Assembly (NCBI GenBank): GCA_015143295.1
Contig: CM026555.1
Span: 801,207-865,206 of the forward strand
Direction: 5' to 3'
Length of the DNA: 64,000 bases
DNA from: Tetracentron sinense
Taxonomy: Eukaryota > Streptophyta > Magnoliopsida > Trochodendrales > Trochodendraceae
Numbering within the stretch: the first letter of the stretch is position 1; each line of letters begins with the position of its first letter. A program made the position numbers and the translations under genes. This document shows positions 1 to 64,000 of the stretch, piece by piece. The notes below the pieces were generated by a model. That model ran no database searches. It saw only the letters and a program-made list of their open reading frames with translations, and was not told where the DNA came from.

Positions 1-269
1 GTGACTTAGTGACCCATTACCTAGGTTGGTTTTTGACTTAGAACACCTTTTTATCAACCTAGGAGGTTAATATAATTCCATAAACAAGGTTATTGTATTC
101 AAGCCTTTCAAAACACTCGAAATTGGCTAAGTATGGAATGAAGGATCTATCCTCCTCCATGTTGGATAGATCGGTGGTGTAAGAAAATGTATGAGGATTT
201 TTTCCAGAGAGTTAGATTTTGAAGGATCTATCCTTGGTAATGAAGGATAGATCGATCAACATAGGAATT

Positions 270-363
270 GATCTATCAGTGCTTTGATGGATAGATCGGT
301 GCTTTGATGGATAGATCGGTGCTTTGTTGGATAGATCGGTGCTTTGCATGGATAGATCGGTGC
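270..363 (+). repeat. U3 tandem repeat of about 20 bp in LTR A
   Basis: About five head-to-tail units of the type gatagatcggtgctttgatg, with small length changes, end about 65 bp upstream of the TATA box. The same array is at 5307-5400 in the 3' LTR. Its position suggests an enhancer-like role (inference). Confidence 0.8.
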
Positions 364-428
364 TCACCTTAGATAGATCCTTCAGTGCAAAAAATCGAGT
401 CCTATTCAAATACAAACTCTTTGGAATC

Positions 429-436
429 TATAAATA
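429..436 (+). promoter_or_regulatory. TATA box of LTR A
   Basis: TATAAATA lies downstream of the U3 repeat array. The same box is at 5466-5473 in the 3' LTR. Transcription would start about 30 bp further on. Confidence 0.6.
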
Positions 437-1154
437 CGAATTCTATTGACCTAATTCGTTGAGATCTTATTAGTTTGTGAGAGTAAAGGCTGGAGAACTC
501 TCTCCTAGGGTTTCCTTTATTCTTCATTGATTATAGTTGATCCCTCCTCTCACAACCTCTCTAGAGAATGCAAGAATAACTTCTCTATTCTTAGCTCTTG
601 CATTGTGTGATCTTCATGGTTTTAAGATCCCTCTAGAGATTGTTAGAACATTAATTTGACAATCCCGACACGTGTGTGTCTTTGGCCGGTGTTTGTGATC
701 CGGAGCCTTCGTAGAAGGAGATCGATCCGAGAAGGATCGTGGTTGTTGTGGAGATCTAAGAGAAGTAAAAGCGACTGTGGTTGATCACGGGACTTGCGGG
801 TACGTGATGACTTTTCGAGGCGTGGAGGACTAAGAACTGAAGGATCGTAGTGTCGAGTCCGAAGGAGTCAAGTTCGAGTCTTGTAAGTTCTTGTTGACTT
901 TGTCTTAGTGATATCTCTTTGCTGGACTAGGTCCCGTGGTTTTTCCCGGAAGGGTTTCCACGTAAAAAACCTTGTGTTGTGGTTTGCTTGTTTTCCTTTT
1001 CCGCACTTGATTATTATTTTTCCTTAGTTAATAATTTAATTATTAAATCTTAAAAATGGTAGAAAGAATTATAGGGAAAGCTAGCATCCCCCCTTGGGTT
1101 TGTGAGTTCTCAACTCGAATATTTTATTTGGGGTTCACCGAGTGATTTTTCAAT

Positions 1155-1166
1155 TGGTATCAGAGC
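1155..1166 (+). promoter_or_regulatory. Primer-binding site of element A
   Basis: tggtatcagagc lies two bases after the LTR end and is complementary to the 3' end of plant initiator Met-tRNA. Confidence 0.9.
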
Positions 1167-1212
1167 GGGTTCACTAATTTATTAGTGCGATCTCATTCTA
1201 TATTCGGTGAAT

Positions 1213-3141
1213 ATGAATCTCCAAAAAGAAGGAGAATCCATCTCTTGTCCCCCATTTTTTGATGGGAACAATTATGCCTATTGGAAAGCTCGTATGAGAG
1301 TCTTTCTAAAATCCTTGGATGAGAGAGTAAGGATCTCTGTTGAACAAGGTTGGACCTCTCCAACAATGACCATAGATAATCAAACCGTCCCTAAACCTTC
1401 TACTAACTGGACCACTGTAGAACTTGAAAGTTGTAGATGGAACAATAAGGGTCTAAATGCAATCTTCACTGCTGTCACACCCGAAGAATTTCGGCATATT
1501 TCTAAATGTGACACTTCGAAGGATGCATGAGACACTCTTAAACTTACCCATGAAGGGACTACAATAGTCAAGATCTCCAAACTTCAAATGCTTACTTCTA
1601 AATTTGAAAATTTGAGAATGAATGACAATGAAACTTTTGATGGTTTTTATGCTGATCTGAGTGATATTGTTAATTCATGTTTTAACCTAGGAGAAAGTAT
1701 ATCTGAGTCCAAAATTGTTAGGAAGATCTTGAGATCTCGGCCTGAGAGATTTAGATCAAAAGTTACCGCCATCGAAGAGAGCAAAAATATTGATGCTCTC
1801 AAAATTGAAGAGTTGGTTGGTTCTCTCCAGACTTATGAGTTAAATCTGCACCCATCTAAGAAACCAAAATCAATTGCCTTGAAATCTATCAAGGAATCTA
1901 TAGATGGTTCAGATAGTGACTCTGAGGAGGATGAAGAAGATATAGCTTTGCTTTCAAAGAAATTCAGAAAATTTCTGAAATTCAATAAAAGATTTAATCC
2001 GAATGGACAAAGATCTTTTGAAAAGCCTAAGTCCAAACACTATGAATATAAGAAACATGTTAAAAGTCTGGACAGTAAATCCCAAGGCGTTCAATGCTAT
2101 GAATGTCAAGGCTTCGGCCATATTGCTGCTGATTGCTCAAATGAGAAGAAATCTAAGAGCAAGGCAAAGGATGATAGTGAATCTGAAGCTGAAGAATCGG
2201 ATAGCTCTTCTTGTGAGAATACTAGGAATTACATGGCCTTCGCTACTTCCATAAATGGGATTGAAGAATCTTCTTCAAATTTAAGTGTGAGTAACCAACA
2301 CCATATTGATGGTGAGGATGATGAAGAGAGTCAAAATGACTCGAATTCTGAAATAGATCTCGAGACAGCCTATGATGAGTTGTTTCAGGAATGCCTAAAG
2401 TTGAAAAAGGGTCAGATTTCCTTGACCAAAAAGGTTAAATTTATTGAAAAGGAAAGATATGCCTTAGACCAAGTGACTTCTAGATTGAAAGCTCTTGTGT
2501 CTCAACTTGAGGAAGAGAAGGCTTCCCTCCTTGTCAAGACTCAGCTTCTTGAATCTGATTTGCATGTTTGTCTTGATGAAAAGACAAGTCTTGAACTCAA
2601 GTTAGCTGATCTTAAGCAAAATCCGAGGTGTGGAGATGTGAAGGGAACTTCATCCACCTCGAACACTGAGCCTGGTGATAAAAGGCACCCTCCTGAGAAT
2701 AGGAAAGACCCTTCTACTCAGAAATTCATTCCTACATGTCATAAATGTGGAGTGAAGGGTCATATTAGGCCTCGATGTCCTAAACTTCGAAGAATGCCCA
2801 ATCATGATTCTAGGAACCAAATCAATTTTAATGGGAATCTTCAAAGGAGAGTTGATATCCTAGTGGAGATGTCTAGGAAGTTAAATGATGGTATATTGAA
2901 TATCTATAATAACTCTAGACAGTGGCATGGTCATGACACTCCTTATGCTAGAAATAAAGGAGGTAACAGGGAGAACCATAATGCCCGCCATAATTCTAGG
3001 ACTCAATCTTGGAATAGGAGGAACAGGAGGAAGAGGCAAAAGGTCATACCTACCTCAACTGAAACGGTTAGAGACCAAAGGGTCAATCAAACTGCTAAAA
3101 CTGTTTGGGTGAGAAAGGAAGACCTAAAGGGCTTCACTTAG
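1213..3141 (+). pseudogene. Copia-type Gag of element A, interrupted by one in-frame TGA
   Basis: The frame opens at ATG 1213, stops at TGA 1528-1530, and continues without another stop to 3141, giving 105 and about 535 further codons. The N-terminal part carries the YAYWKARM signature of copia-type Gag (UBN2-like). Two CCHC zinc knuckles follow: CYECQGFGHIAADC near 2095-2136 and CHKCGVKGHIRPRC near 2737-2778. Acidic Ser/Asp/Glu-rich stretches and a predicted coiled-coil region lie between them. The last residues (VWVRKEDLKGFT) resemble the end of Gag before protease in related elements, but no protease follows. The TGA replaces a codon expected to be Trp in this family, and element B has TGA at the same place. 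An ATG at 1588 could start the downstream 517-aa part. Role: particle assembly and RNA binding. Confidence 0.82.
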
Positions 3142-4870
3142 CTAGTGTCTATCATAGCCTAGGGTGTACTGTTAGTGTTCTATCTTGTCCTAGTGCTATG
3201 AAGTTTGGGTATACTAGTATTTTTTTCTTTTTACTAGTTTTTATTTGCTATGGTCTATTTTTCTGTTTTATTTATTTTGAAAAATCTCAAAAACATTGAA
3301 AAACTATAAAATCCAAAAAGATTTTTGTCATGTTGCCCTTGTAAGACTTGCATAATTTGCATTCTTTGTGTGATCTTTATTTCTATACTTGTCCAAGGTT
3401 GAACATGAGTTTGTTGCTGATTGAGGATATATCACCTTCATAGTCTCTTGGTTAGGCTAAAAATTAGACTAGTTTTATCTTGCACGGTTAGAGACTTATC
3501 CATGTGTGTATGCTTTGCACTATCACATGCACTCTGACTGATTCTGTTGAGATGTCTATTTCTTAATCTGTAGGTGTATGACTTATCCATAAAGTGTGAC
3601 CTAGGATGACCTGTCTAGATTGACCATATAGTTAGTCATCCCCATTTTGTGTATCCTCCATGAGAAAAAAAAATAAAAAATTATTGCAATAAAAAGGGCT
3701 ACCTACTAGGCTAGTGTGAAAGCTACTATTGGGTGCAAACAGTAGTAATGACTACCTATGTCAACAAGTTAGATATCTTTCTGAGTTGCAAGAGTAAAAG
3801 CCCCTACTGCCAATAGAGAAGAGCTACCTACTTGGATAGTGTGAAAGCCAATATTGCATGAAAAGATATGTTCAGAAAAAGAACATCAAAATAGTGAGGA
3901 TGCTTTTGACCAAAGTAAAATATAATATTAGGTCAAATCAAAATAGATAAAGGTGCACTAAAATGTTTTAAAAAATAAAAAAAAAAATCAGCATAACTGG
4001 ATCTAACTAGGTTTGACTTCTTAGATTTGAGTCTCTAGGAGTCCCCTTAGTGGTTAATGTCATATCCTTAGAAAGGGAAAGAAACCTTGATTTAGTATCT
4101 AGTCAGACCACCACTACACACAAAGCTTCACTTTTGAACTGTTCACTAATTGTGACTAAGTGAATTGGCTATGTTTTAGCATTCCGCGAGATTTAGTTAG
4201 ATGTTTATCCTCAGTTGGTCTAACTAATCATGTTTTTTCCTTGGTCTAGTAATTCTAAATTACTATTGCTTGGAATGCTTATAATGCATGTTTGTGTGAC
4301 ACATGATATTTTTTAGTTTATTATTTTGTATTTTTTCTTTTTTGTTGGCATGGGCCTTTCTAGTATGAGTTGCTCTGTCCTTTAGGTGGTGTCCTTGATC
4401 TTAGGGGGAGAAGATCAAGTTGTGGTGTTGAGGGGGAGTTTTTGCTTTATATTACTATATCTTGTTCTCCACTCTAAAGTCCCCTCATTGTCTACAGTTG
4501 CTTGTTTGTATTGTGGTTGCTTTGATATTACATATGTGATTAATTGGTATATCTATTGTGATATTGGCTTCCTATCTACCTTTGGCATTTTGTGCCAAAA
4601 AGGGGGAGAAGTTTTGAGCATACTTAAGTCTGCCTATGGCCTATGGATTATTATGTTTTATATCTATCTCTCCATGCTTCACAGGTATTCTTTGTTTTTA
4701 GCATGTGTAGATAACAGGTTGCAGACTTCAGTTTGATGAGTCATTTGTAAATGGTTACGTCATGTAATTTTATTTTTTGAGTCATGTAAAGTTCATCTTT
4801 CATTTTATGAATCAGTTTTTGGAAGTCCGTCGTTTATATGTTTGTCTAGGAGTTTTGACACAGAATTGCC
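3142..4870 (+). other. Conserved non-coding interior of element A
   Basis: There is no coding sequence, though the stretch clearly aligns by eye with the matching region of element B (about 8982-10730, minus). It contains a repeated block near 3698-3880 (gggctacctact, then agtgtgaaag, twice), a perfect 9-bp hairpin with a G-rich loop at 4394-4419, and an extra purine tract after a TTTGGCA/TGCCAAA inverted repeat near 4580-4610. These may serve packaging, dimerisation or plus-strand priming (inference). Confidence 0.6.
4394..4419 (+). promoter_or_regulatory. Conserved hairpin with purine loop, element A
   Basis: CTTGATCTT and AAGATCAAG form a perfect 9-bp stem around the loop AGGGGGAG. The same stem and loop occur in element B at 9485-9510. 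Confidence 0.65.
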
Positions 4871-4882
4871 AAAGGGGGAGAT
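4871..4882 (+). promoter_or_regulatory. Polypurine tract of element A
   Basis: aaagggggagat sits immediately before the 3' LTR. It is the expected primer for plus-strand DNA synthesis. Confidence 0.85.
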
Positions 4883-6189
4883 TGTAAGTCCAAAATATCT
4901 TGGCTAATTATGTATCAAAACGTAAGTCTAAGTGGAGTCATTTTAAAGTCAACTTGTCATACTTGGTAAAGCTTCAAGAAGCCGAAGAAAAGAGAAGAAA
5001 TCTACATCAAGTATCACCTCCGGATCTAGGAAGGTAAGTGACTTAGTGACCCATTACCTAGGTTGGTTTTTGACTTAGAACACCTTTTTATCAACCTAGG
5101 AGGTTAATATAATTCCATAAACAAGGTTATTGTATTCAAGCCTTTCAAAACACTCGAAATTGGCTAAGTATGGAATGAAGGATCTATCCTCCTCCATGTT
5201 GGATAGATCGGTGGTGTAAGAAAATGTATGAGGATTTTTTCCAGAGAGTTAGATTTTGAAGGATCTATCCTTGGTAATGAAGGATAGATCGATCAACATA
5301 GGAATTGATCTATCAGTGCTTTGATGGATAGATCGGTGCTTTGATGGATAGATCGGTGCTTTGTTGGATAGATCGGTGCTTTGCATGGATAGATCGGTGC
5401 TCACCTTAGATAGATCCTTCAGTGCAAAAAATCGAGTCCTATTCAAATACAAACTCTTTGGAATCTATAAATACGAATTCTATTGACCTAATTCGTTGAG
5501 ATCTTATTAGTTTGTGAGAGTAAAGGCTGGAGAACTCTCTCCTAGGGTTTCCTTTATTCTTCATTGATTATAGTTGATCCCTCCTCTCACAACCTCTCTA
5601 GAGAATGCAAGAATAACTTCTCTATTCTTAGCTCTTGCATTGTGTGATCTTCATGGTTTTAAGATCCCTCTAGAGATTGTTAGAACATTAATTTGACAAT
5701 CCCGACACGTGTGTGTCTTTGGCCGGTGTTTGTGATCCGGAGCCTTCGTAGAAGGAGATCGATCCGAGAAGGATCGTGGTTGTTGTGGAGATCTAAGAGA
5801 AGTAAAAGCGACTGTGGTTGATCACGGGACTTGCGGGTACGTGATGACTTTTCGAGGCGTGGAGGACTAAGAACTGAAGGATCGTAGTGTCGAGTCCGAA
5901 GGAGTCAAGTTCGAGTCTTGTAAGTTCTTGTTGACTTTGTCTTAGTGATATCTCTTTGCTGGACTAGGTCCCGTGGTTTTTCCCGGAAGGGTTTCCACGT
6001 AAAAAACCTTGTGTTGTGGTTTGCTTGTTTTCCTTTTCCGCACTTGATTATTATTTTTCCTTAGTTAATAATTTAATTATTAAATCTTAAAAATGGTAGA
6101 AAGAATTATAGGGAAAGCTAGCATCCCCCCTTGGGTTTGTGAGTTCTCAACTCGAATATTTTATTTGGGGTTCACCGAGTGATTTTTCA
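4883..6189 (+). repeat. 3' LTR of element A (1307 bp)
   Basis: It starts TGTAAGTCC after the polypurine tract and ends TTTTTCA. It matches the visible 5' LTR throughout. It contains the U3 array (5307-5400) and TATA box (5466-5473). The next base belongs to the gag of element C. Confidence 0.95.
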
Positions 6190-7497
6190 TAGCCTTCTAG
6201 GTTCTTTTGGCCATTAGTGAATGTGAGAATTGTGCTTGTTAACTCTTTGACTTTAGCTCTAAGCTCATCACATTCACTAGATGATTCATGAGGAAGATTT
6301 TGAATTTCTTTCGATTTCTCATTTAATTCATCATTCTCATTTTTAATATACTCTTTCATTCTATAGTATTCCACAAGAGTTTGAAAGAGTATGAATTGCC
6401 TTTTTAAAGGATTTATTCATTGAAGCTATTCTAGTGAATTCAAAGTATAATTCATCAAGGGCATTTCTAATTTCATCATAAGAAGGTGATTCATTTGAAG
6501 TAGAAGTTACCTCTTCCTCATTTGCCAGGAGGCACAGATTTGCTACTTCTTCATTACTTGAGTCCTCTGATCTGCTCCCTTCAGAATCATCCCAAGTGGC
6601 CATCATAGCTTTTTTCTTGAATTTGTGTCTCTTCTTGAGTTGAGGGCAGTCAGTTCTGATGTGACCAGGCTTCTTGCATTCATAGCATGTAAGATGCTCC
6701 TTCTTGCTAGTTTCAGCTTTGGACAAGTCCTTGGAGAACTCCTTCTTGTATGATCTCTTCTTGAAATTTTTCTTATGTTGAGAAACCTTTTGAACCTTCT
6801 TTCCATTAAGGCAATGTCTTCATCATTACTACTGGACTCTTCATCACTCTCTTCCACAAGAGAAGACTTAAGGGCTAGCCCCTTCTGGCTCTTGGTTCCT
6901 CTGTAATTTGATCCTTCATTATGACCTCATGGGTCATGAGTGATCTCAATAGCTCATCCATAGGCAGGTTGGTGAGGTCCTTTGCTTCTTGGATGGCTGT
7001 GATTTTAGGAGTCCACTCATTAGGTAGTGAACGAAGAACCTTCCTTACATTCTCAACATTGGTATGCACTTTACCCAAAGATTTTATTCCATTCATAATG
7101 TTAGTAAAACAGGTAAACATGTCACCTATTGATTCTTCTTTTTCTATTTTAAACAATTCATACTTGTGAACAAGCATGCTTTTCTTTTCTTCTTTAACTT
7201 GATTTGTTCCTTCATATATGACTTGGAGTTTATCATAAATCTCTTTTGTAGAGTCACATTCAGACACTCTGTTAAACTCCTGAGGGCTTAAAGCACAATA
7301 AAGATTAATTATAGCTTTGGCATTGATTTGGATAAGTTTAATATTTGCTTCAGTCCATTCTTCAGTTTTGCGAATTCTTACCCCTTCATGAGTTTTAACA
7401 GGAAGATGACGGCCCTTGACTATTACCTTCCAACACTCATAATTTAGAGCTTGGATGCAATACATCATTCTAGTTTTCCAATAATTATAATTCTCTC
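6190..7497 (-). pseudogene. Copia-type Gag of element C, main part, frameshifted
   Basis: From 7497 downward the frame reads NYNYWKTRMM and on through a UBN2-type Gag core to about 6875. A frame change near 6860-6880 leads into an acidic EESDEESS stretch, another near 6720-6780 restores the zinc knuckle CYECKKPGHIRTDC (about 6646-6690), and a further change near 6361-6374 joins a coiled-coil-like tail that ends at the element A junction. At least three frameshifts make it non-functional. Its first 25 codons lie beyond element B at 25502-25576. Confidence 0.8.
7493..7497. repeat. Target-site duplication of element B, left copy
   Basis: ctctc here matches ctctc at 25502-25506 on the other side of element B. 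With one copy removed, the C gag reads through in frame. Confidence 0.85.
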
Positions 7498-8266
7498 TGA
7501 AAAAAACAAATCCGGTGAACCTCAAATCTATGTTTGAGTGAGAATCTACAAGTTCGAGGGGATGGTTAGGGCTTCCTATAAGTCTATCTACCCTTTTTGA
7601 TATTTAACAATTAAGTTATTAAGTTAAGCAATGATGTACTTTAAGTGCGGAATAAGGAAAACCAAGCAAACCAAAACACAAGGATTTTTACGTGAAACCC
7701 TTCCGGGAAAGACCACGGGACCTAGTCCAGCGATGAGAATCCACTAAGATAAAGTAAACAAGAACTTACAAGACTCGAACTTGACTCCTTCGGACTCAAC
7801 ACCACGATCCTTCAATTCTCAGTCCTCCACGCCTCAAAAAGTCACCACGTACTCTCAAGTCCCATGATCAACCGCAGCCACTCATACTTCTCTTTGTGTC
7901 TCAAAAACAGTCCACGATCTTCCGATCGATCTCCGTCAATGACGGCTTCAGAATCCACCGACCAAATCACTCTACCACGATCCTTCTCGGATCGATCTCC
8001 TTCAGAAAGGCTCTGGAACACTTCGGCCTAGGTGTTCTATCCATAACGGGTTGATGGTTTAATAAAAATCAATACCTAGATGGACTCCTTCAAAGGACAA
8101 GTCCAAACAAGCAATATTGGAACTTTTGGCTTGTAAACTCTAGGTTTAATGCACTAACAAATGGGGTTGAAAAAAATAATTTCAATAGGTTCTATAACCT
8201 CTGGAGAAACTCAAAATACCTCTCTACACCCTCCCAAGGTCATGCTCCATGAAGTAGAAGGGTTCA

Positions 8267-8274
8267 TATATATA
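8267..8274 (-). promoter_or_regulatory. TATA box of LTR B
   Basis: TATATATA on the minus strand, downstream of the GGTCGACC cluster in element orientation. The 5' LTR has a matching box near 13491-13499. Confidence 0.5.
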
Positions 8275-8339
8275 GAGACCCAAAAACAATGTTTAGAAGT
8301 TGCTAAAAACGAATTAGGCAAGTTTTCCATATCAGGGTA

Positions 8340-8490
8340 GACCCATGGGGATCCTTTGGTCGACCAATGTGTACACTTCGGTCGATCGAATGATCCTCCA
8401 AGGTAGACCCACAAAAGATCAACTTGCTGTCCCAAAACCCCATACAAATTTTTTGCACTTCAGGGTCGACCCAAAACGTCCAGGGTCGAC
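8340..8490 (-). repeat. Palindrome cluster in U3 of LTR B
   Basis: Repeated gggtcgaccc, ggtcgacc and gtcgatcga motifs occur within 150 bp, just upstream of the TATA box in element orientation. The 5' LTR has the same cluster, cut by Gypsy1 at 13637. Confidence 0.65.
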
Positions 8491-8969
8491 CCAGAGGCTA
8501 AAAACATTTTTAAAACTTCATTTTGAGCTCTTGTTCCCTTCACAAAAGTTGTACCTCTTTTCGACGCGGTAGATTTGACATATTATAGAGCAAAATCTGA
8601 GCTAGGGTTTGAGTGATATGCCCAAAAAAAGCAACCTTGGATTTTGAAAAGTTTCAGAACATTTCAGAATTTTAAAACAAGTTTTGCACTGTTTATCTCA
8701 TCACCTAGGGTCCGTATGGTTAGACTAGGACACTTATTACCTAAGGCATCATGTTAGGATTATTCTAAGTCAAATCCCACCTATGATCACATGGTATCTA
8801 GGTCACTTACCATCCTATGAAGGAAATGATCAACCAAGTGGATCAACTGGTCTTCAACTTCGCTTTGGCGTGGATGCTTAAAGGTAATGACACAAGACAC
8901 ACACCTAGACACCTAGACTCACTTGTTTTGACACCGAAATATGCCAACACAAAAAACATGGACTTTACA

Positions 8970-8981
8970 ATCTCCCCCTTT
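8970..8981 (-). promoter_or_regulatory. Polypurine tract of element B
   Basis: On the minus strand, aaagggggagat precedes the 3' LTR, as in element A. Confidence 0.85.
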
Positions 8982-10730
8982 GGCAATTCCGTGGCAAAAC
9001 CAAACTGAAGTACATGACTTGACACAAACTCACCAAAACACATCAAAACGGTGAATTAGGACATTACATGACTCCAACACTCTTATATGACATCAATTGA
9101 CAAATCATCTTAAATCAATACACTGAAGCTCTTGTCAAGCAAATTTATCTGCTGCAACCTTGCACCTGCACATGCTCAAAAACAAAATACCTAGTGAAGC
9201 ATGTGTGGAATATGAAAATAAGTAATCACAGGTGAAGCAAGGAATGTACTGAACTAGGGAAATACTATCCTAATATTCTCCCCATTTTTGGCACAATTGC
9301 CAAATGAAGGCAGGAAGCCAATATCACAAAGAATATATCAATTTAACACATGTGGAGTATCAAGGCAATCACAACCAATCAAATACAGTCAATGAGGGGA
9401 CTAAAGAGCGGGGAACAAGATAGAAAAATAAAGCACAAACTCTCCCTCAACTACTCAAGCACAGAACCCCCCTCAACAACTCAACTTGATCTTCTCCCCC
9501 TAAGATCAAGGATACCACAAAAACCAGGGCACTTAAGCCAAAAAGGCCCATGACAACCAAAAAAAAAACACATAATAATATTACAAAAAAATATCATGTG
9601 CCACACAAACATGCATCAAAACCATTCCAAGCAGTAGTAATTTAAAATTACAAATCCAATGAAAGACATGATTAGTTAGTCTAATTGAGGATACTCATCT
9701 AACTAAATCTCATGGAATGCTAATGTATAGCTAATTCACTTAGACACATTTAGTGAACAGTTCAAAAGTGAAGCATTGTGCGTAGTGGTGGTTTGACAAG
9801 ATACTAGATCAAGGTTTCTTTCTCTTTCCAGGATATGACATTAACCACTAAGGGGACTCCTAGAGATATACATCATAGAAGTCAAACCCAGTTAGATCCA
9901 AATAAGCTGATTTTTTTTTTTTTTACATTTTAGTGTCCCTTTTTCCATTTTATTTGACCCAATATTCTTCTTTTATTTTTGATCAAATACCTCCAAACAT
10001 AGTAAGATTTCTTTTGATGATCTTTATTTGATCATATCTTTTCATGCAATGATGGTTTTCATACTATCCGGGTAGATAGTCCTGGCTATTAGCAGTAGGG
10101 GCTTTCACTCTAGTGACCCAGATAGACACCTACTGTCCGCCTAGGTAGCCATTTCATACTGTTTACATCCAATAGTGACTTTCACACTATACCAGTAGGT
10201 AGCCCTTTTCATTGCAACAATTTTAACTCATGGAGGATACACAAAATAGGGATGACTAACAAAATGGTCATTCTAGATTGGTCATCCAAGGTCACACTAT
10301 TGGGATAAGCCATATACCTACAGATTGGAAAATAGACCTCTCAATAGAATCAGTCAGAGTGCATGTGAAATTTGTGAAGCATACACACATGAATAAGTCT
10401 CTAACTGCTCAAGATAAAACCGGTCTAATTTTCAGCCTAACCAAGAGACTATAAAGGTGATATATCATCAATCAGTAACAAACTCATGTTCAACCCTGGA
10501 CAAGTATAGAAATAAAGATCACACAAGGAATGCAGATCATGCAAATCAAACAAGGGCAACATGAAAAAAATCTTTTTGGATTTTATGGTTTTTCAATGTT
10601 TTTGGATTTTTCAAAATAAAGAAAATGGAAAAAGCAAATAAACACAAAAAAAAACTAGTATACACAAATAGCATAGCACTAGGATAAGATATATCAATAC
10701 AAGCACACCCTAGGCTATGACAGGCACAGG
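8982..10730 (-). other. Conserved non-coding interior of element B
   Basis: This matches element A 3142-4870 in order and content: a block with repeated gggctacct and agtgtgaaag near 10030-10210, a perfect hairpin at 9485-9510, and a purine tract preceded by TTTGGCA/TGCCAAA near 9274-9310. No coding sequence was seen. Confidence 0.6.
9485..9510 (-). promoter_or_regulatory. Conserved hairpin with purine loop, element B
   Basis: The same 9-bp stem (CTTGATCTT/AAGATCAAG) and loop AGGGGGAG (minus strand) as at 4394-4419 in element A. Confidence 0.65.
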
Positions 10731-12655
10731 CTAAGTGAAACCCTTCAGGTCTTCTTTTCTCATCCAAATGGTTTTAGAAGTTTGATTGACCATTTGGTCT
10801 CTAACCGTTTCAGTTGAGGTAGGTATGACCTTTTGCCTCTTCCTCCTGTTCCTCCTTTTCCAGGATTGAGTCCTAGAATTATAGTGGGCATTCTGGTTCT
10901 CCTGTTACCTCCTCTATATCTAGCATGAGGAGTGTCATGATCATGCCACTGTCTAGAGTTGTGAGCAATTTTCATCACATCTTCACACAAACTCGTAGAC
11001 TTCGCCACTAGGACCTCAACTCTCCTTTGAATATTTTCATTAAAGTTGTGTTGGTTCCTTGAACCATGATTGGGTATTCTTCGAAGTTTAGGACATCGAG
11101 GCTTAATATGACCCTTCACTCCACATTTATGACATATAAGAATGAATTTCTTATTAGAAGGGTCTTTCCCTTTAACAGGAGGGTGCCTTTTAGCACCAGG
11201 CTCAGTGTTTGAGGTGGATGGAGTTCCCTGCACATCTCCACACCTCTGGTTTTGCTCAAGTTCAGCCAACTTGATTTCAAGACTTGTCTTTTCATCAAGA
11301 CAAACATGTAAATCAGATTCAAGTAGTTGAGTCTTGGTAAGGAGGGAAGTCTTCTCTTCCTCAAGCTGTGACACAAAAGCTCTCAACCCCGAAGCCACTT
11401 GGTCTAAGGCATCTTTTTCCATTTCACTAGATTTGATCTTTTTAGACATGGAAAACTGAACCTTTTTCAACTTTAGGCATTCTTGAAATAGTTCATCATA
11501 GACTGCCTCAAGCACTCCCTCAGAATCTGAGTCATTTTGACTCTCTTCATCCTCCTCACCATCACTACATTGTTGGTTACTCATAGCATTTGAAGAAGAT
11601 TTCTCAATCCCAGATAAGGATGCAATGAAGGCCACATAACCCCTAGTCTCCTCACAAGAAGAACTATCTGATTCCTCAGATTCAGATTCACTGTCATCCC
11701 TTGCCTTGCCCTTAAATCTTTTCTTATTAGAGCACTCAGTAGCAATATGGCCGTAGCCTTGGCATTCATAGCATTGAACACCTTGGGATTTCTTGTCCAC
11801 ACTTTTAAAATATTTCTTGATTTCAAAGTGCTTGGACCTGGGCTTTTCAAGGGATTTTTGTCCTTTCGGATTACATCTCTTATTAAGTTTCAAAATTTTT
11901 CTAAATTTCTTTGCAAATAAAGTCAACTTTTCTTCTTCCTCCTTAGAGTCACTATCTGAACCATCTATGGATTCCTTGACAGACTTCAAGGCAATGGATT
12001 TTGGTTTCTTAGATGGGTTCAGATTTAACTCATAGGTTTGGAGAGAACCAACCAACTCTTCAAGTTTGAGAGCATCAACATTTTTGCTCTCCTCGATGGT
12101 GGTAACCTTAGATCGAAATCTCTCATGTAGAGATCTCAAAATTTTCATAACAATTTTGGACTCTGTAATTCTTTCTCTTAGATTGAAGGTAGAATTGACA
12201 ATGTCACTCAGATTGGCATAAAAACTATCAAAAGTTTCATTATCATCCATCATCAACTTTTCAAACTTACAGATCAACAATTGAAGTTTGGAGATCTTGA
12301 CAGTTGTAGTCCCTTCATGGGTGATTTGAAGAATGTTTCATGCCTCCTTTGAAGTGTCACGTGTAGAAATACGTCGAAATTCTTCGAGTGTGACAGCAGT
12401 GAAGATTGCATTTAGACCCTTACTGTTCCATCTACAACTCTCAAGCTCTACATTAGTCAATTCAGAAGAAGGTTTAGGGATGGTCTGGCCATTTATGGTC
12501 TTTGTTGGATGGGTCCAACTTTGTTCAATGGAGAACCATACTCTCTCATCTAGTGATTTTAGAAACGCTCTCATTCGAGCTTTCCAATAGGCATAATTAT
12601 TCCCATCAAATAATGGGGGACAAGAGATGGATCCTCCCTCTCTTTGGAGATTCAT
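10731..12655 (-). pseudogene. Copia-type Gag of element B, with TGA and a one-base deletion
   Basis: The start is ATG 12655-12653 (MNLQREGG). TGA at 12340-12338 interrupts the frame at the same codon as in element A. The frame then runs through two zinc knuckles, CYECQGYGHIATEC (about 11770-11730) and CHKCGVKGHIKPRC (about 11135-11095). Near 10909 one G of a run present in A is missing, which shifts the frame and ends it at 10760. The ancestral frame would end at 10731. The protein is closely related to the Gag of A, with many substitutions. Confidence 0.82.
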
Positions 12656-12704
12656 ATTCACTGAAAAGAATGAGACAAGATCACACTAAAAATTAAGTGA
12701 ACCT

Positions 12705-12716
12705 GCTCTGATACCA
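12705..12716 (-). promoter_or_regulatory. Primer-binding site of element B
   Basis: tggtatcagagc on the minus strand, two bases from the inner end of the 5' LTR. Confidence 0.88.
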
Positions 12717-12718
12717 AT

Positions 12719-13637
12719 TGAAAAAAAGAAATCTGGTGAACCTCAAATCTATGTTTGAGTTGAGAATCTATAAGTTCGAGGGGATGGTTAGGGCTTCCTA
12801 TAAGTCTATCTACCATTTTTGATGTTTTAATAATTAAGTTATTAAATTAAGGAATGATGTACTTTAAGTGCAGAATAAGGAAAACCAAGCAAACCACAAC
12901 ACAAGGATTTTTACGTGGAAACCCTTCCGGGAAAAACCACGGGACCTAGTCCAGCCATGAGAATCCACTAAGACAAAGTAAACAAGAACTTACAAGACTC
13001 GAACTTGACTCCTTCGAACTCGACACCACGATCCTTCAGTTCTCAGTCCTCCACGCCTTGAAAAGTCACCACGTACTCTCAAGTCCCATGATCAACCGCA
13101 GCCGCTCGTACTTCTCTTTGTGTCTCGAAAATAGTCCACGATCTTCCGATCGATCTCCGTCAATGATGGCTTCGGAATCCACCGACCAAATCACTCTACC
13201 ACAATCCTTCTCGGATCAATCTCCTTTGAAAAGGCTCCGGAATACTCCGGCCAAGGTGTTCTATCCAGAACAGGTTGATGGTTTGATAGAAATCAATACC
13301 TAGATGGACTCCTTCAAAGGACAAGTCCAAACAAGCAATATTGGAAGTTTTGGCTTGTAAACTCTAGGTTTAATGAACTAACAAAAGGGGTTGAGAAAAA
13401 TAATTTCCATAGGTTCTATAACCCCTGGAGAAACTCAAAATACCTCTCTACACCCTCCCAAGGTCGTGCTCCACGAAGTAGAAGGGTTCATAATATATAG
13501 AGACCCAAAAACAATGTTTAGAAGTTGCTAAAAAGGTTTAAAACCAAAGAGGGAACCAAAAAAATGAATTAGGAAAGTTTCCCATATCAGGATAGACCCA
13601 TGGGGATCCTTTGGTCGACCAATGTATACACTTCGGT
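12719..13637 (-). repeat. 5' LTR of element B, inner part
   Basis: Homologous to 7498-8969 but with many substitutions and small indels. It is interrupted at 13637 by Gypsy1, and the remainder is at 24926-25501. Confidence 0.9.
13633..13637. repeat. Target-site duplication of Gypsy1, left copy
   Basis: tcggt here and again at 24921-24925. Confidence 0.85.
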
Positions 13638-14389
13638 TGTCACGACCCGAAACCCACCCTAGGAGTTAGAGTGAACTTTGGACGACTAATCATGACTTGC
13701 TTGACAACTAACCTGCAAAACCCACAGAGCATATACGATAGAGGACAAAACAGCGGAAACATACTCTAACATGGTATAGCGGAAGTCTACCAAACCTCTA
13801 TGTATATACATAATCAATCCAAGTTTATACAAAAAGAATCCAAAAGAAAGTGCGGACATGCCCGCCAAAATACATAAATCTGACTCTCGTCTCACCCACA
13901 GCTAATCTACTCAGAATCTACAACCACCTATTGGTAACCCTCTACTGGAGGTTCCTCCAAAGGCTCCTCGACATACTCCTCCTCCACCCATGGACCAGGA
14001 GCACAAACATCAAATGGAGTAGCAGCTCCCTCAGAACCTGCCGACATAAGAAGTACGGCTGAGCATGGAATACTCAGCGGGTACTGAATACTAACCAACA
14101 ATTATAGCATAAACATGGCAATACATAATCAGGAGAAATTCATATTTGTCACACGGAAACAATTTATATCATACAAGGAAGTAAAGCAGTTTATAATCAT
14201 GCTTGAAACTCGTAGAAAACCGATAAATCCTCTTGAAAACATCGTGCACCTGACTTGACTTGAAATATCTTTTCGCACGTGAAAGCTTGTCTTGTCTATC
14301 TTGCTTGATTCTTGTATGTCATGTCATGTCATGCATGCTTGCTTGTGATCATGTAACTTGTGAGATGCACTTGTGAGATGTCTTGAGAG

Positions 14390-14520
14390 GGAAGGGAGAC
14401 CCTTCTTTATGCAATGCACTTGCGAGGGAAGGGAGACCCTTCTTTATGATATGTATGCACTTGCGAGGGAAGGGAGACCCTTCTTCATGATATGCACTTG
14501 GGAGTGAGGGGAGACCCCTC
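14390..14520. repeat. Short tandem repeat in LTR of Gypsy1
   Basis: About four copies of gcgagggaagggagaccc separated by variable spacers. The matching block in the 5' LTR is near 22620-22750. Confidence 0.7.
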
Positions 14521-15433
14521 GTGGAATGTTGGTTCTTGTTTCTTGTGAAAAGCGAGGTAAAACATATCTTAGGATATGTCCCACCTCTAACCATGTTCTT
14601 GAAAACCTCGATAAATCATGCCATGCATGCCGTGCTTGTGGTAACCGTGTACATACTTGCATTTAAATTTAAACATGACCATTGGGTAATTTCACAACAC
14701 ATATAGTGTCAAAGATTAAGCAATTCAATATTCATACCATTTAGGGAAAACAGGAAACACACTATCATAGGCCCTAGCAATATTCAGAATTTATTAGGCA
14801 TGCATTTCTTAATTTACAGCTCACTGTATTCACCTTGGCATTTCATCAAACATGGTGTGTTCATTATGGATTTACCCTACAACATGCTTTTCTAGAGGGT
14901 TTTACTCAATCATACATGTATGTTTATTATTGGAACAATGCCCTTCCCCGTTTTAATCATCACCACACAACCACTGGCATCCAATCGCCCCTTACATCTC
15001 CATTCACCATTCACCATTCACCATTCACCATTTACCATTCATCCATCTCACAGCACATGTGTAAGTGAAAGAAAATAAAGAGAAATGAGGGGAAAAGAGG
15101 ATCTATAACTAGGAGGGTAGTAAAAAGTACCGACCTTGAAGAAATGAGGAAGAAACCCTCTTTCCAAATGACTGTGAGTTGCTGCCCTAGCTTGATTCGT
15201 GAGCTCCACGAATGCTTGCACCGAAATCTTGAAGAAAACGGGCTTGAGGTTGATCTAGGGTTTCAAACCCTTTGATTTCTCTCCCAAATGGAAACCCTAG
15301 GTTGGAATCGCCTTCTCCTCTTTCTTCTATTCTCTCAAACTCTCTAAGTGTCGAATGATGCCCTAAAGGCTCAGATTAAACTCTTAAGGTAAGAGTGAAC
15401 TGACCAAAAGACCGAAATACCCTTACTGGGATT

Positions 15434-16357
15434 TCTGTGAATAGTGCTGTGAATAGTGCCAACTCGTGGTGCTTGTGAATAGTGCAAACTCGTGGTGCTT
15501 GTGAATAGTGCCACTCGTGGTCCGTGAATAGTGCCACTCGTGGTGCTTGTGAATAGTGCCACTCGTGGTCCGTGAATAGTGCCACTCGTGGTGCTTGTGA
15601 ATAGTGCAAACTCGTGGTGCTTGTGAATAGTGCCACTCGTGGTCCGTGAATAGTGCCACTCGTGGTGCTTCTGAATAGTGCCACTCGTGGTCCGTGAATA
15701 GTGCCACTCGTGATGCTTGTGAATAGTGCAAACTCGTGGTGCTTGTGAATAGTGTCACTCGTGGTCCGTGAATAGTGCCACTCGTGGTGCTTGTGAATAG
15801 TGCCACTCGTGGTGCTTGTGAATAGTGTCAACTCGTGGTCGGTGAATAGTGCAAACTCGTGGTGCTTGTGAATAGTGCCACTCGTGGTCCGTGAATAGTG
15901 CCACTCGTGGTGCTTGTGAATAGTGCCACTCGTGGTGCTTGTGAATAGTGCAAACTCGTGGTGCTTGTGAATAGTGCCACTCGTGGTCCGTGAATAGTGC
16001 CACTCGTGGTGCTTCTGAATAGTGCCACTCGTGGTCCGTGAATAGTGCCACTCGTGATGCTTGTGAATAGTGCAAACTCGTGGTGCTTGTGAATAGTGTC
16101 ACTCGTGGTCCGTGAATAGTGCCACTCGTGGTGCTTGTGAATAGTGCCACTCGTGGTGCTTGTGAATAGTGTCAACTCGTGGTCGGTGAATAGTGCAAAC
16201 TCGTGGTGCTTGTGAATAGTGCCACTCGTGGTCCGTGAATAGTGCCACTCGTGGTGCTTCTGAATAGTGCCACTCGTGGTCCGTGAATAGTGCCACTCGT
16301 GATGCTTGTGAATAGTGCCACTCGTGGTGCCATGAATAGTGCAAACCCGTGGTGCTT
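15434..16357. repeat. Minisatellite in U3 of Gypsy1, left LTR
   Basis: Roughly 37 units of 23-26 bp of the form gaatagtgccactcgtggt plus gctt or cc, with variants containing gcaaactcg. Several variants recur in order with a 344-bp higher-order period. The apparent reading frames across it result from units lacking stop codons. The right LTR holds the equivalent array at 23668-24575, shorter by about 14 bp. Confidence 0.9.
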
Positions 16358-16702
16358 GTCAAGGGTGACGAACCCGTTGTCACGTCGTCTCATGTACAGC
16401 GTGCCCGTGGTGAGTTGTACAACGTGCCCGTGGTGAATTGTACAACGTACCCGTGGTGAGCTGTACAACGGATGCACACAGTATACGTTTTTCTACAGGT
16501 ACAGACTGTTTTGGTCATATCTTTTGACTCGTTCGTCCGATTTTGACGATTCAACTTGCGTTGTGTTCGTACTTCGAAGAGGAACAATTCTGGCATTTTG
16601 AAATTTCCAAATTCTTCCTCATTTATTAATCATACCTCTTAAAAAGGCAAGATGACAACGAAAGTGTCATGTATTAAGCATGAAAAAGTCTGGGGCTCTA
16701 CA

Positions 16703-16715
16703 TCCTTCCCCCCTT
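16703..16715 (-). promoter_or_regulatory. Polypurine tract of Gypsy1
   Basis: The minus strand reads aaggggggaagga directly before the 3' LTR. Confidence 0.85.
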
Positions 16716-16804
16716 ACAAAAATTTCGTCCTCGAAATTCAGACACTACTTGCATTAGAATTCAAAAAGAACATTACATGTCATATACAGACTTCACACAG
16801 AAAC

Positions 16805-19800
16805 TCATTCAAGTAATTCTGGGTACTTTGCTTTGACTTCGGCTTCACGCTCCCATGTAGCTTCTTCCCGAGCATGGTGTTGCCATTGCACAAGAACCAA
16901 AGGGATTGTCTTGTTGCGAAGCACTTGATTCCTTCGATCTAAAATCTGGACTGGCTTTTCAATCAAGGTGAGGTCCTCTCGAATCTCCAACTGTTCCAAG
17001 TCTATGACATGCGAAGGATCCGCAAGATACTTCCGAAGCATGGACACATGGAAGACGTTATGAACTGCAGCCATGTGAGGTGGAAGAGCTACTCGATAAG
17101 CAACTTCACCAACCCGTGTGATAATCTCAAAAGGCCCAACATACCGAGGACTGAGCTTGCCTCGCTTCCCAAATCTCATGATCCCTTTGCTAGGAGATAC
17201 TTTCACAAAAACTTGATCCCCTACTTGAAATTCCAAGTCCCTACGGCGTGTGTCCGCATAACTTTTCTGGCGATCTTGAGCGGCTTTCAATCGATCCCGG
17301 ATGATCTTAACTGTGTTTGCAGTTTGCTCAATCAACTCCGGACCAAGCACTTTCCTTTCTCCTACCTCATCCCAATAGAGAGGAGACCTACAACTTCGCC
17401 CATACAAGGCCTCAAATGGTGCCATTTGAATACTTGCCTGATAGCTGTTATTATAAGCGAATTCAACCAGAGGCAAGTGCTCTTCCCAACTGCCTCTGAA
17501 ATCTAACATACAAGCTCGAAGCATGTCTTCAATGACTTGGTTCACTCTCTCGGTTTGTCCATCCGTTTGTGGATGAAAGGCGGTGCTGAAATCAAGTTGG
17601 GAACCCATAGCCTCTTGGAAACTTTTCCAAAATCTTGACGTGAATCTTGGATCCCGATCTGACACAATACTGACTGGCACCCCATGTAGTCTAACTACTT
17701 CCTTGATATATAGTGCAGCCAACTGACTAGAGTTGAAGGTAGTACGGTAGGGTAAGAAATGAGCGGACTTTGTCAAACGATCCACTACTACCCATATCGC
17801 ATCTGAGCTCCTTGCCGTCTTTGGCAAGCCAACTATGAAATCCATGGATATGTTCTCCCATTTCCACTCAGGAATAGGAAGGGAATGCAATAAACCGGCG
17901 GGTCGCATATGTTCTGCTTTCACTTGTTGACACACCAAGCACCGTGCTACATATTCCGCAACATCCCTCTTCATATTCCGCCACCAAAAGTGACTCTTGA
18001 GGTTCCGGTACATCTTTGTACCCCCTGGATGCACTGTGTACTTCGAACGATGTGCCTCATCCATGATCTCTCGTCGAAGATCTGCGTTGGCCGGAACACA
18101 CAACCTTCCTTTGAATGTGATAGCACCCCGACTAGTGAAAGAGAAGTCCTCACTACCCTTAGCAACTTCCTTGTCCCGATAAGCCGACAATTCAGCATCC
18201 ATGTCTTGATATTCTTGGATCAAATCTATAATGTACGGCCGAACCGTAACATTTGCCAAGGTAGGACCACGGATAGAGTCATTCACACTTATGTCCAGAT
18301 TTGCCAAATCTTGTAGTAGCTTCCATTCTTGAACCAACATATGTGCTAACAACCCTTGAGGTCTTCTACTCAAAGCATCTGCCACTACATTTGCTTTACC
18401 CGGGTGGTATTGAATGGTACAATCATAGTCTTTCAAAAATTCCATCCAACGCCGTTGCCTTAGATTCAGCTCCTTTTGGGAAAAGAGATACTTGAGACTC
18501 TTGTGATCAGTGAACACATAGAACTCCATCCCATAAAGGTAATGACGCCAAATCTTAAGTGCAAACACGACCGCCGCAAGCTCCAAGTCGTGCGTGGGAT
18601 AATTCTTCTCATGCTCCTTCAATTGCCTTGATGCATAGGCAATGACTTTCTTGTGTTGCATAAGCACACATCCAAGTCCAACGTGTGAGGCATCACTGTA
18701 CACCTCATACCCAAGAGGTCCGGATGGCACTGTAAGGACAGGAGCTGTAGTAAGCCTCTTCTTCAGTTCCGTGAAACTGATCTCGCACTTATCACTCCAT
18801 ACAAACTTGGCATTCTTCCTTGTCAGGTAAGTGAGCGGTGCTGCAAGGCTAGAGAAACCCTCTACGAATCTCCTGTAGTAGCCTGCCAACCCAAGAAAGC
18901 TGCGTATCTCGGTAACACTCTTGGGCCTCGCCCAACTCATAACTGCTTCGATCTTCTTCGGATCCACCGAGATACCTTCTGCAGAAACCACGTGGCCTAG
19001 GAATGCCACCTCTTCCAACCAAAACTCACACTTGCTAAGTTTGGCGTATAGCTTGTGTTCTCTTAGCATTTCCAAAGCAAGGCATAGGTCGCGTGTGTGA
19101 TCTTCCCGTGTCTGGGAATAGACCAAGATGTCATCAACAAATACAATCACGCACCTATCAAGATATGGCCGGAACACCCGGTTCATCAAATCCATAAAGG
19201 CTGCCGGCGCGTTCGTGAGTCCAAAAGGCATCACCAAGAACTCGTAGTGCCCATACCGAGTCCTGAAAGCAGTTTTGGGAACATCTTCCACCTTAATCTT
19301 CAACTGGTGATAACCCGATCGAAGATCTATCTTCGAGAAAAATCTCGCTCCCTTCAACTGATCAAACAAGTCATCAATCCTAGGCAAGGGATACCTATTC
19401 TTTATGGTGACTTTGTTCAATTGTCGGTAATCGACACACATCCGCATCGAGCCATCTTTCTTCTTGACAAACAACACCGGGGCACCCCACGGTGAGACAC
19501 TTGGTCGAATGAAACCAAGGCCTTGTAATTCCTCCAACTGAGTCTTCAACTCCTTAAGTTCAATAGGGGCCATTCTATATGGAGCTCTGAAAACAGGAGC
19601 CGTGCCTGGTGCAAGCTCGATCACAAACTCAATCTCCCTATCTGGAGGCAATCCTGGCAACTCTTCTGGAAATACATCTAGGAATTTACTCACAACCGGA
19701 ATAGTCGATGAGTCCTTTGCTTCAGGGTTAGCTAAGCTCAACGCCGCAAAGCGGGCAATGTCTCTACTTCTCAACCCTCGAAAGTGAAATGGTTTTCCTT

Positions 19801-20130
19801 CTACTGGCTTGAAGAGTACCATTTTCTCAAAGCAAGCTACATGCCCATGATGTGCTGCTAACCAATCCATTCCCAATATAACATCAAAGTCTTGGAATCC
19901 AAGGACGATGAGATCAACCGCCAACTCGTGGCTCCCAACTTGGACCACACTATCTCCATACACTTTATCTGCCAATACTGTTTTGCCGAGAGGAGTCGAA
20001 ATGGCTAACTCCAGTTCTAGCTGACTTGGTTCTACAGAAAAGCCTTCTGAAAAACTCGGTGAGACAAATGAATGAGTAGATCCGGTATCAATCAACACTC
20101 GAGCCAAACACTCATTGACTAGTAGGGCTC
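16805..20130 (-). CDS. Pol of Gypsy1: protease, RT, RNase H, integrase, chromodomain
   Basis: The open frame has no stop from 20130 down to the stop codon ending at 16805. It has no ATG of its own near the start; it reads as the second exon of gag-pol, joined in phase across the intron 20131-20273. Counting from Ala at 20104-20106: aspartic protease DTGS at 7-10; RT from about 175, active site FVDD at 323-326; RNase H from about 466 (YSDAS, later TDHKS); integrase zinc-binding HHCC about 693-726; integrase catalytic Asp 756, Asp 817 and Glu 853; chromodomain about 1050-1098 with aromatic residues kept (VQWQHH, EATWE). All key residues are present, so the protein looks functional. It would copy the RNA and insert the DNA into the genome, with the chromodomain guiding it to chromatin. 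Confidence 0.93.
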
Positions 20131-20273
20131 CTGAAATTTTAGCTAGTTATGTCAATTCAAGCATCAACAGTGTATACACATAGGTACATACATATATAGC
20201 ATACCAAGTACGTACACATGGGATAAACATAACATAACCATCACGAATAAGGAAAATAACTCCAAACGCGTAC
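20131..20273 (-). other. Putative spliceosomal intron between gag and pol of Gypsy1 (143 bp)
   Basis: On the minus strand the donor is CAAG|GTACGC and the acceptor TTTCAG|GAGCC. The sequence between is T-rich, as plant introns are. The upstream exon ends after codon base 1 and the downstream exon begins with bases 2 and 3 of a codon, so splicing joins the gag and pol frames exactly. Without splicing, gag runs into the intron and stops at 20164. Gypsy2 has the same sites with a 144-bp intron. Confidence 0.75.
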
Positions 20274-21513
20274 CTTGCACCACATCGTCAGATGCAAGTG
20301 CATCACCCTCTGTCAAGGCAAAAACTCGCCCCTGGTTCGCCTGGCGAGACTGTGGTGTAGACCGGGTAGTCTGAGATGACGCCTGATATGATCCTGCTGG
20401 GCGTGCTGGTGGACTAATCCCCTGAGACTGGCCTGATAAATGCCGACTGGGGCAATCCCTGATCATGTGGCCCTGGCGACCGCAATGATAACATCCACCA
20501 GATGCTCTTCGACAATCTCCTGCCGGATGCCTTTTGCCGCATGAAGTGCAGACCTCGTGTGTATAAGTCGGAGGGGCTGGAAGCGGAGCATACCTCATCG
20601 TCTGAGGTGCAACAGGCCGTGGGGCTGGAAGAGCCTGAGGTCTCGGTGCCTGAGGCACATACTGCCGTGGAGCTGGAGGCGCATAAGAAGGCCTCATCGA
20701 TGGTGCTGGCCACGCATACTGATAACGAGTCCGCCTCTCTGGAGGTGCTGAACTACTAGCTTGGCCTCTCGCCCACTCCCTCTTCTTGGACACTGTCTCC
20801 GAATTGGCCTCGACCAATAAGGCCTTATCTACTACCTCAGGGTAGGTAGTATGCCTGAAAACGGACACCTTCTCCATAATCACATCCTTGAGCCCTTGCT
20901 CAAATCTCCTCGCCTTCATTGCCTCAGTAGCAACCATATGAGGCGCAAATCTCGACAACTCCGAGAACTTGGCCTCGTATTGTGCCACTGACATCAAACC
21001 TTGCTCAAGGTTGATGAATTCTCTCTCTTTCTTTTCCCGTGCTCCAATCGGAAAATACTTTTTGTAAAAAGTATCCTTGAACTCCTCCCAAGTCCAAGGT
21101 AGACCCTGCATGGTCAAATCTCTCGTCCTCAGTGCGGACAACCACCAATGGTGGGCTTCGCCTTCTAGCATGAAAGCTGCCCATGCTACCCTCTCCTCCT
21201 CTGTAGGTGAGAGGACCGTAAGGATCTTCTCCATCTGGAGGATCCATGCCTCCGCAGCAAGAGGGTCCACACTCCCATGGAATGGTGGAGGCCTCAATCT
21301 CCTAAATGCCTCAACTCCAACGGTACGATGTACTGGAGCTGCGGGCGGTGGAGTAGGTGCCGCCGATGATGGTATAGCCTGTCGAGCCGCAAGTATGGCG
21401 AGTGTCTCAGCAATAGAGCCTAAGACTCGAGAGAGGTCCGGCTGCTCATCCTCATCCCGTGAAGAAGAGGAAGCTCTGGTATGTGGTCCACGACCCCGTG
21501 TGTTCCGTCTCAT
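20274..21513 (-). CDS. Gag of Gypsy1 (first exon of gag-pol)
   Basis: Starts at ATG 21513-21511 (MRRNTRGRG). A retrotransposon Gag domain spans about residues 70-220, with the typical AEAWILQMEKI and WTWEEFKDTFYKKYFP motifs. A proline-rich linker follows, then CTSCGKRHPAGDC and a CCHC knuckle CYHCGRQGHMIRDC near residues 330-360. The spliced frame gives 413 complete codons here; the unspliced frame continues to 20164 for 449 aa. Gag packages the RNA in virus-like particles. No premature stop was seen, in contrast to Gypsy2. Confidence 0.9.
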
Positions 21514-21851
21514 GACTCAAGTCCTGAGAATAATAACACCACATGAGTCTAACTTTAAACCACAGTTTACTTCAATGCCATTTCACAATAATCCAATTTG
21601 TATTAGTTGTATAATACTAATATACATCGCATTAAGTCATCAGAGTATTTATAATATTATACTTTGGTGTTCTAGCGTTCCTAAGGCTCATACTTGGTTG
21701 AAACAACCATTTTGACTAAGACTAAAGTTTAGTCTTACACTTGGATCAAGACTCTCTTCCGACTTACTTTCTTCCTAACTTGTTTCCTGACATATGCTCT
21801 TGTCAAGCCGTGGTATAAGATTCTAAGTGACCCTAGAGACCTAAAGCCTAA
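21514..21851 (-). other. 5' untranslated leader of Gypsy1
   Basis: Between the primer site and the gag ATG lie 338 bp without an evident ORF, containing A/T-rich runs. Confidence 0.6.
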
Positions 21852-21863
21852 GCTCTGATACCA
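21852..21863 (-). promoter_or_regulatory. Primer-binding site of Gypsy1
   Basis: tggtatcagagc on the minus strand, four bases from the inner LTR end. Confidence 0.88.
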
Positions 21864-21867
21864 CTTC

Positions 21868-24800
21868 TGTCACGACCCGAAACCCACCCTAGGAGTTAGA
21901 GTGAACTTTGGACGACTAATCATGACTTGCTTGACAACTAACCTGCAAAACCCACAGAGCATATACGATAGAGGACAAAACAGCGGAAACATACTCTAAC
22001 ATGGTATAGCGGAAGTCTACCAAACCTCTATGTATATACATAATCAATCCAAGTTTATACAAAAAGAATCCAAAAGAAAGTGCGGACATGGCCGCCAAAA
22101 TACATAAATCTGACTCTCGTCTCACCCACAGCTAATCTACTCAGAATCTACAACCACCTATTGGTAACCCTCTACTGGAGGTTCCTCCAAAGGCTCCTCG
22201 ACATACTCCTCCTCCACCCATGGACCAGGAGCACAAACATCAAATGGAGTAGCAGCTCCCTCAGAACCTGCCGACATAAGAAGTACGGCTGAGCATGGAA
22301 TACTCAGCGGGTACTGAATACTAACCAACAATTATAGCATAAACATGGCAATACATAATCAGGAGAAATTCATATTTGTCACACGGAAACAATTTATATC
22401 ATACAAGGAAGTAAAGCAGTTTATAATCATGCTTGAAACTCGTAGAAAACCGATAAATCCTCTTGAAAACATCGTGCACCTGACTTGACTTGAAATATCT
22501 TTTCGCACGTGAAAGCTTGTCTTGTCTATCTTGCTTGATTCTTGTATGTCATGTCATGTCATGCATGCTTGCTTGTGATCATGTAACTTGTGAGATGCAC
22601 TTGTGAGATGTCTTGAGAGGGAAGGGAGACCCTTCTTTATGCAATGCACTTGCGAGGGAAGGGAGACCCTTCTTTATGATATGTATGCACTTGCGAGGGA
22701 AGGGAGACCCTTCTTCATGATATGCACTTGGGAGTGAGGGGAGACCCCTCGTGGAATGTTGGTTCTTGTCTTCTTGTGAAAAGTGAGGTAAAACATATCT
22801 TAGGATATGTCCCACCTCTAACCATGTTCTTGAAAACCTCGATAAATCATGCCATGCATGCCGTGCTTGTGGTAACCGTGTACATACTTGCATTTAAATT
22901 TAAACATGACCATTGGGTAATTTCACAACACATATAGTGTCAAAGATTAAGCAATTCAATATTCATACCATTTAGGGAAAACAGGAAACACACTATCATA
23001 GGCCCTAGCAATATTCAGAATTTATTAGGCATGCATTTCTTAATTTACAGCTCACTGTATTCACCTTGGCATTTCATCAAACATGGTGTGTTCATTATGG
23101 ATTTACCCTACAACATGCTTTTCTAGAGGGTTTTACTCAATCATACATGTATGTTTATTATTGGAACAATGCCCTTCCCCGTTTTAATCATCACCACACA
23201 ACCACTGGCATCCAATCGCCCCTTACATCTCCATTCACCATTCACCATTCACCATTCACCATTTACCATTCATCCATCTCACAGCACATGTGTAAGTGAA
23301 AGAAAATAAAGAGAAATGAGGGGAAAAGAGGATCTATAACTAGGAGGGTAGTAAAAAGTACCGACCTGAAGAAATGAGGAAGAAACCCTCTTTCCAAATG
23401 ACTGTGAGTTGCTGCCCTAGCTTGATTCGTGAGCTCCACGAATGCTTGCACCGAAATCTTGAAGAAAACGGGCTTGAGGTTGATCTAGGGTTTCAAACCC
23501 TTTGATTTCTCTCCCAAATGGAAACCCTAGGTTGGAATCGCCTTCTCCTCTTTCTTCTATTCTCTCAAACTCTCTAAGTGTCGAATGATGCCCTAAAGGC
23601 TCAGATTAAACTCTTAAGGTAAGAGTGAACTGACCAAAAGACCGAAATACCCTTACTGGGATTTCCGTGAATAGTGCCACTCGTGGTGCTTGTGAATAGT
23701 GCAAACTCGTGGTGCTTGTGAATAGTGCCACTCGTGGTCCGTGAATAGTGCCACTCGTGGTGCTTGTGAATAGTGCCACTCGTGGTCCGTGAATAGTGCC
23801 ACTCGTGGTGCTTGTGAATAGTGCAAACTCGTGGTGCTTGTGAATAGTGCCACTCGTGGTCCGTGAATAGTGCCACTCGTGGTGCTTCTGAATAGTGCCA
23901 CTCGTGGTCCGTGAATAGTGCCACTCGTGATGCTTGTGAATAGTGCAAACTCGTGGTGCTTGTGAATAGTGTCACTCGTGGTCCGTGAATAGTGCCACTC
24001 GTGGTGCTTGTGAATAGTGCCACTCGTGGTGCTTGTGAATAGTGTCAACTCGTGGTCGGTGAATAGTGCAAACTCGTGGTGCTTGTGAATAGTGCCACTC
24101 GTGGTCCGTGAATAGTGCCACTCGTGGTGCTTGTGAATAGTGCCACTCGTGGTGCTTGTGAATAGTGCAAACTCGTGGTGCTTGTGAATAGTGCCACTCG
24201 TGGTCCGTGAATAGTGCCACTCGTGGTGCTTCTGAATAGTGCCACTCGTGGTCCGTGAATAGTGCCACTCGTGATGCTTGTGAATAGTGCAAACTCGTGG
24301 TGCTTGTGAATAGTGTCACTCGTGGTCCGTGAATAGTGCCACTCGTGGTGCTTGTGAATAGTGCCACTCGTGGTGCTTGTGAATAGTGTCAACTCGTGGT
24401 CGGTGAATAGTGCAAACTCGTGGTGCTTGTGAATAGTGCCACTCGTGGTCCGTGAATAGTGCCACTCGTGGTGCTTCTGAATAGTGCCACTCGTGGTCCG
24501 TGAATAGTGCCACTCGTGATGCTTGTGAATAGTGCCACTCGTGGTGCCATGAATAGTGCAAACCCGTGGTGCTTGTCAAGGGTGACGAACCCGTTGTCAC
24601 GTCGTCTCATGTACAGCGTGCCCGTGGTGAGTTGTACAACGTGCCCGTGGTGAATTGTACAACGTACCCGTGGTGAGCTGTACAACGGATGCACACAGTA
24701 TACGTTTTTCTACAGGTACAGACTGTTTTGGTCATATCTTTTGACTCGTTCGTCCGATTTTGACGATTCAACTTGCGTTGTGTTCGTACTTCGAAGAGGA

Positions 24801-24920
24801 ACAATTCTGGCATTTCGAAATTTCCAAATTCTTCCTCATTTATTAATCATACCTCTTAAAAAGGCAAGATGACAACGAAAGTGTCATGTATTAAGCATGA
24901 AAAAGTCTGGGGCTCTACAT
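21868..24920 (-). repeat. 5' LTR of Gypsy1 (3053 bp)
   Basis: Near-identical to 13638-16702. The main differences are about 14 bp at the edge of the minisatellite and a few single bases. It contains the minisatellite at 23668-24575. Confidence 0.93.
23668..24575. repeat. Minisatellite in U3 of Gypsy1, right LTR
   Basis: Same 23-26 bp units and 344-bp higher-order period as the left array. Confidence 0.9.
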
Positions 24921-24925
24921 CGGTC

Positions 24926-25501
24926 GACCGAATGATCCTGCAGGGTAGACCCACAAGAAATCAACTTGCTGTCCCCGAAATCCCATACAAATTTTTTGCA
25001 CTTCAGGGTCGACTCAGAGGCTAAAAATGATTTTAAAAATTTGTTTTTAGCTCTTGGTCCCTTCACAAAAGTTGTAGGTCTTTTCGACATGGTCGATTTG
25101 ACATATTATAAAATAAAATCTGAGCTATGGTTTGGGAGATATGCCCAAAACAAACAACCTTGGTTTTTGAAAAATTTCAGAACATTTTAGAATTTTAAAA
25201 CGAGTTTTGCACTGTTTATCTCATCACCTAGGGTCCATATGGTTAGACTAGGACACTTACCACCTAATACATCATGTTAGGATTATTCTAGGTCAAATCT
25301 CACCTATGATCACATGGTATCTAGGTCACTTACCATCCTATGAAGGAAATGATCAACCGAGTGGATCAACCGGTCTTTTTTGGTCTTCAACTTCGCTTTG
25401 GCGTGGATGCTTGAAGGTAATGACACAAGACACACACCTAGACACCTAGACTCACTTTTTTTGACACCAGAATATGCCAACACAAAAAAATGGACTTTAC
25501 A
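24926..25501 (-). repeat. 5' LTR of element B, outer part
   Basis: Continues the LTR interrupted at 13637. The preceding five bases, 24921-24925, are the tcggt duplication. It ends at 25501 (TGTAAAGTCC in element orientation), followed by the ctctc duplication of B. Confidence 0.88.
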
Positions 25502-25576
25502 CTCTCCATTAAACAATGGAGGTCTGGTGGTTGACTGTCCTTCTCCTAGTCTGGTTGTAAGAATGTTGTTTGTCAT
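25502..25576 (-). pseudogene. First 25 codons of element C Gag
   Basis: ATG at 25576-25574 opens MTNNILTTRLGEGQ and runs to LFNGE at the insertion point of element B. The reading continues at 7492 in the same frame once B and one copy of ctctc are removed. Confidence 0.85.
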
Positions 25577-25622
25577 TTATATCGATTACTCTAAGATATG
25601 TTAGATCTATTTAGAGTATTAG

Positions 25623-25634
25623 GCTCTGATACCA
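25623..25634 (-). promoter_or_regulatory. Primer-binding site of element C
   Basis: tggtatcagagc on the minus strand, two bases from the LTR that begins at 25637. Confidence 0.85.
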
Positions 25635-25636
25635 AT

Positions 25637-25755
25637 TGTTAGCCAGGTAATGACCCTAAAGGGGAGTGAATAGGGTCTATGACAGTTTTTAAAATTTATA
25701 CTAAGTCTTTTATGCGGAATAAAATTTATTGCAACTAAAGATTAATCAAAGTAAT
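25637..25755 (-). repeat. 5' LTR of element C, inner fragment
   Basis: Starts TGTTAGCCAGG on the plus strand and is cut after 119 bp by element D. It continues at 48046. Confidence 0.8.
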
Positions 25756-25962
25756 TGTAGCGCCCCGAAAATTTTGATAGCTAATGAATAGCGACTGTAT
25801 GGCCAAGTGGCTTTCCACCAAATAGAATTAGTAAAATATACAAAAAGGAATATCAATAACCCATGTGCAGTGTGAAGGAAGGGTTTTAGTACCCTAAGAA
25901 TGTTGGAAAATAGGTTGGAAATACCCCAAGGGGTCTACAGGTGAAAATGATGAAAAACTGGG

Positions 25963-26218
25963 ATTGACGATCAATAGCCACATGGCAACAATCAATCGTC
26001 ACAAGCCCAGAAACCTAGGCAGCTCACTGGATCATGGACGATCAATCGCCCAAAACCGATGATCGATCGCCTGGAGACAGGAATCTGATCAACCATTCGG
26101 GAACATGGACGATCGATCGTCCAAAACCGACGATCGATCACCCGGAGACAGAAAATTGGTAAAGCTTACGGGAACGTGGACAATCGATTGTCCCAAGTCG
26201 ACGATCGATCGTTATCGC
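25963..26218 (+). repeat. GATCGATC-rich tandem repeat in U3 of D
   Basis: Roughly three and a half units of about 65-70 bp, each with paired cgatcgatcg-type palindromes (gacgatcgatcgtcc, acgatcgatc), end about 50 bp before a TATA box. Confidence 0.75.
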
Positions 26219-26269
26219 AAAAATCTGTTTTTAAAAACACGCGAAAATAAGGGTTTCAACCCTTGGGCT

Positions 26270-26277
26270 TATAAATA
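26270..26277 (+). promoter_or_regulatory. TATA box of LTR D
   Basis: TATAAATA in gggcttataaatag, downstream of the palindrome repeats. Confidence 0.6.
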
Positions 26278-26975
26278 GAAAGCCACCTAGGGTTTTTGGC
26301 TTACCCTAAACTTAGAGGAGAAAAAAAGGAGAGGAAGGAAGAGAGAAAAAGGAGAGGAAGGAGATGAGAGATTAGGAAATCCAGAGAGGGGTTTTTGGAT
26401 TTGAAGATCAAGGGAGCTCAAGGAAGATCTTCCTCCTCAAGGATTGCTCCTCCATCAAGTTGGGATCTCAAACAAAGGGTTCTCTTCAAGATCAAGTGTT
26501 GATCTTCAAGGTTAGTATACCCTTACTAACTAGCTTAGTAATAACTAGGGTTTTTCTTTTGAAAATGATGATTTATTCTTGTGTTCTTCCTTTTCTTGAA
26601 ATATACTATCTTCCTTAAATATAAACAAGATAAAGGTGAATGGTGGGAGGTATAAATGTATGGTTGGATGAGGCAATTGGATGCCGTATGGTGTGATGAA
26701 TGTTGTGTGTTGGAAAAACGTTAGAAGGGCATTGTACCCATAATAAACACACCCCTTGTGTTTGTTGAAATATATGAACTAAGAAACTTGAATCAAAGGA
26801 CTATGAATGTGATGTTTATCAAGTGTTTGATAAAATGCCTAAATGAGAATAAAATGAGTTTGATGAAGATTATGAAAGCACGAACCATGTAATTCTTCTT
26901 AAAAGACTAACTTTGATGCAATGTTTTCCCTATTACTCACTTATCACTTGATTTTAAGTAGGATTAAGATGTTAT

Positions 26976-29161
26976 TGTTGGACATATATGCCCTCGAAAG
27001 CCAATAAGAGACTTTTCTATGTTGATTAGACAAACATCATATTCACACAACCAACTATAAAGGATATTTATATTAATTACTGTCTCATATGATGATGACA
27101 TAAAGTTCCATAGGTAACATTGTAGGAAAATCATGCAAAGGTTGCGAGGAGATATGATTTTCCGGTTCCTTGTAAACCTAATATTGTTCGAAGCCTCTAG
27201 AGTACTGGTTGGGCGCCGTACTTCATCATGGCTTGCACATGTGTAGTTCTATGAGATAGTGTGATGAATCTCATTCACAGAGAGTGGTGACTCTTGACTA
27301 ACATGTGAGTATATGTAGCAAGTACATAATACTGAACGGGGTCACTAGTGGATACCCTATGGAATACACTGTCAGATTGTATTAGGGTTATCCATTTGAC
27401 AAATTATCCTTAGACCTGAGAGGTTAACATTTTCTCAGACATTTGTCTATATGGCTTTGATGTGCCAATCGGCAATGTCCAATACACAGGACTAACTCCG
27501 GGTACGTTGGGTCATGTACACTATGTTTGGAGAAGTGTGTAAACACTCAATAAGGAATCCACAACTCCTTAATTGGAGATAATGATATCAAGGTGATACT
27601 TGTTGAACTGAACTGTTAAATCCAGTACTGGTGCTTTTCGGTAAAATGGTCTTTATCGAAGTTGATATTTTTAATATGGAAAAATATATATAAATATATA
27701 TGTCAGTTCTTTTCTAATGTTTTCTTCAAAAAATGTTTTGGAGGTTCAGTTCAATGAAAAGTAATCATGAGAAAGAGTTCTATTCATAAGCTAGGGACTA
27801 AGACAGTGGAATTGTTCCAATCCCGGAAGCTTACATGTGATATCGGAATGTGGAAGGATTTATTTGTAAATATATTGTGAGATGGTACTTACAAGCAATT
27901 CTCTAATTTCTGGAGGTTAATCACATTGTGTTAATGGACATTAATTGTGATTGGTGGAAGTCCAGGGACTTAGATAACATTCTATGATCCTAATGGAGTT
28001 TTAGGAAAGGTGTTTCCTAGTAACAATGCTTCAACCAAAAAGGTGAAGTACTTGGTCCCACAACCGGAAATAGGAGATCCCTTTAGATCCCACACACAAG
28101 GACCTTCTTAAAGTATTTAATTTAATTTATAATTAAATTAATTAATTTCTCTAAGTAATCACTATATGGTATAGTGAAGCTCTAAAAGGTGGAATCACAT
28201 TAGATGTGAAAAACCAAATGGGTAGGACCCATTGAGAATTATTATAAAAGAATAATTCAAGTGACCAAGAGGGTTTTGGAAACCCTTTAGGCGTGTAGGG
28301 TGGGACCCACCTAGGGTGGGACGCCCACTTCAAGGAGGAATAATAATTGTTATTATTTTAATTAGTTTCTAATTAATTAACACCTTATTGGATAAGGTTA
28401 GTTAGTTAGTTAGTTAGTTACTAATTAAAGATTCCCTAATTGTTAGGGATTCCATTAGTTAGTTACTAATTCAAGATTCCTTATTGGATAAGGATAAGAT
28501 TAGTTACTAATGGATAAGGTTGGTTTCTTTTAAGATTAATCTTAATTGGATTAGGAGAATAATCAATAAAGGAAACTATTGAGGAATCCTAATTGGATTA
28601 GGATAAGGTTAATGAATTATAATTGGATTACAATTCAAACAACCAAGAGGGAATTTATATAAAGGATTGGATGCCCAGCCCTTTAATATATATAATTCTC
28701 TAGAATTTTTCTTCTCTCCCTCTCCTAAAACCTCACGCCCTCCCCTCTCTCTCCTTGAGGTGTACGGTCACACCCATCTCTCTCTTCTTTTGTCTTCTTG
28801 ATTGGATCTTGAGGAAAAGCAAGAATTCATCTTGTTCATCAAGAAAGGTTCTTGATCAATAAAGATTGGATCTTTATTCAAGATTCCTAGAGCTGGAAAT
28901 TTGGAAGGGCCATTAGCTTCCATTAGAGAAAGCTTTAAAGGAAAAAGAAGGTTCGTGTGAATCGACAGGAGACTTGACACTTGTGAAGTTTTGCGAGTAC
29001 TATTCTAACGTGGATTTGACTTAACAATTTCAAAGTCGCAAAGGTGAATGTTATTCTAACCTTCATTGAATAAAATCAATTAGAATCTTAGTCAGATCTT
29101 GGGATTCGATGTATGCCCCCCAAGAACTGTGTTTCTAAAATTAAAAAGTGGCATACTTTCA
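26976..29161 (+). repeat. 5' LTR of element E
   Basis: Starts TGTTGGACAT and ends CTTTCA directly before the primer site. Contains a TATA box (28656-28663) and gttagttagttag microsatellite stretches near 28400. Confidence 0.92.
28656..28663 (+). promoter_or_regulatory. TATA box of LTR E
   Basis: TATATAAA, followed by a pyrimidine-rich leader typical of plant LTR transcription starts. Confidence 0.55.
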
Positions 29162-29162
29162 T

Positions 29163-29174
29163 TGGTATCAGAGC
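29163..29174 (+). promoter_or_regulatory. Primer-binding site of element E
   Basis: tggtatcagagc, one base after the LTR. Confidence 0.9.
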
Positions 29175-32100
29175 CAGGGCTATGCTTCTCTTTGATTTTT
29201 GAGTTTAATCAAGATTTATATCAAGATTACCTTCCCTATGAATTTTGGTAGCCCTAATGAATCAATCTTCTAGATTCTTGATTATTGGATAATCATTATT
29301 AGGCTTAAGGGATCCCCCTCTAGTTATTGAGGGAGTAATCAAGCCCCTAGAAATTAGTGTGATACTAATTTCAGTTTTTGGATGATTTTAAAATCTCTCT
29401 TGATTCTATTAGGGATAGGTATATAGAGATATAAATTTGGTTAAAGCCCTTTAAGGATTCAGAGATCCTTTTTATATTAAATTAAATTGTTTAATTTATT
29501 CTTATGAGCCTCGGGCAAGTTTTCCCTTTGATATATACCACTTAGATACCCATTGATATTTTGGCTAGCATAAATAGATGAGATTTTATTTATTAAATGT
29601 TAATTAATAAATCTCATGGTGTTAGACACCCTTCCTTAAGATTTCTTGGAGATTAAAGCTTATTTCGATTAAAATTGATTCATGGATTTTCGGATTTGTA
29701 TTTGATTAGAAGAATCGATACAGTTTCGGTATTTCGGCCATAACTTTGTGACCGTAAGTCCGATTTAGGTCCGTCAGTACATCGTTTCGAAGCCGTCGAA
29801 AAGATCTACAACTTTCGTGAAGAAAGTTTTTCCAGAATCAATCGTTTTGAGGGTCAAAACTTGAGTCGAAAATCTAAAGCGGGAAAAGGAGTTTTCTAAA
29901 TTAATTTTCCAAGAGGCTTTCAAATTTTTCCTAAATTCCATTATTTGATTTGAGAGCATGGGATGCTATTAAATCGTTTAATGGGCTCTCAATTAATTAA
30001 ATAGTTTAATTATTTGATTCGAGAGCACGGGCTGAGATTTAATTAAATTGTTTAATTATTTGCTTTGAGTCCACGGGCTATCATTTAATTAAATGTTAAT
30101 TATGATATCTTTTATGGTTCCCTAAAAAGTTTATGGGAATAATACCATAATTATTGTAGTTGATTTGGATCAATTACATGTGCTCAAAAATTTTTGGCTA
30201 CATAGTATTTATAAGTTTTTATTTGATTAATAGTTAATCAAGTAATTACATAAATGCCATTGGTTGAGATACAGGGTTTTATCTCAAGTAAATTTTAATT
30301 GATAGAGATCAATTATTTTTATGGACATTTAATACTAGTGTTTAGGGTATTATTTTATTTAATTGTTAAATCAAATAATCCCTAAAGCAATTGGCCATTA
30401 TGGAAAATTTTGAATTCACCTATTATTGATTTTGAATCAATATAAAGTGATATTAAAAATTAGCAATTTGCTGATTTTTATTTTGGTCTTTTAATAGTTA
30501 TTAGATCAAAATAATATAGAATGGATTAGATCCCTAGCCTAGCCGAATTTAATATGGTGTTTTCTATTTGTTTATCAATTGAGGAATGTGAGGATGAATT
30601 TTAAGGTTAGATTAAATTTTAGAGAAATTGTTTCTCTTAATGATTTTCTAAGCATTAAAGGAAAATTGTTTTCTTTTAATGATGATCTAAAAATCCTAAG
30701 AATTCATTCTTGTCATGCTTGTTTTCTTTGCTCTAGGGTATTTCTATTAAATGTTAATAGAGACCTTAACCATATGGGAAAGAGTTTCCCTAAGGTTAAC
30801 AAAACCCTTGTTGAGGTTATGGACTTTCTAAGTAATTTGTCATGCCATGTTATTATTCATAGTTGATGAATTGTTAATAAATATTCTTGTTGAATGGTGG
30901 ATGGGTTCCATGATCATGCCTTCTTCTTCTCTCTCTATTCTCTTCTCTTTCTTCTTATGAGTTATACTCCCCTTGAGCACCCTATTTTGGGTGGTTTCTC
31001 AAGGTTTCTTATTTTGAATATGATGTAATCTTAGTATTAGGAGTTGCTGATTTTTCTATGGAGAAATCGAATTGAAGATAGAAGATAATGATAATCGCAT
31101 GGAGAATAAATCTTAGAAGGTGTTCTACAAGAGTAGTTGTAGGATTTCTAAGATAGCATGATCATGTTGACCCATTGTGTGGCAATATTATGTATTTCAT
31201 GTGATGATTTATTATAGCTTTTAGTTGTTTAGAAAAGTCCATAACCCTTGTGATAATATGATTATCGTTTTTGTGCAAATTTTGGATAATTGGATCAAAC
31301 CCCACAATATGTGTTTTGTTCAAACATAAAAAGTTTGTGTTTAAATAAAACACATTATTATAGCCCTTTTTGGACATGATTCATGTAGTCCATGTTGAAA
31401 TTTTTACGTGGAATATGTTACTTGCATGATTATGAGATAATTATGCCTTAATTGGCATAGATGTAAGCTAACAATATTCACGATTATGGGAAGTGCTTGA
31501 GTGACACTTATAGACCCTAGTAGAGGTCTTAGAGAGTTGTTTAAAGACTTCCATAATTTCTTTTAGACTTAAGGTTGTTGAACCCTAATGTGCTAAGAAT
31601 AATTCGTAGAGAATTAAAGGGTAATATAGTCCATTTTGACTTATGGGCTTTAGTGATGCACATGGACACTTTATAATTGTTATTCTGGGCCCATGGTGCT
31701 TGGTATGACCAATGGTCCATCATATGGATGAATGAACCATTTAAAGCCCACTGATGTTAAAAATGACCTTTGTACCCTTGGATTAGATCCATTAAGATTT
31801 CTGGGGCTAGTGGGAGTTCATTGGAATTAGTTTGATCTAATTAAATGAAATTTGATTTATTATCATGTGATGATATTTGTATATTGTTTTATACATGTGA
31901 TACAATGATAAATATTGTGAATGCTTTTGATATATGCATTAGATGTATAATTTATTCATGATATTCTGTTTTCCCTCAAGAAAAATATTAAGTGAATTAA
32001 ATGGGCTAATCTATCCTACGGGATAATGTTGCCCTATGACCTTCCATTATCAATAAGACTAGGAATTAATTAGCCTGAGTCTTGTCTCTCTGACAGGAAT

Positions 32101-32600
32101 CGGACATAATTCAGTCTAAATTAAACTCCTAGTGTTTTATTTCTATAGTAGATAGGAATGTGTATGGCCTGATAGGGAGTGTCAACTAGCATGGGGGCAT
32201 ATTCCTACTTGATCATATGACAACCGAGAATAATGGGTTTCACTTAACCAAGGAACATGACGGCTGACACAGTGACAGTCATGTTGTCCTTGGAGGTCAC
32301 AAGAAAATTGGGAATCACTGATTAACATAAGGAGTTATGCATGAGATGTTCAGTGATGGATAGTTACTATCCACCTTGTAGTGCATGTGTGGTACTATCC
32401 TAGCATGGAAGATTGCATGTGTATTATAAGGCACCCAATGCTCATCAGAAATATGAAGTAGCATATTTCCTAATTTTATAGATTGAGGGGTCTATGAAAT
32501 TTGACTGAATGATGAGCAATATCATCAAAGATCGAAAGCCCTGATCTAATGATATTATAATGTGTGAAATATTATGATGTATGTTTTATTTTCATGTCAT
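29175..32600 (+). other. Non-coding interior of element E
   Basis: A/T-rich DNA with no ORF over about 95 codons and no recognisable domain. Several repeats of the taattaaattgttaatt type lie at 29450-30300. I see no gene in it. Confidence 0.6.
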
Positions 32601-34560
32601 TCTATAACCACCTTACCAAGACTTTAATGAGAATCTCTTGACCAATTCAAAGTGTTTGGAATGGAAAAGGAATCTCAAGTTTGTGCTTACTATCTAAAGA
32701 TTTGCTTAAGTTCTCACTACTGATGTTAAATCTCATATGAGATGTTTACAGAATACAATAGGGCTGCTAGGCAGCTTACTATATAAAAGGACAAGTGGAC
32801 ACCAAGTTGACTAGGGAAACCCAGCCACAAAGAATATGATAGAGATCATTGGATTCATAAATCCCAATTCTTGGTGCTAAGATAAATTGAGATAAATTTA
32901 TGGGATTAGAGGATATGATCTTCGACAAACTCCCGCAGTCCTTTAATATGGTTATGTTGAACAAGTAGGAAATCAGATTGTCTGAAATCTCACGTGTTGC
33001 ATATGGCTAAGAACCTTTGAAGAGTTCAATGCTACTTGCAAAGATGTTCAAAAGAATTGGATTTTCTAAATCCCGAGCATTTATGCAAAGGAAAAAAATC
33101 CAAGATTTTCCATTGGAAAGGTATTCTAGTAGTATGGACAAAGGCTCTTCTGAGAAGAAAGGAAAGTATAAGGATTGTGCTTCATAGTGAAGCAATTGGT
33201 CATTAGATACAAGACAAACCTTTGGAAGGATTGTCCAGTTTGTATACTCATCAAGTCCAACTTAATTGTTGGAACCTCCAGCTCCTAATGCTTGGTATGA
33301 TCTTGCATAAGTGCAATAGTTGCATGTTTGTTAAGGAGAAGGAGAAATCCGAGTAGATAAAACTTCTACTTAGGAATGAGACAAAAGTTTGATGATCATA
33401 ATTATATGAATCTTCCATTAAGAGGTAGCTAACTTTATTTCACATTCTTTGAAAAGTTCAAGGAATTCCGCATTGAAATAAATAAATAGCTAGGTAAGTC
33501 TTCCATGATTGAGAAGAGTACCTCTTAATAGAAATTTCATAATTTACTCTCATTACATCTGTCTCAGATAATTCTCATAACAAACCATAGCATGATGGTG
33601 TTGTTAAATCGAATTATATTGGATATGATTTGATAGAAGATGAGCTTGGGATTCGCATTAGAGATACTTAATCTCTATTCCTGGATAACAAAAGATATTT
33701 GTAAACAGGAATACAAGTTTCCTAGTAGAGAAACTGAATCTAGAATTGTTCTAGAAGCGGAAGCCCAATAGACCAATAACTATGAGAATTGATAGAGATC
33801 AACTCTCTACTCTCACTATACCTAAATAGTACACTAGAACCCACAGGTCCCAGAATCTGTAGATGGACTAACTTTTATTCTGATGAAGTAATCAAAATGT
33901 TTGATTTTCATCTAAGAATAAAAGTATCATTTGTGTGCAAATTGGTTAGTAGGAGCATAATTACTTTCCTGGCTCTATGCAGAGATAATATTCTTTTCAT
34001 TGTGAATGAAATACCAATATTATTCTTCTCTTAGATTTGATCTAGCAATTATGCAATGAAGGACAAAAACTTTGACATCATGTTTTCTTAGTCCTAAATG
34101 GTTTAGAGACAAAAGGAAAATGATATTGTTATTCTCCCAATAACAATCATGTTTTTGTGCAAGTAAGATTCCAAGAAAAGAGTTTCTACCTTTATGGGAT
34201 GGAATCTGTTTCTCTTAGATATATGATATCATGAGAAAATATACTTGTACTAGACCGGATATTCATCACATGTTGATGTGATAAGATAATAATCAGATTA
34301 GTCCGGAGCATTGCACAATGATAAAGCACAAGCATGTTAAATTCTGAAAATGACTGTTGGACAGTATCATTTTTGTTTAGTCTTTTAAGACTATGGTTAT
34401 TGATAATAAATTTGCAAGAGTTGCAAGTGTTATTGCATCACTACAATAGTTGTGGTAAAGCAGACATAACAGACCCATACATATTAAGTTATGTCTCAAT
34501 TGGTGTTTGAGAAACATCACTGAGAAGATGGGCATTACATCTAATTGGCTTAGAGTGCAA
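32600..34560 (+). pseudogene. Degenerate copia gag-pol relics in element E
   Basis: Short stretches read like copia proteins between stops. Near 32905-32970 is a stretch with LPQSFNMVMLNK, resembling the LP-SF-x-FV-x-N-x-NK segment of one class of copia Gag. Near 33222-33280 is KDCPVCILIKSNLIVGTSSS, like the zinc-knuckle to protease transition. Near 34490-34560 is QLVFEKHH followed by SASGRL, like the C-terminus of RNase H. Their order matches gag to pol, but the whole span is about half the usual length, so large deletions have occurred. The assignment is by eye. Confidence 0.45.
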
Positions 34561-34569
34561 GTGGGAGAT
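34560..34569 (+). promoter_or_regulatory. Polypurine tract of element E
   Basis: agtgggagat immediately before the 3' LTR. Confidence 0.75.
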
Positions 34570-34762
34570 TGTTGGACATATATGCCCTCGAAAGCCAATA
34601 AGAGACTTTTCTATGTTGATTAGACAAACATCATATTCACACAACCAACTATAAAGGGTATTTATATTAATTACTGTCTCATATGATGATGACATAAAGT
34701 TCCATAGGTAACATTGTAGGAAAATCATGCAAAGGTTGCGAGGAGATATGATTTTCCGGTTC
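34570..34762 (+). repeat. 3' LTR of element E, first part
   Basis: Matches 26976-27168 with one difference noticed. Its last five bases (ggttc, 34758-34762) are the Gypsy2 target duplication, repeated at 44860-44864. Confidence 0.9.
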
Positions 34763-35478
34763 TGTCGCGACCCAAAACCCACCCTAGGAGTTAGAGTGAA
34801 TCTTGGACGACTCAATCATGACTTACATGACTTGCTTGACAAACCAACCTGCAAAAACCCACAGAGCATATACAATAGAAGACATTATAGCGGAACATAA
34901 CTATAAAACACAGCGGAAGTCTAACAAACCTCTAAGTATATACATATGGTCCAAGTTTATACAAAAAGTAACCAGAAGAAAGTGCGGACAGACCCGCCAA
35001 AATACATGGATATAATCTCTCATCTCACCCACAGCTAATCCACTCAGAATCTACAACCACCTAATGGTAACCCTCTACTGGAGGTTCCTCAAAAGGCTCC
35101 TCGACGTACTCCTCCTCCACCCATTGACTCGGAGCACAGATATCAAATGGAGCAGCTGCTCCGCAGTCACCTGCCGACAGAAGAAGTACGGCTGAGCATG
35201 GAATACTCAGCGGGTACTAAGCACTAACCAACAGTCATAGCATACAGATAGCATACATAAAGGATGAAGCAAGTTGCATATATAGAACAGGAACAATTTA
35301 TACTATACAAGGAAGTAAAGCAATTTATATTCATGCTTGCATTCAGAAAGACTGATAAAACCCTTGAAAACATCGTGCACTTGACTTGACTTGAAGTACC
35401 CTTTTTCGTGATTAGGAACTTGTTAACCGTGTCATGCTTGTCATGCTTGCATTTTCATAATTTAAACATGTTCACATG

Positions 35479-35840
35479 CCTAGTTTCCGTTCATAGTCCG
35501 TCGCAACTAGTACCCTATATGCAGATGGGTATGCCTAGTTGCCGTTCATAGCCCGTCGCAACTAGCATTCATGCAGAATGTGAATGCCTAGTTGCCGTTT
35601 ATAGCCCGTCGCAACTAGCATCCATGCGGAATGTGAATGCCTAGTTGCCGTTCATAGCCCGTCGCAACTAGCATCCATGCGGAATGTGAATGCCTAGTTG
35701 CCGTTCATAGCCCGTCGCAACTAGCATTCATGCGGAATGTGAATGCCTAGTTGCCGTTCATAGCCCGTCGCAACTAGCATCCATGCGGAATGTGAATGCC
35801 TAGTTGCCGTTCATAGCCCGTCGCAACTAGCATCCATGCG
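35479..35840. repeat. 54-bp tandem repeat, seven units, Gypsy2 left LTR
   Basis: The unit begins gcctagttgccgttcatagc and includes cccgtcgcaactagcat. The first unit is diverged. The right LTR has six units (about 43144-43453). Confidence 0.9.
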
Positions 35841-36846
35841 TGTAATGCCATGCAGAGTTATGCGTGTCATGTGATGCTATGTTATGCGTGTCATGCGATG
35901 CTATGCATGTCATGCGAGGGGATGAGAGACCTTTCCCTATGCAATGCATGATTGTCTTGCCCTTTGTCAAAAGCGAAGTGAAACATATCTTAGGATATGC
36001 CCCACCTCTACGTCCCATACTTAAAACATCGGTAAATCACGTCATTTCATACGTGCTTGTGAGATCGTGTGCATACTTGCATTTGGAATTAAACATGGCA
36101 ATTTGGGGTAATTCACAAAGCATAGCATATAACAATTTAAGTGAGTAATAATCTACGCATTTTAAGAAATGTAAGAAACACACTATCATGAACCCTAACA
36201 ATTTCAAGAGCAATTGAGCATGATTTCCCTTAATTTATCATTTATTTTGTTCACCTTGGCATTTCATCAAACATGGGGTGTGTTCATTATTCACTTAACC
36301 TAGATCATGCTTTTCTAGGTGGGTTATGCTCACATCACACTTGTATGTTCATTATTAGTACAATGCCCTTTCCCATTCGTTCATCACATCATCCACACGG
36401 CATCCATTCGCCAACATCCATCTTTATTCACCATTCATACCACCAATCTCATAACACATATATAAGTGAAGGAAAACAAGGAGAAACAAAGGAAAAGGAA
36501 AGCTATAACTAGGAGGGTAGTAAGAAGTACCGACCTTGAACAATGAGGAAGAAATCCCCTTTTCAAAACGACCGTGAGTTGCTGCCCTAGCTTGAGGAGA
36601 GTGCCCCACACGAGCTTGAGCCGAGATCTCGAAGAAAATGGACTTGAGGTGAGTGTGGGTTCACAACCCTTTGATTTCTCCTCCAAAAATCAAACCCTAG
36701 GTTAGGGATCACCTTCTTCTCCTCTCCTTAGCTCTCAATCTTCTAAGTATTGTAAAATAAGCCCTAAAGGCTCGGGCAAGACTCTTAAGGTAAGAGTAAA
36801 CTGCCCAAAAGACTAAAACACCCTTACTAAGTTTTCTGCAAAAACG

Positions 36847-37035
36847 CGAATACCGAGCGATCGGTGTTAATGACCGATCGATCGGTTGCCTACCGATCGA
36901 TCGGTTTCATAACCGAGCGATCGGTTAAAATTTCACTCTCTGAAAAATTTCCCCATACAAAAATCTCGACCAGTCGATAGCCTCCGAGCGATCGGTTTTG
37001 GACCGATCGATCGCTCCATGGACCGATCGATCGGT
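36847..37035. repeat. CCGATCGATCGG palindrome cluster in U3 of Gypsy2, left LTR
   Basis: About eight sites of the form accgagcgatcggt or accgatcgatcggt occur within 190 bp. The right LTR has the same cluster at about 44464-44650. Confidence 0.85.
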
Positions 37036-37247
37036 GGTCTGCAGGTCCAAACTGTTTTGGCCATAACTTTTGACTCGTTCGTCCGATTTCGACGATTCAA
37101 CTTGCGTTGGGTTCGTACTTCGAAAACGAACATTTCTGACGTTTCAGAATTTCCAATTTCTTTCTTATTTATTAATTATACCTCTTTAAAGGAAAAATGG
37201 CAACGAAAGTGTCATGCATTAAATGTGAAAAGGTCCGGGGCTCTACA

Positions 37248-37260
37248 TCCTCCCCCCCTT
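37248..37260 (-). promoter_or_regulatory. Polypurine tract of Gypsy2
   Basis: The minus strand reads aaggggggggaga-type purines directly before the 3' LTR. Confidence 0.8.
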
Positions 37261-37348
37261 ACAAAAATTTCGTCCTCGAAATTTAGACGCTACTTGCATT
37301 ACAAACCAAGAAGAAAATTACAAGTCATACACAAACTTATACAAAAAC

Positions 37349-40300
37349 TCATTCAAATAATTCTGGGTACTTCGCTTTGACTTCGGCTTCACGCTCCCAT
37401 GTAGCTTCTTCCCGAGCATGGTGTTGCCATTGCACTAGAACCAAAGGGATAGTCTTGTTGCGAAGCACTTGATCTCTTCGATCCAAAATCTGAACCGGCT
37501 TTTCAATCAAGGTGAGGTCCTCTCGAATCTCCAACGGTTCCAAGTTTATGACATGCGAAGGATCCGCAATGTACTTCCGAAGCATAGACACATGGAAGAC
37601 GTTGTGAACTGCGGCCATGTGAGGTGGGAGAGCTACCCTGTAAGCAACCTCACCAACTCGCGTGATAATCTCAAAAGGCCCAACATACCGAGGACTGAGC
37701 TTGCCTCGCTTTCCAAATCTCATGATCCCTTTACTAGGAGATACTTTCACAAAAACTTGATCCCCTACTTGAAATTCCAAGTCCCTACGGCGCGTGTCCG
37801 CGTAACTTTTCTGGCGATCTTGAGCGGCTTTCAATCGATCCCGAATGATCTTAACTGTGTTTGCAGTTTGCTCAATCAATTCTGGACCAAGTAATTTCCT
37901 TTCTCCTACCTCATCCCAATAGAGAGGAGACCTACAACTTCGCCCATACAAGGCCTCAAATGGTGCCATTTGGATACTTGCCTGATAGCTGTTACTGTAG
38001 GCGAATTCAACCAAAGGCAAATGCTCTTCCCAACTGCCTCTGAAATCCATCATACAAGCCCGAAGCATGTCTTCAATGACTTGGTTCACTCTCTCGGTTT
38101 GTCCATCTGTCTGTGGATGAAAAGCGGTGCTGAAATCGAGTCGGGAACCCATAGCCTCCTGGAAGCTTTTCCAGAATCGTGATGTGAATCTTGGATCCCG
38201 ATCCGACACAATACTGACAGGCACTCCATGCAACCTCACCACTTCCTTGATGTACAAAGCAGCTAACTGACTAGAGTTGAAAGTAGTTCGGTAAGGCAAG
38301 AAGTGAGCGGACTTCGTCAAACGATCCACTACTACCCATATCGCATCTGAACCCCTTGCCGTCTTTGGCAAGGCAACTATGAAATCCATGGATATGTTCT
38401 CCCATTTCCACTCGGGAATCGGAATGGACTGTAATAGACCTGCGGGCCACATGTGTTCTGCTTTCACCTGTTGACACACCAAGCACCGTGCTACATATTC
38501 CGCAACCTCCCTCTTCATATTCCGCCACCAAAAGTGACTCTTGAGGTTCCGGTACATCTTCGTACCCCCTGGATGCACTGTGTACTTCGAACGGTGTGCT
38601 TCGTCCAAAATCTCTCTTCGAAGATCTGCATTGGCTGGGACGCACAGTCTTCCCTTGAATGTGATAGCACCCCGACTAGTGAGAGAAAAGTCTTCACTGC
38701 CCTCGGCAACTTCCTTGTCCCGGAAAGCCAACAATTCCGCATCCATGGCTTGATATTCTTGGATCAAATCTATAATGTAAGGCCGAACCGTAACATTTGC
38801 CAAGGTAGGACCACGGACAGAGTTATTCACACTGATGTCCAGATTTGCCAAATCTTCTAGTAGCTTCCATTCGTGAACCAACATGTGTGCTAACAACCCC
38901 TGAGGTCTTCTACTCAAAGCATCAGCCACTACATTTGCCTTACCCGGATGGTATTGAATGGTACAATCATAGTCCTTCAGAAATTCCATCCAACGCCGTT
39001 GCCTTAGATTCAATTCCTTTTGGGAAAAGAGGTACTTGAGGCTCTTGTGGTCCGTATACACATAGAATTCCACCCCGTATAAGTAATGTCGCCAGATCTT
39101 GAGTGCAAACACGACTGCGGCAAGCTCTAAGTCGTGCGTGGGGTAATTCTTCTCATGCTCCTTCAATTGCCTTGATGCATAGGCAATGACCTTCTTGTGT
39201 TGCATAAGCACACATCCAAGTCCAACGTGTGAGGCATCACTGTACACCTCATACCCAAGAGGTCCGGATGGCACTGTAAGGACAGGAGCTGTAGTAAGCC
39301 TCTTCTTCAGTTCCGTGAAACTGATCTCACACTTGTCGCTCCAAACAAACTGCGCATTCTTCCGTGTCAGGTGAGTAAGCGGTGCTGCAAGGCTAGAGAA
39401 ACCCTCTACGAATCTCCTGTAGTAGCCTGCCAGCCCAAGAAAGCTGCGTATCTCAGTAACACTCTTGGGCCTCGCCCAACTCATAACAGCTTCTATCTTC
39501 TTCGGATCAACGGAGATGCCTTCCGCGGAAACAACGTGGCCTAGGAATGCCACCTCTTCCAACCAAAACTCACACTTGCAAATTTTGGCGTATAGCTTGT
39601 GCTCTCTTAACATTTCCAATGCAAGGCGAAGGTCGCGTATGTGATCTTCCCGTGTCTGGGAATAGACCAAAATGTCATCAACAAATACAATCACGCACCG
39701 ATCTAGGTATGGTCGGAACACCCGGTTCATCAAATCCATAAAGGCTGCCGGCGCGTTCGTGAGACCAAAAGGCATCACCAAGAACTCATAGTGCCCATAT
39801 CGAGTCCTGAAAGCAGTTTTGGGAACATCTTCCACCTTAATCTTCAACTGGTGATAACCCGATCGAAGATCTATCTTTGAGAAAAATCTTGCTCCCTTCA
39901 ACTGATCGAACAAGTCGTCAATCCTAGGCAATGGATACCTATTCTTTATAGTGACTTTGTTCAATTGCCGGTAATCGACACACATCCGCATCGAACCATC
40001 TTTCTTCTTGACAAACAACACTGGGGCACCCCACGGTGAGACACTTGGTCGAATGAAGCCAAGGCTTTGTAATTCTTCCAACTGAGCCTTTAACTCTTTG
40101 AGTTCAATAGGGGCCATTCTATACGGAGCCCTGCAAACAGGAGCTGTGCCTGGTGCAAGCTCGATCATAAACTCAATCTCCCTGTCTGGAGGCAATCCTG
40201 GCAACTCCTCTGGAAATACATCCAGGAACTCACTCACAACCGGAATAGTTGATGAGTCCTTTGCCTCGGGGTTAGCTACGCCCAACGCCGCAAAACGAGC

Positions 40301-40674
40301 AATAGATCTGCTTTTCAACCCGCGAAAGTGGAATGGTTTTCCTTCTACTGGCTTGAAGAGTACCATTTTCTCAAAGCAAGCTACATGCCCATGATGTGCT
40401 GCTAACCAATCCATTCCCAATATAACATCAAAGTCTTGGAATCCAAGGACGATGAGATCAACCGCCAACTCGTGGCTTCCAACTTGGACCACACCATTTC
40501 TATACACTTTATCTGCCAATACTGTTTTGCCAAGAGGAGTCGAAATGGCTAACTCCGGTTCTAGCTGACTTGGCTCCCCAGAAAAGCCTTCTGAAAAACT
40601 CGGCAAGACAAACGAATGAGTAGACCCGGTATCAATCAACACTCGAGCCAAATACTCATTGACTAGTAGGGTTC
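37349..40674 (-). CDS. Pol of Gypsy2: protease, RT, RNase H, integrase, chromodomain
   Basis: Open from 40674 to the stop ending at 37349, the same length as the Gypsy1 Pol and highly similar along its whole length. Protease DTGS, RT FVDD, RNase H YSDAS, integrase HHCC plus Asp, Asp, Glu, and the C-terminal chromodomain are all present. As in Gypsy1 there is no proper start codon at the beginning, and the frame joins gag across the intron 40675-40818. The enzyme domains look sound, but translation as Gag-Pol would be blocked by the upstream TAG in gag. Confidence 0.92.
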
Positions 40675-40818
40675 CTGAAATTTTAGCTAGTTACGTCAAT
40701 TCAAGCCTCAACAGTGTATACACGTAGGTAAATATATATATAGCATACCAACTACGTACACAAGGAATAAAACATAACACAACAATCACGAATAAGGAAA
40801 ATAACTCCTAACGCGTAC
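40675..40818 (-). other. Putative spliceosomal intron between gag and pol of Gypsy2 (144 bp)
   Basis: The donor CAAG|GTACGC and acceptor TTTCAG|GAACC are at the same codon phase as in Gypsy1. The intron carries substitutions and net one-base length change against Gypsy1, yet the flanking exons stay in phase. Unspliced, a TAG stop appears four codons into the intron. Confidence 0.75.
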
Positions 40819-42067
40819 CTTGCACCACATCGTCAGATGCAAGTGCATCACCCTCTGTCAAGGCAAAAACTCGCCCCTGGTTCGCCTGGCGAGACTGAGG
40901 TGTAGACCGGGTAGTCTGAGATGACGCCTGATATGATCCTGCTGGGCGTGCTGGTGGCCTAATCCCCTAAGACTGGCCTGGTAAATGCCGGGTAGGGCAA
41001 TCCCTGATCACGTGGCCCTGGCGACCACAGTGAAAACATCCACCCGATGCTCTTAGGCAATCCCCAGCTGGGTGCCGTCGGCCGCATGAAGGGCAGGCCT
41101 CGTGTGTGCGGGTAGGAGGGGCCTGAGGTGGAGCATATCTCGCCACCTGAGGTGCAACTGGCCATGGGGCCGGGAGAGCCTGAGGTCGAGGTGCCTGTGG
41201 CACGTACTGCCGTGGTGCTGGGGCCGCATAAGTCGGCCTCATCGGTGGTGCTGGCCATGTATACTGATAAGGGCCAGTACGATTCTGCCTCTCTGGAGGT
41301 GCTGAACTACTGGCTTGGCCTCTCGCCAACTCTCTCTTCTTAGACACTGCTTCAGAATTGGCCTCAACCAATAAGGCCTTATCCACTACTTCGGCGTAAG
41401 TGGCGTGCCTGAAAACCGACACTTTCTCCATGATGACATCCTTGAGCCCTTGCTTAAACCTCCTCGCCTTCATTGCCTCGGTGGCAATCATATGTGTCGC
41501 GAAGCGTGATAGCTCCGAGAACTTAGCCTCATAAGCGGCCACAGACATCGAACCTTGCTCAAGGTTGATGAATTCTCTCTCTTTCTTTTCCCGAGCTCCA
41601 ACCGGGAAATACTTCTTATAGAACGTGTCCTTAAACTCCTCCCAAGTCCAAGGTTGACCCTGCATGGTCAAGTCTCGTGTCCTCAATGCGGACAACCACC
41701 AATGGTGGGCTTTACCCTCTAGCATGAAAACTGCCCATGCTACCCTATCCTCCTCTGTAGGCGAGAGGACCGCAAAAATCTTCTCCATCTGGAGGATCCA
41801 CGCCTCTGCTGCGAGAGGGTCCACACTCCCATGGAAGGATGGAGGCCTCAATCTCCTGAATGCCTCAACTCCAGCTGTACGATGTACTGGAGCTGCGGGC
41901 GGTGGAGTAGATGCCGCTGATGCCGGTATAGTTTGCCGAGCCGCCAGGATGGCGAGTGTCTCAGCAATAGAGCCTAAGACCTGAGAGAGGTCCGGCTGCT
42001 CATCCTCATCTCTAGAAGAAGATGAAGCTCTGGTGTGTGGTCCACGACCCCGTGTGCCCCGCCTCAT
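40819..42067 (-). pseudogene. Gag of Gypsy2, with premature TAG
   Basis: ATG at 42067-42065 (MRRGTRGRG). The Gag domain and both knuckles (CPSCGRRHPAGDC, CFHCGRQGHVIRDC) are intact. TAG at 40969-40967 ends the protein at 366 aa, where Gypsy1 has a Gln codon. Beyond it the frame is open to the intron donor at 40818, so a single C-to-T change is the only break seen. Confidence 0.9.
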
Positions 42068-42412
42068 GACTAAAGTCCTGAGAACAATAGCACCACATGA
42101 GTCTCACTTGAAAACACAGTTTATTTCAATGTCGTTTCACAATAATTCAATCTGTATTAGTTGTATAATACTAATATACATCACATCAAGTAATCAGAGT
42201 ATTCATCACATTATACTTATACTTTAGTGTTCTAGCGTACCTAGGACCCGTACTTGGTTAAAGCAACCATTTTAGACTAAGACTAAAGTTTAGTCTTACA
42301 CTTGGAACCAGACTCGCTCCCGTCTTACTTCCTTCCTAACTTGTTTCCTGACATATGCTCTTGTCAAGCCGTGGCATAAGATTCTAAGTGACCCTAGAGA
42401 CCTAAAGCCTAA

Positions 42413-42424
42413 GCTCTGATACCA
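42413..42424 (-). promoter_or_regulatory. Primer-binding site of Gypsy2
   Basis: tggtatcagagc on the minus strand, four bases from the LTR. Confidence 0.88.
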
Positions 42425-42428
42425 CTTC

Positions 42429-44859
42429 TGTCGCGACCCAAAACCCACCCTAGGAGTTAGAGTGAATCTTGGACGACTCAATCATGACTTACATGACTTG
42501 CTTGACAAACCAACCTGCAAAAACCCACAGAGCATATACAATAGAAGACATTATAGCGGAACATAACTATAAAACACAGCGGAAGTCTAACAAACCTCTA
42601 AGTATATACATATGGTCCAAGTTTATACAAAAAGTAACCAGAAGAAAGTGCGGACAGACCCGCCAAAATACATGGATATAATCTCTCATCTCACCCACAG
42701 CTAATCCACTCAGAATCTACAACCACCTAATGGTAACCCTCTACTGGAGGTTCCTCAAAAGGCTCCTCGACGTACTCCTCCTCCACCCATTGACTCGGAG
42801 CACAGATATCAAATGGAGCAGCTGCTCCGCCGTCACCTGCCGACAGAAGAAGTACGGCTGAGCATGGAATACTCAGCGGGTACTAAGCACTAACCAACAG
42901 TCATAGCATACAGATAGCATACATAAAGGATGAAGCAAGTTGCATATATAGAACAGGAACAATTTATATCATACAAGGAAGTAAAGCAATTTATATTCAT
43001 GCTTGCATTCAGAAAGACTGATAAAACCCTTGAAAACATCGTGCACTTGACTTGACTTGAAGTACCCTTTTTCGTGATTAGGAACTTGTTAACCGTGTCA
43101 TGCTTGTCATGCTTGCATTTTCATAATTTAAACATGTTCACATGCCTAGTTTCCGTTCATAGTCCGTCGCAACTAGTACCCTATATGCAGATGGGTATGC
43201 CTAGTTGCCGTTCATAGCCCGTCGCAACTAGCATTCATGCAGAATGTGAATGCCTAGTTGCCGTTCATAGCCCGTCGCAACTAGCATCCATGCGGAATGT
43301 GAATGCCTAGTTGCCGTTCATAGCCCGTCGCAACTAGCATTCATGCGGAATGTGAATGCCTAGTTGCCGTTCATAGCCCGTCGCAACTAGCATCCATGCG
43401 GAATGTGAATGCCTAGTTGCCGTTCATAGCCCGTCGCAACTAGCATCCATGCGTGTAATGCCATGCAGAGTTATGGGTGTCATGTGATGCTATGTTATGC
43501 GTGTCATGCGATGCTATGCATGTCATGCGAGGGGATGAGAGACCTTTCCCTATGCAATGCATGATTGTCTTGCCCTTTGTCAAAAGCGAAGTGAAACATA
43601 TCTTAGGATATGCCCCACCTCTACGTCCCATACTTAAAACATCGGTAAATCACGTCATTTCATACGTGCTCGTGAGATCGTGTGCATACTTGCATTTGGA
43701 ATTAAACATGGCAATTTGGGGTAATTCACAAAGCATAGCATATAACAATTTAAGTGAGTAATAATCTACGCATTTTAAGAAATGTAAGAAACACACTATC
43801 ATGAACCCTAACAATTTCAAGAGCAATTGAGCATGATTTCCCTTAATTTATCATTTATTTTGTTCACCTTGGCATTTCATCAAACATGGGGTGTGTTCAT
43901 TATTCACTTAACCTAGATCATGCTTTTCTAGGTGGGTTATGCTCACATCACACTTGTATGTTCATTATTAGTACAATGCCCTTTCCCATTCGTTCATCAC
44001 ATCATCCACACGGCATCCATTCGCCAACATCCATCTCTATTCACCATTCATACCACCAATCTCATAACACATATATAAGTGAAGGAAAACAAGGAGAAAC
44101 AAAGGAAAAGGGAAGCTATAACTAGGAGGGTAGTAAGAAGTACCGACCTTGAACAATGAGGAAGAAATCCCCTTTTCAAAACGACCGTGAGTTGCTGCCC
44201 TAGCTTGAGGAGAGTGCCCCACACGAGCTTGAGCCGAGATCTCGAAGAAAATGGACTTGAGGTGAGTGTGGGTTCACAACCCTTTGATTTCTCCTCCAAA
44301 AATCAAACCCTAGGTTAGGGATCGCCTTCTTCTCCTCTCCTTAGCTCTCAATCTTCTAAGTATTGTAAAATAAGCCCTAAAGGCTCGGGCAAGACTCTTA
44401 AGGTAAGAGTAAACTGCCCAAAAGACTAAAACACCCTTACTAAGTTTTCTGCAAAAACGCGAATACCGAGCGATCGGTGTTAATGACCGATCGATCGGTT
44501 GCCTACCGATCGATCGGTTTCATAACCGAGCGATCGGTTAAAATTTCACTCTCTGGAAAATTTCCCCATACAAAAATCTCGACCAGTCGATAGCCTCCGA
44601 ACGATCGGTTTTGGACCGATCGATCGCTCCATGGACCGATCGATCGGTGGTCTGCAGGTCCAAACTGTTTTGGCCATAACTTTGACTCGTTCGTCCGATT
44701 TCGACGATTCAACTTGCGTTGGGTTCGTACTTCGAAAACGAACATTTCTGACGTTTCGGAATTTCTAATTTCTTCCTTATTTATTAATTATACCTCTTTA
44801 AAGGAAAAATGGCAACGAAAGTGTCATGCATTAAATGTGAAAAGGTCCGGGGCTCTACA
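42429..44859 (-). repeat. 5' LTR of Gypsy2 (2431 bp)
   Basis: Differs from the left LTR by about a dozen single bases and one 54-bp unit. Followed by the ggttc duplication at 44860-44864. Confidence 0.93.
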
Positions 44860-44864
44860 GGTTC

Positions 44865-46853
44865 CTTGTAAACCTAATATTGTTCGAAGCCTCTAGAGTA
44901 CTGGTTGGGCGCCGTACTTCATCATGGCTTGCACATGTGTAGTTCTATGAGATAGTGTGATGAATCTCATTCACAGAGAGTGGTGACTCTTGACTAACAT
45001 GTGAGTATATGTAGCAAGTACATAATACTGAACGGGGTCACTAGTGGATACCCTATGGAATACACTGTCAGATTGTATTAGGGTTATCCATTTGACAAAT
45101 TGTCCTTAGACCTGAGAGGTTAACATTTTCTCAGACATTTGTCTATATGGCTTTGATGTGCCAATCGGCAATGTCCAATACACAGGACTAACTCCGGGTA
45201 CGTTGGGTCATGTACACTATGTTTGGAGAAGTGTGTAAACACTCAATAAGGAATCCACAACTCCTTAATTGGAGATAATGATATCAAGGTGATACTTGTT
45301 GAACTGAACTGTTAAATCCAGTACTGGTGCTTTTCGGTAAAATGGTTTTTATCGAAGTTGATATTTTTAATATGGAAAAATATATATAAATATATATGTC
45401 AGTTCTTTTCTAATGTTTTCTTCAAAAATGTTTTGGAGGTTCAGTTCAATGAAAAGTAATCATGAGAAAAGAGTTCTATTCATAAGCTAGGGACTAAGAC
45501 AGTGGAATTGTTCCAATCCCGGAAGCTTACATGTGATATCGGAATGTGGAAGGATTTATTTGTAAATATATTGTGAGATGGTACTTACAAGCAATTCTCT
45601 AATTTCTGGAGGTTAATCACATTGTGTTAATGGACATTAATTGTGATTGGTGGAAGTCCAGGGACTTAGATAACATTCTATGATCCTAATGGAGTTTTAG
45701 GAAAGGTGTTTCCTAGTAACAATGCTTCAACCAAAAAGGTGAAGTACTTGGTCCCACAACCGGAAATAGGAGATCCCTTTAGATCCCACACACAAGGACC
45801 TTCTTAAAGTATTTAATTTAATTTATAATTAAATTAATTAATTTCTCTAAGTAATCACTATATGGTATAGTGAAGCTCTAAAAGGTGGAATCACATTAGA
45901 TGTGAAAAACAAAATGGGTAGGACCCATTGAGAATTATTATAAAAGAATAATTCAAGTGACCAAGAGGGTTTTGGAAACCCTTTAGGCGTGTAGGGTGGG
46001 ACCCACCTAGGGTGGGACACCCACTTCAAGGAGGAATAATAATTGTTATTATTTTAATTAGTTTCTAATTAATTAACACCTTATTGGATAAGGTTAGTTA
46101 GTTAGTTAGTTACTAATTAAAGATTCCCTAATTGTTAGGGATTCCATTAGTTAGTTACTAATTCAAGATTCCTTATTGGATAAGGATAAGATTAGTTACT
46201 AATGGATAAGGTTGGTTTCTTTTAAGATTAATCTTAATTGGATTAGGAGAATAATCAATAAAGGAAACTATTGAGGAATCCTAATTGGATTAGGATAAGG
46301 TTAATGAATTATAATTGGATTACAATTCAAACAACCAAGAGGGAATTTATATAAAGGATTGGATGCCCAGCCCTTTAATATATATAATTCTCCAGAATTT
46401 TTCTTCTCTCCCTCTCCTAAAACCTCACGCCCTCCCCTCTCTCTCCTTGAGGTGTACGGTCACACCCATCTCTCTCTTCTTTTGTCTTCTTGATTGGATC
46501 TTGAGGAAAAGCAAGAATTCATCTTGTTCATCAAGAAAGGTTCTTGATCAATAAAGATTGGATCTTTATTCAAGATTCCTAGAGCTGGAAATTTGGAAGG
46601 GCCATTAGCTTCCATTAGAGAAAGCTTTAAAGGAAAAAGAAGGTTCGTGTGAATCGACAGGAGACTTGACACTTGTGAAGTTTTGCGAGTACTATTCTAA
46701 CGTGGATTTGACTTAACAATTTCAAAGTCGCAAAGGTGAATGTTATTCTAACCTTCATTGAATAAAATCAATTAGAATCTTAGTCAGATCTTGGGATTCG
46801 ATGTATGCCCCCCAAGAACTGTGTTTCTAAAATTAAAAAGTGGCATACTTTCA
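44865..46853 (+). repeat. 3' LTR of element E, second part
   Basis: Continues the LTR from 34762 and ends CTTTCA, followed by the gttat duplication. It has one unit of the ttag microsatellite fewer than the 5' LTR, plus several point changes. Confidence 0.9.
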
Positions 46854-46984
46854 GTTATATGCTTTCCCTTTTCAATCGCTTATGCTAGAATAATTGTCAC
46901 AAATTACTACACACAAGCACGCATGTATCATGAACCGATGTTTTTAAAGTATAAGTATTTGAAAGACAACAACAAAATGTGATT

Positions 46985-47300
46985 TACGAAACGAATGATA
47001 AATCCGGACATCAGGCCAGTCAAGGGTAGGGCATGTCCCCGGATATGTCATACCTGGCTCACAAGTAAACATGCAGGTAGATAAAGCCAGACATCAGGCC
47101 GGTCAAGGGTAGGGCATATCTCAAGATATGTCATACCTGGCTCACAAGAAAACAAGTTGATCAAGCCGGACATCGGGCTGGTCAAGGATGTTAGTGTACC
47201 TTTTTCTATATATACATATGTATTCATTGAAGGGAATTTATTTCTAGCTCACAAGTTGCTTCAAGGGCACTAACAACTGGCTCACAAGAAAACAAGGCAA
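46985..47300 (+). repeat. Tandem repeat in the 3' part of LTR D
   Basis: About three units of around 85-110 bp containing cggacatcaggccggtcaag and ctggctcacaag. The first two include a palindromic hairpin (47032-47047, 47115-47130). It lies at the position of the 54-bp array in Gypsy2. Confidence 0.7.
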
Positions 47301-48045
47301 GTCAAGTCAAGGCAAGTCAAGCAAAACACATGATTCCAAGCAAGACACGATACATGCGTGATTCTTACGAATGAGACCAAGACAAGACACAGTTTTTAAA
47401 ACATGACAAGCAAGTTTTGAAACACATGAACAACTATTTTCAAAAACAAGACATGATTTTTTTAAAAGTATGAATTTTATCGGAGTTTTCGCTTTCACTC
47501 ATGCATATGATGACCATTACATTGCTTTACTTTTTATGCTATGAATGTTCTATTGTGCACGCTATTACTATTGTTTAGCTAGTAGCTTGTACTCGCTGAG
47601 TATTCCATATTCAGCTGTACTTTCATGTCGGCAGGTACCGTGGATGCCCTCAACCTTGAGCCTTGGGTTGAGGAAGAGTATATAGAGGAGAGAGAGCCAC
47701 CTATCCCGATGCAGTCGCAAGAGGATAGAGATCTCGACATGTGGCTGTATCTAGACTACTGTTGAGTTAAGTGACCGTGAGAGTTTCTTTCGTATTTTTG
47801 ATAGGTGGGCATGTTCACCTTTACTGCTTATGATTGTATGTAAACTTGGAATAAAAATTTCATTTATAAGTAGAAAATAAAAAGTTGGTTTACGCTTCCG
47901 CACTATCATGAGCTTCCGCACTCTGATTAATGTCATTATTGTGTTATGTTTACCTTGTCCATTACAGGATGGTTTGACAGGTATGAATAGTCATGACTAA
48001 AGAATCCCTTAACTCCTAGGGGGTATTTTGGGACGCAACAGTACT

Positions 48046-49314
48046 ACAGAAAGTAAAGGAGAGGAGTTAGAAGAGAAAACATAAAAGTTTGTTCACGATG
48101 TTCAACAATTCCAAACTACTCCCCACCTCAAGTTGTTCCAACTAGAGGATTCACCACGATTCTTTAATCATACAAACTCATTCATAGGTGGAGCCTACAC
48201 CATTACAGCCTCTCTTTCAGGTCAAGATACAACCTTTACACACCCTCCTTTAGGCCGAGTTGAAACCTGCAAAAGCACTTCCCTCTCTTGCTAAAATGAA
48301 TCAACAACTTTAATGCAAGAATCCAAGATTCTTGTCTAACCTCAATAAATGAGTTGTGGATTAAAAAATCCGAATTGAATGCTCCTGAAATGAGCTGAAT
48401 AAGAGTGGATTACAAACTCTAATGAAATCTCTCAAAAAGATTGGAGTTGATTTGCTCAGATGAGATTTTGGGGATTTCTAAGTATAAGACTTAGTGTGAA
48501 ATCAATGTGAGTCTAAGAGTAATTGATAGGAGTTATTGCACTGATCAAGAGTTGTGTTTAGTTCATAAATGAACTTCTTTTATAGCATTGGATCCAATAG
48601 AGCCATTGGTGAAGCATTAAATGCGTAATAGGTCGTTTTAAAACTAGCCGTTACAGCGTTTTTTCATAACCAGGCTTCAATTCGTCAACGAAGTTGGGTT
48701 ACTTCATCATTTTGTCACCAAATTATAAAAAAATGAGTATAGAAACATTTTCTGTCTCCAATTCATCGCTAAATTCAATTCACTCTGTGAATTCATCGAC
48801 GAATTCAGAACAAAAATTCTGATAATCTGTTTGGATCAGACCTTGATGATAGGAATGAATTCCTAGGTCAATTGACAATAATTTAACATGATTTTTATGA
48901 ATTTTAGGGCCTTAGAATGATGTCTAATTTGTATCCTAGGCTCCTATGGTCAATACATATAATTTGAGCAATTCAACTTACCATATTTTGAGGACTTCTT
49001 ACATAAGTCGTAGACACTCTCAAAATAAATAAAATTACATTAATGAGCTTCTTGAGAGTTGGTCTTTGCCTTGATCTTGGGTCTTGAGATTTGTCTTTGT
49101 CTTCAAGGGACCCGACTTGGACTATGGGTGCAACTTGGAATCTTCACTTTTTACTTGCTTTGAGTACCTTCTTGAATAACTTCCATTCTTTTTGCCTTAA
49201 GTGAGGTATTTATTTTCTTATAATATGAAATGATCAAGCACTTAAATAGAATTATTAGTATCATTTATTTCATTTCATTATTGTGTTATTATCAAAATTT
49301 AAGGGTACCCAACA
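48046..49314 (-). repeat. 5' LTR of element C, outer part
   Basis: Continues from 25755. In element orientation it starts TGTTGGGTACCC at 49314. A TATAAAAG box lies at 48577-48584 (minus), with AATTCATCGACGAATT-like repeats upstream at about 48665-48805. Confidence 0.8.
48577..48584 (-). promoter_or_regulatory. TATA box of LTR C
   Basis: TATAAAAG on the minus strand, downstream of the U3 palindromes in element orientation. Confidence 0.5.
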
Positions 49315-50091
49315 TTGTAACCTTGAGGCTAACAACATGGATATGGAATTGACATAACTCTGGTATAGGTATGGACTTTGGAATCTGGTATGAACATTGA
49401 AATCTAGTATGGACCTTAGAAATTGATATGGACTGACTTGTTACTTTTATGATTTTACATGCATACGCACATGTATCACAAGTCTGCACGAGTCATGAGT
49501 TTGAACATGTTATGAAATGATGATATGGATATGCTTACATGTTTTCTGTACTCTAATTATGTAAAATATGAAATGTATGGTATGACTGAGAATGCATGAT
49601 ATGATATATTATTAACTGTACTTTATATACATTGAGCGTTTTCCCAGCTCATTTGAATTGCTATTGTCGGCATGTTCAGGGGGATTTGATATCTGCGCTC
49701 CGGGGCTTTGGATTGAGGAAGAGTATCTCGAGGAATAGGAAGGTGATTACCAGGAGAAAAGGATTGACTTAGATCATTATCCATATTTTTGTTCCATTAG
49801 TTAGTTGTTTTATTTGAGTTTGAAAAGAGAAGTAACAAGACAATTTAAGTTTGATGTTGCTTAGGTTTAAATTATAATTCTGATCATAATAGATGATCCG
49901 GATTAATTATGTTTAAGTTGGTCACTTATTGAGATGATTTATGTTGTTTACAGATTGGATTCGTTATTGTTATTGACGAAAATTTTCCGACTCATTATTT
50001 TATACACCTTGTATGTTGTTAATTTAATATGGATATGCAGTCACGGGTCCAAAGTCTCATTTGACCAACAATGGGATTTTGAGGCACGGCA
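49315..50091 (+). repeat. Element F: decayed end of an older Tekay-type LTR
   Basis: It shares with D the order: hairpin (TGAGC/GCTCA at 49633-49651), gtcggca (49665 on), then ggattgaggaagagtatctcg, which parallels the D stretch near 47670. It ends with ttttgaggcacggca, like ttttgggacgcaaca in D. The rest is diverged. Element C was inserted into it, so its left part lies outside the window. Confidence 0.55.
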
Positions 50092-51429
50092 ATTTGGTTG
50101 GAGAGTATGAACACAAACTAGTTCGAAGAAGTTTTCAAAATTTTCATTATAATCTTCTTTAAAGGCAAACATCACTGCTTTTGATCGATTTTTTTCATTA
50201 AACAATTTTTTTTCATCTTTTCACCCTTGAAAGAATCTAAGGAGTTTTCAATTTCGGTCCTTCATAGATTTTGAAATGACAATCTTTATTTGTATATGAT
50301 GTCTATTCATCATCATTATCACCATCACTGCTATCAAAAAATTGTATTACAATGACAAAATAATTTGAAAACTGAACAGAAAGTCTTCTCAAAAGAGTGG
50401 ATGTGAGCTATTTATTAGTTCACGATGCCAAATCACAGCAGCAATAGAAGAATGAAGTAAGAAAGTTAAATTATCTTTCTATACATTCATTGAAAAAAGG
50501 ATATTTTCCGTATTGAGAAGCAACTAAGGCAAGTGCAACAAAGCCTTAGTAAACTTGTTGAGATAAAAGGAGAAAAGAAAGGACATAATTATAAGAAGAA
50601 ATAAGCTATTGACATTCACAATAAATATTTGAAATATTTTTACAAGAATACATAAGAGTTTAAAAGAAAAAAGATGTAATGTGTCAAACTTTTTTGTATC
50701 TTTGCATAAGAAAATAGAGACCTTAATAGTTAAAGAAGAAAATACTTCATTTCCACACCTCCGAATATTCGGGGTCATGAAAAAATAAAATTCTATCGAT
50801 GCAAGAATAATCTCGACCAAATCTTATATTTTAACTACTAATTAATCTTGATGATACTCTGCGTTGAGATATTCAAGATGTAATAGTTGTTTTAATAAAA
50901 TGACTATATATGCTCTAGGTTATGAAACAACCAAGCAATGCAAATTTTTTTGAACATATATATGCTTGAATGGTTGCAAAATTTTAGGTATTGATGGATG
51001 TAGTAACAGATATTGAAAGGGAAGCAATTGTACAAGTTGGTCTCATTGAATTTGGTACTAAGCTTTCTACAAGAATTTTAGTGTAAAAAACTCATCAATA
51101 ACCTACTGATTTACTTCTTTTGTACGAAAGAATGCTGAATAACCTTAGTTTTTTTTTTTTGTGAAGAATATGCTAAGAGTTATTCAAAAGAAGTAAAATA
51201 TTTGCGAATTCACATTATGCCTACAATCAACCTGACGTTTCTAGCATCATTACCATGAGGAATCAACAATTTGGTAATGAAAATGTTATCTTCAAATATT
51301 ATTTCGATAGATACTCTTATTTTTGTAGATATTATAGGACATGTGTGATAATATATCAAGAAGCTATAATATAATATGCATGCGAAAAGAGAGCTGCCAA
51401 AACCTGGTCTAAAGATGTGAGGCAAAAAT
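50092..51429. other. A/T-rich stretch without a recognised gene
   Basis: Short frames only, with no family recognised. Part of it could belong to the relic at 51430-51710, since the same strand shows scattered protein-like stretches, but this is not firm. Confidence 0.35.
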
Positions 51430-51710
51430 CCCAGAGCTGAAAGTTATCAAAGTTTGAAGAAATTTAGATTTAGAAAAACTAGTCAGAAAAGAAGATTTCA
51501 GCCTTACAAGTTTTTTCGAAAGAAGAAATCTCTAAAAGAGTCAACTAAAGAAGGTGAATGCTTTGTGTGTCAAAAGAAATGGAACTAGGCCTATGAGTAT
51601 CCTGACAAGGCTCTAAAATAGATTCATGCAATACTTCAAGATCCACATATTAATGAGCAATATGAGTTGGTTAGTTTCAAAAAAATGGATCAACCGTACT
51701 AGTGACCAGT
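51430..51710 (+). pseudogene. Possible endogenous caulimovirid relic: basic region and broken zinc knuckle
   Basis: One frame gives a run rich in Lys, Arg, Phe (about 51449-51540) followed by a Cys-X2-Cys pair at about 51565-51580. The positions where a CCHC knuckle needs His and the third Cys are changed, and two internal stops (about 51588 and 51618) break the frame. A basic block next to a zinc knuckle is typical of the coat-protein end in Caulimoviridae, but retroelement Gag proteins share the pattern. The copy is plainly non-functional. Confidence 0.3.
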
Positions 51711-51847
51711 TATGAAGATTTCTAGTGAAAATTTATGACCAAGACCTACTAGGGAAAAGTTATGAAGATTTGTAGCTAGCGGAATCAGCCTTTTTATATT
51801 ATTGAATCATTTCTTTTAATTTTTGGGGTTTTTTGGGATTCTCTCGT

Positions 51848-52362
51848 AGGGTAGTGTGAAATAATGGGCCCCTCAAAATGTTTTAATTTTTTTAACTATA
51901 GTTGGCCCCCCAAATTTTTGTGCCCCCTCCCCCAATCTTTTTGTTACATAAATAGTGGCCCCTCATTGAGGTTCCACATGTCCCTATTAACACACCTTAA
52001 CTATGGTTAAAAATAACTTACCACTCTTAGGATTCACCTATTTATCCTTGGTTTTTAGAAAAAAAATATTTAATTTTGTTTAACCTTAGGAGTTAGTGAA
52101 TTTTAACTAGGGTAAAGAAATTTGATATTTTTTAAAATTACCAAGGATAGGTGGATGAATCTTAACCACAATTAAGGGGTATTAATAGGGACACTTGACG
52201 ACCTCAAGGGCATTACTGAGAAAAAAAACTCAAAAGAAAATACTATTCCAAAAAAAAATTTCTCAGAGGCTACACCCCTGAACCCCCAACTTCTATACCC
52301 TCAATCCATTATTTTTTTATACATGTATTTCGGCCCCAAATAAAATTTCCTGGCTCCGCCCG
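51848..52362. mobile_element. Decayed hAT-like MITE
   Basis: The right end reads cctggctccgcccg, matching the terminal repeat of the MITE at 52716-53486. The interior shares gtccctattaac, ttaaccacaattaa and gggacac motifs with it. The left terminal repeat is barely recognisable. Confidence 0.4.
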
Positions 52363-52707
52363 AGTAAGATGATTTGTAGGTTTCATATGTAATAATTTTG
52401 ATACTCGGTTATATAATGGTATGCTGAGACGATATTATCCTCAATTCCCATCCAACCCACTCTCTAGTACAACACAACGTTGTCGCCTTTCTCCGACACA
52501 GGACTCTGCCACGTTCTTCTCCGTCCTTCTGTCTCCTTGTGTCCCCGTGTCTGGTCTTTGTTCCAAATTCTCAAAACACCCTCACTCTTCCTGTATTTCT
52601 CCTTGTAATCCATTGTTACCCTCATAAAGTGTGGAATTTCTGACCCGACCAACCTTCCTATTCTATGGATTGGGTTGGTTTCTCAACCCGCTTTAAATCG
52701 GGTCATG
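52363..52707. other. Spacer between two MITEs
   Basis: No gene seen. A C/T-rich stretch lies at 52440-52625. Confidence 0.4.
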
Positions 52708-52715
52708 GTTGGGTG

Positions 52716-53486
52716 CAGGGGCGGAGCCAGGTGGGGGCCTATGCGGGCACACGATCCAACTGAACTTTCGAGAAAAAAAAAAAAATTCCCCTCCTTTTAG
52801 CTTAGCCATGGAAAATGAGAATAGGGACATGCAGGAGAGAGTATATCACAGTCAATTGCAATTGAACTAGGGAAAAATTCAATTGCACCCACACGTTCAC
52901 GTTAACATGTATCCCTTTCAATTTCTATTAACTGTGGTTAAGAATTACTAACCCTTGGGGTTAAAAATATAACATTTCTTTTTTAAATATTAATCTTAAG
53001 AGTTAAAAATTCTTAACCCAAAGTTTTAAATATTTTTCCTAAAAACCAAGATTAGATTGTTGAATCCTAAGGATTAATGAATTTTAACCACAATTAATAT
53101 GGGTTAATAGGGACACGTGTTGACTTGTGGATGTGATTGAACTCTTCTTGAGTTTAATCTCAATTGGTTGTGATTCGATCTCAATGTGGCAAGGGAGCAA
53201 CGGTTGCTGAATTTTTTTAAGCAAAATATAATTTATATATCACGTTATTTATTTATTTAATGAGGCATAGCCATGGGGTAACGGGATAGATGTTCCATAA
53301 ACAAAGAGAAATTATACGAATTGCATGGAAAAATGAACTAAAAATTCATTAAAAAAATTCCACCATTTTCAATCCATCAACAACTACCATCATCATAATA
53401 ATTCTCCACAAATCCATCAACAACTACTATCATTTTCAATCAATTCTTAGGTGCCCCTTCAATTAGAAAATCTTGGCTCCGCCCTG
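52716..53486. mobile_element. hAT-type (Tip100-like) MITE, 771 bp
   Basis: Terminal inverted repeats caggggcggagccagg and, on the reverse strand of the right end, cagggcggagccaaga. The 8-bp flanks gttgggtg (52708-52715) and gttggatg (53487-53494) differ at one base, as expected for an ageing hAT duplication. No transposase was seen. Confidence 0.72.
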
Positions 53487-53710
53487 GTTGGATGGCTCCT
53501 TTGGTGAGTCTCCAATTTCGTAATTGACTTTTTACTTTTGTCTTTTGGATTTAAGTGAAAATTTGTAGCAAATTGTCTTTGTGGCTCCGTACTGCAAAAA
53601 TACCAGATGCTACACATCAGAGAAAAATTAGGCACCTTTTAACTAGGAAGTCAAAAAATATCCTCATTATCATCCCTCTAATTTTCTTGTTGCTATTGCT
53701 AAAGATTTAA

Positions 53711-53929
53711 GGCATTGGATTTACTCTGGTGGACGCCGAGTCACGTCATCGGGCGTCCATTCAACATCGGGCAGCTGCGATAAAAAGCAAAGAGATATCA
53801 AATAGGGAGAAGTCAAAATCATGGGGAGAAAATTAAATGACTTCTCCCCTTTTTTTATCGCCGGCTGCCCAATGATAAATGGGCGCCCGATGGCATGACT
53901 CGGGTGTCCGCCAGAATAAATCCGATGCC
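53711..53929. mobile_element. Foldback MITE, 219 bp
   Basis: Two arms of about 85 bp form an almost complete inverted repeat: ggcattggatttactctgg on the left, ggcatcggatttattctgg on the reverse strand of the right. The flanks aagatttaa and aaaaattaa agree at seven of nine bases, which would suit a Mutator-type duplication, but the A/T-rich context makes this weak. Confidence 0.65.
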
Positions 53930-54524
53930 AAAAATTAAATAGTTGGTCCATGCTCATCTTAGGTAAACTCATCGGGAAAAGCTTTATTAGCTAATATAAT
54001 AAGAATATATGATGATATATTTCTGTTAAGAATGTACAACAAAATGTATTTTCTTCGATGAGAAAAAATATTTTTATTTTAAGGATAATGTTAGGGCTAC
54101 TTTCTTTTCATCTACTTGTCTTTGCTTTTCTTTTTTAATAAGAATAGAAAATAAATGATAAGCCCCACAAAAAGTGCTACTTTTTTTAAAATAATTTTAT
54201 TTAAAGAAATGAAAAGTTGATGAAAAAAAAAGCAGACATAGATTGCCTGATTTTAAGTAGGTTATGATGGCAGGTTAAGATTGAGGGTTTTACATTAGGT
54301 TCGATTAAACTTTTCAACTCATTTACAAAAATAAAAAAGGGATTCGGGTTGCGAGTCTGCTGGATCTAAGCAATTCTCAGCCCACCTTACCCAGTTCGTT
54401 GCCACCCTTATTTGGGGACTTTTTTTATTATTTTTTTGACTTAGGTCTCTCTCAACCATTTGGATCGGTACTAATTCTAAAGATGCGTATAATATCCCAC
54501 AAACCACCAACATTAGAAAAGATC
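53930..54524. other. Unannotated A/T-rich stretch
   Basis: No gene or repeat recognised. Confidence 0.4.
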
Positions 54525-54536
54525 TGGGAGCTCGAA

Positions 54537-54722
54537 TTTTTTATTTTTTTTGGGTATGCTCAAGGGTCTACAGGGATGGTATCTGTTCTAAAGGGTTAGA
54601 GCCTAGCATTTTAGCTTTGGAAAGAGGGTGGATATACAACCATCACACTGCCTGGGGATCGATCCCCGAACCTGCACCACGACGGGGAGTTACACTTACC
54701 ACTAGGACAAGCCGAGCGGTAG
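54537..54722 (-). mobile_element. tRNA-derived SINE with 12-bp target duplication
   Basis: On the minus strand the head has a box A-like tgtcctagtggtaag and box B-like ggttcggggatcgatcc, then a body and an A-rich tail (cccaaaaaaaataaaaaa). Perfect duplications tgggagctcgaa lie at 54525-54536 and 54723-54734. The young state of the duplication suggests recent insertion by a LINE machinery. Confidence 0.85.
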
Positions 54723-54734
54723 TGGGAGCTCGAA

Positions 54735-55539
54735 CTCCTTGATCAATGGGAAACGAATTTTATCATACACGTTTAACCATTGTTTGGGAACTTTCTTGTG
54801 GCAGACATTTTAGGGGAGTTGATTTTATCAATCCACGTGTTGCAAATCAAAGATACATGAAAGTAGCGATCTTGTGCATCTTTTATAAGCGACATGTTGC
54901 AGTTCGCACGCAATCTTTATGATGTGTAGACATGGTGATGGAACTAGGAACCCAATATAAAAAGAGATTCATAGTAAGGCGTATTTTTTTACATTTGGAT
55001 ATCAAATACATCATAGTATTGAGTGGTTAGCAATAGAGAGTGGAGCTCTTGCATGTCATCACCCGGTGGGATCTATAGACCTCTTGTTATGAGAGGTCAC
55101 ACCCTACCATTAGAACAAGCGGCAACGTGTGGTAGCAAGAATTCAATTTTCATTTATTTTTAGAAGGAAGGTTTAATATATATCTCTAGTATCACAATGA
55201 GAGAAGGAGAGATACGTGGCATTGATTGACTTTTTTTACTATGACAAAAAAACTAAATATTATATGAACTTATTACTATTTAGTGAAAAGATATTTAAAG
55301 GTATTAAAGTAAGTTCAAATCTATTAACTTTCATTCCCTTAGATAGGACTGACTCAATTATTTACACCTATTTTTTCTCTCAATCTTTATGTGTTTTCAC
55401 CCCACAACTAACACATTTTCTCTCTCACGTTATCCCTCTAACACACCTACATCAATGAGTCTCACTAAGGTCCCTCTTTCTACTCTCCCCCTTCTCTCTC
55501 ACGTGCATCGCACTTGCGGCCCACTAGTATATATATAAA
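54735..55539. other. Unannotated stretch, possible older SINE near 54985-55130
   Basis: The minus strand near 55060-55130 has a box A-like tgttctaatggtaggg and a weak box B-like stretch, but no target duplication was found. Otherwise nothing recognised. Confidence 0.3.
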
Positions 55540-56810
55540 CTAATAGAGAAACCGTGCGATGCATGGGTAATAATTTAAGAATATTTAAAATTAAATAATA
55601 TTATTTATTAATATAAATATTAAGTTATATATTTTAATAATATAATTTTTTAATTTGATAAACATTATTATTTGTATTAATTAACTGGCTTTATAATAAT
55701 AATTTTTTATTATTTTAATAACATTTAATAAAAACTCATAAATTTCTTTGTATTAAACTTAAATTAATATACCCCAAGAGTTGGAGATGAGAAAGAACTC
55801 TACAATAGTAGAGATAGAGAGGGTCTCTAGGATGAGATAGTGGATCCCAAACCTGCAAGAGAAAAAGTCTTATTTCTTTATATTAAACTAGCAGAGACCT
55901 TTTGCGATGCACAGTAATAATTAAGAGTATCTAAAATTAAATAATATTATTTATTTATTTAAATATCAAGTAATATACTTTAAGAATATTTCATAAATTT
56001 TATTTTTAATAGTATTGGTTTTTTATTATTTGATATACATTATTATTTGTATTAATTAATTAATTTTATAATAATAATTTTTTATTATTTTAATAATATT
56101 TATAGGAAAATCATAAGTTTTTTTAGTATTAAACTTAATTAATACACCCAAGAGTTGAAGATAAGAGAGAACTCTACAATAGTGGAGATAGATAGGGCTC
56201 TAGGATGAGATAGTAGGTCCGAAATTATGTAAGAGTTGGAGATAAGAGAAGAGTCTACAATAGTGGAGATAGAGAGTGCTCTAAGTATTTGTATTAATTA
56301 ACTGATTTTATAATAATAATTTATTATTATTTTAATAACATTTAATAAAAACTCATAAATTTCTTAGTGTTAAACTTAAATTAACACACCCAAGAGTTGG
56401 AGATAAGAGAGAATTCTACAATAGTAGAGATAGAATTCTCTAGGATGAGATAGTGGATCCCTGCAAGAGAAAAGTCTTATTTCTTTATATTATACTAACA
56501 GAAATCTCATGCGATGTACGGTAATAATTAAGAATATCTAAAATTAAATAATATTATTTATTTATTTAAATATTAAGTAATATACTTGAATAATATTTCA
56601 TAAATTTTATTTTTAATAATATTGGTTTTTTATTATTTGATATACATTATTATTTGTATTAATTAATTAATTTTATAATAATAATTTATTATTATTTTAA
56701 TAATATTTATAAGAAAATCATAAGTTTTTTTAGTATTAAACTTAAATTAATACACCCAAGAGTTGAATATAAGAGAGAACTCTACAATAGTAGATATATG
56801 CATGCGATTA
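55540..56810. repeat. A/T-rich degenerate tandem repeat block
   Basis: A unit with gcgatgcayggtaataat, aaattaaataatattattta, and later cacccaagagttggagataa recurs from about 55557, 55897 and 56512, with shorter partial copies between. Unit lengths vary from about 250 to 600 bp because of internal deletions. Confidence 0.65.
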
Positions 56811-56907
56811 CTACTAATCTACAATACAAACGAGTGTTTTTGGAATAAATGGAGAATATTTTTATAGAGTATAACAAGGGTTTTAAGAAAGAGTTAACTA
56901 GAAACAA

Positions 56908-57217
56908 CTCTGGTTCAGAGTAATTTTTTTTTTTGGGTTCCGAGATAACTGGAGCTTTGCAAAATATGCCCTATTATTAAGGATATTTTGGGAAGGGAAG
57001 TGATTCTTTACCCGTCTGTGTTCCACCCAAAGGGGATGCTTCTACAATGCACGCGTGTCCCTTTTACTCCATTTAATTGTGGCTAAGATTCTCTAACCCT
57101 TAGAAATTCTAAATATAAAAAAGTAATTATGTTGTACAAATATTTTATGTAATTTTCAAACTACCCGTGTCCAAGGCATATTACGGGGAGCTCCATCTGG
57201 TTATCTCTTAAACCAGA
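56908..57217. mobile_element. MITE-like inverted repeat
   Basis: The left arm (ctctggttcagag, later agataactggagct and aaatatgcc) and the reverse strand of the right arm (ctctggtttaagagataac, then ggagct and aatatgcc) match over about 60 bp with gaps. The interior shares gtgtcccttttactcc and ctaaccctta motifs with the hAT-like MITEs. No clear target duplication. Confidence 0.4.
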
Positions 57218-57667
57218 GCTCCTACTCTCCACTTTAGAAACTAAAAAGAGAGAGGATATGAAATTTATGTAATAAATGTTGAGAAAAGTTGTTATCAGGG
57301 CAGCATAAGGATATTTTATATATAATATATTATGAATTAGGATGCTGCCAAGTCTACGTAGAAGTCTTAGTTTGACCTAGCTATTGGGAGACTAATACTT
57401 GGGAGAGTAAGAGAGAGATGAATACAAGAAGAAACAAACTCCATTGGACCTTTTTTGTTATTTATCTACCAAGAGAAAAGGAGCCTTTTTTGAATTTTAC
57501 CACATTACATATACTCTCTATGGCTTAGTACTACATACCCACAATCAGTAACAACCACCTCTCACAACAATCTTCATCCCAAATTTTCTCAGCCTCTCTC
57601 TATCCTTGAATTCCTCTCCATACAGTACTTCTTATCACAAAAAGCAGGAAACACAGAAAAGAAAATA

Positions 57668-59373
57668 ATGATAACCTTCAGAGATCTATACAGTGTTCTA
57701 AGTGCAGTTGTTCCTCTTTATGTCACTATGTTCTTGGCTTATCTTTCTGTAAAATGGTGGAAGATCTTCACTCCCGACCAGTGTGCTGGGATCAACAGAT
57801 TCGTTGCGATCTTTGCCGTCCCACTTCTCTCGTTCGAGTTCATTTCTCGGATTAATCCATACAAAATGGACCTCCTGTTCATAGCTGCCGACGGAGTCTC
57901 CAAAGTTCTAATCTTGTTAGTGTTGTTTTGTTGGGCTAAGTTCTCTAAGAGAGGGAGCCTTGACTGGGCCATCACGCTCTTCTCGCTTTCAACTCTCCCG
58001 AACACGCTTGTCATGGGAATCCCACTTCTGAAATCCATGTATGGAGACGATAAGGAAGGTCTGATGATCCAAGCAGGTTGTTCTCCAGTGTATTAATTTG
58101 GTATACTTTGATGCTGTTTTGTTTGAATATAGGGAAGCAAGGATTCTGATACTGCAGAAGTTTAATGGCAGTAGTGCTAGTAATACTCAGAGAAGTGGGA
58201 GAATCTAGGAGGAACTCAAAAGGTCAGTAGTGGCGGCGAGGGACGAGGTTGTTCATGTGATTGTAACCAGGCCTTCGAATTTGGGATCGCCAGATTCTGA
58301 TCCACAGACAGCACAGAAATCTGACCAAGGTGGCACCAGATTCCAGGCATTCAAGCCAATTATCCGCTGCAGAGAACGGAGCAAGACGGTAAGAGCTCCA
58401 CTTGTTCATTTGGCAATGCGGGTGTTGCTAGTTCCGAAGGACAGACACGGAGAGGCGAGCTTAGATTAAGAATTGGGTTTTACTGTTGATGGGTTTTTTC
58501 ATTGATTTTTACCTGAATTCTGAAATGGATTGTTTGGATAACCAGGTGTTGTGAGCAGTCAGTGCAAAGCTGCAGAAGTCAAGAGGAGAATAACATAAAA
58601 GGGAAGACTGGAGAGGGTGAGAAATCAGTGACCTCTAGAGGGTTCCTGAGCACATCCTCTTCCATATCTTCAAAGATGCTGAGGCTTATCTTGAAAACTG
58701 TTTGGTTAAGCTTTGTCAGGAACCCAAACTCCTATGCAAGCTTACTGGGTCTGAGCTGGGCTCTTGCATCTTGCAGGTAATTTCAGTCTTGAAGCTCTCC
58801 ATCTGTTATTTTTTTCTCTAATTTGAAAGTACAAATTTACCTTCTCTTTGAATCTTTAATTAAATTTTTTTTATTGCAGATGGGGTATTAAGAAACCCCA
58901 GATCATGGAAAATTCAGTGACAATCTTGTCAGATGCAGGTCTTGGAATGGCCATGTTTAGCTTGGGTAAGAGAAATTAATTTCAGTTCTTCACATACATA
59001 TCTCAAGCCTGTGAAAATTTGAATAGAAATGGCATGAACTTTCTGAAACACTCAGGTCTGTCATGGCTCTGCAACCAAGGATCATAGCTTGTGGAAACAG
59101 GTTAGCAGTTTATGGGATGCTTGTGAGGTTTGTGGCTGGGCCTGCTGTGATGGCAGTTGCCTGCCATTGGGGTTGGGCTTAGAGGCACAGTACTTAGAGT
59201 CCTCCATTGTTCAAGTGAGTTCCAAGCTTCAAAACCATATCCTGTACCTAGTCATTTTTCATATTATAACATTGGATTGCTTTTGATTGTTCAGGCCGCC
59301 GCTACCGCAGGGAATAGTCCCTTTCGTATTTGCAAGAGAATATAATCTGCATGCCGACGTTTTAAAGCACGGC
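57668..59373 (+). pseudogene. PIN-type auxin efflux carrier pseudogene, last exon missing
   Basis: PIN proteins export auxin across membranes. Exon 1 opens at ATG 57668 with [19 protein letters not shown] and the family motifs [16 protein letters not shown] and [17 protein letters not shown], covering the N-terminal membrane helices to about 58073. A +1 shift after GLMIQ, then paired shifts and a TAG at about 58207, break the frame. Later exons are recognisable: up to 58777 (LRLILKTVWLSFVRNPNSY), 58880-58965 ([15 protein letters not shown]), 59056-59213 ([12 protein letters not shown], with a missing T before it and two extra bases later), and 59295-59373 (PQGIVPFVFAREYNLHADVL in a shifted frame). 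GT-AG borders are kept. The usual last exon (VIFGMLIALP and onward) is absent downstream. The central loop is short or decayed, so the subclass is unclear. Confidence 0.8.
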
Positions 59374-60714
59374 GTAAGTCTAAAACCAAATTCAAAGAAT
59401 ATTATCAGTTTCTTGTTATGTTGCCGATGTTGTACTTTTGAAATCCTTGGTTTTCAAAAATAAATATTGGAAATATATAGTGCATCAGATCTAAAGCATT
59501 TTGTAAAAAAGTGGATTGAACGGAATGCATTAATCTTCCTATAGGGAAGACCGACTTCTCTGATTAAGGAAGCGATCTATCGTCTTGTTCTTCTGTGCTG
59601 TTGCCTTAGCCAGACCATTTGGAGTCGGCAACACAATTACCTTCCATCATTCGAGATGTTGAATGACTCATATCGTCGATTAAAGGATAGGCATCAACTA
59701 TTTTCTCACTAGCTCATTCAGAGCCGGCCGTGACCTCCGAGAGGAAACTTTTTGGTAAGTCCCACGTGCGCACGGGGGCCCAGCATGGGGCTTAAAAGAA
59801 CGCTCCACGGTCTGGCTTTATTTGATGCTCCCGTAGTGACTACAGAGGGGAGGATGCCGCATGCGCTGAAAGCAGTCCGAGAAGATGGTGGGTGGACCCC
59901 AAAGTCACGGAGAAAAAAGAAAAAAAAACCAGGGGATCTATATTGGAGTCACAAGTTTTTAATAAACAGATCTAAAATTTCTTAGTGGCCGCTGGGTCTA
60001 TGGTCATATTAACCAACGACCATTGCCGCAAAAAATGTGGCCTTGTTTCCTGGCAGTTTCAGGGTGACTTTGAAGGATTGGCGCGGGCCAGCACAACAGA
60101 GTTACGACTCCGCGGCTCTGATCCAGTAGGTAAAAGCGAAAACAGCAATCACAAGGGGCTAAATCAGGGACAAACAGACAGAATAGGGAGTATACCAGCG
60201 ACAAGATTAAGCAGGATTTAGGTACGAATCGCCTATAGACGCTACAAGCTTCCGTTTTCAGAGTTGAGCGGATGGGCAAGCGAAAAGCCCTGAAACGGGG
60301 AACCGGGGGGGGGCGCACAGGAGACAGGAGAGGGGGGATCGGATCGGGGAGGGGTGGTTCAAGACAGAAAAACGTTGAAATCAGAGTCCTAGATCTCGAG
60401 GAGTACCTGCGTTGGTTTAGGAGAGAGAGAGTTTAGAGAGAGCAGAGAGAGAGCAAATAGTTTATGGTTTTCAACCCCATTAGTGATAAGTAAATTCATC
60501 CTTGCCAATTATTGAGGAAGGAAGGTCATTGATTGGTTTGTTGGGGCCCATTATTGGATCCCTTCTCAATGGAAACTGGTTCCTTTCCATTTATGTATGT
60601 TTTGGGATAGAAGACATGTAAGGGTCTTGTTTGTGATGGGTTCAGTTTGATTAAGGAACATAGCCTATTGACAAGGGGTTCAAGATCACCAATAAAGCAT
60701 TTTTCTGTATTTAG
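59374..60714. other. Unannotated stretch downstream of the PIN pseudogene
   Basis: No gene recognised. The part at 59985-60450 is richer in G and C, contains a run of nine G (about 60305), and ends in a gagagag-rich stretch; on the minus strand it resembles a plant gene leader, with a CGCAG|GTACTCC junction near 60405. This could be a captured gene fragment, but nothing confirms it. Confidence 0.35.
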
Positions 60715-60731
60715 ATCTATCCAATCTAATT

Positions 60732-60891
60732 TATTTTTTCTTTTTTTGGGTAGAGACATGCGTAAGGCCTCAACCACGCCCGGTTGGTAGTTAGTATATG
60801 TTCTAATTAATTGGCGGGTGGATTGCACAACACTCTCCACCCTCTCGTGAATGATCCCGAAACCTCCCTCCTAAGGAGGGATACACCCTTA
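60732..60891 (-). mobile_element. SINE-like retroposon with perfect 17-bp target duplication
   Basis: The duplications atctatccaatctaatt lie at 60715-60731 and 60892-60908. On the minus strand the insert ends in an A-rich tail (tacccaaaaaaagaaaaaa), like the SINE at 54537-54722. A box B-like ggtttcgggatcattc is present but box A is not clear, so the head may be truncated or of another family. Confidence 0.75.
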
Positions 60892-60908
60892 ATCTATCCA
60901 ATCTAATT

Positions 60909-63900
60909 GGGTAAAGTAATTGTAGTAAAGTCAAATCTTGGATTTATAAATTGGGTAGAACTCATCCCCTTTCCTCTCTTTAGATTGAATGAATTCTCAA
61001 CATTATCAATGTAATTTTATTTGGAGGGTCAATGTATTCTTCGTTTTATTTTTTATTTATTAGTTTATATTTTTAATTGTTTTGTTTTTGGCCCCTTATA
61101 TCCTACCACTATAAGCATTATTTTTTACGGTCCGTATAACTCCGACTATATTTCGTTTGTTCGTCTCTAATTCTTCTCAAAACCCGTATGGCTCTAACAA
61201 GGCCGTTTGAACTCCTAAAATTGAGTCATTTGCAAATTGTTTCATTTAGGGGGGAAGTGTTTTTGCTTACTTTAAATTTTATAATAAACTATAGCATTTC
61301 CAAATGCTCCTACCTCGAAGGTTTTATGGCATAACTTCAGTAGTACAGCTTTGGGTTAGACTAGGAATAAAATTCCCTTAACTTGGAGATTTCAAATCTC
61401 TATTAGTCTAGAGTTGCAGGCTTATTATACTTGGTACCTCGGAGGTTTACATACAAGTCCTAGGCCATTCGAAAATATTTAACGGGCAGAAAGCTCATTC
61501 CATGGTCAAAGATTAACCATGTGAAATAATCAACTTTGTATGCCGGTTTTTCCAAGAAAAAAATTGAAGCAGTAGTCCCAGAAAACTTAACTCTTGTTTA
61601 ACTAGCAGTGTGCTAAAATCTATGAAACGTTATTTACCATTGTGACATAATGATATAGAAACTGTGACCTGTAAATGTTCTTGCTATGCTGTTGGACACA
61701 AGGATAATGGCTTGGACTCATCTTGTTCGAGAAAAGATAAGGATTGCCATTTGGGGAGGTGGGAAAAATTTATTTTCATTTTTATTTTGTTCTGCATTAG
61801 GTGCCTGAAAAACCTACTGACTCTGCATCCTTATCTAGTCTAGACCAAGACAGTTTTCTCCTGGTTCATTGAAACCATCATCATACACCTTTAAAGACAT
61901 CTCCACTCCCATACCCAACAATAAATTTGAATTGAACCGTAGTTTCTTTTTTTTACATATTATGAGGTTTCCCACCTGAAATAACTGTTCAAAACCAAAC
62001 CCTGATATGATAATATCTTGACATCTTCAAGGTTCAAAGATTAATTCTAAGAAAACAGTAAGTTTGTATCATCACCTTTGCAAAGAGCAATCCTTAATTT
62101 ATCTCTAGAAAACAGAAGCAACTAAAATCTCTCTAAATGAACATGTAATCGTTGAAATTAATAATCAACGACTGCTGTATTGATAACTGTCCTAGTTTGA
62201 GTCAATTGCCATTTTTCATCGCTCGTTTACAAAGCCATTTTTATTTGTAGCAAAAAAGACTGGATTAAATAATTACAGCATCACATGAATAGTATGAACA
62301 TGCTCACATCTGGCAAGGTATCCTGTTGTATCATTCCATATATTGGGGTGCACTAATATCGCTATAGCACTCCAGACCCTTCATAATCTGCTTTTCTGGC
62401 ATCTTTCTCGGCCTTTTGTCGTATCTCCATGTTCATGGCAATGCATCATTTTATTTTATCTGCCGTACCCTGTCACAGTTAATTCTCTATTAACACTATC
62501 GAATACTCTGCTTGTTGGTTGTTTTTACGGATCGTCCACCATCCTCCTCCTTTATCTGCATTTTTCCATCTATTCGTGAAGACCTCCAATTCAATAGAGG
62601 ATTGCCTTCTCACCTGGAACAAAATCCTTCTTACAATTATCCCCAAAAAAAAAGTAATAAATTTAGCTGACACCTAAATCCCCTTAAAAGCCTTAAAAAT
62701 AATACTGAGCAGATTGTGTGATGTGTGGGTGCCACGCTGCATGCACAAGTAAAAACCTTCTTGATACACCACCCTCACCACTATCGGATCACAATCAGGC
62801 AGCACGGGTGGGCATCTGCAACTACTACCCATAGTATAAACTGCACAAGACCCATTCTCTAAGTAAAACAAAAATAAGAAACTCGCATGCCCCAGCCTAA
62901 GGCCTTGAACCAGACAAGATCTAAGACTTACTTCATACTCCCATTATTTGCATGGACTCGCGATGCCTGCAAATTCAAGATATTAATCCCAGTTGGGATT
63001 AACAAACCGATGAGAAGTACTTTAAGGTTGAGAAAAGATACCGATCTCCCAAGTTGGTATGTGTTTAATTCTGAATTAGCAGGCCCGATGCCTTTCTGAT
63101 TTTTTTCGTGCACCAAGTAGACTACAGTACAAGAGTACTACACTAAATCGTTTAAATTAAAAAATTACCACCAAGTTAGCCTAGACTTACAATAAACCAT
63201 TGATGGTGTAATTCATTTGCACTCCAATTTAACAATTATCTTGATTGTTTCCTTTATTGCTTCTGCTTATTCAAACATATGAAAAATTTATCGGTCGCTG
63301 GGAAAGTTCCCGTCCTTGGACCTCATTTTGGAGATCACATACTTCCATAGCCCTCTTACGTGAGACCTACATGTGATGCGTTCTTGGACAATTGAGAAGA
63401 GGAAAGCCCATTTTTGGATGGTTAGGATCATTGGATCATAGAAGCTGGGGACCAAAGTTTGAGTTCACCAACTTCATTAAGTTTTGAGCAAGCTCTTTGT
63501 TAACCCACATCCAAAAGTCAGACTAATTGGTGATTCCTAGCAACCAAATATGATTGTTCTCTCATTATAGTTCTAAGGTTCCTTAGCGAGAGGAGATAGA
63601 AGAAAACTGGTTTCTTTAAAAACGTAGCCAGGTCAATGGCCGGTGAAGATATAAGGCTATTTCAAGTGGGTCGGTGCGAATATCCGAAGGGACTATTTCC
63701 TCAGCCAACCAAATATAATTTGTGTACTAAAGCTACTTCTTATAAGAGGAGGGTATTAAATTTTCCTGAATCAGACTTCTTACCATTGCAAGTAAAACAG
63801 GAGTAAAATTGTGGCCACATTGCTCAATCTAGTCCGGGATATGAGATAAATCAAAAGATAATAGATAAATTATCATAGAATGTAGAAACTAAGCCTAAAC

Positions 63901-64000
63901 TCAGATAGAGGACCACCAAGTTGGTTTAACTAAATGAATGGCCTATGGTGAGGAATGGCTCCAGGACAAAAAACTACCATGAAACCCCTCTCTAACTATT
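60909..64000. other. Unannotated 3.1-kb stretch
   Basis: Only short frames with no recognised family, A/T-rich stretches and no clear repeat or RNA gene. The frame of 70 codons around 62887-63099 resembles nothing I know. Confidence 0.4.

What the first reader, a model, noticed from the sequence alone, without database searches (positions are those of the whole stretch)
20131..20273. Spliceosomal intron joining gag and pol in a Tekay-type chromovirus
Gag and pol of Gypsy1 are in different frames. A GT-AG interval of 143 bp separates them, and removing it joins the frames exactly (codon phase 1). Gypsy2 has the same donor and acceptor with a 144-bp interval that carries several substitutions, yet the flanking exons keep the same phase in both. 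Introns of this kind are established for Ogre/Tat elements; I do not know of one at this place in Tekay elements, and a literature search is needed. Unspliced RNA must be kept as the genome, so splicing would have to be partial.
Basis: partly seen in the sequence, partly recalled or inferred. Interest (0 to 1): 0.78.

Follow-up and report, generated by a model that had tools for sequence, protein, structure and literature searches.

The report
Spliced intron inside retrotransposon gag-pol
A family of jumping genes in a plant genome carries a short stretch that must be cut out of its RNA to join its two main genes, and the same genome holds dozens of copies from which exactly that stretch is missing, as expected if spliced RNA was sometimes copied back into DNA.

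Summary
On the minus strand, a GT-AG interval (143 nt at 20131-20273; 144 nt at 40675-40818) separates gag from pol in two young LTR retrotransposons. Its removal gives exactly the residue spacing found in 43 of 54 related proteins. One correction: at 144 nt gag and pol share a frame and are separated by in-frame stops, so "different frames" is true of Gypsy1 only.

The host genome makes the case. It holds 1325 places with both exact splice contexts and an interval of 132-162 nt, and 47 places with the exon-exon junction. Of 30 exact-anchor matches, none keeps 1-57 nt of the interval. On a tree of 109 copies, presence or absence changes 21 times, at least 17 forced by well-supported branches. 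One intronless copy differs from an intron-bearing relative by 1 of 790 exon bases. Two of three intronless copies checked have perfect 5-bp target-site duplications. Splicing followed by reverse transcription of spliced RNA explains this best.

No RNA was examined. The proposed role (Gag from unspliced RNA, Gag-Pol from spliced RNA) is inferred. It is a new variant of a known kind (Ogre introns), at a new place, in a plant chromovirus.

The parts
13638..24919 (-). Gypsy1: LTR element; 5' LTR 21868-24919, 3' LTR 13638-16702; 5-bp TSD TCGGT
   Evidence: self-BLAST; ends, TSD and LTR divergence 5 of 3053 sites
20274..21513 (-). Gypsy1 gag exon (exon 1); the unspliced ORF runs on to 20164 inside the interval
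   Evidence: (Retrotrans_gag, Ty3_capsid, zf-CCHC)
20131..20273 (-). Gypsy1 intron, 143 nt, GTACGC...TTTCAG, phase 1
20151..20155 (-). branch-point-like TTGAC, 25 nt before the acceptor
   Evidence: consensus recalled
16805..20130 (-). Gypsy1 pol exon (exon 2): PR-RT-RH-INT-chromodomain
21852..21863 (-). primer binding site TGGTATCAGAGC next to the 5' LTR (label recalled, not matched to a tRNA here)
34763..44859 (-). Gypsy2: LTR element; 3' LTR 34763-37247, 5' LTR 42429-44859; 5-bp TSD GGTTC
   Evidence: LTR divergence 13 of 2434
40819..42067 (-). Gypsy2 gag exon; interrupted by an in-frame TAG at 40967-40969
40675..40818 (-). Gypsy2 intron, 144 nt
37349..40674 (-). Gypsy2 pol exon

Best explanation
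The interval is a GT-AG spliceosomal intron between gag and the protease end of pol in a high-copy plant chromovirus. Shown at sequence level: the interval has fixed splice sites and variable length, and it is precisely and repeatedly absent from other copies of the family, two of them with target-site duplications at their LTR ends. Inferred from this: the RNA is spliced in the plant, and spliced RNA is sometimes packaged and reverse transcribed. Inferred as to role: unspliced RNA is the genome and makes Gag, because in most copies the gag frame meets a stop inside the interval; spliced RNA makes Gag-Pol. Retention of the intron would set the Gag to Gag-Pol ratio, doing the job that frameshifting or stop read-through does elsewhere.
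For: (1) Removal gives exactly the 31-residue spacing of 43 of 54 relatives. Families with an uninterrupted frame at this place exist in the same genome (8 of 8 loci read, L125-L132, seven of them near-copies; the query was itself an uninterrupted piece). (2) 1325 places with both exact splice contexts and an interval of 132-162 nt, reversed-pattern control 0; 455 at 112-142 nt, an overlapping range, control 0. Donor GTACGC in 47 of 49 and acceptor TTTCAG in 47 of 49 distinct intervals from 78 copies (50 of these copies were found with queries or patterns that include the interval). Among 27 copies chosen by exon 2 alone, GT..AG is intact in 26 (known intronless places were skipped when choosing, and 3 more had no exon 1). 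(3) 47 places with the junction at up to 3 mismatches, control 0; in all 30 loci fetched with it exon 1 ends and exon 2 begins at the predicted bases. (4) With 0-60 nt allowed between exact exon anchors, 30 of 30 matches have just the 3 exon bases, so none keeps 1-57 nt of interval; 58-118 nt is kept in 5, differing in length and sequence. (5) Tree of 109 copies: 21 changes, at least 17 forced by starred branches. In 8 of 14 sister pairs looked at, all 95 bases next to the junction are identical; L050 versus L082 differ by 0 of 340 and 1 of 450. (6) L039 and L048 lack the interval and carry perfect TSDs, CAACT and GTTCA. (7) 18 of those 27 exon-chosen copies have interval lengths that are not a multiple of 3. 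(8) Gypsy1, with LTRs differing at 5 of 3053 sites, has the out-of-frame 143-nt form.
Against: No RNA or protein data. Splice-site strength was not scored with a trained model. Recombination between co-packaged RNAs could spread the intronless state, so the number of separate splicing-plus-reverse-transcription events may be below 17; the tree counts give no direction of change and the bootstrap had not settled (0.965). L050, the closest pair, has no perfect TSD (agacc/tcacc). Many copies carry frameshifts in exons too (26 of 109 rows), so interval length alone is weak evidence. One of 18 distinct in-frame intervals has no stop at all (L102). The Gag/Gag-Pol role is not tested.
Confidence: 0.94

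Rival explanations
1. Stop-codon read-through: gag and pol are in one frame and ribosomes pass a single leaky stop (TAA-CTAG) in the interval.
For: In the 144-nt form of the Gypsy1 clade the only in-frame stop is TAA followed by CTAG (30 of the 42 rows whose length is a multiple of 3). A fission-yeast chromovirus paper lists CTAG among read-through contexts and in-frame stops as a chromovirus strategy (PMC10085805, passages).
Against: Gypsy1 itself is 143 nt and out of frame. Gypsy2-clade 144-nt copies have a second in-frame stop. 36 of 78 rows (18 of 27 chosen by exon 2) have lengths that are not a multiple of 3. The product would carry some 48 extra residues inside a motif that most measured relatives keep at fixed length. 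It does not explain precise absence.
Confidence: 0.02
2. The intronless copies are remnants of an ancestral uninterrupted lineage, and the interval is a plain insertion that is not spliced.
For: Uninterrupted families exist in the same genome and other plants. Tree counts do not give the direction of change. Some copies are mosaics, e.g. L039 is 99.0% (ex1) and 95.8% (ex2) identical to Gypsy2.
Against: Intronless copies fall in many intron-bearing clades, several with matching markers on both sides of the junction. The interval is homologous throughout, with fixed GT..AG ends. pol would have no expression route in out-of-frame copies that nevertheless multiplied.
Confidence: 0.02
3. The intronless junction arises by DNA deletion through the short AGG match at the two ends of the interval.
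For: Donor side AAGG and acceptor side CAGG share a few bases.
Against: 30 precise against 0 partial deletions leaving 1-57 nt and 5 leaving 58-118 nt, with exact anchors. Two intronless copies carry perfect TSDs, although a later deletion is not excluded by a TSD alone.
Confidence: 0.02

Closest known systems
Ogre (Ty3/gypsy, Tat lineage) gag-pro / RT intron
   Same: intron between two ORFs of a plant Ty3/gypsy element, removed from a subset of transcripts so that the whole polyprotein can be made (PMC6317226 section 13 read, which cites Neumann 2003 and Steinbauerova 2008; the latter is not held)
   Different: Ogre's intron lies between GAG-PROT and RT and the gap averages 274 bp; Ogre is a non-chromovirus with a second RNase H. 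Here the intron lies before the catalytic part of the protease, lengths seen are 137-150 nt, and the element has a chromodomain.
Tekay/Del chromoviruses (e.g. Bongo3 of beet)
   Same: 5-bp TSD, LTRs of about 2.6 kb, total about 11.6 kb, chromodomain upstream of the PPT (PMC3605345 passages)
   Different: beet chromoviruses have gag-pol in one continuous ORF; here it is split by an intron in most copies seen, while some intronless copies have single open frames of up to 1536 aa
BARE and EVD (Ty1/copia) splicing
   Same: splicing separates RNA pools and sets the Gag to Pol balance (PMC3735527 abstract; PMC8892269 passages)
   Different: there splicing yields a Gag-only RNA; here splicing would make Gag-Pol
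Bianca (Ty1/copia)
   Same: two ORFs separated by on average 172 bp (PMC6317226 section 13)
   Different: a copia element; that section reports no splicing test for it

Membership tests
U2-type spliceosomal intron | GT-AG ends in line with the exon reading frame | tested here: met
U2-type spliceosomal intron | branch-point-like motif near the acceptor and T-rich body | tested here: met
   TTGAC or TTAAC at -25 in 42 of 49 distinct intervals, T 42%; consensus recalled
U2-type spliceosomal intron | removed from RNA | tested here: inconclusive
   only indirect: precise repeated genomic absence; no RNA data on hand
Plant chromovirus (Ty3/gypsy) | RT-RH-INT order with a C-terminal chromodomain | tested here: met
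   Chromo 23.2 and 22.0 bits, E 6.5e-5 and 1.5e-4, just below the curated cut-off of 25.1
Tekay clade | place in RT/RH/INT phylogeny (the defining test) | not tested
   no named reference elements at hand
Tekay clade | pol and chromodomain end before the PPT and 3' LTR (unlike CRM) | tested here: met
   pol stop at 16805, LTR edge at 16702; rule from PMC3605345 passages
Tekay clade | gag-pol in one continuous ORF (usual; PMC6317226 section 13 calls coding-region structure insignificant for classification) | tested here: not met
   Gypsy1 and Gypsy2 are split, as are 1325 places by pattern; met in some intronless copies
Ogre / Tat | no chromodomain, intron between protease and RT | tested here: not met
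   chromodomain present; protease on the pol side of the interval

The most novel reading that the evidence does not exclude
The intron is a selected Gag/Gag-Pol switch. The element repeatedly throws off complete, single-frame intronless daughters by reverse transcribing spliced RNA, yet the intron-bearing form keeps the upper hand (1325 exact intron-bearing places against 30 exact intronless ones, with patterns of unequal strictness). Loss of the switch would then be a recurrent near-dead end, and the genome is a replicated natural experiment on why retroelements separate Gag from Pol.
Probability: 0.45. Interest if true: 0.78.

Novelty: new variant of a known kind. Interest (0 to 1): 0.64.

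Why it matters
Plant chromoviruses are described as usually single-ORF elements, which leaves open how they make more Gag than Pol (my own framing). Here the same family exists in split and unsplit form in one genome, with many state changes, so the cost or benefit of separating Gag from Pol can be measured by comparing copy number, age and expression. It also gives DNA-level evidence that spliced retrotransposon RNA re-enters the genome repeatedly, and it warns annotators that gag-pol 'frameshifts' in plant elements may be introns.

Tried and rejected
Read-through, ancestral-intronless remnants and microhomology deletion were considered and rejected as main explanations (see rivals). Indel frames: rejected as a stand-alone test, because 55 frameshifting and 6 in-frame indels were counted against Gypsy1 in 790 exon nt over 109 rows. 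A first gapped pattern had a range that left out the 144-nt form and was repeated with a wider one. The viral-contig scan found no relative. Eight retroelement contigs in bacterial assemblies: in L002, L003 (near-copies), L004 and L006 the frame is open across the gag-protease junction (L006 has a stop further upstream); the others were too short, too distant or broken. A protein search with the gag tail found nothing. The first alignment of genome copies was not strand-oriented and was discarded. Papers: in the listings and the passages I saw no report of an intron at this place in a Tekay or other chromovirus; most subscription papers are not held, so absence from print is not shown.

Full report
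What is there. The two elements lie on the minus strand. Gypsy1 spans 13638-24919 with a 5-bp target-site duplication TCGGT; Gypsy2 spans 34763-44859 with GGTTC. Their LTR pairs differ at 5 of 3053 and 13 of 2434 aligned sites, so both inserted recently. Each has a gag ORF with Retrotrans_gag, Ty3_capsid and a zinc knuckle, and an 1100-aa pol ORF with protease, RT, RNase H, integrase and a chromodomain that scores just below Pfam's cut-off. Gypsy2's gag has an in-frame TAG at 40967-40969.

The interval. Gypsy1 has 143 nt (20273 to 20131) and Gypsy2 144 nt (40818 to 40675), both CAAG|GTACGC...AATTTCAG|GA. It differs from its flanks: T is 42-43%, and it changed by 7.7% between the two elements, against 1.4% in the last 140 nt of gag and 7.0% in pol. 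The gag ORF of Gypsy1 runs about 36 codons past the donor and stops inside. Pfam RVP_2 starts at profile position 33 in the pol ORF, so the first part of that domain should be on the other side of the interval.

Does removal make sense? In 43 of 54 related proteins there are exactly 31 residues from the GRVFA motif to the LIDPG protease motif; 2 have 34, 6 could not be measured, 3 lack the protease motif, and 25 of the 54 are named as Vitis. Here exon 1 gives 20 and exon 2 gives 11. Other families in the same genome read straight through this place (8 of 8 loci read, seven of them near-copies, found with an uninterrupted query), as do four plant-like contigs in bacterial assemblies, two of them near-copies.

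A correction. The commonest form among the 30 best Gypsy1-like copies is 144 nt (27 of 30), which is 48 codons. In that form gag and pol are in one frame. Within the Gypsy1 clade the only in-frame stop is TAA followed by CTAG, a context linked to read-through in a fission-yeast chromovirus paper. Read-through is therefore a real rival, but only for those copies: Gypsy1 is out of frame, Gypsy2-clade 144-nt copies have a second in-frame stop, and 18 of 27 copies chosen by exon 2 alone have lengths that are not a multiple of 3 (30 places were chosen from the hits, known intronless places skipped, and 3 had no exon 1). In the first 100 listed of 1325 places the lengths run from 137 to 148, with remainders 0, 1, 2 in 45, 37, 18.

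The strongest evidence is in the host genome (1.16 Gb, 1479 contigs, unnamed). A 30-nt pattern of the predicted exon-exon junction, with up to 3 mismatches, is found at 47 places, 0 for the reversed pattern. In the 30 loci fetched with it, exon 1 ends and exon 2 begins at the predicted bases. When 0-60 nt are allowed between exact exon anchors, all 30 matches have just the three exon bases GAA or GAG, and none keeps 1-57 nt of the interval. With 58-118 nt kept there are 5 matches, differing in length and sequence. Random deletion would not be expected to give this.

How often did it happen? I built a tree from 790 exon columns of 109 copies (76 with, 33 without the interval). Of 117 rows at hand, 3 lacked exon 1 and 5 had short flanks (3 of them intronless) and were dropped. 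The rows are 36 of the 47 junction copies less those 3, plus intron-bearing copies picked as similar to Gypsy1, Gypsy2, L052 or L058 or for varied intervals; they are not a random sample. The interval's presence changes 21 times, at least 17 times on starred branches alone; the shuffled mean is 28.5, and the bootstrap had not fully settled. L050 sits inside the Gypsy2 clade and differs from intron-bearing L082 by 0 of 340 and 1 of 450 exon bases. In a look at 14 sister pairs, chosen from the list and including its most distant pair, 8 match in all 95 bases next to the junction; the others differ at 1 or more. Nearest intron-bearing relatives of the 33 lie at 0.13% to 11.5%.

Are these real retrotransposon insertions? 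I checked the ends of three intronless copies. L039 has both outer LTR ends and a perfect duplication CAACT, L048 has GTTCA, and L050 has both LTRs but its flanks agacc and tcacc do not match fully. Several intronless copies have long open frames around the junction, up to 1536 aa.

Mechanism. Shown at sequence level: fixed splice sites, variable body, precise repeated absence. Inferred: the RNA is spliced in the plant; both unspliced and spliced RNA can be reverse transcribed; unspliced RNA gives Gag and spliced RNA gives Gag-Pol. The retention of the intron at well over a thousand places suggests that it is useful or that spliced RNA is seldom packaged; these cannot be told apart here. Template switching between RNAs could have spread the intronless state, so 17 is a count of state changes, not a proven count of separate splicing events, and the tree alone gives no direction; loss is inferred because the intervals are homologous.

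What is known. Neumann and co-workers (PMC6317226, sections 9 and 13 read) state that most groups encode the polyprotein in a single ORF and name Bianca and Ogre as having two ORFs separated by a gap, the Ogre gap being an experimentally shown intron. A beet survey gives continuous gag-pol ORFs for chromoviruses including Tekay (PMC3605345 passages). A 2025 review names Ogre and EVADE as the notable intron-bearing plant elements (PMC12786077 passages); a sunflower study shows further spliced LTR elements, with no Tekay element among its expressed set (PMC7730604 passages). I saw no report of an intron here (listings). I therefore rate it a new variant of a known kind: Ogre-like in effect, but in a chromovirus and on the other side of the protease. 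The Tekay assignment itself was not tested by phylogeny.

Possible wider spread. P0056, a 247-aa gag-like protein from an unnamed 942-nt public contig, ends DDVVQGTSSQSFITAWY, as if its frame also ran past a donor at the same place.

Noticed in passing
window 15340-16640 and 23557-24690; 35419-35983 and 43085-43596: The LTRs carry large tandem arrays, different in the two elements (53-nt spacing in Gypsy2; mixed steps such as 48 and 122 nt in Gypsy1).
   Followed up: no
window 27164-29161 and 44860-46853: A direct-repeat pair at 99.45% identity, probably LTRs of another element in which Gypsy2 is nested, since the second repeat starts right at Gypsy2's end.
   Followed up: no
window 1-1152 and 5038-6189; 699-4610 versus 13176-9276: A pair of identical 1152-nt direct repeats (young LTR pair?) and a large inverted copy at 83%, giving a head-to-head arrangement of related elements.
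   Followed up: no
L001-L008 (bacterial genome assemblies): Contigs in bacterial assemblies encode eukaryote-type retroelement protein, most likely contamination (inference); L005, L007 and L008 are 48%, 38% and 50% identical to the query in their best segments.
   Followed up: partly
L070-L073, L077, L078, L109-L111, L113, L117: A subfamily with a 148-150-nt interval starting GTACGCAGTTGT and a strongly diverged middle, although its exons stay about 89-95% identical to Gypsy1.
   Followed up: partly
L039, L050: Mosaic copies: L039 is 99.0% identical to Gypsy2 in exon 1 and 95.8% in exon 2, L050 is 96.5% and 99.4%, which points to recombination between lineages.
   Followed up: partly
L009, L010, L011: Three copies with the 143-nt interval are identical over 401 nt; whether they are separate insertions or duplications was not checked.
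   Followed up: no
window 20143-20149 and 40687-40693 (minus strand), TAACTAG: A stop with a read-through-type context just before the acceptor, in the gag frame of the 144-nt form; it may be chance or a second expression route.
   Followed up: partly
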